In this document: positions 1 through 64,000 of the stretch, piece after piece
How the letters are laid out: the number at the start of each line of letters is the position of its first letter
Numbering within the stretch: position 1 is the first letter of the stretch
Origin: Bactericera cockerelli
Lineage: Eukaryota > Arthropoda > Insecta > Hemiptera > Triozidae
DNA: 64,000 nucleotides
NCBI GenBank assembly: GCA_024516035.1
Contig: CM044956.1
Location: forward strand, 52,379,316 to 52,443,315
Direction of reading: 5' to 3'
Program-made: the position numbers and the translations under genes
Notes under the pieces: generated by a model
The model's database searches: none
What the model saw: the letters and a program-made list of their open reading frames with translations, nothing else
Told to the model about the DNA's origin: nothing

Positions 1-24
1 AAGTTAAAACAGAACCTCGTCTCT

Positions 25-153
25 AGTGAGGTCGCTTATTCCTCATGGGGTATGAGTGGACCCCGGATATCCACGCAGAAAATTTCTGCGCTGCCGGGAA
101 TCGAACCGAGGTCACCCTGTTTGCTAGCCTACTCCACTCGGCCACAGTGACTA
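25..153 (-). mobile_element. tRNA-derived SINE, family A (5' part)
   Basis: Read on the minus strand this begins with a tRNA-like head (A box near 140, B box GGTTCGATTCC near 100) followed by the body word CTCATACC..GAGGAAxAA seen in the better copies at 21345 and 49409. The 3' end is lost. It is a pol III-type retroposon fragment, not a tRNA gene. Confidence 0.75.
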
Positions 154-399
154 CTTAATAAAGTAAGCACAGTGATTCCCATCCTATAATGCTGATGTGC
201 TATAAAATTTCTGAAGAAAAAAAAAAGCCCTCATTATTAGTTGGGTTCAATACAAAATCTCTTTCTTTTTATAAACATCTTCAAAATTTTGTCTGCGGCT
301 AAGTCCAATATCTTTGGTTTATTCAAGCTAAGTGTGCCGCGATGCTAAAAATGTTAAGAACCACTGCTTGGCTATTTTATCTTTCTGGCTGCTCTGGTA

Positions 400-464
400 A
401 CTGTAAAATTGACATTAACAGTGACAGACGAATGAAGTGTCACTGATAATGTCAATTTTACAGT
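400..464. repeat. Near-perfect hairpin, 27-bp arms
   Basis: Arms 400-426 and 438-464 are reverse complements with one mismatch around an 11-nt loop. Likely a small MITE remnant. A small-RNA hairpin is possible but unsupported. The rest of 154-720 shows no gene. Confidence 0.7.
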
Positions 465-727
465 CTGTAATTAATTGGGAACCAGGTTATTTTCTCCACC
501 TATGAAACGTTGAATACAAAATTGCAACTGTATTTTTACAAGCTATGGGTGGTGGCTATTTGTTTTGTCTGGGAAATAGAGAACATCAGAATTTCAATTT
601 TTTTTTTTTTTTCTTTTATTGTAATAATTAAGTTTACATTGTTTAGAAGTGGGTTGACATGAAACATGGTTGCCTAGACAATCTAAATAGACAATCAGGG
701 TGTAAATAAATAAATGAATAATAATAC

Positions 728-815
728 AGGCAGGCAGCAGAAAAGCCGCAGGCAGCTGAAGAGCCAGATAGCCGGAGGCAACAGAAGAGCCGGAGGCAAC
801 AGAAAAGACAGATGT
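728..815. repeat. Short minisatellite, ~18-21 bp unit
   Basis: Degenerate copies of a GGCAACAGAAGAGCCGGA-like unit, about four to five times. Open on the minus strand, but the frame has no recognisable protein. Confidence 0.6.
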
Positions 816-988
816 CCAGATGCAGCGGGAGTCACTTAAAGATTTGCACGGCAAGTCTCTGAAAGCAAAAATATAGATAATTATTATTATTAAACACTTT
901 ATTGGATATACATAGACATAATTATGTACAGTACAAATAATTATTATAAGAATTAAATAATGGAAAGGAAAAAAATAATGTATACAAT

Positions 989-1981
989 AGAGTGGGTCGA
1001 AAAATCATTTTATTTTATTTAATTAACGCTATACCCCGGAAAAGTTGTGGCTGGTCGAGATAAGACTTTTGAGCAAAAAAAAATTTTTTTGGACCACGTC
1101 TTCCGGTCGCGCAAAGGCTTTCAAAATGGCGAAAATCAAAAAAAAAAAATAATAATAATAAAAAAAATAAAATAAGAAAATTTAAAAAAATGTAAAAAAA
1201 AATATAATCAATTTTTTTGGTTTGCTATAGCATATAGGTACTAGTTATAAAAAGACCAGACTAGTATAAAGAGATAAAAAAAAAACACCAATGAACCGCC
1301 TTTACCGGTCACCTTTCGAACCCGCGACTTCTGGATTACCAGTAAACGTCTTGACTACTGAGATACCGGTAGGGTCTGGATGGAATTCGTCGTATACTCG
1401 TACCTATAACTCTTCTTCGTGAGTTCTGGGTCAATTTTTAAGCTGGTCTGAATGATATACATAATGTAAGTACATAGATTTAGAGGATAACTTTTCAAGG
1501 CCTTTGCACAACCGGAAGGGTTGGTCCGATTATATTTTTTTTGGTCTCTGTGGATTCTTCAGACCTTCATGCAAGTAATAATTTCTATGGGGAGTCAGAT
1601 AAATAAAAATTTTACCTATATTTTTCAATTGCTTGAAAAAGGGCAAATTATAGTGAATTTTCGTGAAAGTCACAAATTTCAAGGCCTTTGCGCGACTGGT
1701 AAAGGTGGTTTCATTGGTGTTTTTTTGAATTCTTTATACTAGTCTTTTTAGAACTAGTATATTCTATAGCAAACCAAAAAAATCAATTATCATTTTTTTT
1801 ACATTTTTTTTTAAAAATTTCTTATTTTTTTTTTTTTTCGCCATTTTGAAAGCCTTTGCGCGACCGGAAGACGTGGTCCAATTTTTTTTTTTAGCTCACA
1901 AGTCTTATCTCGAACAGCCACAACTTTTCCGAGGTATAGCGTTAATTAAATAAAATAAAATGATTTTTTGATCCACTCTAA
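989..1981. mobile_element. Foldback DNA element with ~320-bp terminal inverted repeats
   Basis: Left arm (about 989-1315) and right arm (about 1690-1979) are inverted copies, beginning AGAGTGGRTC on each strand. The 8-mer TATACAAT flanks both sides (981-988 and 1982-1989), consistent with an 8-bp target-site duplication, allowing a two-base asymmetry at the right end. No transposase is encoded. The 8-bp duplication suggests a hAT or Mutator-like source, which is inference. A tRNA-like segment sits inside the left arm. Confidence 0.75.
1310..1378 (-). repeat. tRNA-like segment inside the foldback element
   Basis: On the minus strand, an A-box-like TATCTCAGTAGTCAAGACG and a B-box-like CGGGTTCGAA are spaced as in a tRNA. 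The acceptor stem is not convincing. Probably a captured SINE head. Confidence 0.45.
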
Positions 1982-2296
1982 TATACAATAAAAAGGAAAA
2001 AGAACAGAAAAATATATATAAACATGTGTCCTAGCTAAAGGGAGGGGTTATTGCCTATGCCAATCTCTTCCACCCAACATTTGGAGTTCCCTATCTAGAT
2101 ATTTCAATAATAATATAAAAAAGAAGCTAAATAAATAAAAATATATACAAACAACATGTTAAAAAAAAAATTAAAATTAATTTATATTTTCCAAGAAATG
2201 TTTCTATGAGAAACTTGATTCCCCATAGTTCATCAGGCAATTGATTCCATGATCTTATAGCATTAACAGTAAAAACTATTCCCCATATGGTTAGTG

Positions 2297-2752
2297 CAGT
2301 AGAACCTTGATTATCCCATCCTCAACCATGCGGATACTTGATTATCCAGATTAAAAAAAAAAAACACGCTGTTATTGAATAGGTGCATAGCAACGCTGCT
2401 ACTGATAATCACAGCTCCAAGCGTACATGCATGAAGACATCTTCTTATGATTCCTTGGATCAGGCAGTTCTCAAGTGGTTTTTGCAAGCAAGATCTACCG
2501 GACAACCTATCAATGACCTGTTGATGTGTGAAAAGACATTGAAGATTAACAAGAAACTAGGAGGGGACAAAATTTCTTGTTATAATAAAATATATCAAAA
2601 TACATCTGCTTTTACACAAAATCAAAATTCTTCTTTATTGCTTGGTTTTTTAGGGTCCTCTCAATTATCCAGACTTTTATATAGGACCTCGATTATCCAG
2701 CATACGGGCATACCCCTAGTAGACATTAATCCAGATAATGAAGGTTCTACTG
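2297..2752 (+). mobile_element. Tigger/pogo-type MITE retaining a CENP-B-like HTH coding piece
   Basis: The ends are inverted repeats starting CAGTAGAACCTT. The right end is followed by TA, as expected for pogo/Tc1 elements, while the left flank reads TG, probably mutated. The interior (about 2440-2565, +) translates to a segment containing LDQAVLKWFLQARSTGQPI and LLMCEKTLKINKKLGGD, which resembles the CENP-B DNA-binding HTH of Tigger transposases. The catalytic DDE domain is absent, so this is an internally deleted, non-autonomous copy. Confidence 0.7.
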
Positions 2753-3749
2753 TATTGTGAGGTGGAATAGAGAGATAAGTGAAGCGAGTATTATGACTGT
2801 GGAATGAAGAGTGTATGAAATGATAAATGAAGATATGTAGGTGAAGCCTCATTCAAAATTCTCCACAGTAAGCCCAATCTCAGATGTTCTAATCTCTTAT
2901 CAATTTGTAACCATTGAAGATTTTTTCATTTAGCTGAAACATGATCAAATGACTGAAACACAACACAAGCATTCTGAAATGTTTGAAGTAAATTCCCTTT
3001 GATGTTTGACATAGCAGCTCCAGTATTCAATCAAAGGAAATATAAGAGAAGTACATAGGAGCTGTTTTGTTTGCAGGGCTAAAACCTTTGCAAATGTTTC
3101 AGGGAATGAAACTTTTGATACTTTTCCTTACCAATTTGAACAACCTGAGAGTTCCATTGAAGATCTGGATCTAAAAGTATTCCAAGATTTTTCACACAAG
3201 AAGACAAAGGAATAGGCTCAGAAAACAGAAATAACTTGTTGCTTTGGTCTACATAATTTAGGACTCATGGTAATGGAGCTTTGCTGGTGTTTTGATAGTT
3301 AGTGGGGGGATGATATCACACTTCAGCATGTTATGATCTGACACACCAGAAACAGGATACCTGGGTTGGCCTCAGCCATCCTCTAGTTGTGTCAACTAAT
3401 CCATTATTAATTAATAGACTTGATGTTTATAAAAATAGATATTTTTACAAGGGTTTTAGATTTATAATTCCAGATTCTTGAATTCCTTATTGATGATGAA
3501 AGAAGAAACAAAATTGAAAATCTCAGAGGGGAAAAAAATCAATGCAACATTGCAGTGGATTTGGGAATATGGAAATAGTGTTAAGTACCAAGTCCCAGAT
3601 ATCTGGAGGCTCTCCACAGAAAAGATGAGGGTCAGATGACACAAGCCTTGTTTTTTCATTGGGATTTAGTGATACAGGCACAAATAGCACAATGATATGG
3701 TAGTGGCAAAGAAGGGAACTGAATTTTTTTGGGATAAACAAGCTTTTAA
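2753..3749. other. Spacer, nothing recognised
   Basis: AT-rich unique-looking sequence. Only short chance reading frames on either strand, and no repeat family that recurs elsewhere in the window. Confidence 0.5.
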
Positions 3750-4010
3750 CTAGACAGGCTTGCTGTCTCACAATAGTGATGATCATAAAACCATTCATGC
3801 TTATTACATTACTTACTTTACTTTTCATGTCCGGAACAACATATCTTTCATATCTTAGATTGACCAGGGTAACCAGGGTTAGATCTTGTTGGGTACAGGG
3901 TTCATCCAATTGATTACAGACAAGGAGATATTCATTTGTCAGATTTGTCTGCACCTGTCCACAGTGGCAGTCATTATTCTCTTCATATCCCCATTTCAAT
4001 AGATTACAAT
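3750..4010 (-). pseudogene. Decayed LINE reverse-transcriptase C-terminus
   Basis: The minus-strand frame contains MKWGYEENNDCHCG, then QT, then CNQLDEPCTQQDLTLV. This resembles the C-terminal cysteine motif (WG..CxCG..QT..HLL.C....CT..DL) of RTE/Jockey-type LINE ORFs. The expected H of QTxxHLL is replaced and the frame does not extend upstream. It is a remnant with no activity expected. Confidence 0.5.
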
Positions 4011-5769
4011 AGATTCAATCAAAGGCTGGTGACACTCTAGTTTCCATAGTTCAACCTTGTGGACTTCAGTCACTTCAGTAATGTGAGTACAGCTGTCGAT
4101 GCTTGTTGTTGTTCAAATAAAACTTTTCTTATTACATTGATATTATTTTTTTTAAATAAATTTCCAATCCTTTGATTGTTAGTTCACTGTATTTTAATAA
4201 TACACTACTCTTAACTACAAGAAAAGAAAACTAGAAATGTAAAAAATAAAAATTGAGTTAAGGTTATTCCATTATTCCACCCTGCAAAATTCCCTATTTC
4301 ATAAATAAAATTTCTCTATTCTCTTCTGAAGGGAAACTTTTGAGCTCTGGGTGGGGAAATGGAAAGATTTTATGGATTTTAACCATTTCAAACGTTCGTA
4401 CAACACAATTTCGCAGGACATAATGTTCTTTCAACACAAATTCACTCAGCATAACGGTCGCACAACATAATCGATTTCGATTATTATGCTGTATGAACTT
4501 GTGTTGAACGAACGCACACCGAAACGTGGTTGAGAATACAACCGCGAAATTTCAAAAATCTTGATAAAATTGGATGACAGAAAAGATCAAGATTTGCCCG
4601 AATCCCGAACTCCGAAGAATCAAGGCTCACTTTGCTCCTGAGTGCTGATAAAGAATGAAAGGATAATAATCTATAAATCTATGCTGTGACTGCTGTGGAA
4701 TACATCACAATTTCTTTAAAGGTCTAAGTTCTCTACGTAAATTATAATCAAAAACTGGGAACAGTGGGAAGCTAGGAAGTACCTATATTTCAAAATCCTG
4801 CCTTCTCTTGCTAGTAGGTATGTCATGATTTTATTCTTAAGGTGTGGGAGGGATGTTAATTATTTAGTATCATGGGTGTGGTTATTGATGCCTCAGCTGG
4901 CCAGCCCCACTCAAGCTGGTTGGCATGGTAGCCAGATATTGTGAATGGTGTCTTCAATGTTAAGATGGTAGGCAGTGCTAGGAAATAAGCTAGTGCAAGG
5001 CCCTTGCATTTTCAAGGTGCGAGGCCTCAAATTTGCATTGCATTTATTCTATAATACAATACTTAAAGCCTTGATAACAAAGTCAAGTGTTCTGAAAACT
5101 GATCCTAAATAGTATTTTGTGCTGCACTCAACTACCATTAAATCATTAGTCAAGATGTCTGAAGAGCCATTCACTGCTTACTCTGAAGACCCTTTGTATG
5201 TGTCAGAGGCCAGCACAATGGTAGTAAAATTAATTCCTACTGTTAGGATGAAAGATACCCATCTTTATTATGGTTAATTATTTAAAGGGGGCCCCAATAT
5301 TTTGCTCTGATTTTTTTTGCTATAGTGTTATTCATTATTAAATTACAGGAATACCTAGTGTAAGCTCATTCAGAAACTTTCAATATCTAGTGTAAGCTGC
5401 CCAAAGCATAGAGTACCAAAAGTGTGCAGCCCTTGGCATCTGCCAAATCTACCATATGGGTAATCTGCTAGTGATGGCAGAGGTAGTATCAATTTTGTGA
5501 AGAAAAAAAAACCATTTGTATATTTGAAAGTGATATTATTTGTATCAGTTCAGCGCCTTAGTGCAGAAAAAAATAATTTATTTATTTAGGTATACTAAAT
5601 TATAATTGATACAGCTGAGCAGCTCTTACATATAGTTGCTCAAATTTATTATACCATGTACAACTTGTAATCCATTTTTTTATTAAATATTTTACTATGT
5701 TGTTAATATACCCATAACTTGGTATTAATTAGCTTTTACCTATTGTAATAAGGTTTATTTTATTTCCAG
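4011..5769. other. Spacer upstream of the PDE12 gene
   Basis: No coding exon recognised. Around 4395-4515 there is a palindromic stretch (ATAATCGATTTCGATTAT at its centre) with outer GTTCGT..ACGAAC-like arms, probably a small MITE. A non-coding first exon of the downstream gene may lie here, but I cannot place it. Confidence 0.4.
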
Positions 5770-6243
5770 GTTCCAAGCAATTGAAACATTTGACCAATGA
5801 ATAATAAAGCTTACTACCATAATTTGCATCCTACTTCCAATTCAGTACTGTCAAAGTTATGAAATTATTTCAAAGTGTCTTCTTGGCTAGTTCTTTATTC
5901 AATACCCTCAATTTTCACTTCACTTTTAAGAGATACAAATACCTCTTATCATTCCCACGTTTGACATTTATGAAACCTCATATGATGAACCCTATTTATT
6001 TCCGATATGAGGATGGAGGAGAGAAATTTCAAGTTGCATTTGAGTATAATGATGAAAAGTACAATATTTCACGTCAATTTAATATGGATCGGAGCATTGG
6101 TGAAACAACATCAGATTTTAAAAATAGAGTAAAATCTAATGTTCTGAAAGCTGTTGAGAAGAAAATTCACAATCTCAACAAGAAAAAAGACAAAGATTCA
6201 AAACTTTCTGTGCCAGACATCAGAGTGGATATAATTATCAATG
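5770..6243 (+). CDS. PDE12: PDE12 exon 1: presequence and N-terminal domain
   Basis: A TTTATTTCCAG acceptor ends at 5769, so a 5'-UTR intron is likely. The ATG at 5859 is the first in the frame and opens a presequence-like stretch (MKLFQSVFLASSLF..). Then comes the N-terminal, non-catalytic region with IYFRYEDGGEKFQVAFEYN. The donor G/GTAACT leaves phase 1. Codons are AT-rich, unlike exons 4-9. Confidence 0.8.
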
Positions 6244-9200
6244 GTAACTATTTTCAACCATGGGTTTCTCATCTGTTACCTTTGTGTACATTGAAAAATG
6301 TAATTTTAGTAGTCATTAAAAAACATTGATGGGAATTTTAACAAAGATCATCACTGGAATGATAAAATAAATGCTATCACTCATCCAATAATAATATTCA
6401 ACCTTGTTTGTGTGATTTGTTTAAGGTACATTATAAAGCTTAAATAATTGAATATTCTGGATATTTGAATGCATTATGTTATGGTGAAAAATAAATAAAT
6501 GTACATATATTGAAGATATTAGGCAAATAGGTACATTGGATTTACCTAAGTAATACTTAATCAATAATGCATGTATGAAATATCAACTCATGAATATTAT
6601 TGTTCTATATAAATCCAAGCTATGAACTTTCATAAAAAATATCCTGTGAAGATCAGGATTATTTTCACACTTAACATTGAACTTACAGGTCAAGTCATTA
6701 GTGATGCCTCTATTGTTAAGGAAGAAATCATTGACAAATCAAATCACACAGGAGAAAATATTCTAACAGTAGATAATGCAAAGTTCAACATAATCATCAA
6801 TGGACCTTGGATCCGAAATCTCAAACTGCCATCATGCATTCTACAAGGCTGTTTGGTTTATCCCAGCAAATATGAACATCAATTTGGAGTTGATGAGCTC
6901 ACAGTATTTCAGTGGTCAAGACAAGTAGGGACAGAATTTGTACCTGTAGGTCAGGGTAAGTTATATTGCACTATGGTAAAAGTCTTTTTACCATAGTGTC
7001 TGATTTTCTTTAAGATTTTCTTAAAGATAGATGACTTGAATTTCTGGAATGTATCTAAAAATATATCTAGTTTTGTATAAAAAATCATTGTTTTACCTCT
7101 TCCAAAATACCAACTACATTGTAGAAATCTACACTTACAAAATAGGTACTTTAGTTTTTAGAAAATATTATATTACTGTGTATTGCAATACACATATAAA
7201 AAAATATTCTCTCTCACCTGTGCTATTTAAACCTTCATAAGTACCTGACTATTTTATTCTCTCCAAGTACCATACGTACTTGACCTATATCAAAGATCAA
7301 AGGGACCTACAAAAAACTTCTTGAAATTGGTTGTCATCCAATACGCAAACTTTCCAATACTAATTTTTTTTTGTTGTTGTAATTTCCATTCTTTCGTTTT
7401 CCAGGATTCTACTACAGACCCAGCAAGGAGGACGTAGGTTACCACTTGAAGCTGTCCTGTACTCCTAGGAACGCCCATTCAGAAGGCCCCACCCTTGAAG
7501 TTCTCTCTGATAAACCTGTTGATGCTGGGAACGAACCTTACCTATTTGAGCAAAGACAAGCCTTCACCCCAGAAAAACTTACCGGTGACAAGTAAGTGAC
7601 AAAGACAGCTTTGCCTACATTAACATAGATATCTTAGAAGCCCAATAAAAATGGCTTAGGATGCGTCCTCTGTAAAAAAAAATAAATATGAAAAATAAAA
7701 CAGATAATTTATTATTATTTATTATGTAGTCACATTTGTTTACATGAACAGTGACCTGGGTTCAATTCCCGAAATTCTCTGCTCTATTCTTGGATGTCCG
7801 GGGTCCACTCATACCTCACGAGGAAAAATTAGTAGCTATTTATATGAACAGCTATTCCTAGCTCGTCCTGGCCCTAAGTATCAAATCTGAGTAATTTGAT
7901 GCGGAACCAACTATCTTGAGGACTTATGATTATTTTATATCTATTTCAATCTTCTTTAAACCTTTTTGAAACTGGCTTACAACCTTTTTGAAACTGGTTA
8001 ACGGTTTGTTCCACGTACATTAGGGGGAACAGTCTGTGGTCCTATTCTCACCCGAGCCACCACAAGTTCTAATAGCCCCCGCCCACCAGTTTCAGAGTGG
8101 TCACCTACAACATGTTCTAATAGCCCCCGCCACCAGTTTCAGAGTGGTCACCACATGTTCTAATAGCCCCCGCCACCAGTTTCAGAGTGGTCACCACATG
8201 TTCTAATAGCCCCCGCCACCAGTTTCAGAGTGGTCACCACATGTTCTAATAGCCCCCGCCACCAGTTTCAGAGTGGTCACCTACAACATACCACAATCAT
8301 GTTCTAATAGCCCCCGCCACCAGTTTCAGAGTGGTCACCTACAACATACCACAATCATGTTCTAATAGCCCCCGCCACCAGTTTCAGAGTGGTCACCTAC
8401 AACATACCACAATCATGTTCTAATAGCCCCCGCCACCAGTTTCAGAGTGGTCACCTACAACATACCACAATCATGTTCTAATAGCCCCCGCCACCAGTTT
8501 CAGAGTGGTCACCTACAACATACCACAATCATGTTCTAATAGCCCCCGCCACCAGTTTCAGAGTGGTCACCTACAACATACCACAATCATGTTCTAATAG
8601 CCCCCGCCACCAGTTTCAGAGTGGTCACCTACAACATACCACAATCATGTTCTAATAGCCCCCGCCACCAGTTTCAGAGTGGTCACCTACAACATACCAC
8701 AATCATGTTCTAATAGCCCCCGCCACCAGTTTCAGAGTGGTCACCTACAACATACCACAATCATGTTCTAATAGCCCCCGCCACCAGTTTCAGAGTGGTC
8801 ACCTACAACATACCACAATCATGTTCTAATAGCCCCCGCCACCAGTTTCAGAGTGGTCACCTACAACATACCACAATCATGTTCTAATAGCCCCCGCCAC
8901 CAGTTTCAGAGTGGTCACCTACAACATACCACAATCATGTTCTAATAGCCCCCGCCACCAGTTTCAGAGTGGTCACCTACAACATACCACAATCATGTTC
9001 TAATAGCCCCCGCCACCAGTTTCAGAGTGGTCACCTACAACATACCACAATCATGTTCTAATAGCCCCCGCCACCAGTTTCAGAGTGGTCACCTACAAGT
9101 TACCACATGTTCTAATAGCCCCCGCCACCAGTTTCAGAGTGGTCACCTACAAGTTACCACATGTTCTAATAGCCCCCGCCACCAGTTTCAGAGTGGTCAC

Positions 9201-12200
9201 CTACAAGTTACCACATGTGCTAATAGACCCCGCCCACCAGTTTCAGAGTGGTCACCTACAAGTTACCACATGTGCTAATAGACCCCGCCCACCAGTTTCA
9301 GAGTGGTCACCTACAAGTTACCACATGTTCTAATAGCCCCCGCCACCAGTTTCAGAGTGGTCACCTACAAGTTACCACATGTGCTAATAGACCCCGCCCA
9401 CCAGTTTCAGAGTGGTCACCTACAAGTTACCATATGTGCTAATAGACCCCGCCCACCAGTTTCAGAGTGGTCACCTACAAGTTACCACATGTGCTAATAG
9501 ACCCCGCCCACCAGTTTCAGAGTGGTCACCTACAAGTTACCACATGTGCTAATAGACCCCGCCCACTAGTTTCAGAGTGGTCACCTGCAACAAGTTCTAA
9601 TAGACCCCGCCCACCAGTTTCAGAGTGGTCACCTGCAACAAGTTCTAATAGACCCCGCCCACCAGTTTCAGAGTGGTCACCTACAACATGTTCTAATAGC
9701 CCCCGCCACCAGTTTCAGAGTGGTCACCTACAACAAGTTCTAATAGACCCCGCCCACCAGTTTCAGAGTGGTCACCTACAACATGTTCTAATAGACCCCG
9801 CCCACCAGTTTCAGAGTGGTCACCTACAACAAGTTCTAATAGACCCCGCCCACCAGTTTCAGAGTGGTCACCTACAACATGTTCTAATAGACCCCGCCCA
9901 CCAGTTTCAGAGTGGTCACCTACAACAAGTTCTAATAGACCCCGCCCACCAGTTTCAGAGTGGTCACCTACAACAAGTTCTTATAGACCCCGCCCACCAG
10001 TTTCAGAGTGGTCACCTACAACAAGTTCTAATAGACCCCGCCCACCAGTTTCAGAGTGGTCACCTACAACAAGTTCTAATAGACCCCGCCCACCAGTTTC
10101 AGAGTGGTCACCTACAACAAGTTCTAATAGACCCCGCCCACCAGTTTCAGAGTGGTCACCTACAACAAGTTCTAATAGACCCCGCCCACTAGTTTCAGAG
10201 TGGTCACCTGCAACAAGTTCTAATAGACCCCGCCCACCAGTTTCAGAGTGGTCACCTGCAACAAGTTCTAATAGACCCCGCCCACCAGTTTCAGAGTGGT
10301 CACCTACAACATGTTCTAATAGCCCCCGCCACCAGTTTCAGAGTGGTCACCTACAACAAGTTCTAATAGACCCCGCCCACCAGTTTCAGAGTGGTCACCT
10401 ACAACAAGTTCTTATAGACCCCGCCCACCAGTTTCAGAGTGGTCACCTACAACAAGTTCTAATAGACCCCGCCCACCAGTTTCAGAGTGGTCACCTACAA
10501 CAAGTTCTAATAGACCCCGCCCACCAGTTTCAGAGTGGTCACCTACAACAAGTTCTAATAGACCCCGCCCACCAGTTTCAGAGTGGTCACCTACAACAAG
10601 TTCTAATAGACCCCGCCCACTAGTTTCAGAGTGGTCACCTGCAACAAGTTCTAATAGACCCCGCCCACCAGTTTCAGAGTGGTCACCTGCAACAAGTTCT
10701 AATAGACCCCGCCCACCAGTTTCAGAGTGGTCACCTACAACATGTTCTAATAGCCCCCGCCACCAGTTTCAGAGTGGTCACCTACAACAAGTTCTAATAG
10801 ACCCCGCCCACCAGTTTCAGAGTGGTCACCTACAACATGTTCTAATAGACCCCGCCCACCAGTTTCAGAGTGGTCACCTACAACAAGTTCTAATAGACCC
10901 CGCCCACCAGTTTCAGAGTGGTCACCTACAACATGTTCTAATAGACCCCGCCCACCAGTTTCAGAGTGGTCACCTACAACAAGTTCTAATAGACCCCGCC
11001 CACCAGTTTCAGAGTGGTCACCTACAACAAGTTCTTATAGACCCCGCCCACCAGTTTCAGAGTGGTCACCTACAACAAGTTCTAATAGACCCCGCCCACC
11101 AGTTTCAGAGTGGTCACCTACAACAAGTTCTAATAGACCCCGCCCACCAGTTTCAGAGTGGTCACCTACAACAAGTTCTAATAGACCCCGCCCACCAGTT
11201 TCAGAGTGGTCACCTACAACAAGTTCTAATAGACCCCGCCCACCAGTTTCAGAGTGGTCACCTACAACAAGTTCTAATAGACCCCGCCCACCAGTTTCAG
11301 AGTGGTCACCTACAACAAGTTCTAATAGACCCCGCCCACCAGTTTCAGAGTGGTCACCTACAACAAGTTCTAATAGACCCCGCCCACCAGTTTCAGAGTG
11401 GTCACCTACAACATCCTGGCGGAGGTGTACGCCGACTCTGACACCGCCCGCGGCGAGCTGTTCTCCTACTGCCCGTCCTACGCCCTGCTGGGAGACTACA
11501 GGCGACCCCTCACCCTGCGGGAACTGGCGGGCTACCACGCCGACCTGATCTGTCTGCAGGAGGTGGACGAGAGGGCTTTCCACAGGGACCTGGGGCCCGC
11601 CCTGGCGCGCGAGGGGAACATGAGAGGCGACTTTGCGGTCAAGTCTGGCAACGCCGCGGAGGGCGTGGCGGTGTTCTACGATGCGGCGAGGTTCCGGTGA
11701 GATTTGTATTTTTTTTTTTTTTTTTTTTTTATTCAACAATTTAGATTATTATTTATTATTTCGCAAACATTTTGCCTTTTACAAAAAATCACTTTCTCTC
11801 AACCCATATTCTTCGTGAGCTTGTAGACTTGCCTTCAAACGCCTTTTATGGTTGTCAATTTCTTCTTAAAATTTTGACTTGAAATTTTGATGTTTAAAAT
11901 TTTAAAATTCTAGCAGGACTTCGTGCAGCCATACCGGCGCTTGTCTGGCTAGGTAGCTTTTTTTTATTTAGATCAATCTTTATTTACACTTTTTTATATA
12001 CAGGCGCAGACAAAAGGTATAATTAATTAAATATAAACAAAGTTTGATCAAGGGTGGTGATAATGCCTTTGGCAGTCTCTTCCATTTTTTTTTAACAAGA
12101 ATTGTGCTTTATTTGTACATCATTTCATTACAATGTTTAGGATGACAATAACATAATAAATTTATAAGTACTTAAAATTAATAAAATAAAATAATATGAG

Positions 12201-13563
12201 TATGCACTTATATTATCACACTAATGTACCTGGAGATGAGCGGTGAGCTTCCATAGGACCGACCAGATAATGGAAGATTGTCATTATTATTATTATTTTG
12301 AACACATAAATTTATTATTATTTATTTTAATTATGAGTAATTCACAGACTTTTTTATTTCTTAGACATGAAACAGCAGCTACTGCAGAAGCTTTTAGTCT
12401 GTGTTGTAGCTTGTCCATCCCATAGTATACCTCCCCTCTGATGGGCGAGAAGTGACACAATACGTCCCATTTAGGTGCTGGGTCAACACGAGCGCACGGG
12501 AAGGTATCCCTTACAAACAACTGTAACCAAATTTTGAATACAATTTTTTTTTCGGTTCTGAGATATAAACACGGAACCTTCCGCATGGCAAGCGAGTACC
12601 TTAACTCTGGGTTAGTTGTGCACTGAATTTTATTTACAAACAATCATGAGTTCTATGAAATAGTCTGAGAACAGACTAGACAACCACTACAAGCCAGGCT
12701 AGCTTGTAGTTTCCTAAGAGTTTAATGGCTTAAAAAGAAAAAGCCCAAGTCCTTACGATGGTTGATCGCACATAGAAATATGTGGTTCTAGACGAGACAA
12801 CTTTGAAATAAAATTTGTTGGAGACCATTTTTTTATAAACAATTGGATCAAGCTTTATTTACAATCTATATCTATAAAAGAAAGCTGTCTGTATGTGTGT
12901 ATGTATGTATGTGTGTATGTATGTATGTATGTATGTGTGTATGTATGTTCTTTATACAAATCCACACCGTTTGACCGAGAAACCTGAAATTTTGCACATA
13001 GGTCCGCTTGGATCAGGAAATTCTTCTAGGCTAGATTATATCTCCCTGAGGTTAAGCTACAATGAGTAAGGATAAAAATGGATGGGTGACGCAAAAAAAA
13101 TGCACGTTTTTTGACATAAATGACATTTTTTCTCGAAATTTGTCGCGACGACCTATGAACTCAAAGCGAGAAAGTTTTAGGCAAGGGCTTGAGCTTTCCA
13201 TTGACATATCGATCGCGAATTTCTGATGAGCCGTTCTTGAGCTACGCCCGGGTAAGGTAAAAAAATGGATGGGTAACATGTAAAATATTCACGTTTTTTG
13301 ACCTAAATGACATTTTTTCTCGAAATTTGAAGTGACGACCTATCAACTCAGAGCGAGAAAGTTTTAGGCAAGGGTTTAGGCTTTCATTTGACATATTGAT
13401 CGCGAAATTCTGATGAGCCATTCTTGAGCTACGCCGGGGAAGGCCAGAAAATAGATGGGCGACAAAAAATATTCAGGTTTTTTTTCAAACCTAAATGACA
13501 TTTTGTGTGTGTGTGTGTGGTGTGTGTGTGTGTGGTGTGTGTGTGTGTGTGTGTTGGTGTGTG

Positions 13564-13609
<46 letters not shown>

Positions 13610-16600
13610 TGTGGTGTGGTGTGTGGTGTGTGTGTGGTGTGTTGTGTGTGTGGTGTGTGGTGTGTGTGTGTGGTGTGTGTGTGTGTGTGTGTGGTGTGTG
13701 TGGTGTGTGTGTGGTGTGGTGTGTTGTGTGTGGTGGTGTGTGTGTGTGTGTGTGTGGTGTGGTGTGTGGTGTGTGTGGTGTGTGTGTGTGTGTGGTGTGG
13801 TGTGTGTGTGTGGTGTGTGTGTGTGGTGTGTGTGTGTGGTGTGTGTGTGTGGTGTGTGTGGTGTGTGTGTGTGTGTGGTGTGTGTGTGGTGTGTGTGTGT
13901 GTGGTGTGTGTGTGTTGTGTGTGTGGTGTGGTGTTTTGATGTGTGGTGTGGTGTGTGGTGTGTGGTGTGTGTGGTGTGTGTGTGCGTTGTGTGTGTTTGA
14001 TGGGCTGGCGAAGCGGCGGGTGTAACCCGCTAGTTTTTTATATACAATGAACATAATAATATGTTTATGAAATAAATAAAAACAAAGCCTGATCAATTGT
14101 GGTGACAATGCCTTCGGCATTGTCTTCCTCCAGCTGTAGCCATCCATACCATCATTCCCCCCTCCAGCTGTAGCCAAACGGGATACAATAACAACAGTTC
14201 TATCAAAAAATCATTTCTGCCTTTTTTTAGGTTTATCCAGTCCACGCGGTATCTCTTGGGAGAAGAGCTGGCTCTGAATCACCCCTACCACAGCGACCTG
14301 GTAGCCAAGCTGAGGACCAATGAGCGTCTGTACACACGGATCAGCGAGAGGAACACAACTCTGCAGACAGTCGTGCTCGAGCCCTTGAATACTAAAACCA
14401 AGAGGTGAGATCTCATTACTTCCAATCATAGATAATAATTAATTAATCGCTGGGAATCCTACCAGCTACCTACATTAACCCTCGCCAAGTCTGAGTTCGT
14501 CCGGAAATGCCAGCCTCACCTGTTCTTTCCTTGATTAGTAGCAGATTTTTTCTACACATGCAATCACTGATACTAAATATAGCTATGAGTTCGACACGTT
14601 ATTGATTGAGCTACTGATATCGGTTTGTCATATTAAATCTAATGACTGCCAGTATCGATGGCGCGTCGAATGCACCGGTTCTTGTAGGATCACCGAAGTT
14701 AAGCAACGTCGAGTGAGGTGAAGACTTCGTGATGCTGGCGCTTTCCGGCCCAATCCAGGCTGGGTGAGGTCAATGTGGGTAGCAGGTTTGTGAGTTTCCT
14801 GTGAATGGAGGGTAACGCTGCCAACGTGATAAATATGAGCATGCAGTTGAAATCGACGTTAAACCCAAAATTAAAAAAAAATATCTAATGACCAACCTCA
14901 GTAGCTCGATCGATAAGGCGGCAGACTTGTATCCGGAGGTCGGTGGTTCAAGTCCCGAATTCAGCAAAGATTTAGTAAAGCGAGCTTGAGTAGTTGTGAT
15001 ATCACGACAGTGATTAACACAAATATGATAACTTTTATTACACAATGTATACTTTAATATTTTACTTTTCTCCATCAACATCAATATACTGTGCTGCGAA
15101 TTGTGTCACCACTGTATTATGAACCGAATTGAACATTACAGGTTAGTGTACGTGGCCAACACTCATCTCTACTTCCACCCAGATGCGGATCATATCAGAC
15201 TCGCCCAGAGCGCTCTCTTCCTAGCACACATCCAGTGGGACATTACCAAGCTGAGACAGAGTGTAAGTTCTCTTCCTAGCACACATTCAGTGGGACATTA
15301 CCAAGCTGAGACAAAGTGTAAGTTCTCTTCCTAGCACACATTCAGTGGGACATTACCAAGCTGAGACAAAGTGTAAGTTCTCTTCCTAGCACACATTCAG
15401 TGGGACATTACCAAGCTGAGACAAAGTGTAAGTTCTCTTCCTAGCACACATTCAGTGGGACATTACCAAGCTGAGACAGAGTGTAAGTTCTCTTCCTAGC
15501 ACACATTCAGTGGAACATTACCAAGCTGAGACAAAGTGTAAGTTCTCTTCCTAGCACACATTCAGTGGAACATTACCAAGCTGAGACAGAGTGTAAGTTC
15601 TCTTCCTAGCACACATTCAGTGGGACATTACCAAGCTGAGACAAAGTGTAAGTTCTATTTATTACCAACCAAGGGTTCTACGTCGCTTTCAAATACATCG
15701 TCATATCACTGTCACATTAAACTCACCCATCTCGGGTTGGACCGGAGTGGCAGTATCACGAAGTCTTCACCTCGCTGGATGTTGATTAACTCCGGTGATC
15801 CTACGGGAACCGGTGCATTCAACGCGCCATCGACGCGACGCTGGCAATTTTGGAATTATCGCTAATACTTGAGGAATAAAGGAGCAATAAACTTCTAATA
15901 CCAAAATGCTGTAAGAGTTGAGTGGAAGAGATTGCCATAGGGAATAACCCGGCCCTTTAGTTAGGACATGACTGTGTAAGTGGATGTTGATAATTATCTA
16001 CTTTTCTCCTTTTTATTGTTTTCATATTCTAATTTTTGTAATATTTATTTTTAATGTACATAATTATGTACTTACAAAAAACGTGCCAATACCAACCAAC
16101 CTTAACCATGAGGTTGAACAACGTCGACCCTGCTTTAAGCGGGCTAAGACATAGTTCTAGAAGAAGAAGATATGCGTTTTTATATCTAATAAAGAGTTAA
16201 ATAATAATAATAATAATATCATGTTTCCAGAAACCCGGCTATGAGGTGAGCTTGATCTTCTGCGGAGATTTCAACAGCTCCCGGACTGTGGCCTGTACCG
16301 GCTCATGACGGAGAATAGGGTGGCGCCTGATGTGAAGGACTGGAGAAGCAGTGAGTATCCTGTCTTGTTTTTGATAGGGTGCCCCCTGATGTGAAGCAGT
16401 GAGTATCCTGTCTTGTTTTTGATAGGGTGCCCCCTGATGTGAAGCAGTGAGTATCATGTCTTGTTTTTGATAGGGTGCCCCCTGATGTGAAGGACTGGAG
16501 AAGCAGTGAGTATACATGACGCACATCATGTCTTGTTTTGGCGTAAGGGTTGGGTGGAGGAGACTGCCGCAGCCAATAACCCCGCCCTTTATTTATTTAT

Positions 16601-19101
16601 ATATTTACACTTTATTAATAGGACATATTATATACAACACAAATAATTACAAATTAAAATACAATATACTAGAAGAAAAAAATAAAGAAAAAATAAATAA
16701 ATATATATACATAATTTATGTCCTAACTGAAGGGCGGGGTATTTGCCTTTGACAATCTCTTCCACCCAAACCTTTAGGTAGGACATTAGGTTTAGTTCCT
16801 TCTTTGTTGCGATTTTGTTCAGTCGGTTTTTACTTTCCATTACCTGTAAGGGTGTAAGGTATAGAAATCTGGTCTAAACATCACACGACTTTCCTTATCC
16901 TATTAGGAATGGGAACAGGACCAAAAGCCACTGGTGACTCATAGGTAACAGTTAGCTAAAAATCAAAGCCAAATTCGTAATCAGCACCTCAAAATCATTG
17001 GATTTGATATGTCACAATCCCCATCTAGGATGAATAATAAAAAAGTTAGTCAAAGCGGGTCCCCCCAAAATAACGGTAAATTGGGGCCGAGGTCCAAAAA
17101 GTTCAAGATATCAAAAAAATGTCCAAGAAAATGTTGTTCTTAAACTTTTTTTGTATCTTTAACCAATTCAAAAAAAGCGACCTTGCGGCCAATATTTGCG
17201 GCCATGCAGGCCAAAAGTATTGTTTTTTTTCTCAATTTTTCACTGTAAATATTGTGTTTACAGGAGCGAATCTCCTCGTCTATGATCGAGTCTCCTGGTT
17301 GTGCTTAGTTCGCCATGTGGGGAGGATATTAGTTGTTGGACTTGATTGTTCACCTCTATCCATACCTCTTAGTGATCCCATCATTATATCTCCCTTGCCT
17401 CTATCCCATATTAGCTTATGTTGCTTTTTGAGGCCGGTATTGTTCAACCTCATGGTTGATGTTGGTAGGGTGGATCACGTTTTATGACTGGAAGCCCTTC
17501 CTAACACCAACGATTCTATTTGGTTTTAACATTCTGATGAGGACGGGGTAGTTACCTTTCACTCGCTGGGAATCGCACCAGCTACCCACATCAACCTCAC
17601 CCAGCCTGGGTAGTGCTGGAAATGCTGGCCTCACGTTGTTGTTGTTGTTGTAGCCAGCTTGGCTACAGCTGGAGGAGTGAGTGATGGTCTCCAGCCAACT
17701 TTATTTCAAAGTTGGCTCGTCCTGAACCACATATTTCTATGTGCGATCAACCATCATGAGGACTTGGACTTTTCTTTATAAGCCACTAGCCGTTTGCCCG
17801 TGCTTTGCAACGGGACTAAATTTCAAATTTACTAAGGCATGGCCGTACTGCTGGACAGTAATGCCTTTTTGAACTTTTTATAATTTTTCTGGACAAAGCG
17901 ATAATTGTTTTGGGGGGGTCAATTCTGAGACATTTTTCGCTATCTCTTACCGTTTTGGCTAAACAACTCCGGACAAACAAACAAACAAACATAGGTAGGT
18001 AGTCCTTTTTTTTTTTATATATAGAGATATACATATAAGCCGGTCTCACGTGTTTCCCATCATTAGTGGTCCCATCATTGATTATTATTATGACTCCCAA
18101 TGTTTCAGACCCGGATGAAATCATCGACGGCATACCCTTAGCACAGCCATACCCCATGGCCAGTGCTTGCGGCACTCCTGAGTTCACTAACTTCACTGTG
18201 GGATTCTCCGGCTGCCTGGACTACATCTACTATCAGAAGAATCATTTGAGAGTCACTCAGGTGGGTGGAAGCTTTTCGTTGCCATCTTTTATAATAATAA
18301 TAATAATATCGTCTTATTTATACTGCCCGATTAGGACTATTAAAGTCCCATTATTCCAGCAGTAAGCCCAAGACATATAAATATGTGGTAAAAATCCAAA
18401 TGGGAGGATAACAGGTCATGTCCCGGCCGGGTTTCGAACCTACGACCTCTGGAATCTTTGGATTTACAGAGTGCCGCCTTTACCACTGAGCTACCGGGAC
18501 AGACTATTCGGTTCCGGGACAGACAGCATAATAAATTTATTCGTTTTTCAATAATGTTCGTAGTTAAAAGTTCCACGAAGTATACATTTGTCTGCCCGTA
18601 TGACAAATTCCCGTGATAAGGAAAATAATCAATGTAAAAAATTATTTGTACATTAAATTTGTACTTTTCGGGAATTTATTATGCTTTGAGAAGTATAATA
18701 AACTGTATAATATTACTCCCAATATAACTTATGTTATAATAAACAGAAGTGCTTAAAGAAGTATTATAGGAAAATGGCTTAGATTATTAAAACGCCCAGA
18801 ACCAATGTCCTGGATCATTTCATTTCCAGTCATTCTATTTGGTTAAGTATCCGGAATAACTCAAGTTTAACCCTCCAATCGCCTGGAATAAGAACATCTA
18901 CCCACATGAACCTCACCCAGCATAGGTCGGGCCGGGAATACCAGGCTCACGTGTTCTTATCTGGTACCAATGTTTCAGGTTGTCCCGTTCCCAAGCAAGG
19001 AGGAGCTAGAGCTGTACTCAGGTCTCCCCAGCCCTGTCTACCCTTCTGACCACCTGGCCCTGATAGCAGACCTGCAGTGGATCGAACCTGGTAGTGTTTG
19101 A
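5859..19101 (+). CDS. PDE12: PDE12-like 2'-phosphodiesterase / mitochondrial 3'-exoribonuclease, nine coding exons
   Basis: Exons joined by GT-AG introns: 5859-6243, 6689-6955, 7405-7591, 11397-11696, 14231-14404, 15142-15262, 16231-16350, 18109-18260, 18979-19101. All junction phases agree. The sum is 1829 nt, one short of 610 codons, because exon 7 has a one-base frameshift. The implied length of 609 aa matches the usual size of the family. Family knowledge: PDE12 is a mitochondrial-matrix EEP enzyme that removes poly(A) from mitochondrial RNAs and, in vertebrates, degrades 2',5'-oligoadenylates. Visible EEP motifs: TYNILAE (N285), LICLQEVD (E335), VANTHLYFHP, LIFCGDFNS and PSDHLAL. The first ~37 residues are basic and hydrophobic with no acidic residue, like a mitochondrial presequence. 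A candidate AATAAA lies at 19317. Function is inferred from homology, and the frameshift leaves open whether this copy is intact. Confidence 0.9.
6689..6955 (+). CDS. PDE12: PDE12 exon 2: N-terminal domain
   Basis: Acceptor CTTACAG/GT and donor G/GTAAGT, phases 1 and 1. Encodes the region with NIIINGPWIRNLKLPSCIL and GCLVYPSKYEHQFG, matching the part of PDE12 before the catalytic domain (..LPxxIMxGxxVxPKLxxxFG in the family). Confidence 0.85.
7405..7591 (+). CDS. PDE12: PDE12 exon 3: linker before the EEP domain
   Basis: Acceptor TTTCCAG/GA, donor AA/GTAAGT, phases 1 to 2. Encodes FYYRPSKEDVGYHLKLSCTP and ends at KLTGDK, equivalent to the YTPSNADIGLRLKLHCTP region of the human protein. A ~3.8-kb intron full of tandem repeats follows. 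Confidence 0.88.
7600..7712 (+). repeat. Dispersed repeat, family N
   Basis: AGAAGCCCAATAAAAATGGC and the following A-rich tail are repeated in reverse at 44085-44195. Short retroposon-like unit inside intron 3. Confidence 0.5.
7726..7925 (+). mobile_element. tRNA-derived SINE, family A (intron 3)
   Basis: Starts GTAGTCAC and carries GTGACCTGGGTTCAATTCCC (B box), then GGTCCACTCATACCTC and GAGGAAAAA. The A-box region is partly deleted compared with the 21345 copy. Confidence 0.7.
8055..11411 (+). repeat. Minisatellite built on the exon 4 splice acceptor (roughly 65 units)
   Basis: Units of about 42, 58, 54-55 and 48 bp occupy successive blocks (about 8055-8280, 8283-9070, 9070-9590, 9590-11411). 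Every unit contains CCACCAGTTTCAG/AGTGGTCACC, that is the last ~28 bases of intron 3 plus the first ~20 bases of exon 4. The array runs into the real exon at 11397. Higher-order duplication is visible: the variant CCCACTAGTTTCAG recurs near 9566, 10187 and 10619, spaced by multiples of 48 bp or close to it. Long open frames across the array are a by-product of the period and are not genes. Confidence 0.95.
11397..11696 (+). CDS. PDE12: PDE12 exon 4: start of the EEP catalytic domain
   Basis: The acceptor TTTCAG/AGTGG is the final copy of the tandem unit. The donor CCG/GTGAGA leaves phase 2. Encodes VVTYNILAEVYADSD, GDYRRPLTLRELAGYHADLI and CLQEVD, the EEP asparagine and metal-binding glutamate motifs. 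Strikingly GC-rich, with mostly G/C third positions, in contrast to exons 1-2. Confidence 0.9.
11697..12334. other. Intron 4, first part: poly-T and family J repeat
   Basis: A T-run at 11709-11730 abuts the exon. 11960-12090 matches a dispersed unit (ACAAAG..TGATCAA..GGTGGTGA..AATGCC) found also at 14035, 43630 (reverse) and 46405. Probably LINE or SINE 3' ends. Confidence 0.5.
12335..12630 (-). mobile_element. tRNA-derived SINE, family F (intron 4)
   Basis: Minus-strand copy of the family best preserved at 45058. The body reads ATACCTTCCCGTGCGCTCGT and CTCGCCCATCAGAGGGGAGG on the minus strand, and the end includes GCTGTTTCATGTCTAAGAAA. The head near 12560-12625 is decayed. Confidence 0.7.
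12685..12835 (-). mobile_element. Dispersed repeat, family I
   Basis: About 145 bp with GCCAGGCTAGCTTGTAGTTT at one end, CGATGGTTGATCGCACATAG inside and GTTGGAGACCAT at the other. Other copies lie at 17637, 29458, 32130 and 57100 in both orientations. No coding capacity. Confidence 0.65.
12880..14035 (-). mobile_element. Interspersed repeat with internal ~190-bp tandem units and a GT tract
   Basis: On the minus strand it starts AACTAGCGGGTTACACCCGC, an opening also seen at 57330 (AGCGGGCTGTCGCCCGC). Two and a half ~190-bp direct repeats (about 13070-13260, 13260-13455, 13455-13505), each with TGACATTTT and CGAGAAAGTTTTAGGCAAGG, are followed by the GT tract. It ends in TGTATG repeats (12885-12950). 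Probably a Helitron- or LINE-related family. I cannot assign it. Confidence 0.5.
13505..14000 (+). repeat. (GT)n tract interrupted by GG, ~500 bp
   Basis: Almost pure G/T on the plus strand, as (TG)n runs broken by frequent GG doublets. All six-frame open frames here (Cys/Val or His/Thr repeats) are artefacts of composition. Confidence 0.95.
14231..14404 (+). CDS. PDE12: PDE12 exon 5
   Basis: Acceptor TTTTTTTAG/G and donor AG/GTGAGA, phases 2 and 2. Encodes FIQSTRYLLGEELALNHPYH and ends TLQTVVLEPLNTKTKR, equivalent to the segment before the VANTHLY motif in the family. Confidence 0.85.
14437..14516 (-). repeat. SINE body-domain fragment (shared D/5S domain)
   Basis: Contains the reversed words of the shared body, GCTGGGAATC, CAGCTACC, ACATTAACC and GGAAATGCC, without a head. 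Decayed remnant in intron 5. Confidence 0.5.
14647..14882 (+). mobile_element. 5S rRNA-derived SINE (intron 5)
   Basis: The head (14647-14745) matches 5S rRNA: CACCGGTTCTTGTAGGATCA, CCGAAGTTAAGCAACGTC and GTGATGCTGGC. The shared body follows (CAGGCTGGGTGAGGTCAATG, AATGGAGGGTAAC), then CGACGTTAAACCC and poly-A. A 10-bp target-site duplication ATCTAATGAC lies at 14637-14646 and 14883-14892. The late 5S box (GGATGGGTGACC) is deleted in this subfamily. Confidence 0.88.
14888..15040 (+). mobile_element. tRNA-derived SINE, family B (intron 5)
   Basis: tRNA-like head CCTCAGTAGCTCGATCGATA (A box) and GGTGGTTCAAGTCCC (B box), then a short body ending GTGATTAACACAAATATGAT. Directly abuts the 5S SINE. 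Other copies lie at 28343, 48485 and 53715. Confidence 0.8.
15142..15262 (+). CDS. PDE12: PDE12 exon 6: VANTHLYFHP motif
   Basis: Acceptor ACATTACAG/G, donor AGT/GTAAGT, phases 2 to 0. Encodes LVYVANTHLYFHPDADHIRL and AQSALFLAHIQWDITKLRQS. The histidine of ANTHLY is an EEP catalytic-site residue. Its last 38-48 bases and donor are the unit of the array that follows. Confidence 0.88.
15263..15660 (+). repeat. 55-bp tandem array carrying the exon 6 end and donor (7 extra copies)
   Basis: GTAAGTTCTCTTCCTAG recurs every 55 bases at 15263, 15318, 15373, 15428, 15483, 15538, 15593 and (last, partial) 15648. Each unit repeats the last ~48 bases of exon 6 followed by GTAAGT, giving eight identical candidate donors. 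The exonic CTCTTCCTAG also forms an acceptor-like sequence in each unit. Confidence 0.95.
15665..15850 (-). mobile_element. 5S rRNA-derived SINE (intron 6)
   Basis: Minus-strand copy: head near 15750-15848 (complement of GGTGATCCTACGGGAACCGG), body to 15665. The 3' half is decayed. Confidence 0.75.
15900..16180. repeat. Family H fragment and LINE-like 3' tail (intron 6)
   Basis: 15905-15975 is family H reversed (GTGGAAGAGATTGCC..TTAGTTAGGACAT). 16085-16172 has CCATGAGGTTGAACAACGTC and CCCTGCTTTAAGCGGG ending in AGAAGAAGAAGAT, the tail also found on SINE D at 30690 and alone at 51475. GAAGAAG-type tails are typical of RTE-like LINEs, which is inference. Confidence 0.5.
16231..16350 (+). CDS. 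PDE12: PDE12 exon 7: CGDFNS motif, contains a one-base frameshift
   Basis: Acceptor GTTTCCAG/AAA and donor GCA/GTGAGT, phase 0 to 1 once the shift is allowed for. Begins KPGYEVSLIFCGDFNS, the metal-binding Asp and Asn motif. At the C run 16280-16282 the frame breaks. Upstream frame 1 hits TGA at 16306, while downstream the homologous sequence (DCGLYRLMTENR..PDVKDWRS) is in another frame. One missing base, for example a fourth C, would explain it. Real null allele, pseudogene or assembly error cannot be told apart here. Confidence 0.85.
16351..16511 (+). repeat. 48-59-bp array carrying the exon 7 end and donor (3 extra copies)
   Basis: GTGAGTAT donors recur at 16351, 16399, 16447 and 16506. 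Each unit has TGTCTTGTTTTTGATAG (acceptor-like), then CCCCCTGATGTGAA..GCA from the exon end, then GTGAGTAT. Two units lack 11 bases (GGACTGGAGAA). Confidence 0.93.
16585..16785 (+). repeat. Dispersed repeat, family H (intron 7)
   Basis: Well-preserved copy: ATTTACACTTTATTAATAGG, an AT-rich centre, then GTCCTAACTGAAGGGCGGGG and CAATCTCTTCCACCCAAA. Confidence 0.65.
17430..17636 (-). mobile_element. tRNA-SINE D body and tail (intron 7)
   Basis: Minus-strand body words GCTGGGAATCGCACCAGCTA and CACATCAACCTCACCCAGCC, plus the tail (ACCAACGATTCTATTTGG). The tRNA head is missing, replaced by a family I copy at 17637. Confidence 0.65.
17637..17790 (+). mobile_element. Dispersed repeat, family I (intron 7)
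   Basis: GTTGTTGTTGTTGTAGCCAG, TGATGGTCTCCAGCCAACTT, GTGCGATCAACCATCATGAG, in the opposite orientation to the 12685 copy. Confidence 0.65.
17785..18030 (+). mobile_element. Interspersed repeat with CTAGCCGTTTGCCCGTGC start
   Basis: Opens CACTAGCCGTTTGCCCGTGC, has GGCATGGCCGT like the copy at 57330, and ends in an ACAAAC microsatellite and TATATATAGAGATA. Same broad class as 57325 and 12880. Confidence 0.5.
18109..18260 (+). CDS. PDE12: PDE12 exon 8
   Basis: Acceptor AATGTTTCAG/AC and donor CAG/GTGGGT, phases 1 to 0. Encodes PDEIIDGIPLAQ.., then SACGTPEFTNFTVGFSGCLD and YIYYQ. The TNFTVGFSGCLDYI block is the conserved substrate-pocket and active-site region before the final SDH motif. Confidence 0.88.
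18290..18507 (-). mobile_element. tRNA-derived SINE, family C (intron 8)
   Basis: Minus strand: head TCCCGGTAGCTCAGTGGTAA, B box AGGTTCGAAACCC, then GGGACATGAC and an end with TGGGCTTACTGCTGGAATAA and TATTATTATT. Matches 28634 and 47929. Confidence 0.82.
18855..18957 (-). repeat. SINE body-domain fragment (intron 8)
   Basis: Reversed shared body (CTACCCACATGAACCTCACC, GGGCCGGGAATACCAG) without a head. Confidence 0.5.
18979..19101 (+). CDS. PDE12: PDE12 exon 9: terminal SDH motif and stop
   Basis: Acceptor ATGTTTCAG/GTT, phase 0. Encodes VVPFPSKEELELYSGLPSPV and YPSDHLALIADLQWIEPGSV, then TGA. PSDHLAL carries the Asp-His pair that ends every EEP catalytic domain. The C-terminus lies at the expected distance after LQW. 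Confidence 0.9.
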   Translation, partial: VVPFPSKEELELYSGLPSPVYPSDHLALIADLQWIEPGSV

Positions 19102-21112
19102 CTTGAAAATCGAGATCCTGGACAAAATTTGGCTGTGTAATGTTGAATCAAAAGCCCTCTGAGGTTAAAAACAGCTTCGGAGGTTAGAAAATAACCTCGA
19201 AGATGTACCTATTCTTAGGCTCGAATTATAAAATATTTATTGCTGACTACTAGTCAGCAACAAAAGGTTCGGTGAAAGAGCTCAAGCAATTTGAGAATTC
19301 TGCCATTAAAGCCTTAAATAAAATATTAAGTTTACAACATAGATAAGCCAGACCGCCACTCAAGTCAGACTATAGTGCGCTGTGATTAGTTATAACCAAA
19401 AGATTGAGGTAGAACAATATAATTTTTACTAACTTCACAGATTAATTTTTAATAATTTTTTTCTGTGAAGTGAAATAAATAACTACAAACAGTAATACGT
19501 AAATTTTGGCCAGCCTCCTTGGCGTAACGGTTACGACTACTGCCCGTAGTCCAGAGATCCTTAGTTCGATCCCCGGTCGGAGTAGATTTTTCACACAGAA
19601 AATTCTGTTCCCTCCGTACATGTAAGGCTGGTATTTCCGGCTCTACCCAGGCTGAGTAAAATGGAGGGTAAAACCCCCGTCCTAATACATTATTGAACTG
19701 AATATTACTTTTAGCACGTGTTATAAATGATGCATTTTCATTAAATACCTAAATCTTTTTAACACGAAAGAAATAAAGAGAACTTTGAAAAAAAAATATT
19801 TCTCCTATTTATTTTATTTTAGCTTAAGTTCAGTTGAAGAAGAAGCGAGGATTATTTGAATTTCTTTGTGATTTCTGGTTGTTCCATATCAATGTATAGA
19901 TAATTTATACAGAGTGAACGAAAAGTCTTGGAACGGATTTTTATCTTTTTAATAGCTAAAGATAAACAATTAATTTTTCTATGCAGTTAAAACGCAAGTT
20001 TTCCATGTCCCAAAAGTAGTGTAACAGGCACCAACAAAAACAGTTGTGCTCCGAAAATCTCGCTCAAATTCTAGCTGCAGGTTCAGACGTGTTAAATATA
20101 TAAAAACCAATGCTTACTCGTGATTCAACATGAAAAACTACTGATTGGATGTATTGCACTCTGATGGGTTTTCCCACTTTTATTCCAAAGAAAATTCCAT
20201 GATTCCGCAAGGTTGATCAAAGTATCGAGTGAGGGGTCTATTGTGTGTATTTTTTTTTTTTTTTTTTTTTACCAAATAATAAATAGGGGGATCTATTTAA
20301 AAATCGAAAGTTGGCGCCTGTTTCACTACTTTAGAGACACCTTGTAGAAATTTTGATTCCGCTAAAGAAAAGTGGACAAACATACGTTAAAACTTCATTC
20401 AAAAATTCAATTCTCAATCTTAAGCCGTTAGAAAAATAAAAATCCATTCGACTTTTCGTTCTCTCTGTATTTTATAAGACCGGAATAAAATATTGTTGAA
20501 AAATAAGTGAAATGAGGGGTAGATTTTAAGATTTTTTTAAAAAAGCTTACACAAGGCATTCCTGAATTTAGAAAATAAATAAAATTATTGAGGCTTTTTG
20601 AATGAAATGTGTACAATTTTGGGGCCATTGAAAAGGCCAAGTGCGCAGTCTTAATGCGACCTTTGGTCAACAGAGTGCAACTGCCTGACCTTTACATGAC
20701 CATTTCTGATGTACAATATATTGTGAAAAATATTAATAAATTATTTTTTTTTTTTTTTTTTTTTTTTGAGCCTAAGCGGGTACAAGCCCACTTTGGCCAG
20801 TCTTTATTTATTTTTGATAGTACAAGAACAATAAAATTTAAATCAAATTACAATATTGTTTTTAAATGTTTTTTAAAGAGTTTGTTTTGTTTGTTTTAAA
20901 GAGTTTAAATGTTTTGTTTTTTAAAGAGATAATAATAAATTAATATATTAATAAATATTAATAGAATTTTACATCCTAATTCAAGCCGGAGAAAAAATTA
21001 GCAGCTCTTGTTTGTTTGTTTTTTTCCTAACTAACGGGGTTTACCCGTTAATTTGTAATGTTTAAGTGAGGAATTATTTCTTATCAGGTTCATATTAGAA
21101 ATCCAAAGTAAT
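19102..21112. other. Spacer with SINE D, poly-T tracts and a LINE-like end
   Basis: 19300-19400 holds a decayed family K MITE (TATAGTGCGCTGTGATTAGT). 19509-19690 is SINE D, listed separately. T-runs at 20250 and 20745 each begin retroposon-like reversed tails; the second is followed by AAGCGGGTACAAGCCCACTT. No gene recognised. Confidence 0.5.
19509..19690 (+). mobile_element. tRNA-derived SINE, family D
   Basis: Head GCCTCCTTGGCGTAACGGTT (A box region) and TTAGTTCGATCCCCGG (B box), then the body with GGCTGGTATTTCCGGCTCTA and AATGGAGGGTAAAACCCCCG. Middle partly deleted compared with 30422. Confidence 0.8.
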
Positions 21113-21253
21113 TTTAGGTACATGTAATATTAATATAAAACTAGTATTCTTAAATTTTCACTCACCGACTTAAGAGCCTAGGCGAAACTTAAGTCGGTGA
21201 GTGAAAATTTAAAGAATCCTAGTTTTATACTAATATTACATATACCTAACATA
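21113..21253. repeat. Long hairpin, ~62-bp arms, 13-nt loop
   Basis: Arms 21113-21174 and 21188-21253 are inverted copies with about four mismatches and one indel. The inner part CTCACCGACTTAAG / CTTAAGTCGGTGAG is perfect. Probably a small MITE. Could fold as one long hairpin RNA if transcribed. Confidence 0.85.
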
Positions 21254-21344
21254 ATGTTTAAGTGTTTACCCAGTTCAGTGCGCAGTACGTCATATGCATA
21301 GTATATAGGAGCACCTAGCACTGTAGTACCACATAATATGACTC

Positions 21345-21645
21345 GTAGTCACCGTGGCAGAGTGAGTTAGCGCGCTGGGCATTGCACGCACGGTGACCTG
21401 GGTTCGATCCCCAGCGGGGCAGGAATTTTTCTGCTCTGTACTTGGATGTTCGGGGTCCACTCATACCTCGTGAGGAAAAATGAGTAGTTACTTGTATGAG
21501 TAACGACCAGTGGCGGCATTACCAGAGTAAAAAGAAATTAATGTAATAGAATAATTCGAAATGTAAAGGAGGCTCTTAGTAATGCTGCGCTACCCACAAA
21601 AATTGTGAAGAGGCCTTGTGCTTCACCACAAAGAAATTCGTACAT
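21345..21645 (+). mobile_element. tRNA-derived SINE, family A, full length with 14-bp TSD
   Basis: Best copy of the family: GTAGTCACCGTGGCAGAGTG, A box GTTAGCGCGCTGGGC, B box GGTTCGATCCC, body with CTCATACCTCGTGAGGAAAA and an end with GCGCTACCCACAAAAATTGT. The direct repeat ACATAATATGACTC flanks it at 21331-21344 and 21646-21659, proving LINE-type insertion. Confidence 0.93.
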
Positions 21646-22004
21646 ACATAATATGACTCATCTTGTCACTTCAAGCCCATTCATAAAAGAGGCTCATTAC
21701 TGCAACACCAAGGTCGCATATTCAGATATTCAGCATATTGATTATGCATTACCGTGCAGTGGAAATACTGCGCGGTATTTTAAATACCTTTCGATTTTGC
21801 ACTGAAGTCTGGAAAAAAACGTAAGTCTTAGTCGGACCATCCAAACTTTAATAGAAGCCTTTTTTTAATCCAGCAGTTGTTCTGGGATCTACTAGTATAA
21901 TATTCTGTTATTTTGTTCTCCAAAACTTTGAACTTGTTACTAAAAAGAAACACGATAGATAGATAACTATCGAGTACTAACCAGTTTATCTTGCTGCATG
22001 ATAG

Positions 22005-22215
22005 AGCCAGCCTCTCTGTTGTGACTACCGTCCAAAGTCCAGAGATACTGAGTTCGATTCCCTCCGAACACGTGAGACTGTAGAATTTCCGCCCCAACCC
22101 AGGGTGGGTGAGGTTAATGTGGGTAGCTTTTACGATTCCCAGCGAATGGAGGGTGAATCCTTCGTCCTGACTGTTTTAAATCAGAAAGTTAAAACTAAAT
22201 AGAATCAACTGGTTA
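22005..22215 (+). mobile_element. tRNA-derived SINE, family D
   Basis: GCCAGCCTCTCTGTTGTGAC, GAGTTCGATTCC, then CCCCAACCCAGGGTGGGTGA, GGTTAATGTGGGTAGC and GCGAATGGAGGGTGAA. The body is the same as that of the 5S-headed SINEs. Confidence 0.8.
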
Positions 22216-22248
22216 CACTAGATTTAATTAGGTTGCAGTGTTAATTGT

Positions 22249-22283
22249 AAGGGTTTCAAGTGACTTGAAACCCTTACAACCGG
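22249..22283. repeat. Perfect 16-bp inverted repeat
   Basis: TTGTAAGGGTTTCAAG and its reverse complement flank a TGA loop. A related sequence sits next to the reversed SINE D near 61850, so it is probably part of that family's tail or of an element that inserted beside it. Confidence 0.7.
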
Positions 22284-22554
22284 GTCAGATAATAATAAAG
22301 AGTTGGTCTTGGGGTATACTAGGGTTGAAAACTGATGGAAATTTGTTGCTGAAAGTTACCACTCAGGATTTTCAGAACGGCCTGTCTCTTCACAGGTCAA
22401 AATCGGTCAGTTCATACGTGATATTAATCTGGTGGGTCCAATTCCAATACGTCTATATAATAATTTGTTTTTTTTTTTTTTAATTAAATTAAATTTATTT
22501 ATTAGAGTGTATACAAGAAAACAGTTGGAATTCAACCTATAACATTGTGGCACA

Positions 22555-22795
22555 CACTAAAGAGATAATAATAATACTCTTTAGTGGAAGGTAACCACCA
22601 GACGAGGTTAATGCTTAAAGCATTTTTACTACCTAACCCTCAGAGACTAATTATTATGTGGTCATATTGTCAAATAAATGAGGAAAAATTCATGCACTGG
22701 GTGGGATTTGAACCAACGGATCCCTTCGCTACCTGAATCACCAGGCTAGTGCGTTAACCACTTGACTACCAGTGCACGGTAGTGAAATGAGAAGT
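22555..22795 (-). mobile_element. tRNA-derived SINE, family G
   Basis: Minus strand: TGCACTGGTAGTCAAGTGGT (A-box region), GGTTCAAATCCC (B box), TGCATGAATTTTTCCTCATT, then ending CTTCCACTAAAGAGTATTAT. Near-identical to the next copy at 22815. Confidence 0.8.
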
Positions 22796-22814
22796 GATCA
22801 GTCCGTATCATCTT

Positions 22815-23050
22815 TAATAATAATAATAATAATAATAACACTCTTTAGTGGAAGGTAATCACCAGGCGAAGTTAATTCTTAAAGCATTTTCTACCACCTA
22901 ACCCTCAGAGTCTTATTATTATGTGGTCACAAATTTCAAATTAATGAGGAAAAATTTATGCATTGGGTGGGATTCGAACCAACGGATCCCTACGCTACCT
23001 GGATTACCAGGCTAGTGCGTTAACCACTTGACTACCAGTGCACGGTCTAA
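22815..23050 (-). mobile_element. tRNA-derived SINE, family G
   Basis: Second G copy in the same orientation directly beside the first, so either a tandem duplication or two insertions at a TTATTATTA target. Intact B box (GGTTCGAATCCCACC). Confidence 0.8.
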
Positions 23051-23194
23051 TTTATGAGTGTCTGTGAATGGTCCTAATACAATGAGGAGTGATCAGTCCG
23101 TATGATAGAACGGACTGATGGTTTGTACTCACAAGTTACTAGAACGGAAGCGCCTCAGACTAAATGACAAGTCACCCAGTGAACGTCAAATTTA

Positions 23195-23201
<7 letters not shown>

Positions 23202-23228
<27 letters not shown>

Positions 23229-23477
23229 TGGGGTTTTAACGTCGCTTTCAACTGCCATGGTCATATCACGACGGGGGTTTTACCCTCAATTCGCAGGAAA
23301 CTCACAAACCTGCTACTCACATTGACCTCACCCAGCCTGAGTGGGGCCGGGAAAAGCCAGCGTCACGAGAATTAGAATTTGAATGGTCACCCATCCAAGT
23401 CTTAACCTCGCTGGATGTCGCTTAACTTCGGTGTTCTGAAGGGAACCGGTGTATTCAACATGCCATCGACGCTGGCT
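23202..23477 (-). mobile_element. 5S rRNA-derived SINE with TSD
   Basis: Minus strand: head with GGTTCCCTTCAGAACACCGA, AGTTAAGCGACATCCAGCGA and the retained 5S box GGATGGGTGACCA, then the shared body and poly-A (T-run at 23202-23225). The direct repeat AATTTACAATTTT lies at 23189 and 23478. Nearly identical to the copy at 32352-32635. Confidence 0.9.
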
Positions 23478-23499
23478 AATTTACAATTTTAAGTTATGA

Positions 23500-24486
23500 A
23501 CTACAAAATATGTTGATATTATGTATGGTTTGTACTCACAAGTTACATAATTATGTATGTTGATTTGTAGATAGTAGGTATGTTATGTACTCGCAAGGTA
23601 TGTATATTGATTTGTTGTTAGTAGATAGGTTATGTACTATATCGCCTAACATTAGTGTGATTGCCCCTACCATCTCATTTGCTTGTTGCCTACCTCACTG
23701 TAACTACTCAGTACCGGGTCTAGTACATAGTGGTGTCACTTTTGTAATTATTTCTATTTGAGACGTCTAATTACAGTTTTTTTTACGATAAACATATTTT
23801 TTACATAATTTTATTTAGGTGCTTTAACAACAATTTTAAAACTGCCAATTTGAATTTTGTAAGTAAATAATAATTTATTTTTACATTTATTCACAACAAA
23901 GCCGTATAAAATTTAATAAGTACATTATATATCTATTTATTCCATTAAATAATTATTTTTTTAAGTTCGCGAATTTGTTGAAGGTTGTTTTTCATTCTTA
24001 GAATATTTTACTAGTTCTCTAGTTTTCTTCTATACAGGGGGTTTCAAAAATATTGGACAGTCTAAATATCTCGTTAGCAATAAAAATTGAGGGAAATACA
24101 AAATCACGTAGGTATATTTTACCTACATTATTGTACTTTTAAAGGGAAGCTTTTTTCAGGGGTTTTCAAATTTTTGACTTAAACAGGACCGGCCCCAGAG
24201 TGATCAACTTTGAAATCAAAAATAGTACTTCTCATATTGTGGTAAGTAGGTGCGTTCAAAATACCAGAAAATTCTTAATTCATTACAATGAATTTTGGTT
24301 TTATTTCTAAAACAGGGCCGAAGTTAGGAACACATGAAGTTGTTCCAAATTAAATCAAATTAAAAATCCTAAATCATGATTTTGTTCTAAAAGTATCGGT
24401 AGTTTTCTGTCTTGTGATTTCTTATCTTTCACGAGTACAATTTTAAAGCTCTCTTATTTTTCTTTTGGAAATGCCGCTTTTACAAC
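23500..24486. other. Spacer and probable 5' region of the R2-like element
   Basis: 23520-23640 holds imperfect tandem copies of a GTATGTTGATTTGTAG-like unit. From about 24037 (GGGGGTTTCAAAAATATTGG) the sequence may be the element's 5' UTR, but its start cannot be fixed. No 28S rDNA sequence is present upstream. Confidence 0.4.
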
Positions 24487-27400
24487 ATGTCACAAAAACC
24501 TTCTACATCTAAAGATACGAGATTTTTAGATCAACATTTTCATAAAGATCAGAGATTTTTTAGACCCGCTTATCGTTATGGAGACAAAGAATGTGATTCC
24601 AGTGATGAAGATTCAGTTGAACAGGATAATCAAGTTTCATGTCTTGTGGAGAGTCCCGCCGTTGTGTCTCCTCTAGTGAAATACTCTCCAGTTACGTCAC
24701 CTTCAGTCGCATGTACTCCAGTTGTGAGTCCTGCAGTTCCTTGTTTGTCCAATGCATGTTCTACAGCACAATATTCTCAAGTTGAATGTCCACCAGTGGA
24801 TTATTCTCCAGCTGCGTGTCTTCGGATAGAAAGTCCCCCCGTTGAGTCTCTTCCAGTAAAATGCTTTCCAGATAAGAATCCTCTTGTTGCTTATATACCA
24901 GATGCAGGTCCTCCAATGGAGTGCTCTTCAGGTGTGTGTCCTCCAATTACATGTACTTCATTTATGGTTAGCTCTCATAAGACGTCAAGTAATCCAGTGG
25001 CGATACCTTCAATAACTACCACAGAAACTAGTAATGGTTTTATCAAATGTTTTAATTGTGAAAAGATGTGTAAAGGTGTAAAAGGCTTGAAAATTCATTT
25101 TACCAAGGCACATCCCAATGTTAAACTTGACTATTCACTAAAGCAGGATGTAAACAAGAAGAGTAATAAAACTGAAAATGATTATAAAGCTGAAGTTCAT
25201 GGTATTAAAAAAGGTATTCTAAATGATCAATCAAATAATGAGAATACTATACCAAATTGCCAATCAAAAACTGTTCGCTTGAATTCAGATTTGAAAAAAT
25301 GCGATTTGTGTGGTAAATTTTTCAAATGTATAAAAAACCATTTAGTTTCGGGTCATCCTGATGTCTACAGACAAAATTTGTTAGACAAACATATTACTAT
25401 TCAGAACAATGATCAAGTTTCTTCATCAGAGAAAATTGATATAAAATTACAAGAAATAAAAAGAGACATGCAGATGTTCAATGAAAAAGATTGGTCAGAA
25501 ATGAACGACGAATCATTGAATTCAAATGTAGACGAATTTCAAGTATTCTTGAAAAGCCTTATTCACAAATTACCTGGTCCAAAGCATCCAGCAGTAAAAT
25601 ATTATGAACTAAGAAAGAAAGGAAAAACTTTGTGCTCACAGAATTCAAAATATAAACATTCATCAAACCCAGAGAGAAAAACCAAGAGGGATAGAAAGAA
25701 AAGAAAGGAAGCATACATATATCAATCTGTACAATTTCAGTACTACAACTGTAGAAAGAAAGCGGTAAGAAAAATCTTGGACGAAGATTCAAGACCTTGC
25801 CCAATCAAAATTGAACAATTTGAAAATTCATTTGAAAATACCCTAGGGTCAGTAAATACTTGTACTGATCATCTTGCTGAGGTATCACGAGAAAATGGTG
25901 AAAGTTTTCAAATTTCCATTGATGATGTTACTTGGGCTATCAAAAAGATGAATATGGACACATCAGCAGGTGTAGATGGTGTGTTGGTACGCGCTGTAAA
26001 ATTTGAAGGTGTTTCTCAAGTTTTAGTTAAAGTGTTTAATCGTCTACTAGAACTGGGAACGTTGGCCAAATGTTGGAAATTAGGCAGAACAATTATGCTT
26101 GACAAAGGAGATCAAGTAGAGTCAGTCAAGAATTGGCGTCCAATTACTATTCTTCCTGTACTTAGACGAATATTTGAGAAAATTTTAGAGAAAAAATTGA
26201 GAGAACATGTTATAATTGACATCAACCAAAGAGGTTTTATGCCATTGCCAGGGTGTGCTATCAACCTAACTGTTGTGGAAACAGCTCTTGATGTTGCTAA
26301 AAAGGACAAAAGTGATCTTGTTGTTCTGTTTGTAGACATAAATCAGGCGTACAATAATGTTGGACATGATCAAATTAAAAAGTCTCTTGATAGAACAAAT
26401 ACACCTAATATGTTGAAGAACATGATACTTGACTGTCAAATAGGAAATTTTACCAAAATCCATGTTGGAAGAAATTGTTCTAAGAATTTAGAGTTGAAGA
26501 GAGGTTTGATGCAAGGTGCCCCTCTATCTCCTATTCTGTATAATCTTGCAACCAATCACATTGTAGAGGAAATAACAGAAGAAGGAATTGTCAATACCTA
26601 TGGTGTCAAAATAACCGATTCTTATAAGACCTCAGCAATGGCATTCGCAGATGACTTGTGCATACTAGGCAATTCTTTAGAAGCAGCTGAGAGTATATTT
26701 GCAATTGTCAACAATAGACTTCATGAACTAGGAATGTGTCTTAATCCATCAAAAACTCAAGCTATAGTAATAAAAAAAGGTGTGCTTGTTTCATCTGATA
26801 TTATTATTGGAGGAAAACAGATAAAAACAGCATCTCAAGAAAACCATGTAAAATATCTTGGAACTGCTCTCAAAGATAAAATTGTGCTTGAAAAAGAAAA
26901 AACTATTTCAGAATTGAATGAAAAGATTGAAAAAATTGTAAAAACTCCTTATCTTAAAGCAGACCAAAAAATTTTGGTGCTAAATACATACATTTGGCCT
27001 ATTTTAACATTCAAACTTCAAAATACACCTGTTGATAGATGGAGTATTCCCTTTATTGAAGATTTTGATAAACTCGTCAGGTCTGCCACAAAACAAATAT
27101 TGGAAATTCCACGAGATGTGCCTGATGCTATGATGTACTCAAGTAAAAATATGAGAGGATTGCAAATGTTTAAGTTCTCTTGGGAAATAATAATTCAAAG
27201 AATTAATCTGTTCTTATCTTTGAAGAAACAGCCAGATGATGTCATCAACATGCTAAGAGACTTAGATAAGGAAATTCAAATATGTTTAAACACTTTGGAT
27301 ATCACTGAAAGCATAGAAAATATTAGTTCAAGAAGCATTCGTGAGGAGTTGAGAAAAAAAGAATTTGAAAAATGGAAAGAGATGAAAGTGCGAGGTGTAG

Positions 27401-28077
27401 GGGTATGTCTGTACAAAGATGGAAAACAATATAACAAATGGCTCTCAACCCAAGAAGGCATTTCTAACAGTGAGATGACTGATCTATACAAAATGACGTC
27501 CAATACTGCTGCAGTCAGATCTCTTCCAGGTAGATCCCAGGATGGTGTCCAGTGTCGCCGATGCCCTGGCGTCGAGAATAAAACAAATGTTGAAACACTG
27601 GCACACGTTCTGGGAGCTTGCCCCTTTGGTCATTTACAGCGAGTAGCCCGTCACAACACTGTGAGAAGTCTTATTGCCAATGAATTGAAAAAGAACTTGG
27701 AAGTATACGAAGAAGTTAATGGGTTGGCAGAAGATGGTTCTATCCGACGCATCGACATTATTGCCATTGACAGAGGTATTAAGAAAGGATTTATAATAGA
27801 CCCCACAATCCGTTTCGAATTTCACCAAGACCAGCCTGAGGAAGTAAATCAAGAGAAAAAAAATATTTACGAGCCAACCATTTCACACTACAAAATGAAG
27901 TATGGTTTAGAAAGTATTGAAGTGATTGGAGTAATGATAGGATCTCGAGGGGCATTAACATCTGTTTTCATAAATTTTTGCAAAAGGTTTAACATCCCTC
28001 AAAAAGTCATGAAAATAATATTGCACCACACTATACGCTCCTCAATTGCAATTGTAAGATCTCACTTATATAGATGA
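24487..28077 (+). CDS. R2/R4-like non-LTR retrotransposon polyprotein, intact, 1196 aa
   Basis: Single uninterrupted ORF in the layout of restriction-like-endonuclease LINEs. Residues ~49-157 are a degenerate proline/valine/cysteine-rich repeat. There are two C2H2 fingers: C188, C191, H204, H209 and C272, C275, H285, H290. A basic segment (~380-420) follows, then reverse transcriptase: WRPITILPVLRRIFEK, LFVDINQAYNNVGH (Asp 617), RGLMQGAPLSPILYN and AFADDLCILG (FADD 720-723). C-terminal CCHC: C1023, C1026, H1040, C1045. PD-(D/E)xK-type nuclease: IDIIAID (D1090) and GFIIDPTIRFE (D1105). Known family: such elements insert by target-primed reverse transcription, R2 in 28S rDNA and R4/Dong elsewhere. 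No rDNA flanks exist here. ATG 24487 is the first in frame. AATAAA lies at 28108. Looks recently active, since no stop or frameshift is seen. Confidence 0.93.
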   Translation: MSQKPSTSKDTRFLDQHFHKDQRFFRPAYRYGDKECDSSDEDSVEQDNQVSCLVESPAVVSPLVKYSPVTSPSVACTPVVSPAVPCLSNACSTAQYSQVECPPVDYSPAACLRIESPPVESLPVKCFPDKNPLVAYIPDAGPPMECSSGVCPPITCTSFMVSSHKTSSNPVAIPSITTTETSNGFIKCFNCEKMCKGVKGLKIHFTKAHPNVKLDYSLKQDVNKKSNKTENDYKAEVHGIKKGILNDQSNNENTIPNCQSKTVRLNSDLKKCDLCGKFFKCIKNHLVSGHPDVYRQNLLDKHITIQNNDQVSSSEKIDIKLQEIKRDMQMFNEKDWSEMNDESLNSNVDEFQVFLKSLIHKLPGPKHPAVKYYELRKKGKTLCSQNSKYKHSSNPERKTKRDRKKRKEAYIYQSVQFQYYNCRKKAVRKILDEDSRPCPIKIEQFENSFENTLGSVNTCTDHLAEVSRENGESFQISIDDVTWAIKKMNMDTSAGVDGVLVRAVKFEGVSQVLVKVFNRLLELGTLAKCWKLGRTIMLDKGDQVESVKNWRPITILPVLRRIFEKILEKKLREHVIIDINQRGFMPLPGCAINLTVVETALDVAKKDKSDLVVLFVDINQAYNNVGHDQIKKSLDRTNTPNMLKNMILDCQIGNFTKIHVGRNCSKNLELKRGLMQGAPLSPILYNLATNHIVEEITEEGIVNTYGVKITDSYKTSAMAFADDLCILGNSLEAAESIFAIVNNRLHELGMCLNPSKTQAIVIKKGVLVSSDIIIGGKQIKTASQENHVKYLGTALKDKIVLEKEKTISELNEKIEKIVKTPYLKADQKILVLNTYIWPILTFKLQNTPVDRWSIPFIEDFDKLVRSATKQILEIPRDVPDAMMYSSKNMRGLQMFKFSWEIIIQRINLFLSLKKQPDDVINMLRDLDKEIQICLNTLDITESIENISSRSIREELRKKEFEKWKEMKVRGVGVCLYKDGKQYNKWLSTQEGISNSEMTDLYKMTSNTAAVRSLPGRSQDGVQCRRCPGVENKTNVETLAHVLGACPFGHLQRVARHNTVRSLIANELKKNLEVYEEVNGLAEDGSIRRIDIIAIDRGIKKGFIIDPTIRFEFHQDQPEEVNQEKKNIYEPTISHYKMKYGLESIEVIGVMIGSRGALTSVFINFCKRFNIPQKVMKIILHHTIRSSIAIVRSHLYR

Positions 28078-28342
28078 AAAGAAAATCTCAACAATCAACA
28101 TCAACACAATAAATATTATAGAAGTCGAATTGAAAATGATTGGAAACTAGTCAAGAAATGTTTAATGTTTTAATTAGTATATTGTTTTAAAAAGTTTTAT
28201 AAGGTATCCTTTGTCATATGGCAACCTGTTGATGTACAGGAAGGTTGAAATATATATTTTCAATATTTTTCTGTGTTTTTTCTTTTACTTTTCTTTCATT
28301 TGATTTTTGATTTTCTTCTTGAAAAATCATAAGTTAAATTAT
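28078..28342 (+). other. Probable 3' UTR of the R2-like element
   Basis: AT-rich, ending near TTCTTCTTGAAAAATCATAAG before SINE B. I see no clear target-site duplication, so the 3' boundary is uncertain. Confidence 0.4.
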
Positions 28343-28483
28343 GAACCAACCTCAGTAGCTTGATCGATAAGGCGGCGAACTTGGAGTTCGGTGGTTCAAG
28401 TCCCGGTTTCAGCGTTTATTTAGTAAAGCGAGTTTGAGTAGTTGTGATATCACGTAAGTGATTAACACAAATATGATAACTTG
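28343..28483 (+). mobile_element. tRNA-derived SINE, family B
   Basis: CCAACCTCAGTAGCTTGATC, GGTGGTTCAAGTCCCGG, end GTGATTAACACAAATATGAT. Slight deletion in the anticodon region compared with 14888. Confidence 0.8.
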
Positions 28484-28633
28484 AAGAAAAAAAATATCTT
28501 TGATGATGGCTAGATGTGTGGTAAGAAATATTAAATTTCTTGTTTTTTTTTTTTTTTTTTTTTTTGAAACTCATGCAACATGAACAAGTACCGTCAGTTA
28601 CGAAAAGAAAAGCTTCTACACAGATTTAGGTAG

Positions 28634-28842
28634 CTCTGTCCCGGTAGCTCAGTGGTAAAGGCGGCACTCTGTAAATCCGGCGAGTCCAGAGGTTCGAAAC
28701 CCAGCCGGGACATGACAAGTTATCCTCCCATTTGGTATTTGTACCACATAATATTACGTCTTGGGCTTACTGCTGGATTAATGGGACTTAATAGTCCTAG
28801 TTGGGCAGCAGTATACATAAGGCTATTATTATTATTATTATT
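28634..28842 (+). mobile_element. tRNA-derived SINE, family C
   Basis: CTGTCCCGGTAGCTCAGTGG, AGAGGTTCGAAACCC, GGGACATGACAAGTTATCCT, end CTTGGGCTTACTGCTGGATT and (TAT)n. Confidence 0.82.
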
Positions 28843-28899
28843 TAGGTACTGTATACCTGTATAGATACCGGTTAGGTAACAATTTCCTCATAAGTGCAT

Positions 28900-29220
28900 C
28901 TCACACATATGCTCACTTTTCTTCCCCCCACCCCACCCTCCTCTTCTCCCATCTACTGAATAATTTATTCTCAGATACCTCCGTGTATAATTACCTCACC
29001 TCTCGAGGGCCACTTGGAAAGTGCAATTTCACCGGCAGAGTTCTTTGAGCTCCCGACTTCCTAGCCCCACAGGTCAGTCGCCTTTTGCTTTGCTAAGTTT
29101 TGTCACACTTCTCCGTCTGTTGCAAGAGTGCCTTCTGTGTACCTACTCTTTTTTTACAGAGACCGTGTTTTCCTTATTAAGTTTCGATCTGTGTTCAGTG
29201 ATTTAGGGGAATATAAATAG
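28900..29220 (+). promoter_or_regulatory. Possible promoter / non-coding first exon of the GNAT gene
   Basis: A less AT-rich patch with CCCCACAG/GTCAGT at 29073, a good donor, about 1.1 kb before the 5'-UTR acceptor at 30158. No TATA box or clear initiator can be singled out. Speculative. Confidence 0.2.
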
Positions 29221-29457
29221 GGTTTTTTTTATGGTTAAGTCCTTATTTGTAATCAGATAGTAAATAAAACATCAGAAAAAGCGGAACAATGAGATTTTAT
29301 TTATAGGAAAATCTTTTTCTAAAATACATAAAATTTAAGTGAAACAATGGGTCCTTTATTTAAGAAGCCAATGGAAGTCTCAATAGCTTGTTGAATACAC
29401 CAGTTATTATCAGTTTTTATCAGTTATTATCAGTTATCCAAGCTAGGCCCAGCAAAG

Positions 29458-29596
29458 TTGTTGTTGGCTACAGCTGGGGGGAGTGATGGTCTCCAGCTAA
29501 GCTCAAGTGGAAACGTTGGATCGTTCTGAACCTCATTTTCTATGTGCGATCAACCATCGTGAAAACTTGGGATTTTTCTTTATACCCAAGCCATTA
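29458..29596 (+). mobile_element. Dispersed repeat, family I
   Basis: GTTGTTGTTGGCTACAGCTG, TGATGGTCTCCAGC, GTGCGATCAACCATCGTGA. Lies against the 5S SINE at 29606. Confidence 0.6.
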
Positions 29597-29605
29597 AACC
29601 CTTGG

Positions 29606-29867
29606 GGAGTCGATGGCATGTTGAATACACCGGTTCCTTTCAGAACACCGAAGTTAAGCGACATCCAGCGAGGTTAAGACTTGGATGGGTGACCATTCAA
29701 ATTCTAATTCTCGTGACGCTGGCTTTTCCCGGCCCCACTCAGGCTTGGTGAGGTCAATGTGAGTAGCAGGTTTGTGAGTTTCCTGCAAATGGAGGGTAAA
29801 ACCCCCGTCGTGATATGACCATGGCAGTTGAAAGCGACGTTAAACCCCACTTAAAAAAAAAAAAAAA
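29606..29867 (+). mobile_element. 5S rRNA-derived SINE with TSD and a nested 3' fragment
   Basis: GATGGCATGTTGAATACACC, GAAGTTAAGCGACATCCAGC, GGATGGGTGACCA, then body and poly-A. The flank AACCCTTGGG occurs on both sides (about 29597 and 29870). A second short tail (CGTTAAACCCAAATT plus A-run) and a third CCCTTGGG follow at 29886-29918. Confidence 0.88.
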
Positions 29868-30009
29868 AAACCCTTGGGAAAAATACGTTAAACCCAAATT
29901 AAAAAAAAACCCTTGGGAAACCGCAATCTAGCCTGGCTTCTGGCTTGTTAGGGTTGGCTAGTCCTTTCTCTGTTTATAGTCCTCTGACGAGACATTGATC
30001 TTTTGCCTG

Positions 30010-30118
30010 TTTAACGTTCGCAAGCCAGCCAAACGTTCGCAAGCCAGACAAACGTCCCCAATCCAGACAAACACCCCCAAGCCAGAAAAACGTCCCCAAG
30101 CCAGACAAACGTCCCCAA
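30010..30118. repeat. ~21-bp minisatellite just upstream of the GNAT exon
   Basis: Five degenerate copies of CAAGCCAGACAAACGTCCCC, ending about 40 bases before the exon with the start codon. Confidence 0.75.
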
Positions 30119-30158
30119 GTTCAATATCATTTATCCCCTTTTTGATTCCTACTTCCAG

Positions 30159-30401
30159 GTGATTCTCACTCCACAGGGCCGTCACCTACTCCACCTCACT
30201 CTTCAGAATGGACCTCTTCAAGTTCCAGTTCCAGCGGGATCTGGAAGGGTTTCCCAAGGTGTTCAAGGAATGCGAGTGCAAATCCAAATCCGATCCCACC
30301 CAGTCCACCAAGATTAGGATACAGGAAGTCCCTGCAGATCTTCATGAGAAACTAGTCGAGTTTATGGTGAAGAATTACCTCCCGGATGAGCCGCTGGCAA
30401 A
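30159..30401 (+). CDS. GNAT exon with start codon
   Basis: About 49 bases of 5' UTR, then ATG (CTTCAGAATGG). Encodes MDLFKFQFQRDLEGFPKVFK and KIRIQEVPADLHEKLVEFMV. Donor AA/GTAAAG, phase 2. Confidence 0.8.
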
Positions 30402-32350
30402 GTAAAGTATAGTATAAAGACGCCAGCCTCCGTGGCGTAACGTTTGTGACTACTGCCCGTAGTCCAGAGATCCTAAGTTCGATCCCCGGTCGGAGGAGAT
30501 TTTTCGCACAGAAAATCCTGTTCCCTCCGTACATATGAGGCGGGCATTTCCGGCCCTACTAAGACTGGGTGAGGTTAATGTGGGTAGCAGGTGCGATTCC
30601 CAGCGAATGGAGGGTGAAACCCCCGTCCTAATTCAGGACGTTAAATCAAATAGAATCGTTGGCGTTAGGAAGGACATCCAGCCGTAAAAAAATGTGCCAA
30701 AACCAACCAACCTCAACCATGAGGTTGAACAACGTCGACCCTGCTGAAGCGGGATAAGACAGAGTAAAAGAAGAAGAAGATAAAGACTATGAAGTATATG
30801 AGGGGCAAGGACCCTGAGTGTTACAGTGCTCTCTTTAAAAAAAGAAGTATATTATGTTGAAGTTGAAGTATGATTTCTTTGTGGTGGAGCACAAGACATG
30901 TTCACAATTTGTGGGGTGTAGTGCAGCCTCCTTCAGTTTTTGAATTATCATCATCATAGGGTGGTGTCATCGTGAACGATGGTAGCCAGACAGTGGAGGA
31001 ATGACTGAGCAGTTCAACCACTGTCTTTACAAGGAGGCTAATAATCGACGAGGGATTCCAGCTACCCAGCTGGGATTCAAACCCAGGTCGCTGTGCGTGC
31101 AAGCCCAGCGTGGAAAATCATTACTTCCGAAACTGTTGCAGGTCGACCAATGTGGTGGGGGAGGAGGATTCCCTGGAGACTTACAAGATCCTGTTCTACA
31201 TCGTTCTGGCCCAGAACCTCTCTCTGGTGGCCCTAGCTGACGGCCCTGATGGGCAAGAGGAGATAGTGGGGGCTCAACTCTACACCGTGTTCTCCTTGGA
31301 CGATCCGCCCCTGCCAGAAGTGAGTAAAGAATAGTCCACAAGTCCTCAGAGGGGTAGTCACCGTGAGTCCTCAGAGGGGTAGTCACCGTGAGTCCTCAGA
31401 GGGGTAGTCACCGTGAGTCCTCAGAGGGGTAGTCACCGTGAGTCCTCAGAGGGGTAGTCACCGTGAGTTCTCAGAGGGGTAGTCACCGTGAGTCCTCAGA
31501 GGGGTAGTCACCGTGAGTCCTCAGAGGGGTAGTCACCGTGAGTCCTCAGAGGGGTAGTCACCGTGAGTCCTCAGAGGGGTAGTCACCGTGAGTCCTCAGA
31601 GGGGTAGTCACCGTGAGTCCTCAGAGGGGTAGTCACCGTGAGTCCTCAGAGGGGTAGTCACCGTGAGTCCTCAGAGGGGTAGTCACCGTGAGTCCTCAGA
31701 GGGGTAGTCACCGTGAGTCCTCAGAGGGGTAGTCACCGTGAGTCCTCAGAGGGGTAGTCACCGTGAGTCCTCAGAGGGGTAGTCACCGTGAGTCCTCAGA
31801 GGGGTAGTCACCGTGAGTCCTCAGAGGGGTAGTCACCGTGAGTCCTCAGAGGGGTAGTCACCGTGGCCGAGTGCTGTAGCACACGGTGACCTGGGTTCGA
31901 ATTTCAGTTGGGTAGATTTTTTTCTTCTCTCTACGAGTATTTTGGACGTCCGGGGTACAATCATACCTCCCGGGCATTCCTAGGTGTAAAGAAAACAACG
32001 TTAAATAATTCTTAAAATGAAATAAGCTCCTAGTGCCACATTCTGAAACAGGGTTGGATTTAATCTAAGTGGTCACTATCACGCCCTCTAGTGGAAATTT
32101 CAACCAATCACAGCTAGCACCAAGGTAGCAAGAAAGGATAGCTTGCAGTTTCCCAAGGATTTAATGGCTTAAGAAGAAAATGTCCTCACGATGGTTGATC
32201 TTGATCACACATAAAAATATGTGGTTCGGGACGAGCCAAATTTGAAATGAAGTTGGCTGGAGACCATTATTCCCCCCTAGAGCTGTAGCCAGGCTGGCTA
32301 CAAGAACCAATCACAGCGCACTATACTATATGCAGCGCACAACCAAATTC

Positions 32351-32387
<37 letters not shown>

Positions 32388-33021
32388 TGGGGTTTAACGT
32401 CGCTTTCAACTGCCATGGTCATATCACGACGGGGGTTTTACCCTCCATTCGCAGGAAACTCACAAACCTGCTACTCACATTGACCTCACCCAGCCTGAGT
32501 GGGGCCGGGAAAAGCCAGCGTCACGAGAATTAGAATTTGAATGGTCACCCATCCAAGTCTTAACCTCGCTGGATGTCGCTTAACTTCGGTGTTCTGAAGG
32601 GAACCGGTGTATTCAACATGCCATCGACGCTGGCTAAATTCGTTTTTATTTTCAGCTGCCGGGCGAGGCTATACGGAAGCTGAAAAAGTTCCTGTACGAA
32701 ATCAAAACCGAGGAGCTTATTGTCGGCCTGAACGTGTACCAACATCTGCAGGACTGGGGGCTCTGTGTTGCTCCCAAGTACAGGGGCTGGGGCGTTGGGG
32801 AGCAGATCCTGCGCACAGGCAATGCGCTTGGCGCCCACATCGGGATTCGAACCATCGTCACGGTGTTCACAGTGATCAACTCTCAGGTGCTGGCGGATAG
32901 GCTTGGCTATAAGACGCTGAACGCTTTCAAGTACCTTGAGTACAGAGATGAAGATGGCAACCTTTATTTTCCCGGAGTAGAGACGACAGAGGAAGTGAAA
33001 CTAATGGTGCTGACTTTCTGA
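30208..33021 (+). CDS. GNAT N-acetyltransferase, insect arylalkylamine-NAT-like, 245 aa
   Basis: Coding exons 30208-30401, 31142-31319 and 32656-33021 join in phase (738 nt, 245 aa plus stop). The first exon begins at a CTACTTCCAG acceptor (30158), so a 5'-UTR exon exists upstream. The acetyl-CoA pyrophosphate loop is VAPKYRGWGVGEQI (R167-G172, R/QxxGxG). The C-terminal part (TVINSQVLADRLGYKTLNAF, EVKLM) has the layout of the small cytosolic arthropod GNATs that include dopamine/arylalkylamine N-acetyltransferases, which act in amine inactivation and cuticle sclerotisation. Length fits that family (200-280 aa). Substrate cannot be told from sequence. Exons are GC-richer than the spacer. Intron 2 carries a 25-bp array and a 5S SINE ending 14 bases before exon 3's AG. 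Confidence 0.85.
30422..30780 (+). mobile_element. tRNA-derived SINE, family D, longest copy with LINE-like tail
   Basis: Head GCCTCCGTGGCGTAACG and TAAGTTCGATCCCCGG. Shared body GGGTGAGGTTAATGTGGGTA and GCGAATGGAGGGTGAAACCC. Tail GGACATCCAGCCG, CCATGAGGTTGAACAACGTC, CCTGCTGAAGCGGGATAAGA and (GAA)n. Starts 20 bases after the exon donor in GNAT intron 1. The tail probably marks the LINE partner (RTE-like, inference). Confidence 0.85.
30945..31115 (+). mobile_element. Dispersed repeat, family L
   Basis: CATCATCATAGGGTGGTGTC, CGTGAACGATGGTAGCCAGA, CAGTGGAGGAATGACT, CTTTACAAGGAGGCTAATAA. Other copies at 37800 and 59495. Ends shortly before GNAT exon 2. Confidence 0.65.
31142..31319 (+). CDS. GNAT middle exon
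   Basis: Acceptor ACTGTTGCAG/GTC and donor GAA/GTGAGT, phases 2 to 0. Encodes TNVVGEEDSLETYKILFYIV and EEIVGAQLYTVF. Confidence 0.83.
31320..31866 (+). repeat. 25-bp minisatellite following the GNAT exon 2 donor (~21 units)
   Basis: Unit GTGAGTCCTCAG + AGGGGTAGTCACC, repeated without gaps with one T variant near 31467. Each unit shows a GTGAGT donor hexamer and CCTCAG, echoing the real donor GTGAGTAAAG at 31320. The array ends where GTAGTCACCGTG becomes the 5' end of a family A SINE, so the unit spans an intron/SINE junction. Confidence 0.95.
31855..32012 (+). mobile_element. tRNA-derived SINE, family A
   Basis: GTAGTCACCGTGGCCGAGTG, B box GGTTCGAATTTC, TCCGGGGTACAATCATACCT. Its first 12 bases are part of every preceding minisatellite unit. 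Confidence 0.8.
32030..32112. mobile_element. Family K MITE fragment
   Basis: CCACATTCTGAAACAGGGTT, GGATTTAATCTAAGTGG and CAACCAATCACAG. Better copies at 40241 and 56400. Confidence 0.55.
32130..32302 (-). mobile_element. Dispersed repeat, family I
   Basis: CTTGCAGTTTCCCAAGGATT, ACGATGGTTGATC, GTTGGCTGGAGACCAT, TGTAGCCAGGCTGGCTACA. Same orientation as 12685 and 57100. Confidence 0.65.
32352..32635 (-). mobile_element. 5S rRNA-derived SINE against the GNAT exon 3 acceptor
   Basis: A T-run at 32352-32384, then the reversed tail, body and 5S head (GGTGTTCTGAAGGGAACCGG). The TSD AAATTCG(TTTTT) lies at 32345 and 32636. The right TSD plus TTTTATTTTCAG now forms the whole polypyrimidine tract of exon 3. 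Confidence 0.92.
32656..33021 (+). CDS. GNAT last exon with acetyl-CoA site
   Basis: Acceptor TTTTATTTTCAG/CTG, phase 0. Encodes LPGEAIRKLKKFLYEIKTEE, NVYQHLQDWGLCVAPKYRGW, GVGEQIL and ends EEVKLMVLTF-stop. The RGWGVG loop and the following helix are the GNAT signature. Confidence 0.88.
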   Translation: MPGEAIRKLKKFLYEIKTEELIVGLNVYQHLQDWGLCVAPKYRGWGVGEQILRTGNALGAHIGIRTIVTVFTVINSQVLADRLGYKTLNAFKYLEYRDEDGNLYFPGVETTEEVKLMVLTF

Positions 33022-34494
33022 ACTGTGTTCCTGTTGGGAGATGCTTTTCTTGTTTTTTTTTTATAAATATTATTTCGTCTCATTATTTACCCCAATACCC
33101 AGAGGACTTCGCGAAGAAAAGTACCACCAACTTGTTTGTGGTACTTGTTTAGAAACAAGCATTCTAATTGTGAATTGTTATAAAGTAGCTATTATGATTT
33201 GTTACCCTCCGTCATAAACTCTCGTTGTTATAGGTACTCCTTAAAAAGAAAATGAAGTAGGTATATATAAAATATAGGTACAATCAGGTACATAGACTAA
33301 GGAGGGTATATTTCATGTACAGCATAGTTCTTTGTGCACGGAAAAGCCAGGACTTGGTTTATCTTTGTTTTGGTAAAGTGCGGAAATTGAGCTAGTATAT
33401 CTCTTATAACGGTGGCTCTAACTATAAAATTGCATATCAAAAATAAATTTTTATCTTGTGTATTAGAAAAAGTACTGAAGAGATATAGTATTGATCAAAA
33501 CAAAGTCAATGGCCCAAGTATTGTAATTTCAAGCGTGAAATTTTATAAAACTGTGTTTTACCTCATGTTAGGTACCTAATGCTATTTCATCAAGGCTACA
33601 TTATGTTATCAAGGCCTTACTATCACTAATGTCAGTGTCTTCTTATCTGACCTTTTTGAATACGAACATTTATGTACTAAAGCAGTACCTACCTATCTAT
33701 AGTATAATACAGGGCTGCCCAACCAGTCGATCGTGATAGTGATTTTCGGTCGATGACGTCCAGAGAGGTGAGATGACGTTTTAAAAGTCTAGATCTCTAG
33801 AGTACAAAATGACTGTGAACGAGGTTTTCTGGCATCTCACCATCTCACACAAGTGAAAATCCGAGATCTCCTTCCTTAACTCATGAGAAATAAAAGGAGG
33901 TTTCGTGACTTCTTGAAACTTGAAAATTTGGTTGAATTCTTCATTAACCCATTCAAGCCCAGAATTAACATAGAATCTGTTAGGGGGGGGGGGGGTCGAT
34001 CGCGTTGATTATAATCAAATTTTATTATACATTTTGAAACGAAACAGTGCGAAATGGAATGGAACAGTCTTAATAAAATGCACTGTTTCTCTCAAGATGT
34101 AAACAAACCGAGGAACCGAGTCGGTGACTCGGTTCCTTTTGGAGAAATGGAATGTTCTAGCTTCTGATTGGTTCTCATTCTGCGTCTTTTTGATAATGGA
34201 ATATTAAATGAGAGCGCCAAATTTTGAATCTGTATTTTAAATTTATTTTTGAAATGAGATGAGTTAAGAACCAATCAGAGAAGACCTCCACAAATACAGC
34301 TGATTACAGAAATTTCACTTCTGTTGATCACTGAATTGACCTTGTTATATTTTCTTTATCTTCAACCAATCAAATGGCCCGAACATGTAAATATGTTCCT
34401 GCTCTTCCGGTTCAAATTTTATAATAAAATTCAACTTATGTGAGACTTTCTAGTAGATCTTTTGACATTTTCATGTCTTTGCTCTGGCACATAA
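33022..34494. other. Spacer with hairpins
   Basis: GNAT 3' UTR at the start (AATAAA at 33442 is a candidate signal). 34111-34137 is a perfect inverted repeat (AGGAACCGAGTC / GACTCGGTTCCT). A wider pair, CTGATTGGTTCT / AGAACCAATCAG, lies at 34164 and 34269, suggesting a decayed MITE. A G-run sits at 33984. No gene seen. Confidence 0.5.
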
Positions 34495-34620
34495 CCAAAA
34501 TTATGTAACGAAATTAAGTGACGAAATTATGTAACGAAATTATGTGACGAAATTATGTAACGAAATATTAAATTATAAAAAAAAAGTTTTCCCCGCCTGG
34601 AAGGTGGGGAAAACCGACAT
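34495..34620. repeat. 14-bp tandem repeat and adjacent hairpin
   Basis: Five copies of AATTATGTRACGAA (34498-34568), then a GTTTTCCCC..GGGGAAAAC hairpin at about 34586-34614. Confidence 0.75.
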
Positions 34621-34859
34621 GAAAATGTCCCAATGGTTGCAGACTCGTATGCAAGCGTTTTTCTTTCGTCCATGCGTTTTTCTGTAAAGGTTGGGCACCC
34701 CTGGTACAATAGTTGATAAAAGTCAGTGTCGCATGTCGGCTTTGCATCGATGGCACGTTGGAAGTTATAGATATATTTATTGTTCATTAGACACATCAGC
34801 ATATGATTAATATGGTCATTGGTCATACTATAGCTAAATTTAAAAGTTTTAGGACTACT

Positions 34860-34972
34860 ATGGGTGGTTATTCCCGGCCCAACTCAGGTTGGGTGAAGTT
34901 TATATTTATAGCTGGTTTGTAAGGTTCAAACGAATGGAGGGTAAACCCGCTGGCTCGAATGATGTAAAAAAA
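34860..34972 (+). repeat. Headless SINE body
   Basis: GGTTATTCCCGGCCCAACTC, GGTTGGGTGAAG, ACGAATGGAGGGTAAACCC then A-run. Only the shared body remains. Confidence 0.6.
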
Positions 34973-35570
34973 AAAATAAGAACCATTGATCGATCACTTT
35001 TAATTAAGAATTAATTTCCCAAAGGCCAAAAAAGTAAATCAATAGTTTCTACTTGTTTTTAAATTCATGGGAATGTAATTAATTGAATTTATCATAAGTT
35101 ATAACTATGATTCGGTAGGATAAAAACATTCTTATCACTCTTATCAAAAAACACTCTTGAAGTAATAAAAATATTTCGGTTCCAAGTGACGTATGCTATC
35201 AGGAAAGGTGGGTTTTTAGTGGGTGGAAATCAAACAACCCAGAAGGCTAAGACCTGGGTGTCTTTAAAATATTTTTCCCCGCCTTTCTTAAAAAAAAATC
35301 AACATTCGTTGCTAAAATAATAAGTACATCAGTTTGTACAGAGAGGAGGCTTGGGTACTTATCCAGTTTGGGTAGATTTTCTCTTTATACATTTAATGTG
35401 GATGTCACTGAGGTCACTCACAGTTCGTGAGATACATTATTGGAGACATTATAAAAAAACATATTTTTTTAAGAATTGAGGCTCTTATTAACTCTGTCAT
35501 ATGCACAAAATCTAAATAAATATCTCTTACGCCATAAAAATTTCCTAATTATATAAAAAATATATTTTTT
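34973..35570. other. Spacer, nothing recognised
   Basis: AT-rich sequence without coding signal or recurrent repeat. Confidence 0.5.
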
Positions 35571-35800
35571 GCCAGCGTCGATGGTGCGTTGAATGCTCCG
35601 GTTCTCGTAGGATCACCGATGTTAAGCAACGTCCAGCGAGGTGAAGACTCCGTGATGCAGGCATTCTGGCCCAACCCAGGCTAGGTGTTCATTTGAATAG
35701 CAGGTTTGTGAGTTTCCTGTGAATGGAGGCTAACACCCTCGTCGTGATATGACCATGCAGTTAAAAGCGACATTAAAACCCAATTTATATAATTTAAAAA
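35571..35800 (+). mobile_element. 5S rRNA-derived SINE
   Basis: GCCAGCGTCGATGGTGCGTT, CACCGATGTTAAGCAACGTC, CCCAACCCAGGCTAGGTG, GAATGGAGGCTAACACCCTC, GCGACATTAAAACCC then A-run. Confidence 0.85.
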
Positions 35801-36169
35801 AATATAATATATATGTATATATATTTTTTCACCACTCTTTACCAGACCATTGTTTGAAAAGTTCTCAGTGCCACTTCGACATAAATATATAAAACTCATA
35901 CATCGCCATTCCCGATGTTACACAACAGGAGTGAGTAATAAAAAGATAAAGTACGTTCGCATGGAGTGTAAGAAAGTGCCTATTCTTTTTCTCTAGGTGT
36001 AGTCTCTCCTTCATATAGTAGTTCCGTTTTCCCGTGTCGTTTCCGCAGCCAGCACAATACAAGCTTCCGATACCTACCTGGTAAGCGGGCTTTCCAAAAG
36101 AGAAAATACTTGTAGGCAGGAACTGGCGGAGGAAAGAGAAGAGGAAACGGCAGGAACACAAGTGAGTGT

Positions 36170-36312
36170 GAATTCGTAGATACAGAATTTTGCACCCTCG
36201 AAAATATAGATACCTAATTTTGTACCCTCGAAAATATAGATACATAATTTTGTAGCCTCGAAAATATAGATACATAATTTTGCAGCCTCGAAAATATACA
36301 TACTCGTAGATA
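36170..36312. repeat. ~34-bp tandem repeat, four copies
   Basis: TCGAAAATATAGATACATAA and TTTTGYA.CC repeated with small changes. The minus-strand open frame across it follows the period. I do not recognise a protein. Confidence 0.8.
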
Positions 36313-36497
36313 TATAAAAAGAACGTAATAAGACACAGAGAGAGAATCTCTTCTGGCTGGTGTGAGCGACCACCCAACCCAACACTCTTCTCTTCCACCC
36401 AACACTAATCACAAAACGGTGCGAAAATATAAACTAATATTGAAATAAATAAATAACATGTAGGTACCTAAATAATAAATAATTATGTACCTTTTAT

Positions 36498-37442
36498 ATT
36501 TTAACCTGTGAGTACACGCGTTAAAAATCCGAACGTCTGTACACGCGCGATGAAAAAAAATTCTCACACCTGGTTTTGCTTTGTATTTCGTTCTGCTTGA
36601 AGAATTATGTAATATTTTTAAGATAGATTAGGTTGACTAATGTATTTAAACTATATTTAAAGTAGTTTTAGCAACTTTTTTTCCAAATGGTTGCAGTTCG
36701 AACCCCTGATTTGACATTTTTCTTATTTTCCAAAATTTGTTCATCGTTAGCCATACTGACATAAGTTTTTAGGGCAATTCACAGTATATCTTATCATCAA
36801 GAATATTATGTTATTATATTTGTTTAGGTACTTCTAAAAGCTAAAAACAGAAACGATAAAAATATAAATGTACTTAGATTATACCAGAAGGTAGGTAGGT
36901 ACCCATTATAATAGGTGGAGAAAGATTACAAAGAATACTAATTATTTCAGTATCTAGCAAAAAAAAGTGTAGGGAGGTACCTAATGTTAGTTAAAAATTT
37001 CTGTTTTGTTAGTTAAAAATGATTATAATAATTATTATAACAATAGTGAACAATCACAAATTAGGTAGGTAAACACACTAATTTTCTTTAAAAAAATATA
37101 TTTTTTTTATTTAAAACAACTGTTATTATTATATTGATTAATTATTAAAACTAATTATTATAAATATTTACAGAAAAAAAAAACTCTCAAAAAAAAGAGT
37201 TACGTCTGTACACGCGCGATGAAAAAAATTCTCACATTTCAGACCGATCTGAACTTTTCGCCACGTCACGGGCAACAGAAATTGAAAATAGCTCAAGGGA
37301 CTGTGGATACATCCAGATAAACATATTATCAACAGCTACTCCAGGTCCCTACAGGTTAGGACCAATATTGATCAAGTTCTAGCGTTTTTGCCGAGCGTGT
37401 GAGAATTTTTCCCTATGTGCGTGTACTCACGGGCTAAAACTA
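36498..37442. mobile_element. Putative DNA element with imperfect TIRs, ~940 bp
   Basis: Left end TTTAACCTGTGAGTACACGC; right end, reversed, TTTTAGCCCGTGAGTACACG. Just inside each end lies TTCTCACAC. An internal direct repeat CGTCTGTACACGCGCGATGA occurs at 36532 and 37204. No transposase frame. Confidence 0.6.
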
Positions 37443-37794
37443 TGAAATAGCTAATCAATGTTATATTTTCTTAGACACGCCGTGAAATTAAATATATATG
37501 CAATGCGCAATGTTAGAAAATATTTTCATAATAATATACACGATTATTATACGTGTTGTATCGGATGATTTAAAATTTGTTTTTAATGCAACTCGCTAAT
37601 TATACTATTGAACGGATTTCAACAAAAGTTGGCACCTAATTTAATTGCTTCCAATAACTCGAGAAAAAAAATTGGTTGAGCAGTGGTTTCAAACTGATGG
37701 ATTGTCCAATTTTAGCTACGTGTACCTACAGAAACCTTTGTTAAATTTGTATACTAAAAAAATCATTTTTGATAAAAAAAAAAAATTGTCACTA
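37443..37794. other. Spacer, nothing recognised
   Basis: AT-rich; no gene or repeat that I can name. Confidence 0.5.
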
Positions 37795-37972
37795 AATCAT
37801 CATCATAGGGTGGCACCATCGTGAACGATGGTAGCCAGACAGTGGAGGAATGACTCAGCACTTCTACTTCTGTCTTTACAAGGAGGCTAATAATTGACAA
37901 GGGTCCCCGAAACCAAGCCAATGTATGCTGGTCTACTCTCTGTTTATAGTCCCCCAGCCAGATTTTTTTGGA
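37795..37972 (+). mobile_element. Dispersed repeat, family L
   Basis: CATCATCATAGGGTGGCACC, CAGTGGAGGAATGACTCAGC, GGAGGCTAATAATTGACAAG, ending TTTATAGTCCCCCAGCCAGA. Nearly the same as 59495. Confidence 0.7.
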
Positions 37973-39204
37973 CTTGTTACCATCACAAGTCCCTTATTTT
38001 TAATGATCACCCACGTACGAAAATTTTGTTCTTACAATTACTTTGTGTTCTTTACTTTCAAATATTATTATACATCGAGTAATCGAGTTTTTTTTAATGA
38101 TATTTATTTACAGAGGAGACTTAACTATCAGAGTTCTTGCTCCTTGTTGAGTTTTATTTTAGGACTTTTATTTCATTGTAAATCTATAGTTAACACAGTT
38201 ATACTCCTAGATATAGGTGAAAACGTGTTTAGGTTAATATGATTGAAAAAGTTTTAAGTAAACGAATAATATTACCCTCGTTTTGATTGACCTATATATG
38301 ATAGACCATTGAGAAACCAAGAAGGATTGTTTCATTTAAAATACAAAACATATATTGAATACTTTATTTACTTTAAATGTCAGAGATCGAATTTAAAATA
38401 TGCATTTGGTACAGTGAAAACAGTATAAGTACAACTGAATTAAAATCATACAATTATGAAGCAAATAAAACAGAATGAGGTAACAAAAAGAAATAGGTAG
38501 GTATCTACAGGAATTCATAACTTATAATTTATAATGATAATAATAGTGATTTACAGGGACTATTATGAAAACTTAACAAATCATTGCAAAACAAAAGATT
38601 ATTTCTCAACAAAAGATAATTAATTCAAAACAAAATAAAATAAATTAATGAAACACAACATTTTTGATACTCTTATATATCGAACTCCGCTCGATCAATG
38701 TGAAGGGAATTTAGAGAAAAAAAAGATACTTTTCAGCGTCAAAAAGGAATGGTTACATTTCGATCTTAAAATCGACATAATTTAAGAATTGCTTTAGTGT
38801 ATAATACTGTGGGTGTAGCTGTGTAGTCATAGTCATACTCGCCATGCATGTATGATATATGAGAAAAAGAAAAAAACAGTTTGTTAAAGGTATGAGGTAA
38901 CGGTGAGTTAAAAACAAAATTAACTAAAAACACAAAACGTGAGAAAGGAAAACTGTAATAGTTTGTTTTTGCACAGAATACACAAGGTTATGGAATTTTT
39001 TTTATTTAAGTATGCACTTTACCAGGATGTTTTTTCCAAGTTCAGAAAATGATGCAGGTAAATTAATATTATTTATTGATTATTTGACAATATAATATCA
39101 TGTTTTAAAAATCTCAATAGGAAAAAGAAGTTAGAAATTGTATTTTTGAATAAAAACCCCAAATGAAGCAGTAATTGAACCAGTCACATCCTTAAGCAGT
39201 ATCA
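37973..39204. other. Spacer, nothing recognised
   Basis: AT-rich, with short chance frames only. Confidence 0.5.
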
Positions 39205-39434
39205 GCCAACGTCGATGGTGCGTTGAATGCACCGGTTCTCGTAGGATCACCGAAGTTAAGCAACCTCCAGCGAAGTGAAGACTTCGTGATGCTGGAATTC
39301 CGGCCCAACCCAGGCTGGGTGAGTTTAATGTGGGTAGCAGGCTTCTGAGTTTCCTGCGAATGGAGGGTAACACCCCCGTCGTGATATAAACATGCAGTTG
39401 AAAGTGACGTTAAACCCAAATTAAAAAAAAAAAA
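39205..39434 (+). mobile_element. 5S rRNA-derived SINE
   Basis: GCCAACGTCGATGGTGCGTT, GCACCGGTTCTCGTAGGATC, CGAAGTTAAGCAACCTCCAG, CAACCCAGGCTGGGTGAG, AAAGTGACGTTAAACCC then A-run. A typical copy of the subfamily lacking the late 5S box. Confidence 0.9.
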
Positions 39435-39435
39435 C

Positions 39436-39470
39436 TTCCGATTTGTAATATTAGAAATTTCTCGGAAGTA
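39436..39470. repeat. Short hairpin CTTCCGA..TCGGAAG
   Basis: ACTTCCGATTTGTAATATTAGAAATTTCTCGGAAGT folds on itself in part (given here as end words ACTTCCGA and TCGGAAGT). An equivalent hairpin lies at 56222-56262. Possibly a small recurrent palindrome. Confidence 0.5.
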
Positions 39471-39544
39471 AACTAAGTAAATCTGATGAAAAAAAAAATG
39501 ACTTGAAGGAGAAGTTGCCCAATGACAGCACGATACAATACGGG

Positions 39545-39683
39545 TTACCCACTACATTCCGACCCAACCCACTCTGGGCGAGGTTAATGTGGGTAGCTGG
39601 TTTGTAAATTTCCTGCGAATGGAGGGTAACACCCCCATCGTGATCATGCAGTTGGAAGCGACGTTAAACCCGAATTGAAAAAA
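39545..39683 (+). repeat. Headless SINE body
   Basis: TTCCGACCCAACCCACTCTG, GTTAATGTGGGTAGCTGG, CGAATGGAGGGTAACACCCC, GAAGCGACGTTAAACCCG. A 5S or D SINE lacking its promoter head. Confidence 0.65.
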
Positions 39684-40077
39684 TAAAATGAAAACAAACT
39701 AATCGTACAAAATATTCAATAAAAAGTTTCTCTTTCACTTACGAGGTAAAAGATAGCAATATACAGTATTTTAAATACATTATAAGCGTGTAGATAAAGT
39801 TCTTCTACACGGAAGAGTTTGCAAATAAGGTGGTCCAAGAAAGAGAGACAAATGCATGTTACCGATAGGAGTAGTATACATAACTATGGTAATGTTCATT
39901 TCACTGCAATTTCGTGGAGCATTGTGCTGTTCCCCCCAACGTCGGGTTGAGTAAGTAATAAAGGTAGCATTGCGAAATTGGGGAAGCATAGATATACCTG
40001 TACCTCTACCCGTCCTGCTGATAGGCCAAAAAAAGATTTTTCAATGAATTTTTCATCTGTTTTCATTATTGCAAGTC

Positions 40078-40392
40078 TTAGGGCCACATTATGAAACAAG
40101 ATTAAAGTTAAGCTAAGCCTAAGAAGCCATCAAGTCGGAGTTTTAAACCAATCACAGTGCATTATTGCTTTGAAACATTGCTTTGCAACACTTCACATTC
40201 AAAATTATAGACAAAAAGTTACGGTGGGAAACCGACTTTTTAGGGCCGAATCATAAAACAGGATTAGATTTAATCTAAGTGGGCACTACCTCTTAACTCG
40301 GGCTATAGTGCGCTGTGATTGGTTTAAACTCCAACTTGAGGGAGTGTCTTCCTTGGGTACTTCAATCCTATTTCATAATGTGGCCCTAAGAA
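40078..40392. mobile_element. Family K MITEs (two adjacent copies)
   Basis: The copy at 40241-40388 begins AGGGCCGAATCATAAAACAG and ends CTATTTCATAATGTGGCCCT, imperfect terminal inverted repeats, with GTGCGCTGTGATTGGTTTAA inside. 40083-40180 is a second, truncated copy. Confidence 0.7.
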
Positions 40393-40799
40393 GTGACATG
40401 GTTTGGTCAGGTGAGCTGTGTAAAAGAAAGTTGAGTTTTCCCTTACTGCAACCAGATATAGTAATAAAAAATAATTAAGTACCTAACTATAATTGATCGT
40501 TACACAGTATGGCAGTCTGCTCTTCCCTTGGTTGAAGATTATGTGGCGTGACACACTCTAACTTGTAATCTCAGTGAGAAAACCGCCTATATAAGTATAT
40601 ACTGCCTACATAAAATAGCACTTTCGAAGCTCTCTTTTATTTGCAGCATCTTCTATCGGAGACAATAAAATTACAAAACTTTTGCCTTCACACACTCCCC
40701 TCCTCTTCACTGCCAGTCGAAGCTCGCGTGGGATTAATAAGAACGAATGCCAAGTGTCAATTATAATTTTCGAGGTAAACAACTCGAGTTTTATTTACA

Positions 40800-40865
40800 G
40801 CGATGAGGGTAAGAAGGGTAAGATGAAGGTAAGAAGGGTAACATGAGGGTAAGAAGGGTAGAGGC
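40800..40865. repeat. ~22-bp tandem repeat, three copies
   Basis: GATGAGGGTAAGAAGGGTAA-type units. Simple minisatellite, no coding context. Confidence 0.7.
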
Positions 40866-40971
40866 AAAAGTGTTGTCAAAGTAAACGAAAGCAATCAAAA
40901 TACAATGGAGAAGTATGTACAAAGAATAAAATTACATTAGATGCCAGTGGCGTACGAACAGAAAAGTCCAA

Positions 40972-41702
40972 GGGCCGACTTCTGAAACAGGATTAGATAT
41001 TATTTTATCATCATTTATTTATATATAAATATGAGTGTTTCACAGCCGTTTTTATTTCGTAGCCATGAAACAGGAGCTACTGTAGACGCTTGAGGTCTGT
41101 GTGGTAGCCTGCCCATCTCGTAGTATGCTGTATGCCTCTCCTCTGATGGGTGAGAAGTGACACATTAGTTCCCATTTAGGTGCTGGGTGAACACAAGCGC
41201 ACCAGAAAGTATCCCTTACAAACAACTGTAACCAAATTTTGAATTTAAATTTTTGTCCGCATGGCAAGCGAGTGCTTAACTACTGAGCTATTCGTGCTCT
41301 CATCATCATTGTGTAGCTTCGTCGATTTTGATGGATGCCAAATTCAATAGTGCAGCTTTATAATAATAATAATAACTCTTTATTGACAAGAATAATATTG
41401 ACAAAGGGCGTGATTATTGCCTGAGTCAATCTCTGCCATTAAACCCATCAGCTTTATGGTGACCATGGAGTTCCCCAGTTCAAAAATAATCTTGTAAATT
41501 CCTGTTTATGTCAAACATTAGGAAAATAGATAATTCTCAACAGAACATTCTTTTACAAGATTAAACCCCGTGCGGGTAAAGTATTATTATCTAATAGGAT
41601 TTGTTAATCCAAAAAGCTGATATAAACGCACTGTGATTGGTTGAAATTCCTTCTAGATGGCGTGTGAACCTAATCCTGTTTCATAATTTAGCCCTGAGAG
41701 AC
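40972..41702. mobile_element. Family K MITE split by insertions
   Basis: The left end (GGGCCGACTTCTGAAACAGG) is at 40974 and the right half with ATTGGTTGAAATTCC and CCTGTTTCATAATTTAGCCC at 41630-41700. Between them lie a SINE F (41034) and a family H-like unit (41365-41450). Confidence 0.6.
41034..41302 (-). mobile_element. tRNA-derived SINE, family F
   Basis: Minus-strand body: AGGAGCTACTGTAGACGC complement, CTCATCAGAGGAGAGGC-type word, head near 41255-41300 (complement of AAGCACTCGCTTGCCATGCG). Confidence 0.7.
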
Positions 41703-43425
41703 AATTTACGTCATGAGAGTCTCTGAGAGTTTGATTCTTACACGAGTTTGTTTCAGAAGTGTTAAACACCTATCTGACCCCTTTTAATAAAAAGTTTAAT
41801 TTAATTTGTTTTTTTTTAGTATTAGGTATATAATTACAATAAAGGTAGATGGACATGCCCATTCAGAAACTTAAAAAAGAAAATAAGTTTGTAAACATCA
41901 AAGAAGGCCGTAATAATCTCTGGTTTTGAAGTTCTCGACTTATCTACCCGTCCGAGACAAACTTGTCTCTAAAAATATACATTTGTTAGCAGAAATACTC
42001 ATTTCTACGACAATTTTTTTACTTATTCTTTCAAAAAAATACAAAATTGGTATACTCAATAATATTATTAAGGAATAAAATCAATGTTTTTGTAAGTTTC
42101 AAGCCACTTCTAATATCCACTTCCCTACGTAACTGTACACAACTACACAATTTATGAGGTTAAAAAGTTCAGCATAGGTACACACAATTTATTTTAATAA
42201 TAGGTTATATTTTGTACAATTACTGAATTATTTTCTTACAAATTAGCCGTATTTTTCTTTCCAACCAAAGTGTATTCAAATGGAATAAAATGGGACGAAC
42301 TGGAAAAAAGTCATTTTTCTTTTAGAAGAAGATTTTCCAATATTCTTCCAGTTTGGTTACCCCAAATGGATTTATAAAATTATTGCTTCCATTTCTTAAT
42401 AGGTTAAGTCCATTGTTTATCTTTAAAAGTACCGAAATGCATTTTTCATTCACGAATAATGGGGAAGCTAAACTGGAAATATTTGGAATAAAATGGAAAT
42501 GTTTGGAAATACCAAACCTGGAAAAAAAATTTATCCAAAAGAAAAACACGGCTATTGATAATCTACAAAGATTCTACAGACAGGTAAGACAAGGTTGATG
42601 TAAGGTACAAGGGAAGAGGCAGAGACAATAGTGTCCTATCCAGAAGAGATGGGTATTTTTCTCCGGACACACGACTGGAGAGGAAGATAGCGAAGACAAA
42701 GGAGTTCATGATGGAAACGTAATTTTATTAAAAATGTTAACAGTATTTAGCGAGATTATCCCAAGAGTCCTTGAAGAAGATTGATTGCTTCTAAAGTCGC
42801 TTTTTCGGGAAGGTTTTCGTAGGACATTTTTTGTTGCAGTTGATTAAGTAAATCACTCCTTTTCTAAAATTAAGTGGAAGTAGTTTTGAAATGAAAAACA
42901 TAGTAATTTTATCATTTCGCATTGTGCTACATTCTTGCCAAAGTAATTTTATTGAGTTTGATCTGAATCATCCGATTCTGATTTCCAATTCTGTCGCCAA
43001 GAAATCGTATCAAAAATTCCAATTCAATAAATTTGACAGCAACTTTGCTATTGGCTGCTCGATCATCCCTGTCACAGATCAATAAAAAAAACCCCCACAA
43101 ACCGTATAACTGTACATTTGTTCATCTTACAATGGGGATAATACAAAGAAGGTCTTGTTATCAGGCAGCGTTTACACGATCGGTTTTCATAACCAGATAT
43201 TGTGAACGGTGCCTGATGACAGTATAGTAAAATTTAAAATGCAGTCAGTCTTACATATGGGAAAGAATAGGAAACAGTGCAAGTCTTATGAAGTGACACA
43301 GAAGAGACTCAGAATGCAACAGGTGGTGAAACAGACAGAAGACCAGGAGAAGGTGGGGGCTTGGCTGGCTGCTGTGATGCTCATGTCACGAATATCCTCT
43401 GGAAACAGAAAGAAACAGGAGTTAT
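41703..43425. other. Spacer, no gene recognised
   Basis: Several 60-80-codon open frames (for example 42353-42598 + and 43209-43433 +) have no recognisable domain, start context or splice partners. I do not call them genes. Confidence 0.45.
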
Positions 43426-43610
43426 CAGTATAAACAGAAAAGTGGGAAGTTGTACTAGATGTACATGAATATCAGAACATACCTGGACAGCTGTTTCGAG
43501 CTCATTTGCTCTCATCAGCAAGTAATATTTCTGAGTATCCATGCCATCAACTATTTGAATCAGTATAAACAGAAAAGTGAGAAGTTGTACTAGATGTACA
43601 TGAATATCAG
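43426..43610 (-). mobile_element. Hammerhead-ribozyme retroposon (retrozyme-like), 1.4 units of 135 bp, perfect TSD
   Basis: On the minus strand the unit CTGATATTCATGTACATCTA..TTCTGTTTATACTG is repeated with period 135 (CAGTATAAAC at 43426 and 43561). The 12-bp direct repeat AACAGGAGTTAT lies at 43414-43425 and 43611-43622, exactly outside the element. One hammerhead core lies inside. The other copies are at 49540-49750 and 52233-52435. Confidence 0.88.
43473..43533 (-). ncRNA. Type I hammerhead ribozyme
   Basis: Minus strand order: stem I strand (TACTTG), CTGATGA (43512-43518), stem II GAGC-AAATGA-GCTC, GAAA, minimal palindromic stem III CAGCTG, cleavage triplet GTC, stem I strand CAGGTA then TGTTCTG. 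All conserved core bases (CUGAUGA, GAAA, A-U pair, GUC) are present. Stem I has a G-U pair in this copy. Confidence 0.85.
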
Positions 43611-43629
43611 AACAGGAGTTATAAGAAGA

Positions 43630-43740
43630 GAATGCCGAAGGCATTATCACCACCCTTGATCAGGCATTGTTTATATTTATTTCTCAACTTGTTACCATGT
43701 TCATTGTATATAAAGGATGTAAATAAAGCTGGATCCAATT
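43630..43740 (-). repeat. Dispersed repeat, family J
   Basis: GAATGCCGAAGGCATTATCA, CACCCTTGATCAGGC, GTATATAAAGGATGTAAATA. Reverse of the units at 11960 and 14035. Retroposon 3'-end-like. Confidence 0.5.
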
Positions 43741-43904
43741 GTTTAAAAAAAAAGAAAAATATCGGGAGATATTTTTTAAACATCTACAACAATATAAAAA
43801 TTGATTTTCTAAAATTATTACATATAAAAAACCTCCTCCATTCTTAAGCAGCTGTGCAAAGTCCCCATGACATTCAAATATTTATTTTAATCAGTAGATT
43901 AAAA

Positions 43905-44330
43905 TATCACGCAAGAATTGACCCGTGACTTTAGTATTCAGAGGTATCAAAATAGCCTTTGTGTGCAAATTTCAATGAAATGTAATATCATCAGGAGATC
44001 AAAGTAAATATTTTCCCTAACCAAGAATTGAACCCGTGACTTTGGTATTCAGAGGTATCAAAATAGTCTTTTTTACTTCTTTTTTTTAATGAATCATTTG
44101 TTTTATTTTTCATATTTTTTTTTTTGTATACAGAAGACCCATTCTAAGCCATTTTTATTTGGCTTCTAAGATTTTGGCTTCTGAGATTTTTCTTCTTGTG
44201 CAAATTTCAATGTGACTGTGATGTCAGGCGATCAAATTAAATATTTTTCCCAAGCAAGAATTGAACCCACAACTTTGGGATTCAGAGATATCAAAAATAG
44301 TTTTTTTGTGCAAATTTCAACAGTGACACG
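43905..44330 (-). repeat. Three tRNA-like repeat units, interrupted by a family N insertion
   Basis: Units around 43910, 44020 and 44260 each read, on the minus strand, GATACCTCTGAATACC..AAAGT..GGGTTCAATTC, resembling the anticodon and T arms of a tRNA, spaced by GTGCAAATTTCAATG. 44085-44195 is the reversed family N repeat. Possibly a multimeric SINE. Confidence 0.5.
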
Positions 44331-44744
44331 TTTTAGGATCTATTTTCATGTTGAATGTAGGAAATCTTTCAAGTAAGGAGAAGGCAAATACACCCAGAAT
44401 AAATTGATACGAGTCTTCTTTCCGAAGAGACTGTCTATGACCCTTCCATCCCACACTCACTCTTTTGAATAACTTATTATTACTCTTTTCTTATTTTCCT
44501 AAATTAGAGGAATTTATTTTTTGTCATATTTATTATCTTCCCCTAATTAAGTACACTGTGTTAAATTTCTTAATATGACTTAAACCTTAACGAAACTTGA
44601 AGTCTACTGCGCAAACACTTGGTTTTTGGCGTTCAATTCTTATTTTTGCTATAGGTACATAATAAAAGATCCATTCATTAAGATCTGTAGGTAATTAATC
44701 ATCCATTGACATCTGTAGGTAATTAATTGTTGCCCAGAACTACC
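44331..44744. other. Spacer, nothing recognised
   Basis: AT-rich. AAGATCTGTAGGTAATTAAT and a near copy of it repeat twice near 44680. Confidence 0.45.
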
Positions 44745-44865
44745 TCAATTCACCTCACGAGGCTAGGGTAGGCCCCGCCATTCGATGTACAGAGCCGAAA
44801 AAACTCCGACCCCGCCGGGATTCGAACCCGCAACTGGAATGCAAGAAACTTAGGCAGTACAAAAG
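44745..44865 (-). mobile_element. tRNA-derived SINE fragment, A-like
   Basis: Minus strand B box GCGGGTTCGAATCCCGGCGG, followed by GTCGGAGTTTTTTCGGCTCT, comparable to the post-head region of family A. Confidence 0.55.
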
Positions 44866-45057
44866 AGAAATACATATCTACCAATATTAATTTAAAAAAA
44901 AATTGATGCCTAGTTCTTTTAGAACTAAAATTACCAGCCTCAATTATGTCTCATGAGGATTTGGGACTCACGAAAGTTAAAAATAAATAAATGGTAATTT
45001 TTAATTAATGAGCCCAGTGGTTCATGATAAATCGTTGAAAAAAAAGAACTTCATAAA

Positions 45058-45360
45058 TGAGCGCGCGATTATCTCAGTGGTTAAGCACTCGCTTGCCATG
45101 CGGAAGGTCCCGGGTTCGATCCCCCGTGCCGACAAAAAATTGTATTCTTAATTTGGTTACAATTTATTGTTTGTAAGGGATACCTTCCGGTGCGCTCGTG
45201 TTGACCCAACACCTTAATGACAAGTAGTGTGTCACTTCTCGCCCATCAGAGGGGAGGCATACTACGGTATGGGTAGGCTACAACACAGACCACAACCGTC
45301 TACTGTAGCTCCTGTTTCATGGCTACGAAATGAAAAAGGTTGTGAAACACTCATCTTTAA
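45058..45360 (+). mobile_element. tRNA-derived SINE, family F, best copy
   Basis: GAGCGCGCGATTATCTCAGT (A box), CCCGGGTTCGATCCCCCGTG (B box), GGGATACCTTCCGGTGCGCT, CTTCTCGCCCATCAGAGGGG, CTCCTGTTTCATGGCTACGA, ending GTGAAACACTCATC. Confidence 0.88.
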
Positions 45361-45988
45361 AAAAAAAAATCAAAATGTTAAATTTCATCAGGAAATGAGC
45401 AGCAAGCTGGGTTTGAAGAGGCGATATCTTGCCTTGCAAGCTGCCTGCGTACCGCATCTACCTCTCCGCTGGGAAATTTCCAAACACTTCTTCCTTTTCT
45501 ATTATACCAATTTCTTTTTTGTTTACTTTGATATTTTCTTATCCTTCCTCTCAATTTAATTTTTCCACCCTAGCCTTTTTTTTTTTATCAAATCTTCTTA
45601 TGTGAGATTTCCTTTTAAACTCCACCTAATAATCTTGAATATACGTCCGTTACTTATTTTCTCGTATATCAAAAGGGACCAATTTATCAACAAAGTCAAC
45701 TTCGAGTGTTTTCAATTTCCAATCTTATTTTTTGATACGTTTCACGTATTTTATCGCACATCTACTTAGTTGAACTTATTGAAATTGGAAATTGGAGGGT
45801 GTTTGTTGATTTTCAAGAAAAAATCAAGAAGTAACGGAAATTACTTTGAAAAATACTACATTGTAATCCCTATTGTAGACTCTGAAGTTGTTATTCACCA
45901 AACAATGCAATGTGGTTTGGAACTAAGTTACTCGTACATTAAATACAGCAATCCAGTACATTATTTAAACATAACTCATGAACTTTAG
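45361..45988. other. Spacer, nothing recognised
   Basis: AT-rich. The small + frames at 45380-45560 and 45770-45988 show no known motif. Confidence 0.45.
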
Positions 45989-46122
45989 GCCCGAATTAAT
46001 GAACTCTGCTGTGGTGGACACTGATACTAAAGTATCTGATTTCAGTTGATTGGCTGTTACCATGGTAATAACAACAGTATAGTAGCAGTCTACGCTTTAG
46101 AGACGTTCATTAATTTGTGCAT
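45989..46122. mobile_element. Small MITE with GAATTAATGAAC ends
   Basis: GCCCGAATTAATGAACTCTG at the left and ACGTTCATTAATTTGTGC at the right form terminal inverted repeats. An internal palindrome TACCATGGTAA is present. No coding capacity. Confidence 0.6.
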
Positions 46123-46125
46123 TAT

Positions 46126-46314
46126 GGCCGGTTCTATCAATGAATGACAAAAGCGAGGGTTTTTGAAACTTCGGTTTGGTTCAATCTCGTTTTAAATAAA
46201 TACTGGTACACACTACACAAGCGCTAATTTGACGAATCTTTTTGGAACTAGCGTTTCTAATCCAAGATTCGTACCAAACCAAGGTTTCATTAAATTGATA
46301 GAACCGGCCATTAG
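46126..46314. mobile_element. Small MITE with TGGCCGGTTCTATCAAT ends
   Basis: TGGCCGGTTCTATCAAT at 46129 and its reverse complement ending about 46311, with TTGAAACTTCGGTTTGGT / ACCAAACCAAGGTTTC inside as a second inverted pair. About 185 bp, directly beside the previous MITE. Confidence 0.75.
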
Positions 46315-46404
46315 ACTCTTCATACATAATTGTATGAGTCATGTCGTTCGTGCCGCCAAAGGGCCTGAATAAACTACATAAAAAGCGTTATTAAATTTGT
46401 TATT

Positions 46405-46590
46405 TATTTACACTTCAGTTATTTTTACAAAACAATCATCAACAAATAATATTAATAACAATAAATTAAAAAAAAAACTTAGAAGTATGTACAAAAAAAA
46501 TAATAATAAAGATCAATATTAATTTTTAATTACAATTGTTTTGTAATCCGGGGCGAAGTTAATGCCTTCGGCATTCTTTGCCACTTAATA
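46405..46590 (+). repeat. Dispersed repeat, family J
   Basis: TTATTTACACTTCAGT.. A/T-rich centre, ending AGTTAATGCCTTCGGCATTC. Same end as the 14035 unit. Confidence 0.5.
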
Positions 46591-46597
46591 CCTAAGT

Positions 46598-46705
46598 AGA
46601 CAAAGGTTCACAGCTCACCAATACCTCGCTGAAGACAAAGGTTCACAACTCACCAATACCTCACTGAATACAAAGGTTCACAACTCACCAATACCTCGCT
46701 GAAGC
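46598..46705 (-). repeat. ~35-bp array carrying the FnIII exon donor (three units)
   Basis: Minus-strand unit CTTCAG-CGAGGTATTG-GTGAGTTGTGAACCTTTGT. CGAGGTATTGGTGAGT is identical to the end and donor of the FnIII exon at 47666-47680. A further unit lies at 47412-47465. The array was split by later insertions. Confidence 0.8.
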
Positions 46706-47411
46706 AGTGGCGGCTCCTTCTAAAGGGCTCAGGGGCTCTAGCCCCCCAAAAATTCGAAAGAAAAAAAAACTGAAAAAATATTCTTGCTTCACTATGAATT
46801 TTCCCATTACATGTAGAATGTTTAAAATCAACATAATTTCAAGTAAAATAAATCCCTGCTAAAAATCTCTCGTTTAACATTGCCACTATAGAATATGTGG
46901 GGCTCATTTATTTGAGCCACATCTATTCTATACTGAGCACACGGGTTATATATTTACAATCTAGCGATGACGTCACAAAGTGTATGCTATTATACATGGC
47001 TCTGGGGCTCAGCCCCAGGGTCTGTGGGATAGAATATGGGAATAATAAAAGGTAGTTATTTTTTCTCTCGTAACATCGTACCATGAATATTCCCACACGC
47101 GTTGCAACATTTTTCTCCACCGGTGAAGTCACCGATACTTGATAAAGGTTGAATTGAGTTTCAAAAGTCAACGGTTTGAATTGTTTGTTTACGTTTCGTG
47201 ATATCAATTTTAAAATTTTATGTCTCGTTTATCTCAGTGCGTTTATTCGACGATTACTAGTTGAATATTTTTCAACTATAAATTATTAAAGACACAGGAT
47301 TAAAATATAGTTACATTTACAGTTTACTCGTACTTTTTACATATTATATAGCACATAAATATAGCACTGCAATAATACAAATTACAATACTTTTTATAGG
47401 TACTTTCAGAG
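46703..47411. mobile_element. Insertion in the array, left end CAGTGGCGGCTCC
   Basis: Begins CAGTGGCGGCTCCTTCTAAA and contains AGCCCCCCAAAA, like the ends of hAT-type DNA transposons. The matching right end is not visible, so the boundary at 47411 is only where the array resumes. An internal inverted repeat TAGAATATGTGG..CCACATCTATTCTA lies at 46887-46929. Confidence 0.4.
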
Positions 47412-47660
47412 TTCAGGTTCACAACTCACCAATACCTCGCTGAAGACAAAGGTTCACAACTCAAATAAGTAGATCAAATAAGTAAATGCGACCCTAGATC
47501 AAATAAGTAAATGCGATCTTTTTAGTATTTAGGATTTAATTTTAAGGATTTTTTTTATTATTTATATTTAAATCTACTTAAGATTTTTTTTATATAATAT
47601 ACCCGCGATATTGTTTAAATGGATGCGATATCCGTAAATTCAAAAAAAAAAAAAAAAAAA
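47412..47660 (-). repeat. Array remnant plus poly-A insertion
   Basis: 47412-47465 is one further 35-bp unit and part of another. 47466-47660 is an inserted segment ending in an 18-20-base A-run (47641-47660), with ACTCA at both edges as a possible short target-site duplication. The A-run reads as a T-run right after the donor on the gene's strand. Confidence 0.6.
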
Positions 47661-47665
47661 CTCAC

Positions 47666-47879
47666 CAATACCTCGCGTTGTGAACTGGAACTTGTCCGAG
47701 ATCTTGTTCCACCCGAACTTGTTCTTGGCCTGTACCTGGGCCTCATATTGGGCCCCCGGGTCTAGGCCGCGTATCAGGTAGGACATCTGCTGGTTGTACG
47801 CGTCGGAGGAGGCGGCGGGGAGGATGACGTCATTCCACTCCTTGTGGTGGCCGTAGATGTGCCCGTACGTGATGTTGTC
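47666..47879 (-). CDS. Fibronectin type III exon of a cell-adhesion protein (partial gene)
   Basis: Minus-strand exon with acceptor GTGTGCCCCCAG/GAC and donor either GAG/GTATTG (exon ends 47672) or TTG/GTGAGT (47666). Both are phase 1. Encodes ITYGHIYGHHKEWND, SYLIRGLDPGAQYEAQVQAK and NKFGWNKISDKFQFTTR. The L-x-P-x-x-x-Y-x-x-x-V-x-A-x-N-x-x-G pattern is the FnIII E-F-G strand signature. Only the C-terminal half of the domain is here, so a preceding exon exists. Insect Ig/FnIII adhesion molecules (klingon/wrapper-like) are a plausible source, but I cannot assign the protein. No other exon of it was found in the window, so introns are long. GC-rich compared with its surroundings. Confidence 0.8.
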
Positions 47880-47928
47880 CTGGGGGCACACGGAGGGGTT
47901 TCTCTATTATTATTATTGTTTAATCATC

Positions 47929-48262
47929 GTCTGTCCCGGTAGCTCAGTGGTCAAGGCGGCACCCTGTGAATCCAGAGGTTCCAGAGGTCGTGGGTTCGAA
48001 ACCCACGACCTCCAGCCGGGACATGACAAGTTATTTTCCCATTTGGGATTTTTTTTTTAACAACATTTCCATTTATTTGACAAATATAAATTATAACAAT
48101 ATAAAATAATAGAAAGGTATACCCGTCTTCAAAGTTAAAAACTGTGAAGAAGATAATTTTACCACATAATAATGTGTCCTGAGCCTACTGCTGGAATAAT
48201 GGGATTTTAATAATCCTTATCGGGCAGTATAAATAAGGCGATATTTATATTGCCCGATTATT
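47929..48262 (+). mobile_element. tRNA-derived SINE, family C, with internal insertion
   Basis: CTGTCCCGGTAGCTCAGTGG, GTCGTGGGTTCGAAACCC and GGGACATGACAAGTTATTTT, then a ~115-bp AT-rich insertion (48046-48160), then TACCACATAATAATGTGTCC and TACTGCTGGAATAATGGG. Lies about 50 bases upstream of the FnIII exon on its own strand. The FnIII gene is transcribed the other way. Confidence 0.78.
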
Positions 48263-48484
48263 ATTATTATCACTTAATATCAAAGGTTCAGTACATCATA
48301 AACATGATTTTGGGAAACACGTTCAATATAATATGCATTATTATTATTTTTAAAATACTTTCTTAGATTTAAAAAGACATATGTACAGTACAAGTAATTA
48401 TTTAAAAAAAAAAAAAAAATGTAACCAATAGATAAAAATATAAGAAATAGATAAATAAATTATAAACACATAACAGTACATAAC

Positions 48485-48612
48485 ACATAAGGCAGCGGAC
48501 TTGTAACCTGGAGGTCGGTGGTTCAAGTCCCGGTTTCAGCATTGATTTAGAAAAGCGAGTTTGAGTAGTTGTAATATCACGAAAGTGATTAACACAAATA
48601 TGATAACTTTAA
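48485..48612 (+). mobile_element. tRNA-derived SINE, family B, 5' truncated
   Basis: CATAAGGCAGCGGACTTGTA, GGTGGTTCAAGTCCCGG, GTGATTAACACAAATATGAT. The A box is lost. Confidence 0.75.
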
Positions 48613-48829
48613 TATTACAATTAACTGTGTATGAATGATTATCCCTACTTCAGGACTTTAAGACCATTCTGCTGCTCGCTATTTTGAATCCTAAGTGATA
48701 TGAGCGCAAAGACAAACACAGGAATGGAAACATCTCTAGAGAAAGCACAAGATGGAAGGGGGCCGCAATGGCCCCAATGCCTTTTTGGATGAGGGATGGG
48801 AAATTTCATCAGGAGTAACAGGTATGTCA

Positions 48830-48978
48830 GCAAGGGATGCGAGGGCGTATGGAGGAGGGACGAGGGTCATGGAGGAGGGAAGAGGGCCCTGGAGGAGGGA
48901 AGAGGGCCCTGGAGGAGGGACAATGGCTATGGAGGAGGGAAGAGGGCCATGGAGGAGGGAAGAAGGCCATGGAGGAGG
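48830..48978. repeat. 24-bp minisatellite, ~6 units
   Basis: ATGGAGGAGGGAAGAGGGCC-type units, open on both strands because the period is a multiple of three. The flanks do not look like a known protein, so I do not call a gene. Confidence 0.85.
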
Positions 48979-49099
48979 GGAAGAGGCGGGGTTGAAAGTC
49001 ACCAAGTCAAGTTTGACAGGAACAATAGTCGCAGGAGGCGCAACACAAAGCCGGGATCACACTCGGTGTAAAATTTTGTCTAGCGAGGTTACGAAATGT

Positions 49100-49409
49100 A
49101 TTTGTATGTATGGTTTTATTTGTGGTGAAGCACAAAGCCCCTTCACATTTTTTGTGGGTAGCGCAGCATTACTAAGAGCCTCCTGTACTTTTCAAATTAT
49201 TCTATTACATCACTTTCTTTTTACTCTGGTAATGCCGCCACTGGTCGTTACTCATACAAGTAACTACTCATTTTTCCTCACGAGGTATGAGTTTACCCCG
49301 AACACCCAAGAACAGAGCAGAAAAAATCCTGCCCCGCTGGGGATCGAACCCAGGTCACCGTGCGTGCAATGGCTAGCGCGCTAACTCACTCAGCCACGGT
49401 GACTTCTAC
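49100..49409 (-). mobile_element. tRNA-derived SINE, family A, full length with 12-bp TSD
   Basis: Minus-strand full copy: head complement of GCCACGGTGAC at 49399, B box near 49345 (GATCGAACCC reversed), body to GGTGAAGCACAAAG. The direct repeat GTTACGAAATGT lies at 49088-49099 and 49410-49421. Confidence 0.93.
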
Positions 49410-49539
49410 GTTACGAAATGTTTCGTATAGTTTCATGTGTAATGCTTTCTCTACAATCAAATGAGATTTTTTTTCCGTTAGGCGCTTAAACACCACTGGT
49501 GGAGTGGGTCGTTCGCGCCGATCCCTCAATGAACTATAT

Positions 49540-49750
49540 CAAGTTAATGAATTTAGTACATCTAGTACAACTTCTCACTATTCTGTTTATACTGATTAAA
49601 ATAAAGAGGTTAGTTGATGGCATAGATATTCAGAACTTTTACCTGCTGATGAGAGCAAAAAAGCTCGAAACAGCTGTCCAGGTATGTTCTGATATTCATG
49701 TACAACTTCTCACTATTCTGTTTATACTGATTAAAATAGAGAGGCTTGAT
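49540..49750 (+). mobile_element. Hammerhead-ribozyme retroposon, second copy
   Basis: GTACAACTTCTCACTATTCT repeats at 49565 and 49700 (period 135), flanking one hammerhead core. Ends are less clear than in the 43426 copy and I see no certain TSD. The long open frame through the unit is incidental. Confidence 0.8.
49631..49691 (+). ncRNA. Type I hammerhead ribozyme
   Basis: CAGAAC-TTT-TACCTG (stem I), CTGATGA (49646-49652), stem II GAGC-AAAAAA-GCTC, GAAA (49667-49670), stem III CAGCTG, GTC (49676-49678, cleavage after 49678), CAGGTA-T-GTTCTG (stem I). The outer CAGAAC/GTTCTG and inner TACCTG/CAGGTA pairs are perfect, separated by an internal loop like those that make the natural ribozyme's tertiary contact. 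Confidence 0.9.
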
Positions 49751-49969
49751 AGATTTCAACTTATTAGAATGGGCTTCAGAGTTCCATGATTCTTGCCAAA
49801 ATGTTTTTATGAGCTTATAATCAAATGAGATTGAATCTCACTAAAACAATACTATGCAACAATTGCATCACTGTGCAACATTTCTCATTCAAAATATTAG
49901 CCAAATTTTGCTAGACGATTAGAAACAAAATACTATTTTTTTTGTTTTGAAGCAAAAGGTCTCTTCAAA

Positions 49970-50226
49970 AAAAATTGTGAGTAGCGCAACATTACTCAGA
50001 ACCTCCTTCACTTTTAGAATTCTATTCCATTAATTTCTTTTTACTCTGGTTATGCCGCGACTGGTCGTTACTCATAAAAGTAAAAACTCATTTTTCCTCA
50101 CGAGGTATGAGTGGACCCCGAACATCAAAGTAAAGAGCTGAAAAATTCCGGTCCCCCTGGGTATCGAACCCAGGCCACCATGCGTGAAATGCCTAGCGCG
50201 CTAACTCACTCGACAACGGTGACTAC
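49970..50226 (-). mobile_element. tRNA-derived SINE, family A
   Basis: Minus strand: body TTACTCTGGTTATGCCGCGA reversed, CTCACGAGGTATGAGTGGAC, B box TATCGAACCC reversed. Second A copy in the same orientation 570 bp from the first. Confidence 0.8.
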
Positions 50227-51464
50227 ATTGACATGACCTTAACGAGATATTTCATCCCAGTGAGTTCAATTCCTCTGCTGTGTCTTAAAGAATAGTTTTT
50301 TTTTTTAAATTGAAGCATTCTTCAATGAAATACTAATGTTTTTTTATGGACTTGTTGTAACTATGGACAAGACCTTATATACCTACATAATTATAAAAGG
50401 TATGGTTTTTCTTCAGTTATCCATGACTTTATTCAATGCGACAGAATAAATTTGGTCGAACTCCACCGCGTAATGTTTAAAATAAATAATGCATTGATTT
50501 TGAAACAACTAATTGAATTATATTTCAAAAACGCCTTTTACGCCTAACAATGTTTTTGGTCCCCACTTTTTGCTAAACAGGACAAAACTTTCTGACTTTT
50601 TTTTTTCTTTTCTTTCTTCTCATTTTCTTTTTATCCTTCTTCAGGGATTGCTATAATAAGTCAGAGACTGTTTCTTTGCCATATTTTCTTCACTTTTCTG
50701 CTACATTTATTTCTTTCAACAAAAATGATTAACCTACATTTCAAATATTTCGTCTCTACTGAGTTCCTGATGTCATTTCCGGCCTGCAGGTGCCTGCAAA
50801 GTCCGGTATTCGAATAACAATGTAGTGTTTTGTTTCAAGTCGCTTTGTACTTTCTAATGGTAAAAAAATAAGATCAGCTTGTACTTAAAGCCATTCAAAT
50901 AAGTAACATCTTTGTAATTTATGTAAATTTCGTCATTCTCCTCTTTTATATTACTGTAAGTTTTTTATGTACAGTAACTTTTATATTATGTACATATTTG
51001 TTTGTTTTATAATATTATGTGTAAATATACTGCGACTTTTGGTTGATTTTTTTTTTATTAATTAATAAAGTTATTAATTAATAGTAAGATTAATAAGTAA
51101 CATCTAAGTATTCTATCATAAAATACACCGTCAATTATGTAAGTGCAAAACACTCGATCTCTTCGCCTAAATCACACGGTCAGTGTAAAAGAGCTCAGCA
51201 TTCATTCTAATTAAAACAAATAATTTCATTTTCACAATTTCAGGTAGATTTAGCAATCGTAAGCGCACAATATTATCGTTTTCATCGAACAAAAAAAGGA
51301 ATGTGTATAAGAGCCTGCACATTGCATAACTAATACATTACGGCGTGAATACAAATTTATTCCTTACAAAAAAAATTCAATTTGAATTTTCAACTTAATT
51401 TACAATAATTTAAGATTACAAAATAATTACCTCTTGAGCTGATTCTAACTTATTTAGAGACACC
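50227..51464. other. Spacer, nothing recognised
   Basis: AT-rich with short TTAATTAATA runs. No coding exon or recurrent repeat. Confidence 0.5.
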
Positions 51465-51548
51465 ACCAATCAACCCCAACCATGAGGTTGAAAATTGTCG
51501 ACCCCAAGTAGAATATGGAGTAAGGCATATGAAAGAAGAAGAATGCAA
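51465..51548 (+). repeat. LINE-like 3' tail fragment
   Basis: CCAACCATGAGGTTGAAAAT, GTCGACCCCAAGTAG, then GAAAGAAGAAGAAT. Same tail as at 16085 and 30690. Confidence 0.5.
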
Positions 51549-51654
51549 ATTCAATCCTATCCCTGGACCCTCACATTATGTGGATATTAATCTCATGTCC
51601 ACATTTGAGATGTCGCCAATAAATTCAAAATTATCGCCTGCGTCGGGTTAACCA

Positions 51655-51990
51655 ACACTTCCTCGTCTGATCAGCGGTGCCCGGTGCCACTCGTGTGCGA
51701 GAGATTTCCTGACATTCAAGGGATTGAGAATACATCAAACTAAGAAACACCTACGCAATGCTTCCACTGATAATGTCAACAGGATTTCATTTCAAAATAC
51801 TACTCCTCAGACACATCCATCTCAGCCCGTTACAAATTCTCATGAAATTTTGATTGGACAATTAACCAACTTCAAATCAAATGTGCATGTCTTAAGAAGC
51901 ATCCCCAAGGGTGCAACGTCATGCTATCCAATCACTATGTCACTCGTGCTGAACAGGTGTCTTCAGAAAAATATTTTTTCATCGTGAAAA
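51655..51990 (+). pseudogene. N-terminal fragment of a second RLE-type LINE (C2H2 finger)
   Basis: In one frame it encodes CHSCARDFLTFKGLRIHQTK plus KH, a C2H2 finger (first Cys codon 51685) with the same spacing as the first finger of the R2-like protein at 24487 (CxxC-12-HxxxxH). It then runs through VHVLRSIPKGATSCYP to a stop at 51985. Different enough to be another family or an old copy. No reverse transcriptase follows. Confidence 0.6.
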
Positions 51991-52232
51991 ATGTTTTTCA
52001 TGTTTTTTCATCGCACACATGTCTCCGAGTTCCTGAAAAAGTAGTTTTTTCATGGCACGTTGAATGCACCGGTTCTCGTAGGATCACCAAAGTTAAGCAA
52101 CGTCTAGTGAGATGCAGACTTCGTGATGCTGGCATTCCAGCCCAACCCAGGCGAGGTGAGGTTATTGTGGGTAGCAGGGTTCCTGTGAATTTAGGGTAAC
52201 ATCCCCGTCATGATATGACCAATTGACCATGC

Positions 52233-52435
52233 ATCTAATACAATTTCTTACTTTTGTGTTTTTACTGATTAAAATAGAGAGGTTAGTTGATGTCATGTAT
52301 ACTCAGAACTATTACCTGCTGATGAGAGCAAATAAGCTCGAAACAGCTGTCCAGGTATGTTCTGATATTCATGTACATCTATTCAGTAAAACTTCTCACT
52401 TTTTTATTTATACTGACTGATTATACTGATACTGA
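52233..52435 (+). mobile_element. Hammerhead-ribozyme retroposon inside a 5S SINE
   Basis: The insertion splits the SINE tail with ATGCA at both junctions. Contents match the 43426 and 49540 copies. The repeated TTTATACTGA part is slightly expanded at the right. Confidence 0.82.
52304..52364 (+). ncRNA. Type I hammerhead ribozyme
   Basis: CAGAAC-TAT-TACCTG, CTGATGA (52319-52325), GAGC-AAATAA-GCTC, GAAA, CAGCTG, GTC (cleavage after 52351), CAGGTA-T-GTTCTG. Core identical to the 49631 copy; differences fall only in loops. Confidence 0.9.
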
Positions 52436-52475
52436 TGCAGTTGAAACCGACGTTAAACCGAAATTTACATAAAAA

Positions 52476-53714
52476 AAAATAGTTTTGACTATTTCTGTGA
52501 TGTGAATACTCAAATCAGAAAAAGGGGAAGAAGACTGAAAGTGGTAGGAGCAATATCTCAAAACGGGTTGAAGCAAAGCTCTGTGATTTTGATACCCGAG
52601 AGGCTTTTCGTATTCTCTCATGCAATGGTACACTTACTCCTAATACAGAAGAGAATCTGACCAATTTTTTTTTTTTTTTTTTTTTTAACATGAGTGTTAC
52701 ATAGCCGCAACGCTCCCAAGTATTTTTTTGTTTGTTTAAAACATATTTTTTATTATTAACATTAAATTAAAATAAATCAGAAACAAAATATAAACAACCG
52801 CTTCATCTAAAATCTTCAACTCCATCTTCGTATCCAAGCAGCGACTCTCCTGACTTCCATCGCCTCCTGGCCCCTCGGATTCACTAAGTATTGGTAAGTA
52901 GGTAATTAAAATTTAATCCTACGAGAATCAATAAGTCCAGTTCTAGGGAAAACGTATCATACAATAATACTCGTATCGTCACGTCATGCTGTCTACCCCT
53001 GGTCCTGGAATCATAAAGTTTCATAATAACGGCGCGATGACATATGCAAATCAGCACACATTTCAGCCTCCACCGGGTATTATGAAAGTTAAAATTGAGT
53101 TTTAATCCACATTAATTCTCCTGACAATGCACGCCTATAATATCTAGAACCTATACATTGCAAATTCATACAGAATACCCAGCATGTGTAAACTGTACCC
53201 TATCTAGTAGCTAGTAGGCTGCTAGGGTGTGCTCCAGGGGCGAATTTTTAAGTTCGGAAACGGGGAAGAAAATAATTTCCACCGTAAAGCTGCAGATAGT
53301 ACAAAACTTTGTGCCAAGTATTAACTCTCTACCTAAGTACCTGTGGCTTTACAATAAATTTAATGCACTTATCAGGCATGCAGCCCCTCATGTGACCTTT
53401 ATGACCAGGCCAATGAGGTTCTTAGTAACGATAAGTTATCAGAGTGTAACTATTCACGACACTGATTTAGTTATAAGCATTTAAAACTTTCCACCATTAT
53501 AATAATCATAAATAATCTCTATATATAAAACTCAAATCTGTGCGTGTCTGACTATATTCTCTTAGGGGTTGTCTGTTTTCAATACCAGAGCCCAAACGGT
53601 AACAGATATTGAAAGCTAGTTCGTTTAATTATAATATAGGCAACTATTCTTTCCTAGTCGGTTTAATTTTTTATAGAGAGTATTACAATAATGCAGTAAG
53701 ATAGTAAATTACTA
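52476..53714. other. Spacer, nothing recognised
   Basis: T-run at 52662-52686. The rest is AT-rich. The 53227-53484 frame has no recognisable domain. Confidence 0.45.
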
Positions 53715-53858
53715 AAGTTATCATATTTGTGTAAATTTCATGATATCAAAACTACTCAAACTCTCTTCACTAAATCTACGCTGAAACCGGGACTTGAACC
53801 ACCGAACTCCAGGTTACAAGTCCGCCGCCTTATCGAAACTACTGAGGTTGGTTAGCAA
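53715..53858 (-). mobile_element. tRNA-derived SINE, family B
   Basis: Minus strand CCAACCTCAGTAGTTTCGAT, GGTGGTTCAAGTCCCGG, ending TTTACACAAATATGATAACT. Complete copy. Confidence 0.8.
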
Positions 53859-55714
53859 GATGATACCTACAATCTTTAGAATAATAATTCTATATTATAT
53901 ATGTAGATATAGTAGAGATTTAGTTTTGAAGAAAGCCAGATGGTGTAGTGTAGGTAGAGACAAACCAGCTATTTGAGAAAGCTAACCAGAATCGAACCCG
54001 CTATCTTGAGTTTATTCAGAAAGATGTGTCCTTCATATTCTACTGGAATACTGACCACAAAGATTATCAGAAATAAAGACCACAGATTGATGTTGAGAGG
54101 AAAAACACATATGAAAAGACAAGAGAAGAAAAATGTAAAATAGAAATAGAAAAAGACCAATAACAAGATTCAATATTAGATTACTGGTGCAACCTGAATC
54201 TGAAACTCAGATTTCTTTAAGTGCAACAGTGCAACACATATACACATAATCCTGTTGATAAAAATGCGGCAGTCAAATTGAAGCACTCCCCATTTTCTAT
54301 ATTACCTTCTTGAGAACTTTCCTTGGAATATTTACATAAACGAGCGAAAAAGATTGAAGACTGAAATAGTTGAGTCTTTGAGAATGTTAGGTGGGAAAGT
54401 TGAAATTACTTTCCACGAAATAATAGGAGCACCGCAATATATAGCACCTAAATGGAGGCATTAAGACTCTCGTTAAGTCTTTATTTGATTTCAGGAAATT
54501 TCCATCTCGTCTTCGTTTAACTTGAAGATTAAGAGTTGTCTCAGTTACGTCTTCAGACTCCGGGTTTCTCTTACTTCTGTTTTAATAGCATTTGTGGCTT
54601 AACATCCGACTTGCACGCAATATAGATAATGCATCAAACAACTCGGTCGAAGTGTGAAGAACTATAATATCTATTTTCGCTTCTAAATACGAATATGAAA
54701 TAAAAATTGCTAAAAGTCAGCGGGAAAGTGGCGATAACAATAAAACATAATTATAATGGCGATACATAATTATAAACTCTGTTTTGCTTTAATAGAGGCC
54801 GGTTAGCTGGCGGTACTTGACGAGCGCTCGCCTCCCGGCGAGCTTGTTAAAGAAAGAGACAGTGTAAAATAAATGACAAGCTGAAATAAATTTATCTACG
54901 CTAATTTTATGACTCAAAAAATGATCTCATATAAAAATGGAAATTGAAGGAGCCAAAAAAGTGAACTGATTAATAAGGTACCTATTTTTCATTCTGAAAT
55001 ATAATGAAGCTCTTGGTGTTTCAACTGTATTTAGTAAACATATTTGATTGATGTGTAGGTATTGTTCAGATTTTGAATTCTTTATAAAAAATTCTAACTG
55101 TAGAGTTTTTATTTCAGCTGTCTTTGATATCGAAAATAAAAACGAACTATTCCGCCTTCTTTTATTATTGGCACTGTAAGAAATCCACACATAAATAAAG
55201 TAGTAAAATAAGTTGCCCAGCATCTTAGCACAAAATCTAAAAAGACGGCAAAATAATGCGCCTCAAGCGTCATCAATATTTCATGGGCATACTCGTATTT
55301 CTCCTCAGACTCCTCAGAGTAATCAGGGTATATATTGTTATCAAATACTCACTCAATTTGGCCTAGAAAACAAAATATTAGCGTTTTAGACTGGTGAATA
55401 CCGAATAATTAAGTTTGGGTTCTAGTCCAAGTCATAAAAAAACAGGAAGAAAAACCGATACCTATCTATGTTGAAAAAAATGGTGACTTTCATTTGTCTT
55501 CAATTTTGAAATTTCCTTTATTTTCCGAAGCTGCGAATATTTTAGCTGTAACAAACTTGACCAAAACCCCCGTCATAATAGTTATGAACATGCAGTTAAA
55601 ATTACCCGACGTTAAAGCCCACCCCCCCCCCCCCCCCCCAGAATAAAATACTTCACATCTCCATTTTATCACTTTTTAACTTATCTCCTTTGTGTTCATC
55701 TACTCTCCCGACGT
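53859..55714. other. Spacer, nothing recognised
   Basis: A tRNA-like B box (reversed) sits at 53990. A truncated tRNA-like AGCGCTCGCCTCCCGG lies near 54815. A C-run at 55622-55639 follows a GACGTTAAAGCCC SINE tail. No gene found. Confidence 0.45.
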
Positions 55715-55852
55715 CTTTGACAGAGAAGAGAGGTTTACCCTCTCTCTAGAAACGAGGATGAGAGAAGAGAGGTTTACCCTCTCCTCAGAGATGAGGATGA
55801 GACGAGAGGTTTACCCTCTCTCTCTCTACAGACGAGGATGAGACGAAACAAT
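55715..55852. repeat. ~45-bp tandem repeat with intron-like modules
   Basis: Three units of GAGGTTTACCCTCTC(TC)nAG followed by ACGAGGATGAGA. Each looks like GAG/GTTTAC..pyrimidines..CAG, a micro-intron in form, but no exon can be assigned beside it. Confidence 0.8.
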
Positions 55853-56221
55853 AAAAAAAAGGAAAGACGAAATCAATAACACTCTGAAATATTTAATGAA
55901 AATATGAGCCATATGTCACTCGTCTTCCAATACTCAGCGGAAAGCACCGAAAGCACACACTGAGCTCGAAGTACTCAAGTTTTATATTTTTTATAGGGTA
56001 AAAGTAACTGCGGAGCGGGCAGGGGGACCAACAGTCATAATAGCAGTTATTATTATTATTATTACTATTATTAACATTGATATTTTCGTATTCTAATACT
56101 TTCACCAGCACTGTATTGGGTTTCTGAGAAAAAATTATGTAAACAAAGCGGCTCTGCGTTAACTTGCAGGTTTCAAAGAAAAAGTACGTATAATTTTTTT
56201 ATTTAATTTAATTTATTTTTT

Positions 56222-56262
56222 ACTTCCGAGAAATTTCTAATATTAGAAATCGGAAGTATTGT
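56222..56262. repeat. Short hairpin ACTTCCGA..TCGGAAGT
   Basis: ACTTCCGAGAAATTTCTAAT pairs with ATTAGAAATCGGAAGT. Related to 39436. Confidence 0.6.
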
Positions 56263-56399
56263 GTTCGTTTTTGTAAAAAAATAATAATATTTTTTTGCTC
56301 CGATTTCAATTTTTTTCCATATTTTTATTTTAAAGTGCAATACAAAACAGGTGTATGCCAATTGCAAGGAAATTTGGAGCATTTTGGTTTTTCTACAAA

Positions 56400-56516
56400 A
56401 CCAACTCTAATCCAGACACGCCCTCACGCTGGAGTTTAAACCAATCAGAGCGCACTCTAGCTAGAGTTAAGGAATGGATTAAATCTAATCCTGTTTCACA
56501 ATTCAGCCCTAAGTCG
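56400..56516. mobile_element. Family K MITE
   Basis: Reverse of 40241: TTTAAACCAATCAGAGCGCA, GATTAAATCTAATCCTGTTT, CACAATTCAGCCCTAAG. Confidence 0.65.
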
Positions 56517-56589
56517 TTTGGTTGAATAATACCATGAAATAGTAAAAATAGTATGAATTACAACTCAAACAGTCATCTAATGTAGGTAC

Positions 56590-56800
56590 TGGTAGTTAAG
56601 TGGTTCATGCGCTAGTTTCCTAATCCAGGTAGCGCAGGGATCCGTTGGTTCGAATCTCACCCAGTGCATGAATTTTTTCTCATTAATTTGATTGTATTAC
56701 CACATAATAATAAGACTCTGAAGGATAGGTGACAGAAAATGCTTTGAACATTAACCTCGCCGAGTGTTTACCTTCCACTGAAGAGTGTTATTATTATTAT
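56590..56800 (+). mobile_element. tRNA-derived SINE, family G
   Basis: TGGTAGTTAAGTGGTTCATG, GTTGGTTCGAATCTCACCCA, TGCATGAATTTTTTCTCATT, ending CCTTCCACTGAAGAGTGTTA. Confidence 0.8.
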
Positions 56801-57099
56801 CACTCATAGAACAATAATTGAACTCCCTGCGTCTAATTAGTAAGTTGCCTGGCAATTAATTTTTCAGAAATCATGGTAAAATGTGTCATTATTATTATTG
56901 TATAATTGAGCGAATATAATGCAAATATGGTTTTATATATTATCTATACAAAACCATATTTGCCTGTGCTCTGCCAAACAATATTACCAGCGCCTGCGTA
57001 TAGCTCGGGAACGTTAAACAGGGAAAAGACCAGAGTCTCCCTGGAGAACTATAAACAGCGAACGGACTTCATTCTAGTCAACTTTAATAAGCCCGACTA

Positions 57100-57262
57100 G
57101 CTTGCAGTTTCCCAAGTTTATAATGGCTTCTAAAGAAAAAAAGCCCAAGTTCTCACGATGGTTGATCACTCATAAAAAATATGTGGTATAGAACAAGCCA
57201 AATTTTCTAAATAAGTTGGTTAGAGACCATCAATCCCCCCAGTTGTAGCCAAGCTGGTTTGA
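57100..57262 (-). mobile_element. Dispersed repeat, family I
   Basis: CTTGCAGTTTCCCAAGTTTA, CACGATGGTTGATCACTCAT, GTTAGAGACCATCAATCCCC. Confidence 0.65.
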
Positions 57263-57324
57263 ACAACATCAATATATATAGCAGAAAATTTTCCGTCGTA
57301 CATATAAAAAATAAACTTATATGA

Positions 57325-57572
57325 ATACTAGCGGGCTGTCGCCCGCTTTGCGGGCCGAGGCATGGCCGTGAAAGCAAAAAATCCTTTTTCGCCAATGGCA
57401 GGTGTTGTAGTAGGAATTTCGAAAAATCCCGTCTTATTGCACATCATAGACTATAAGACAAAGCTACCTACCAAATTTCAGCTTCCTAGGACTTACCAGT
57501 TCGGAGAAACCGTGATGAATCAGTGAGTCAGTGAGTCAGTCAGTGAGTGAAACTCTCTTTTATAAGTATAGA
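57325..57572 (+). mobile_element. Interspersed repeat opening TAGCGGGCTGTCGCCCGC
   Basis: Starts with a GCGGGC..GCCCGC hairpin, has CAAATTTCAGCTTCCTAGGA and GTTCGGAGAAACCGTGATGA, and ends in (GTCA)n and TTTTATAAGTATAGAT. Widespread arthropod repeat type; class not assignable here. Confidence 0.55.
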
Positions 57573-58034
57573 TTTACTAGCATAGCATGTTATGTTAGCC
57601 TTGTATGCATTTATACTAGTTTCCCACAGTAAAATATTTTAGCTTGAGCCACCAAAACAATCTATTTTCGGAAAAATCAAATTTATTAAATTTTCTAATT
57701 TATACAACAGAAAGAAATTTGCTTGCTCGGAAGAAGGAAAATATATTTTTTATTGAATTCAGCCGGCCCCTTGCTTCTATTTCGCAGATTTTTTTCTTGC
57801 TTCGCCACGTTCAGTTTAAATTGCATTTGGTGTACTTTCTCAACTCGAAACTAACCAGAGATGACTTTGATTTATCTATTGTTTTATGGAAATGAACGGT
57901 TTTAAAGTAGGTATATTCCTCATACTTATACGTATAATAGTTATACCATAAATTACTATTGTAGGTACCGTTGATTTTCAGCCAAATTTCTGCCGTTGAT
58001 TTTCTTTGAGCATTAACCTCGCCTGGTGGTTACC

Positions 58035-58228
58035 TTTTTATTTATTTAGAAACTCCTTATTAGTAGAACATAATATACAGACAAATAATGCTAAAAATTA
58101 AATTTAAAAATTGACAATATCAATAACATAAACAATATGAAAAACAATATATATTATACATATAGATGTCCTAACTAAAGGGTCGGGTTATTGCCTATGA
58201 CAATCTCTTCCACCCAACCCTTTCACTA
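58035..58228 (+). repeat. Dispersed repeat, family H
   Basis: TTATTTATTTAGAAACTCCT, an AT-rich centre, GTCCTAACTAAAGGGTCGGG, CAATCTCTTCCACCCAACCC. Preceded at 58005 by a family G end (GAGCATTAACCTCGCCTGGT). Confidence 0.65.
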
Positions 58229-59111
58229 AAGTACATATAACGTGTATACGTGTCCGTGTCTGCTTAGAATTATTTAATATTGTGAAATAAAACAGAAAAT
58301 TCTATCAAACGAACACGAACAGCCTCGGTGTATTTTGTTTATCTACATACAGGTTACCTACCTAATTAATATTTTCACCCTCAGAACTTAGATTTCAACC
58401 ACATAAACGCACATAACTCTTGTCTTCGCGGGCTTGAACGTATGATTTTCATTCCTCTGATGTTTTTGGGTAAAATTATAAACGCCGCGGGCTACAGTGT
58501 TCATCCGCGGTAACGCAGTACTTCCCAACAGAATAAAATAATGAGCTCTTGTGTATAATTATGTTCCTAATGAAATAATTCTCTTGTAAGCTCATTAAAA
58601 TTCACCCATTTTAACCCCCTTTCCTTTGTATACATTTTTTTTTTCAGTATAAATAATTATGTATTTAGTATCTGTATTAGTGTATACATAAAAAATGTAT
58701 TATTAGTATAATATATTATGTACGAAGTGTAGAATAATATACTTGAACATTGAGAGCTTGGAGTCTTATACACTGATAATTCCCCCTCCTTCTCTTTCAC
58801 CCTCACACCCATAGCTTTCACCTCCCCAACTCCATGCACCTCCAACGCTAAGGAGGTGATTTATGGCACTCAGTCACGCGAACTGCTGGACTCGCTCCCA
58901 TTCCATGGGGGTGACGGGGGTGTTGTATAATTATGTATGTAGTTATAATCAGATACCCTCGAACTATTTAGTGCCCTTTATAGTTAGCATTAAAGGTTCC
59001 ACAGAATGTATGCATAGGTAGTTGACTTACTAGGTACACCCAAATTGTGAACAGAGCATTGTACTCATACTATTATTTTTATTAAACAAATTCAACCAAG
59101 TAATACTAATG
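58229..59111. other. Spacer, nothing recognised
   Basis: AT-rich. A pyrimidine-rich patch near 58785-58850 gives chance frames only. Confidence 0.45.
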
Positions 59112-59340
59112 GTGCACTGGAACTCAAGTGGTTGACGCGCTAGTCTGGTAATTTAGGTAGCGTAGGGATCCGTTGGTTCGAATCCCAACCGATGCATGGA
59201 TTTTTCCTCATTAATTAGAGTTTGTAAACACATAATAATAAGACTCTGAGGGTTAGGTGGTAAAAAATGCTTTGAGCATTAACCTCGCCTGGTGGTTAGC
59301 TTCCACTGAAGAGTGTTATTATTATTATCACTCAAAGAAC
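59112..59340 (+). mobile_element. tRNA-derived SINE, family G
   Basis: GTGCACTGGAACTCAAGTGG, GTTGGTTCGAATCCCAACCG, TGCATGGATTTTTCCTCATT, ending CTTCCACTGAAGAGTGTTAT. Confidence 0.82.
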
Positions 59341-59494
59341 AATAATATTAATGAACTCCCTGCGTCTAATTAGTATGTTGCCTGGCAGTTAATTTTACAG
59401 AAATCATGTTAAAATGTTTTTCGCTTATAAAAAGTCAAACAATTTTAACTTTAGTTGTTGTACATTTTACAATATCAATATTAACATCAACTCA

Positions 59495-59662
59495 TCACAG
59501 GGTTGCGTCATCGTAAACGATGGAAGCCAGACAGTGGAGGAATGACTCAGCACTTCTACCATTGTCTTTACAAGGAGGCTAATAATTGACAAGGGCCCCC
59601 AGAAGCTAGTCAATGCTGGTCTAAGCCCTGTTTTTAGTCCCCCAGCCAGACTTCAATATGTA
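59495..59662 (+). mobile_element. Dispersed repeat, family L
   Basis: CATCACAGGGTTGCGTCATC, CAGTGGAGGAATGACTCAGC, GGAGGCTAATAATTGACAAG, CCCCAGCCAGA end. Confidence 0.7.
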
Positions 59663-59785
59663 CAAGGAAGCAAAATTAAAGCCATGTATATCCTCATACC
59701 TAATCCACGAGGAAGAAATAATTTGAATTTTGTAAATATGGAGGACAAAAAATAAGGAAAACTGAAGGGTAGAATGACTTTTTAT

Positions 59786-59896
59786 GAAAGAGAGAGAGAG
59801 AGAAGAGGGATAAAAGGAATTAAATGTAGAGAAAGGGAGAGATGTGGGGGGGAAGAAAAGGGAGAGAAGGAAATAAATGTAGAGGGAGAAAGAGAT

Positions 59897-59962
<66 letters not shown>

Positions 59963-60133
59963 GGGAGAAGAGGAAATAATTTTAGAGAGAGGGAAAAATG
60001 TGGGGGGGGGGGGGGAAAGAAAAGGGATACCTTTTCTTTATGGGAAGAAATGGGAAGAAATGTAGAGGGAGAAAGAGAGAAAGAGGTCTAGAGAAAGGGA
60101 GAGAAGGAAGGAAATGTACAGGGAAAAAGAGAT

Positions 60134-60188
<55 letters not shown>

Positions 60189-60276
60189 AGGAAGGAAATG
60201 TACAGGAAAAAAGAGATAGAGAGAGAGAGAGAAGGGGAAGAAGAGGGAGAGATGTAGAGGGCGAATGAGATAGAGG

Positions 60277-60322
<46 letters not shown>

Positions 60323-60433
60323 GAGAAGCGAAAGAGAGAGATGGAAAGGAATTGGCTGTAGAATAGAGAGAAACAGAGGGTAGGAAAATAAGAACCAAAG
60401 AGGGAGAAAGAGAGAAAGAGTGAGAGAGGTCGG

Positions 60434-60464
<31 letters not shown>

Positions 60465-60475
60465 AAAAAAAAAAA
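59786..60475. repeat. (GA)n-rich tract, ~690 bp
   Basis: Purine-only over long stretches: (GA)n, GGGAGAGAAGGAAG words and a G-run at 60002. The unit AGAGAAGGAAGGAAATGTACAGG recurs loosely at ~60105 and 60185 (core AGGAAGGAAATGTACAGG). Ser/Leu- or Arg/Glu-repeat open frames are artefacts. Confidence 0.93.
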
Positions 60476-60894
60476 CAACAGAAAAATGTCATAGAGAGTT
60501 TATGTGTCCATTGACATATAATGGGATTTTTTTTACCCTTTCTGTAGCAATGTTCATTTGTTATTACAATCAAGAACTTTGTTTCAACTGGCAGGCAGAG
60601 TAAGTTATCTCCACGGACGTTACTGTAGCGAAGTGGTTTGCAATATTCATGCCGAGTCCTCGGAGAAATGAATGAAAAAAAAAAAATGTTTATTCATAGA
60701 AACGAATCTGTGAAGAACGCCGGGGCAGTTCATTAAAAAAGTTCCATATTGGGCACGTAAATGCCCTTAAGGGCTTTTTTTTAATATACCTTGCTTGAGT
60801 TAGAATAGTATGTGTATGTTTTGTCGGACACAGGCATCGTGAAAACAAGCGACGCTGAAAGTTTGAAGTTCATCTACGGTCTCTTCATTATTGT
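60476..60894. other. Spacer, nothing recognised
   Basis: Contains a short palindrome GCCCTTAAGGGC at 60763. No gene. Confidence 0.45.
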
Positions 60895-61205
60895 TATTGA
60901 ATAGGTACTTTATTATTAGGACATAATTATGTACAAACAAGTACTGATAAAAATTATGAACAATGTAAACAACAAGAAAAAAGATGAATAACATAGAAAA
61001 AAGACTGCCTTACGAGTCTATGACTCAATAAGCAATTATGCATCTCACATTTATTATTATTGAATAATAATAACAAATATAATTTTATTAATTTATATTT
61101 ATTATCTATTATTATTGAATAACATAGATAAAATATATACATATGTCCTAACTAAAGGGCTGGGTTAAGTATTGCTTATGTCAATCTCTTCCACCCAACC
61201 CTTCA
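60895..61205 (+). repeat. Dispersed repeat, family H
   Basis: TAGGTACTTTATTATTAGGA, an expanded AT-rich middle with two near copies of a TTATTATTGAATAA stretch, GTCCTAACTAAAGGGCTGGG, CAATCTCTTCCACCCAACCC. Confidence 0.6.
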
Positions 61206-61255
61206 TTGTGGGTTGGGTAAACTCTTCCAACTAGTTGATCAAACTGATCAGGCCC

Positions 61256-61455
61256 AGCGCCGATGGCACGTTGAATACACTTGTTCTCATTCAGTCACTG
61301 AAGTTAAGCAACGTCCAGCGATGCTAGGACTTGAATGGGTGACCAATTGACCATTCATATTTAAAACTTCATAATGCTGGCTATTACCGGCTCCACTCAG
61401 GCTGTGTGAGGTTTATTTAATTCAATTGAAAGAGACGTACAAAAAAAGCCTAACG
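61256..61455 (+). mobile_element. 5S rRNA-derived SINE
   Basis: GCCGATGGCACGTTGAATAC, CTGAAGTTAAGCAACGTCCA, GAATGGGTGACCA (late 5S box kept), ATAATGCTGGC, GCTCCACTCAGGCTGTGTGA. The body is partly deleted. Confidence 0.82.
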
Positions 61456-61844
61456 AGGAAATTATTTCAAAGTTTCAATGAGGGAAGAACTCTATGAAAT
61501 TGCCACAAGAAGGCCATATCAGCAGTGGCCCGAAATGTCCCAATGATTTTAGAGCAAATTCCCTAGGTTGTATTTTGTATTATTAAATATAGGTACCTAT
61601 ATACCTCTGTACCCACCTTTAAAAATTCAGCTCCATTGGACACATGAGCAAATTAAATATTTTTCGATTTGTATCAGACTCAGCAGTTATTTATTCTTTG
61701 TTCTCAATAATGTTAATAAAAAATCTCAACAGTGTAATGAAATTGAACAATGAATGGTTGCCATTCAATTGGAAATGTAAGTGGGTCTTTATATTAAAGA
61801 AAAAAAAAACATTTCTGAACTATTATTATTATCTAATCTGGTTG

Positions 61845-62160
61845 TAGGGTTTTCAGTGAAAACCTATAATAATTAACACTGCAACCTAATTAGATCTATT
61901 GTGACCAGTTGATTTTATTTCCTTTTAACGTCCTGATTGAGATAGGTAGTTAGGACGGGGGTTTTACCCTCCATTCGCTGGGATTCGTACCAGGTACCCA
62001 CATTAACCTCACCCAGCCTGGGTAGGGCCGGAAATGCCAGCCTCACGTGTTTGGAGGGAACAGAATTTTCTTCGAAAAGTCTGCTCCGACCGGGGATCGA
62101 AATGGTGATCTCTGGACTACGGGCAGCAATCACAACCATTACGCCACGGAGGCTGGCTTT
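61845..62160 (-). mobile_element. tRNA-derived SINE, family D, with tail
   Basis: Minus strand: head GCCTCCGTGGCGTAATGG near 62140, B box near 62095, body TAATGTGGGTACCTGGTACG and GCGAATGGAGGGTAAAACCC, tail to ATTAGGTTGCAGTGTTAATT at 61875. Confidence 0.82.
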
Positions 62161-63104
62161 CTGAACTATTAAAATAATATTTTGCATGTTTAACTAGTGA
62201 AAAGTACTACGATGCTGATTGAAAATCTGTACCAAGTTTCATTATTCTGATAGATGTTAAATTGCTTGGGGTACAGGCTATGGAGGAAGAGTGGAAAAAC
62301 TACCCCCACACGGTTAACAAATTAGGCAACCACAAATGATTCTTCCGGGAAAATTTATTCCAAATCAATGACCAGTAAGTAAATTCGACCCTTGTTACGA
62401 ATATTTATAGCAGGACCTACCCCAGGTCCCACTGCTCTTTGAGGTTTCAATAGCTTCAAATATCCGAGCGACCTTTAATTCCAAATTAAATAACAATTGG
62501 TCAATGAATGAGGTATTTATTAATTGTATTATAATAATAATAATATAGGATATGAATAAATATATCTTGGTTTTTTATGTATAATAATAATAATAATAAA
62601 AAATGTAATTGTAAAGAGAAATAACGACATTTAGAACAATACTGGACTTTTTATTTAACAACTATCACATTGAGTTTTTAATGTTTAAGAAAATCCAAAA
62701 TTTTAGACAAAAAAGTGCAAAAATAAGGTATACGACTTGCCCATACATAATTTTTTGTGTGTGTTTTTTTTATTTTATTAAACCTCCCGTGCCACGTGTA
62801 TACAATGTGCACCAATCACGAGGAAGTATTAGGTCCAAAATTGGCATAGTATTTTTCGATGCAACTAACATTTTTTGAAGGGATATATTAATAACTTGGT
62901 ATACTCGTACATGTATGTATCTACTCTCACATAACCAACTAATGGTCATTCAAGGTTTCGTCAAAAACGCACAACAATCCAAGGTCGCTTGACCTGTGGA
63001 AAGAATTTGGTCATACCTTTTTAACAAATGTCCCACTGCAACTTCAGCTTATTTGATAGTTCATGAGGTTCAGAAACTACCCTTAAAATATGCATTTTTT
63101 TAAA
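62161..63104. other. Spacer, nothing recognised
   Basis: AT-rich with (TAA)n runs near 62530 and 62585. No exon seen. Confidence 0.45.
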
Positions 63105-63366
63105 AAGATGAGTGTTTCACAGACGTTTTTATTTCGTAGCCATGAAACAGGAGCTACTGTAGGCGCTTGTGGTCTGTGTTGTAGCCTGCCCATACCGTAG
63201 TATGCCTCCCCTTTGATGGGCGAGAAGTGACACAATACTACCCAATTAGGTGCTGGGTCAACACGCGCGCACCGGAAGGTATCAAATTTTTATCGGCACG
63301 GGGGATCGAACCCGGGACGTTCCGAATGGCAAGCGAGTGCTTAACCACTGAGCTAATCGCGCGCTC
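63105..63366 (-). mobile_element. tRNA-derived SINE, family F
   Basis: Minus strand: GAGCGCGCGATTAGCTCAGT, CCCGGGTTCGATCCCCCGTG, TACCTTCCGGTGCGC, CTCGCCCATCAAAGGGGAGG, GCTCCTGTTTCATGGCTACG. Nearly complete. Confidence 0.87.
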
Positions 63367-63419
63367 TGTTATATATTTGATTAAGATATAAACATTTACA
63401 TTCCTGAGACACCCTGTAG

Positions 63420-63488
63420 ATACTCGAACCACCGACTTAGAGATTACAAGTCGCATGTCTTAACAATCAAGGTACTGCGATCGAGTTT
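63420..63488 (-). repeat. Decayed tRNA-like segment (SINE B type head)
   Basis: The complement reads CTCGATCGCAGTACCTTGAT and CGGTGGTTCGAGTATC, similar to the family B head. No body follows. Confidence 0.45.
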
Positions 63489-64000
63489 TCTGATACAAAC
63501 AGAGTAAAAACTATGGCAAAGACTGGTATGAACTTGGTAGGCAATCTAGCGTACATATAAAGCTCGCTATTTTTGAAGTCCTTTGAAGTAAATATGAACA
63601 CGAAGCTCGTGTGGTTTCCTCTCGACTAGAGGAGTTGTGTGGTGAAGGGCAGTAATGGCTAAGGGATAACCATTACATTTAAAGGCTATGTTCATAATAT
63701 GCCCCAGTCAAAAGCAGACTTTCCAGGATATAATTTTCCACTCGTGGTTTTAGAAGCGGATTTCCAAAACTTCTGGTAAAGTTTTCTCTGTTCAAATCCG
63801 ATTGAATCGCCCGAGGTTTGGAAAAATGGAAAGAAGTATTTTTTTAATAGTTATTTTGATAAATATTTGTAAACTCAAGCATCGAACTCTGATCTGCACT
63901 GCAGTATAAGCAGAATGCCAAATAGCCATCACTAAAGCGACGTTAAACTCAAATAAAAAATAAAAAAAATATATCAAACGCCCGGCAAGCAGGCAATTTT
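63489..64000. other. Spacer to window end
   Basis: Contains a SINE 3' tail (AAAGCGACGTTAAACTCAAA then A-runs, 63934-63972) without body. No gene recognised. Confidence 0.45.

Follow-up and report, generated by a model that had tools for sequence, protein, structure and literature searches.

A dispersed family of 144-nt hammerhead ribozyme units in the psyllid Bactericera cockerelli, probably a non-autonomous retrozyme moved through RNA

The evidence below supports the presence in the Bactericera cockerelli genome of a mobile, dispersed, hammerhead-bearing family of elements without coding signal. We consider it probable that this family is a non-autonomous retrozyme, in which a 144-nt unit with a dimer-acting hammerhead is moved via RNA by reverse transcription from one internal start for about one lap; the cleavage, the circle and the partner in this mechanism are parts that we infer. 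The original prediction held that the element might be undescribed. This does not apply to the retrozyme class, which has already been described (PMC7229834), but it may stand for the family, and the copy anatomy is new: neither the family nor its end pattern was found in literature searches, and a search for papers on psyllid hammerheads gave none on that subject. The discoverers of retrozymes only propose Penelope-like elements or LINEs as the copying partner (PMC7229834). Which enzyme returns animal retrozymes to DNA, and from which RNA form, is a question that the present family makes testable, because it has copies in the thousands, a single start site and quantised lengths. Different end patterns are to be expected depending on where copying starts, which form of RNA serves as template and which partner is at work, and the sharp starts and ends of the sampled copies hint at the route by which such elements return to DNA.

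Three copies lie where they had been predicted in the window (the whole 64,000-nt stretch of contig CM044956.1 analysed here). In the following list, phase is the number of nucleotides after the predicted self-cleavage site.

43414 to 43425, no strand: left copy, AACAGGAGTTAT, of a 12-bp target-site duplication (TSD); 4 nt overlap the end of copy 1 and are possible microhomology
43426 to 43610, minus strand: retrozyme copy 1, about 1.4 units; begins at phase 7 and closes at phase 62 with the fixed 3' end TATACTGAT; 9 nt are deleted internally
43480 to 43524, minus strand: hammerhead core of copy 1; RF02275 at 24.5 bits, under the cut-off
43611 to 43622, no strand: right copy of the 12-bp TSD, flanking copy 1
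49556 to 49744, plus strand: retrozyme copy 2; begins at phase 22 and has its 3' end past the usual site, at phase 75; 9-nt deletion
49640 to 49684, plus strand: hammerhead core of copy 2, above the RF00163 gathering score
52052 to 52221, plus strand: left part of a 5S-derived SINE split by copy 3; weak 5S match under the cut-off
52228 to 52435, plus strand: retrozyme copy 3; begins at about phase 19; the 3' end, phase 61, falls at 52416 and tail-like ACTGA repeats follow
52313 to 52357, plus strand: hammerhead core of copy 3; RF02275 at 33.4 bits, under the cut-off
52436 to 52479, plus strand: right part of the 5S-derived SINE, without a clear target duplication

A type I hammerhead is present in each of the three copies, with every part that had been named for it, namely CUGAUGA, a GAGC/GCUC stem II with a 6-nt loop, GAAA, CAGCUG, GUC and a two-part stem I. 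Rfam Hammerhead_1 (RF00163) matches copy 2 at 49640-49684 on the plus strand with 36.9 bits, which passes the gathering cut-off of 34. At a relaxed threshold the best model for all three copies is Hammerhead_HH9 (RF02275), with 33.4 bits (E 1.5e-4) at 52303-52371 on the plus strand and 24.5 bits (E 0.1) at 43465-43535 on the minus strand, all three scores lying under its cut-off of 52. The window copies resemble this model, which we take to be the intronic hammerhead of amniotes, in hammerhead layout only. Across three hammerhead families of the genome (A, B and C), 99.2% of stem cells are paired against 74.6% in shuffles, 36 stem cells are changed on both sides against 15.6, and the covariation score is 0.688 against 0.231, with none of 500 shuffles as high for either of the last two; the pairs in which both sides have changed, 7 in all, do not exceed the level of the shuffles (6.4; 240/500). 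Strong conservation of the core was rejected, the difference being weak (94.4% versus 89.4% for phases 63-93, p 0.02) in a set of 18 copies that includes two short ones (L112 and L136) whose upstream DNA is unrelated. The palindromic stem III, which had been noted, is like that of known dimer-acting hammerheads, and through this stem the ribozyme is most likely active as a dimer.

A genome-wide search for the core found 2,210 exact matches (1092 + 1118) in the whole 565 Mb and none for the reversed control. Because of this difference the motif cannot be regarded as chance, an explanation ruled out by the core count together with the stem pairing across families. The proposed unit length of about 135 bp has to be corrected to 144 nt: tandem dimers, which were looked for and are present elsewhere in the genome, are spaced at 144 nt, and the 135-nt spacing in the window arose because two of the copies have each lost 9 nt. 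The unit has a GC content of 35% and in predicted self-pairing folds better than 200 of 200 shuffles (z -6.44). The family had also been described as one of mobile tandem units; it is mobile, dispersed and shows no sign of coding, but arrays are few, with two cores in 6 of 95 sampled core-bearing copies and one run of four unit junctions located in the genome. A tandem satellite as the main form was rejected for this sample, in which most core-bearing copies comprise 1.0-1.43 units with a fixed 3' end (48/72).

These features place the unit close to the metazoan non-LTR retrozymes (Cervera & de la Pena 2020, PMC7229834; reviewed in PMC7761336), which likewise have a type I hammerhead in a short, AT-rich, non-coding unit, occur in tandem and lesser copies and give highly self-paired RNA. 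The criteria for the class are the absence of protein coding, LTR, PBS or PPT, the production of linear and circular RNA after self-cleavage, and TSDs longer than 4 bp when present (PMC7229834). Of the retrozyme traits, the psyllid family has a complete type I hammerhead (under the Rfam cut-off in two of the three window copies), tandem units, self-paired RNA and GC below 50%. The weak helix III with a palindromic loop recalls amphibian retrozymes, and the 144-nt unit falls just under the published retrozyme RNAs of ~170-400 nt and repeats of 150-450 bp (PMC7229834). What sets the sampled psyllid copies apart is that most hold one unit and a further piece, share a single fixed 3' end and carry a repeat tail, an arrangement not described for retrozymes in the available portions of PMC7229834.

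The fixed 3' end and two length classes were observed in the samples taken. Among the 95 core-bearing copies, 79 end at phase 59-64 (71 of 83 after removal of duplicates), and 46 have at least two ACTGA words around this end, one of which is supplied by the unit itself. The lengths of the 72 of 83 independent copies with a 3' end at phase 58-66, a set that required an exact core and comes almost wholly from one chromosome, were 96-143 nt (13 copies), 144-206 nt (48), 207-268 nt (3) and more than 268 nt (8). A second set was selected by the 3' end alone, without the core, as 30 of 619 terminal copies, from which five probable duplicates were dropped by eye; it overlaps the first, nine of the 30 loci being shared. 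Its 25 copies measured 62 nt or less (9), 63-143 nt (2), 144-206 nt (13) and above that (1), and in 22 of them the 5' end falls between the cut site and the fixed 3' end. Compared with uniform ends these distributions give p values of 3e-4, 3e-4 and 1e-11, for bounds that were chosen after the data were seen. In the core-bearing sample 5' ends do not pile up exactly at the cut site.

This end pattern fits reverse transcription from one internal site that either goes about once round a circle made by the ribozyme or stops at a 5' end that the ribozyme has cut. In the mechanism that we propose, transcripts of loci with at least two units would cut themselves after GUC, and a partner reverse transcriptase would begin at UACUGAU, which lies some 62 nt past the cut, in or beside the apical loop of the predicted rod-shaped fold, where slippage could give rise to the short ACTGAT tail repeats. 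Synthesis would either end short of 62 nt or go about once round the unit and then continue for up to 62 nt more, and the typical core-bearing insert would consist of part of positions 1-62, then 63-144, then 1-62. The simplest template would be a circle that is copied in a single round, or an RNA that begins at the ribozyme cut; to judge from the DNA, the length classes agree with circular RNA. A point against the mechanism is that a copy with a single core could not free unit-length RNA by two cuts: source loci would need at least two cores, and in the sample the two-core copies and the four-junction run are few. The absence of a pile-up of 5' ends at the cut site, the general lack of TSDs and the weak core conservation also count against it.

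As to the partner, the genome contains both kinds of candidate. Penelope-like elements with open frames of 837-838 aa are present, and the one frame examined carries RVT_1 and GIY-YIG domains; LINE-like genes are also present, and one in the window has an open frame of 1196 aa with RVT_1. The nearest proteins come from the psyllids Diaphorina citri and Cacopsylla melanoneura. Matches in the genome-wide searches fall on all of contigs C1-C13, at positions of 12-65 Mb that suit large chromosomes, and free-living psyllids have 13 chromosomes (PMC12203342). Of the two, a Penelope-like element is the probable partner and a LINE a possible one. Against the former, the one Penelope inter-ORF region examined has no sequence in common with the unit, and the inverted pairs common for its motif were not met among the listed places of the unit core. 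In vitro, reverse transcription in a Penelope-like element begins at a fixed internal point 3' of the hammerhead (PMC11167929), and the hammerhead lies upstream of such a start in both Anolis Poseidon (PMC11167929) and rotifer Penelope (PMC3846280), which share a partial tandem structure and short or absent TSDs with the psyllid unit; for the unit, the fixed 3' end is the genomic trace that such a start would leave. A more specific reading, which we put forward tentatively and hold to be rather doubtful, is that the lengths (no more than 62 nt, or 144 nt for a full lap with at most 62 nt added, and rarely greater) are the footprint of a Penelope-type reverse transcriptase making about one lap from one start on a ribozyme-made circle. 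If true, this reading would identify the class of enzyme responsible for moving animal retrozymes and, as far as literature searches show, would give circle-templated retrotransposition in an animal its first record at the sequence level.

The strongest alternative, possible but clearly less likely than the retrozyme mechanism, is that a LINE recognising the 3' end moves a SINE-like hammerhead repeat, whose length classes reflect RNA structure or template length rather than circles. A fixed 3' end, a short simple-repeat tail and 5' truncation are the usual look of LINE and SINE copies, and the psyllid copies resemble it; the LINE-like genes, with an open frame in the window, and the 12-bp TSD that had been predicted and was confirmed at the 43-kb copy also favour this explanation. 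However, TSDs of at least 9 bp occur in only 4 of 95 copies, two of them in tandem-repeat DNA, and TSDs are mostly absent, with a small excess at 8 bp (9 versus 2.3 expected in the 95 copies). The 52-kb copy, which splits a 5S-derived SINE as had been proposed, made no clear duplication, because another SINE copy is continuous across the corresponding point (35755|35756) and further ones have 2-5 nt between. The 5' flanks show A/T richness as their only target-site consensus. Random 5' truncation, moreover, does not explain the scarcity of copies of 63-143 nt or the drop at 206 nt, and no LINE with the same tail was met among the sequences examined here.

It is unlikely that the unit is instead a degenerate Penelope derivative, a deleted pLTR that moves as Penelope does (pLTR plus tail). 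Both have the same layout of a hammerhead followed by a fixed internal end, and a Penelope-like element of this genome has, 345 nt ahead of its ORF and as read by eye, a hammerhead-like motif whose stem III is also palindromic and which is present in 182 exact copies. Rfam gave no match to this motif at E<=1, and in the one Penelope family examined the inter-ORF region lacks ACTGAT and shows no similarity to the unit, local alignments being at chance level (scores 14 and 15). Furthermore, the Penelope-like motif is common in divergent inverted pairs (12 pairs no more than 700 bp apart, accounting for 24 of the 100 places listed out of 182), whereas the unit core forms none among 100 listed places of 2,210, a comparison that overlooks any partner whose core is not exact. 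The unit also encodes no reverse transcriptase or endonuclease, unlike Penelope-like elements, whose ORFs with RT and GIY-YIG lie elsewhere in the genome.

Very improbable is a satellite-derived repeat with a fossil hammerhead, scattered by recombination without retrotransposition: tandem dimers and the four-junction run exist, and another hammerhead family of the genome sits in a ~710-bp satellite array, but thousands of cores are dispersed, insertions are seen in a SINE and in tandem repeats, and the shared 3' end of 71/83 copies with tail repeats contradicts it. We give still less credence to a coding circle with endless translation, for which 144 nt is divisible by three and frame 1 is open round the circle (48 codons per lap, with in-frame ATGs); in 74 copies this frame is disfavoured as being without coding signal, since the third codon position does not change fastest (0.068/0.037/0.033 at positions 1/2/3), stop gains are near expectation (11 versus 14.8), synonymous changes are not in excess and indels are not mainly multiples of three.

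The pDo500 unit of Dolichopoda is about 500 bp long. Like the retrozyme family proposed here, the hammerhead satellites of newts (PMC7229834) and Dolichopoda cave crickets have a type I hammerhead in a repeated non-coding unit. Aedes aegypti hammerheads (PMC3088659, Figure S8 legend) have a palindromic stem III and loop III, so that two ribozymes can pair, as in the psyllid unit; a tested example was inactive under the conditions used (PMC3088659), and, unlike for the psyllid family, no mobile-element anatomy is given for them in the available part of that source. In comparison with the newt satellite unit of ~330 bp (PMC7229834), found in satellites, the psyllid family is shorter and mostly dispersed.

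A hand parse of the three dispersed window copies of the hammerhead unit, which are present as the original prediction had claimed, recovered the expected parts in each: CUGAUGA, a four-pair stem II (GAGC/GCUC), GAAA, a predicted cleavage site at GUC, and a stem I in two parts, ACCUG/CAGGU and UCAGAA/UUCUGA, separated by an internal loop (the 43-kb copy has one G-U pair here). Each also carries an eight-base palindrome, ACAGCUGU, that contains stem III. The Rfam type I hammerhead model is above its cut-off at 49640-49684 in the 49-kb copy, and the 43-kb and 52-kb motifs are below cut-off, with Hammerhead_HH9 as the best-scoring model. The 43-kb motif has a weaker fold than the other two (z -1.97; 9 of 200 shuffles equally good). 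A genome search for the unit and its tandem dimers, as had been proposed, found 1092+1118 copies of the exact core and 0 of the reversed control. Dimers in this list are spaced at 144 nt, which replaces the earlier figure of ~135 bp; the lower value traces to two window copies that are each 9 nt short. The predicted fold of the unit is rod-like (z -6.44), and its minimum is not the hammerhead, the CUG of the catalytic CUGAUGA being paired with the CAG of the palindrome. This predicted fold is consistent with the unit being a poor monomer, which is no proof of a dimer. One reading frame is stop-free around the full circle (48 codons, with in-frame ATGs), and no coding signal was found in it.

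Copy ends were placed by phase, numbered along the 144-nt unit from the base after the ribozyme cut. The core-selected set consists of the first 100 places of the core list (all on contig C1), locus L004 and the three window copies; each locus was aligned to the tandem unit and five identical duplicates were dropped, giving 95 copies. Of these 95, 79 have their 3' end at phase 59-64, as do 71 of the 83 left after removal of copies sharing both flanks. This site sits in and beside the apical loop of the predicted rod. At least two ACTGA words, one of which comes from the unit itself, surround the 3' end in 46/95 copies. Lengths, counted back from phase 62 in the 72 of 83 copies with a 3' end at phase 58-66, were 96-143 nt (13 copies), 144-206 nt (48), 207-268 nt (3) and longer (8), and several of the longest, with low alignment scores, probably carry foreign inserts. 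Since this set needs an exact core, it is blind to short copies. A search anchored at the 3' end found 619 places genome-wide (control 0), of which 30 loci, all on C1, formed a second set; 25 were kept after probable duplicates (L135, L123, L118, L110 and L121) were dropped. Their lengths were at most 62 nt in 9, 63-143 nt in 2, 144-206 nt in 13 and longer in 1. It should be noted that the two sets are not independent, as 9 of the 30 loci are also core-set copies. Most 5' ends in both sets map to the interval from the cut site to the 3'-end site, on the first or second lap (22/25 in the 3'-anchored set). Against uniform ends, the gap has p 3e-4, the 144 edge p 3e-4 and the 206 edge p 1e-11, for bounds picked after the data were seen. 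Two window copies obey both end rules, and the 49-kb copy has its 5' end at phase 22 and its 3' end at phase 75, past the usual site.

A fixed 3' end distinct from the ribozyme's own 3' end points to an internal start of reverse transcription. The enzyme would start in or beside the apical loop of the rod and read a circular template once, and both the 144 edge and the scarcity of longer products would result because synthesis on a circle would run into its own start. We rank this circle first among the template explanations, without proof. Ranked below it is a protein sitting on positions 1-62 of the following unit, which would give both edges, 144 and 206. Also ranked lower is an RNA with its 5' end at the ribozyme cut, which accounts for the 206 edge but fails to give the 144 edge unless structure helps.

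As the source of the enzyme that would read the circle, a Penelope-like element is a candidate. In the sections consulted of PMC11167929, reverse transcription by an Anolis Penelope-like element was initiated in vitro at an internal site, in a stem-loop downstream of its hammerhead; the start site agrees with the tail of its genomic copies, and the hammerhead is dispensable for insertion in vitro. Rotifer Penelope copies have target-site duplications (TSDs) of 8-10 bp or none, according to part of PMC3846280. Retrozyme TSDs are mostly absent (at least 9 bp in 4/95 copies), with a slight excess of 8-bp ones (9 vs 2.3 expected); two copies inside tandem repeats have TSDs of 0-6 bp when flanks are compared by eye, and the 52-kb copy has no clear TSD at its insertion site. 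The genome contains 25 GIY-YIG matches, several within open frames of 837-838 aa, some of them in tandem; RVT_1 and GIY-YIG are both present in a 681-aa portion of one of these frames. One Penelope-like protein has its nearest match in Cacopsylla melanoneura (66% identical). Upstream of the Penelope ORF, a hammerhead-like motif with the palindrome AUGGCCAU was recognized by eye (182 exact copies); Rfam gives it no score. Against this partnership, neither sequence nor ACTGAT is common to the retrozyme unit and the one Penelope pre-ORF region read, and divergent inverted pairs occur at 24 of 100 places listed (of 182) for the Penelope motif but at none among 100 listed (of 2,210) for the retrozyme core. 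One divergent pair of the Penelope motif is at C2:52480515-52480713, ~37 kb past the window, which itself spans C2:52379316-52443315 of a 565-Mb assembly.

In the portion of PMC7229834 consulted, metazoan retrozyme RNAs measure ~170-400 nt and the repeats 150-450 bp; an excerpt of a review (PMC7761336) gives ~150-300 bp. The same portion of PMC7229834 describes no fixed 3' end such as that of the 144-nt family. Palindromic stem III sequences, also present in the 144-nt unit, had already been noted in passages of PMC3088659 as permitting dimers in several hammerheads, including an Aedes one. No account of the 144-nt family was found in literature searches covering few subscription papers.

The genome search with Rfam, in which 74 of 85,613 candidates were scored, gave at least 54 hammerhead matches. 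At least two further families are present: the palindrome is ACGAUCGU in family B and ACUAGU in family C. Some family B hammerheads lie within a satellite array.

Hammerheads outside the retrozyme family
L006 and L008 at 1501-1543: family C hammerheads, with the shortest palindrome of the families, ACTAGT
L105 and L106, at C7:17218000-17235500: 20 type I hammerhead motifs of a different family (palindrome CGATCG) in a satellite array with a ~710-bp unit

Stem covariation was assessed with 500 shuffles of an alignment of 12 hammerhead sequences (11 distinct), in which families form three blocks of related rows. Paired stem cells (99.2% vs 74.6% in shuffles), stem cells changed on both sides (36 vs 15.6) and the covariation score (0.688 vs 0.231) were each matched by 0/500 shuffles. 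In this alignment there was no excess of pairs with both-sided change (7 vs 6.4) or of further pair types (12 vs 12.3), as expected from the three blocks of related rows. By eye, other family B copies (L001, L003 and L007, around 1430-1630) have a tRNA-like stretch next to them, together with an A-rich end. The tRNA program found no tRNA in that stretch; these copies are possibly a SINE carrying a hammerhead.

The window holds other repeats, including a SINE family with a 5S rRNA-derived head, listed below where above the Rfam cut-off.

Other features of the window
8062-11414: tandem array, 48-bp unit, 66 copies
14648-14740, plus strand: 5S-headed SINE, above Rfam cut-off
23355-23476, minus strand: 5S-headed SINE, above Rfam cut-off
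24487-28077, plus strand: LINE-like gene, open 1196-aa frame, RVT_1
29603-29715, plus strand: 5S-headed SINE, above Rfam cut-off
32513-32634, minus strand: 5S-headed SINE, above Rfam cut-off
35571-35663, plus strand: 5S-headed SINE, above Rfam cut-off
39205-39297, plus strand: 5S-headed SINE, above Rfam cut-off

The LINE-like gene, which by eye we take to be R2-like, encodes a protein whose nearest match is in Diaphorina citri (66% identity across 78% of the encoded protein). Together with the Cacopsylla match of the Penelope-like protein, this makes a psyllid the probable host. Elsewhere in the genome, on the minus strand of L014/L015, a 245-aa open stretch adjoins a retrozyme copy and may resemble a viral RNA polymerase motif.
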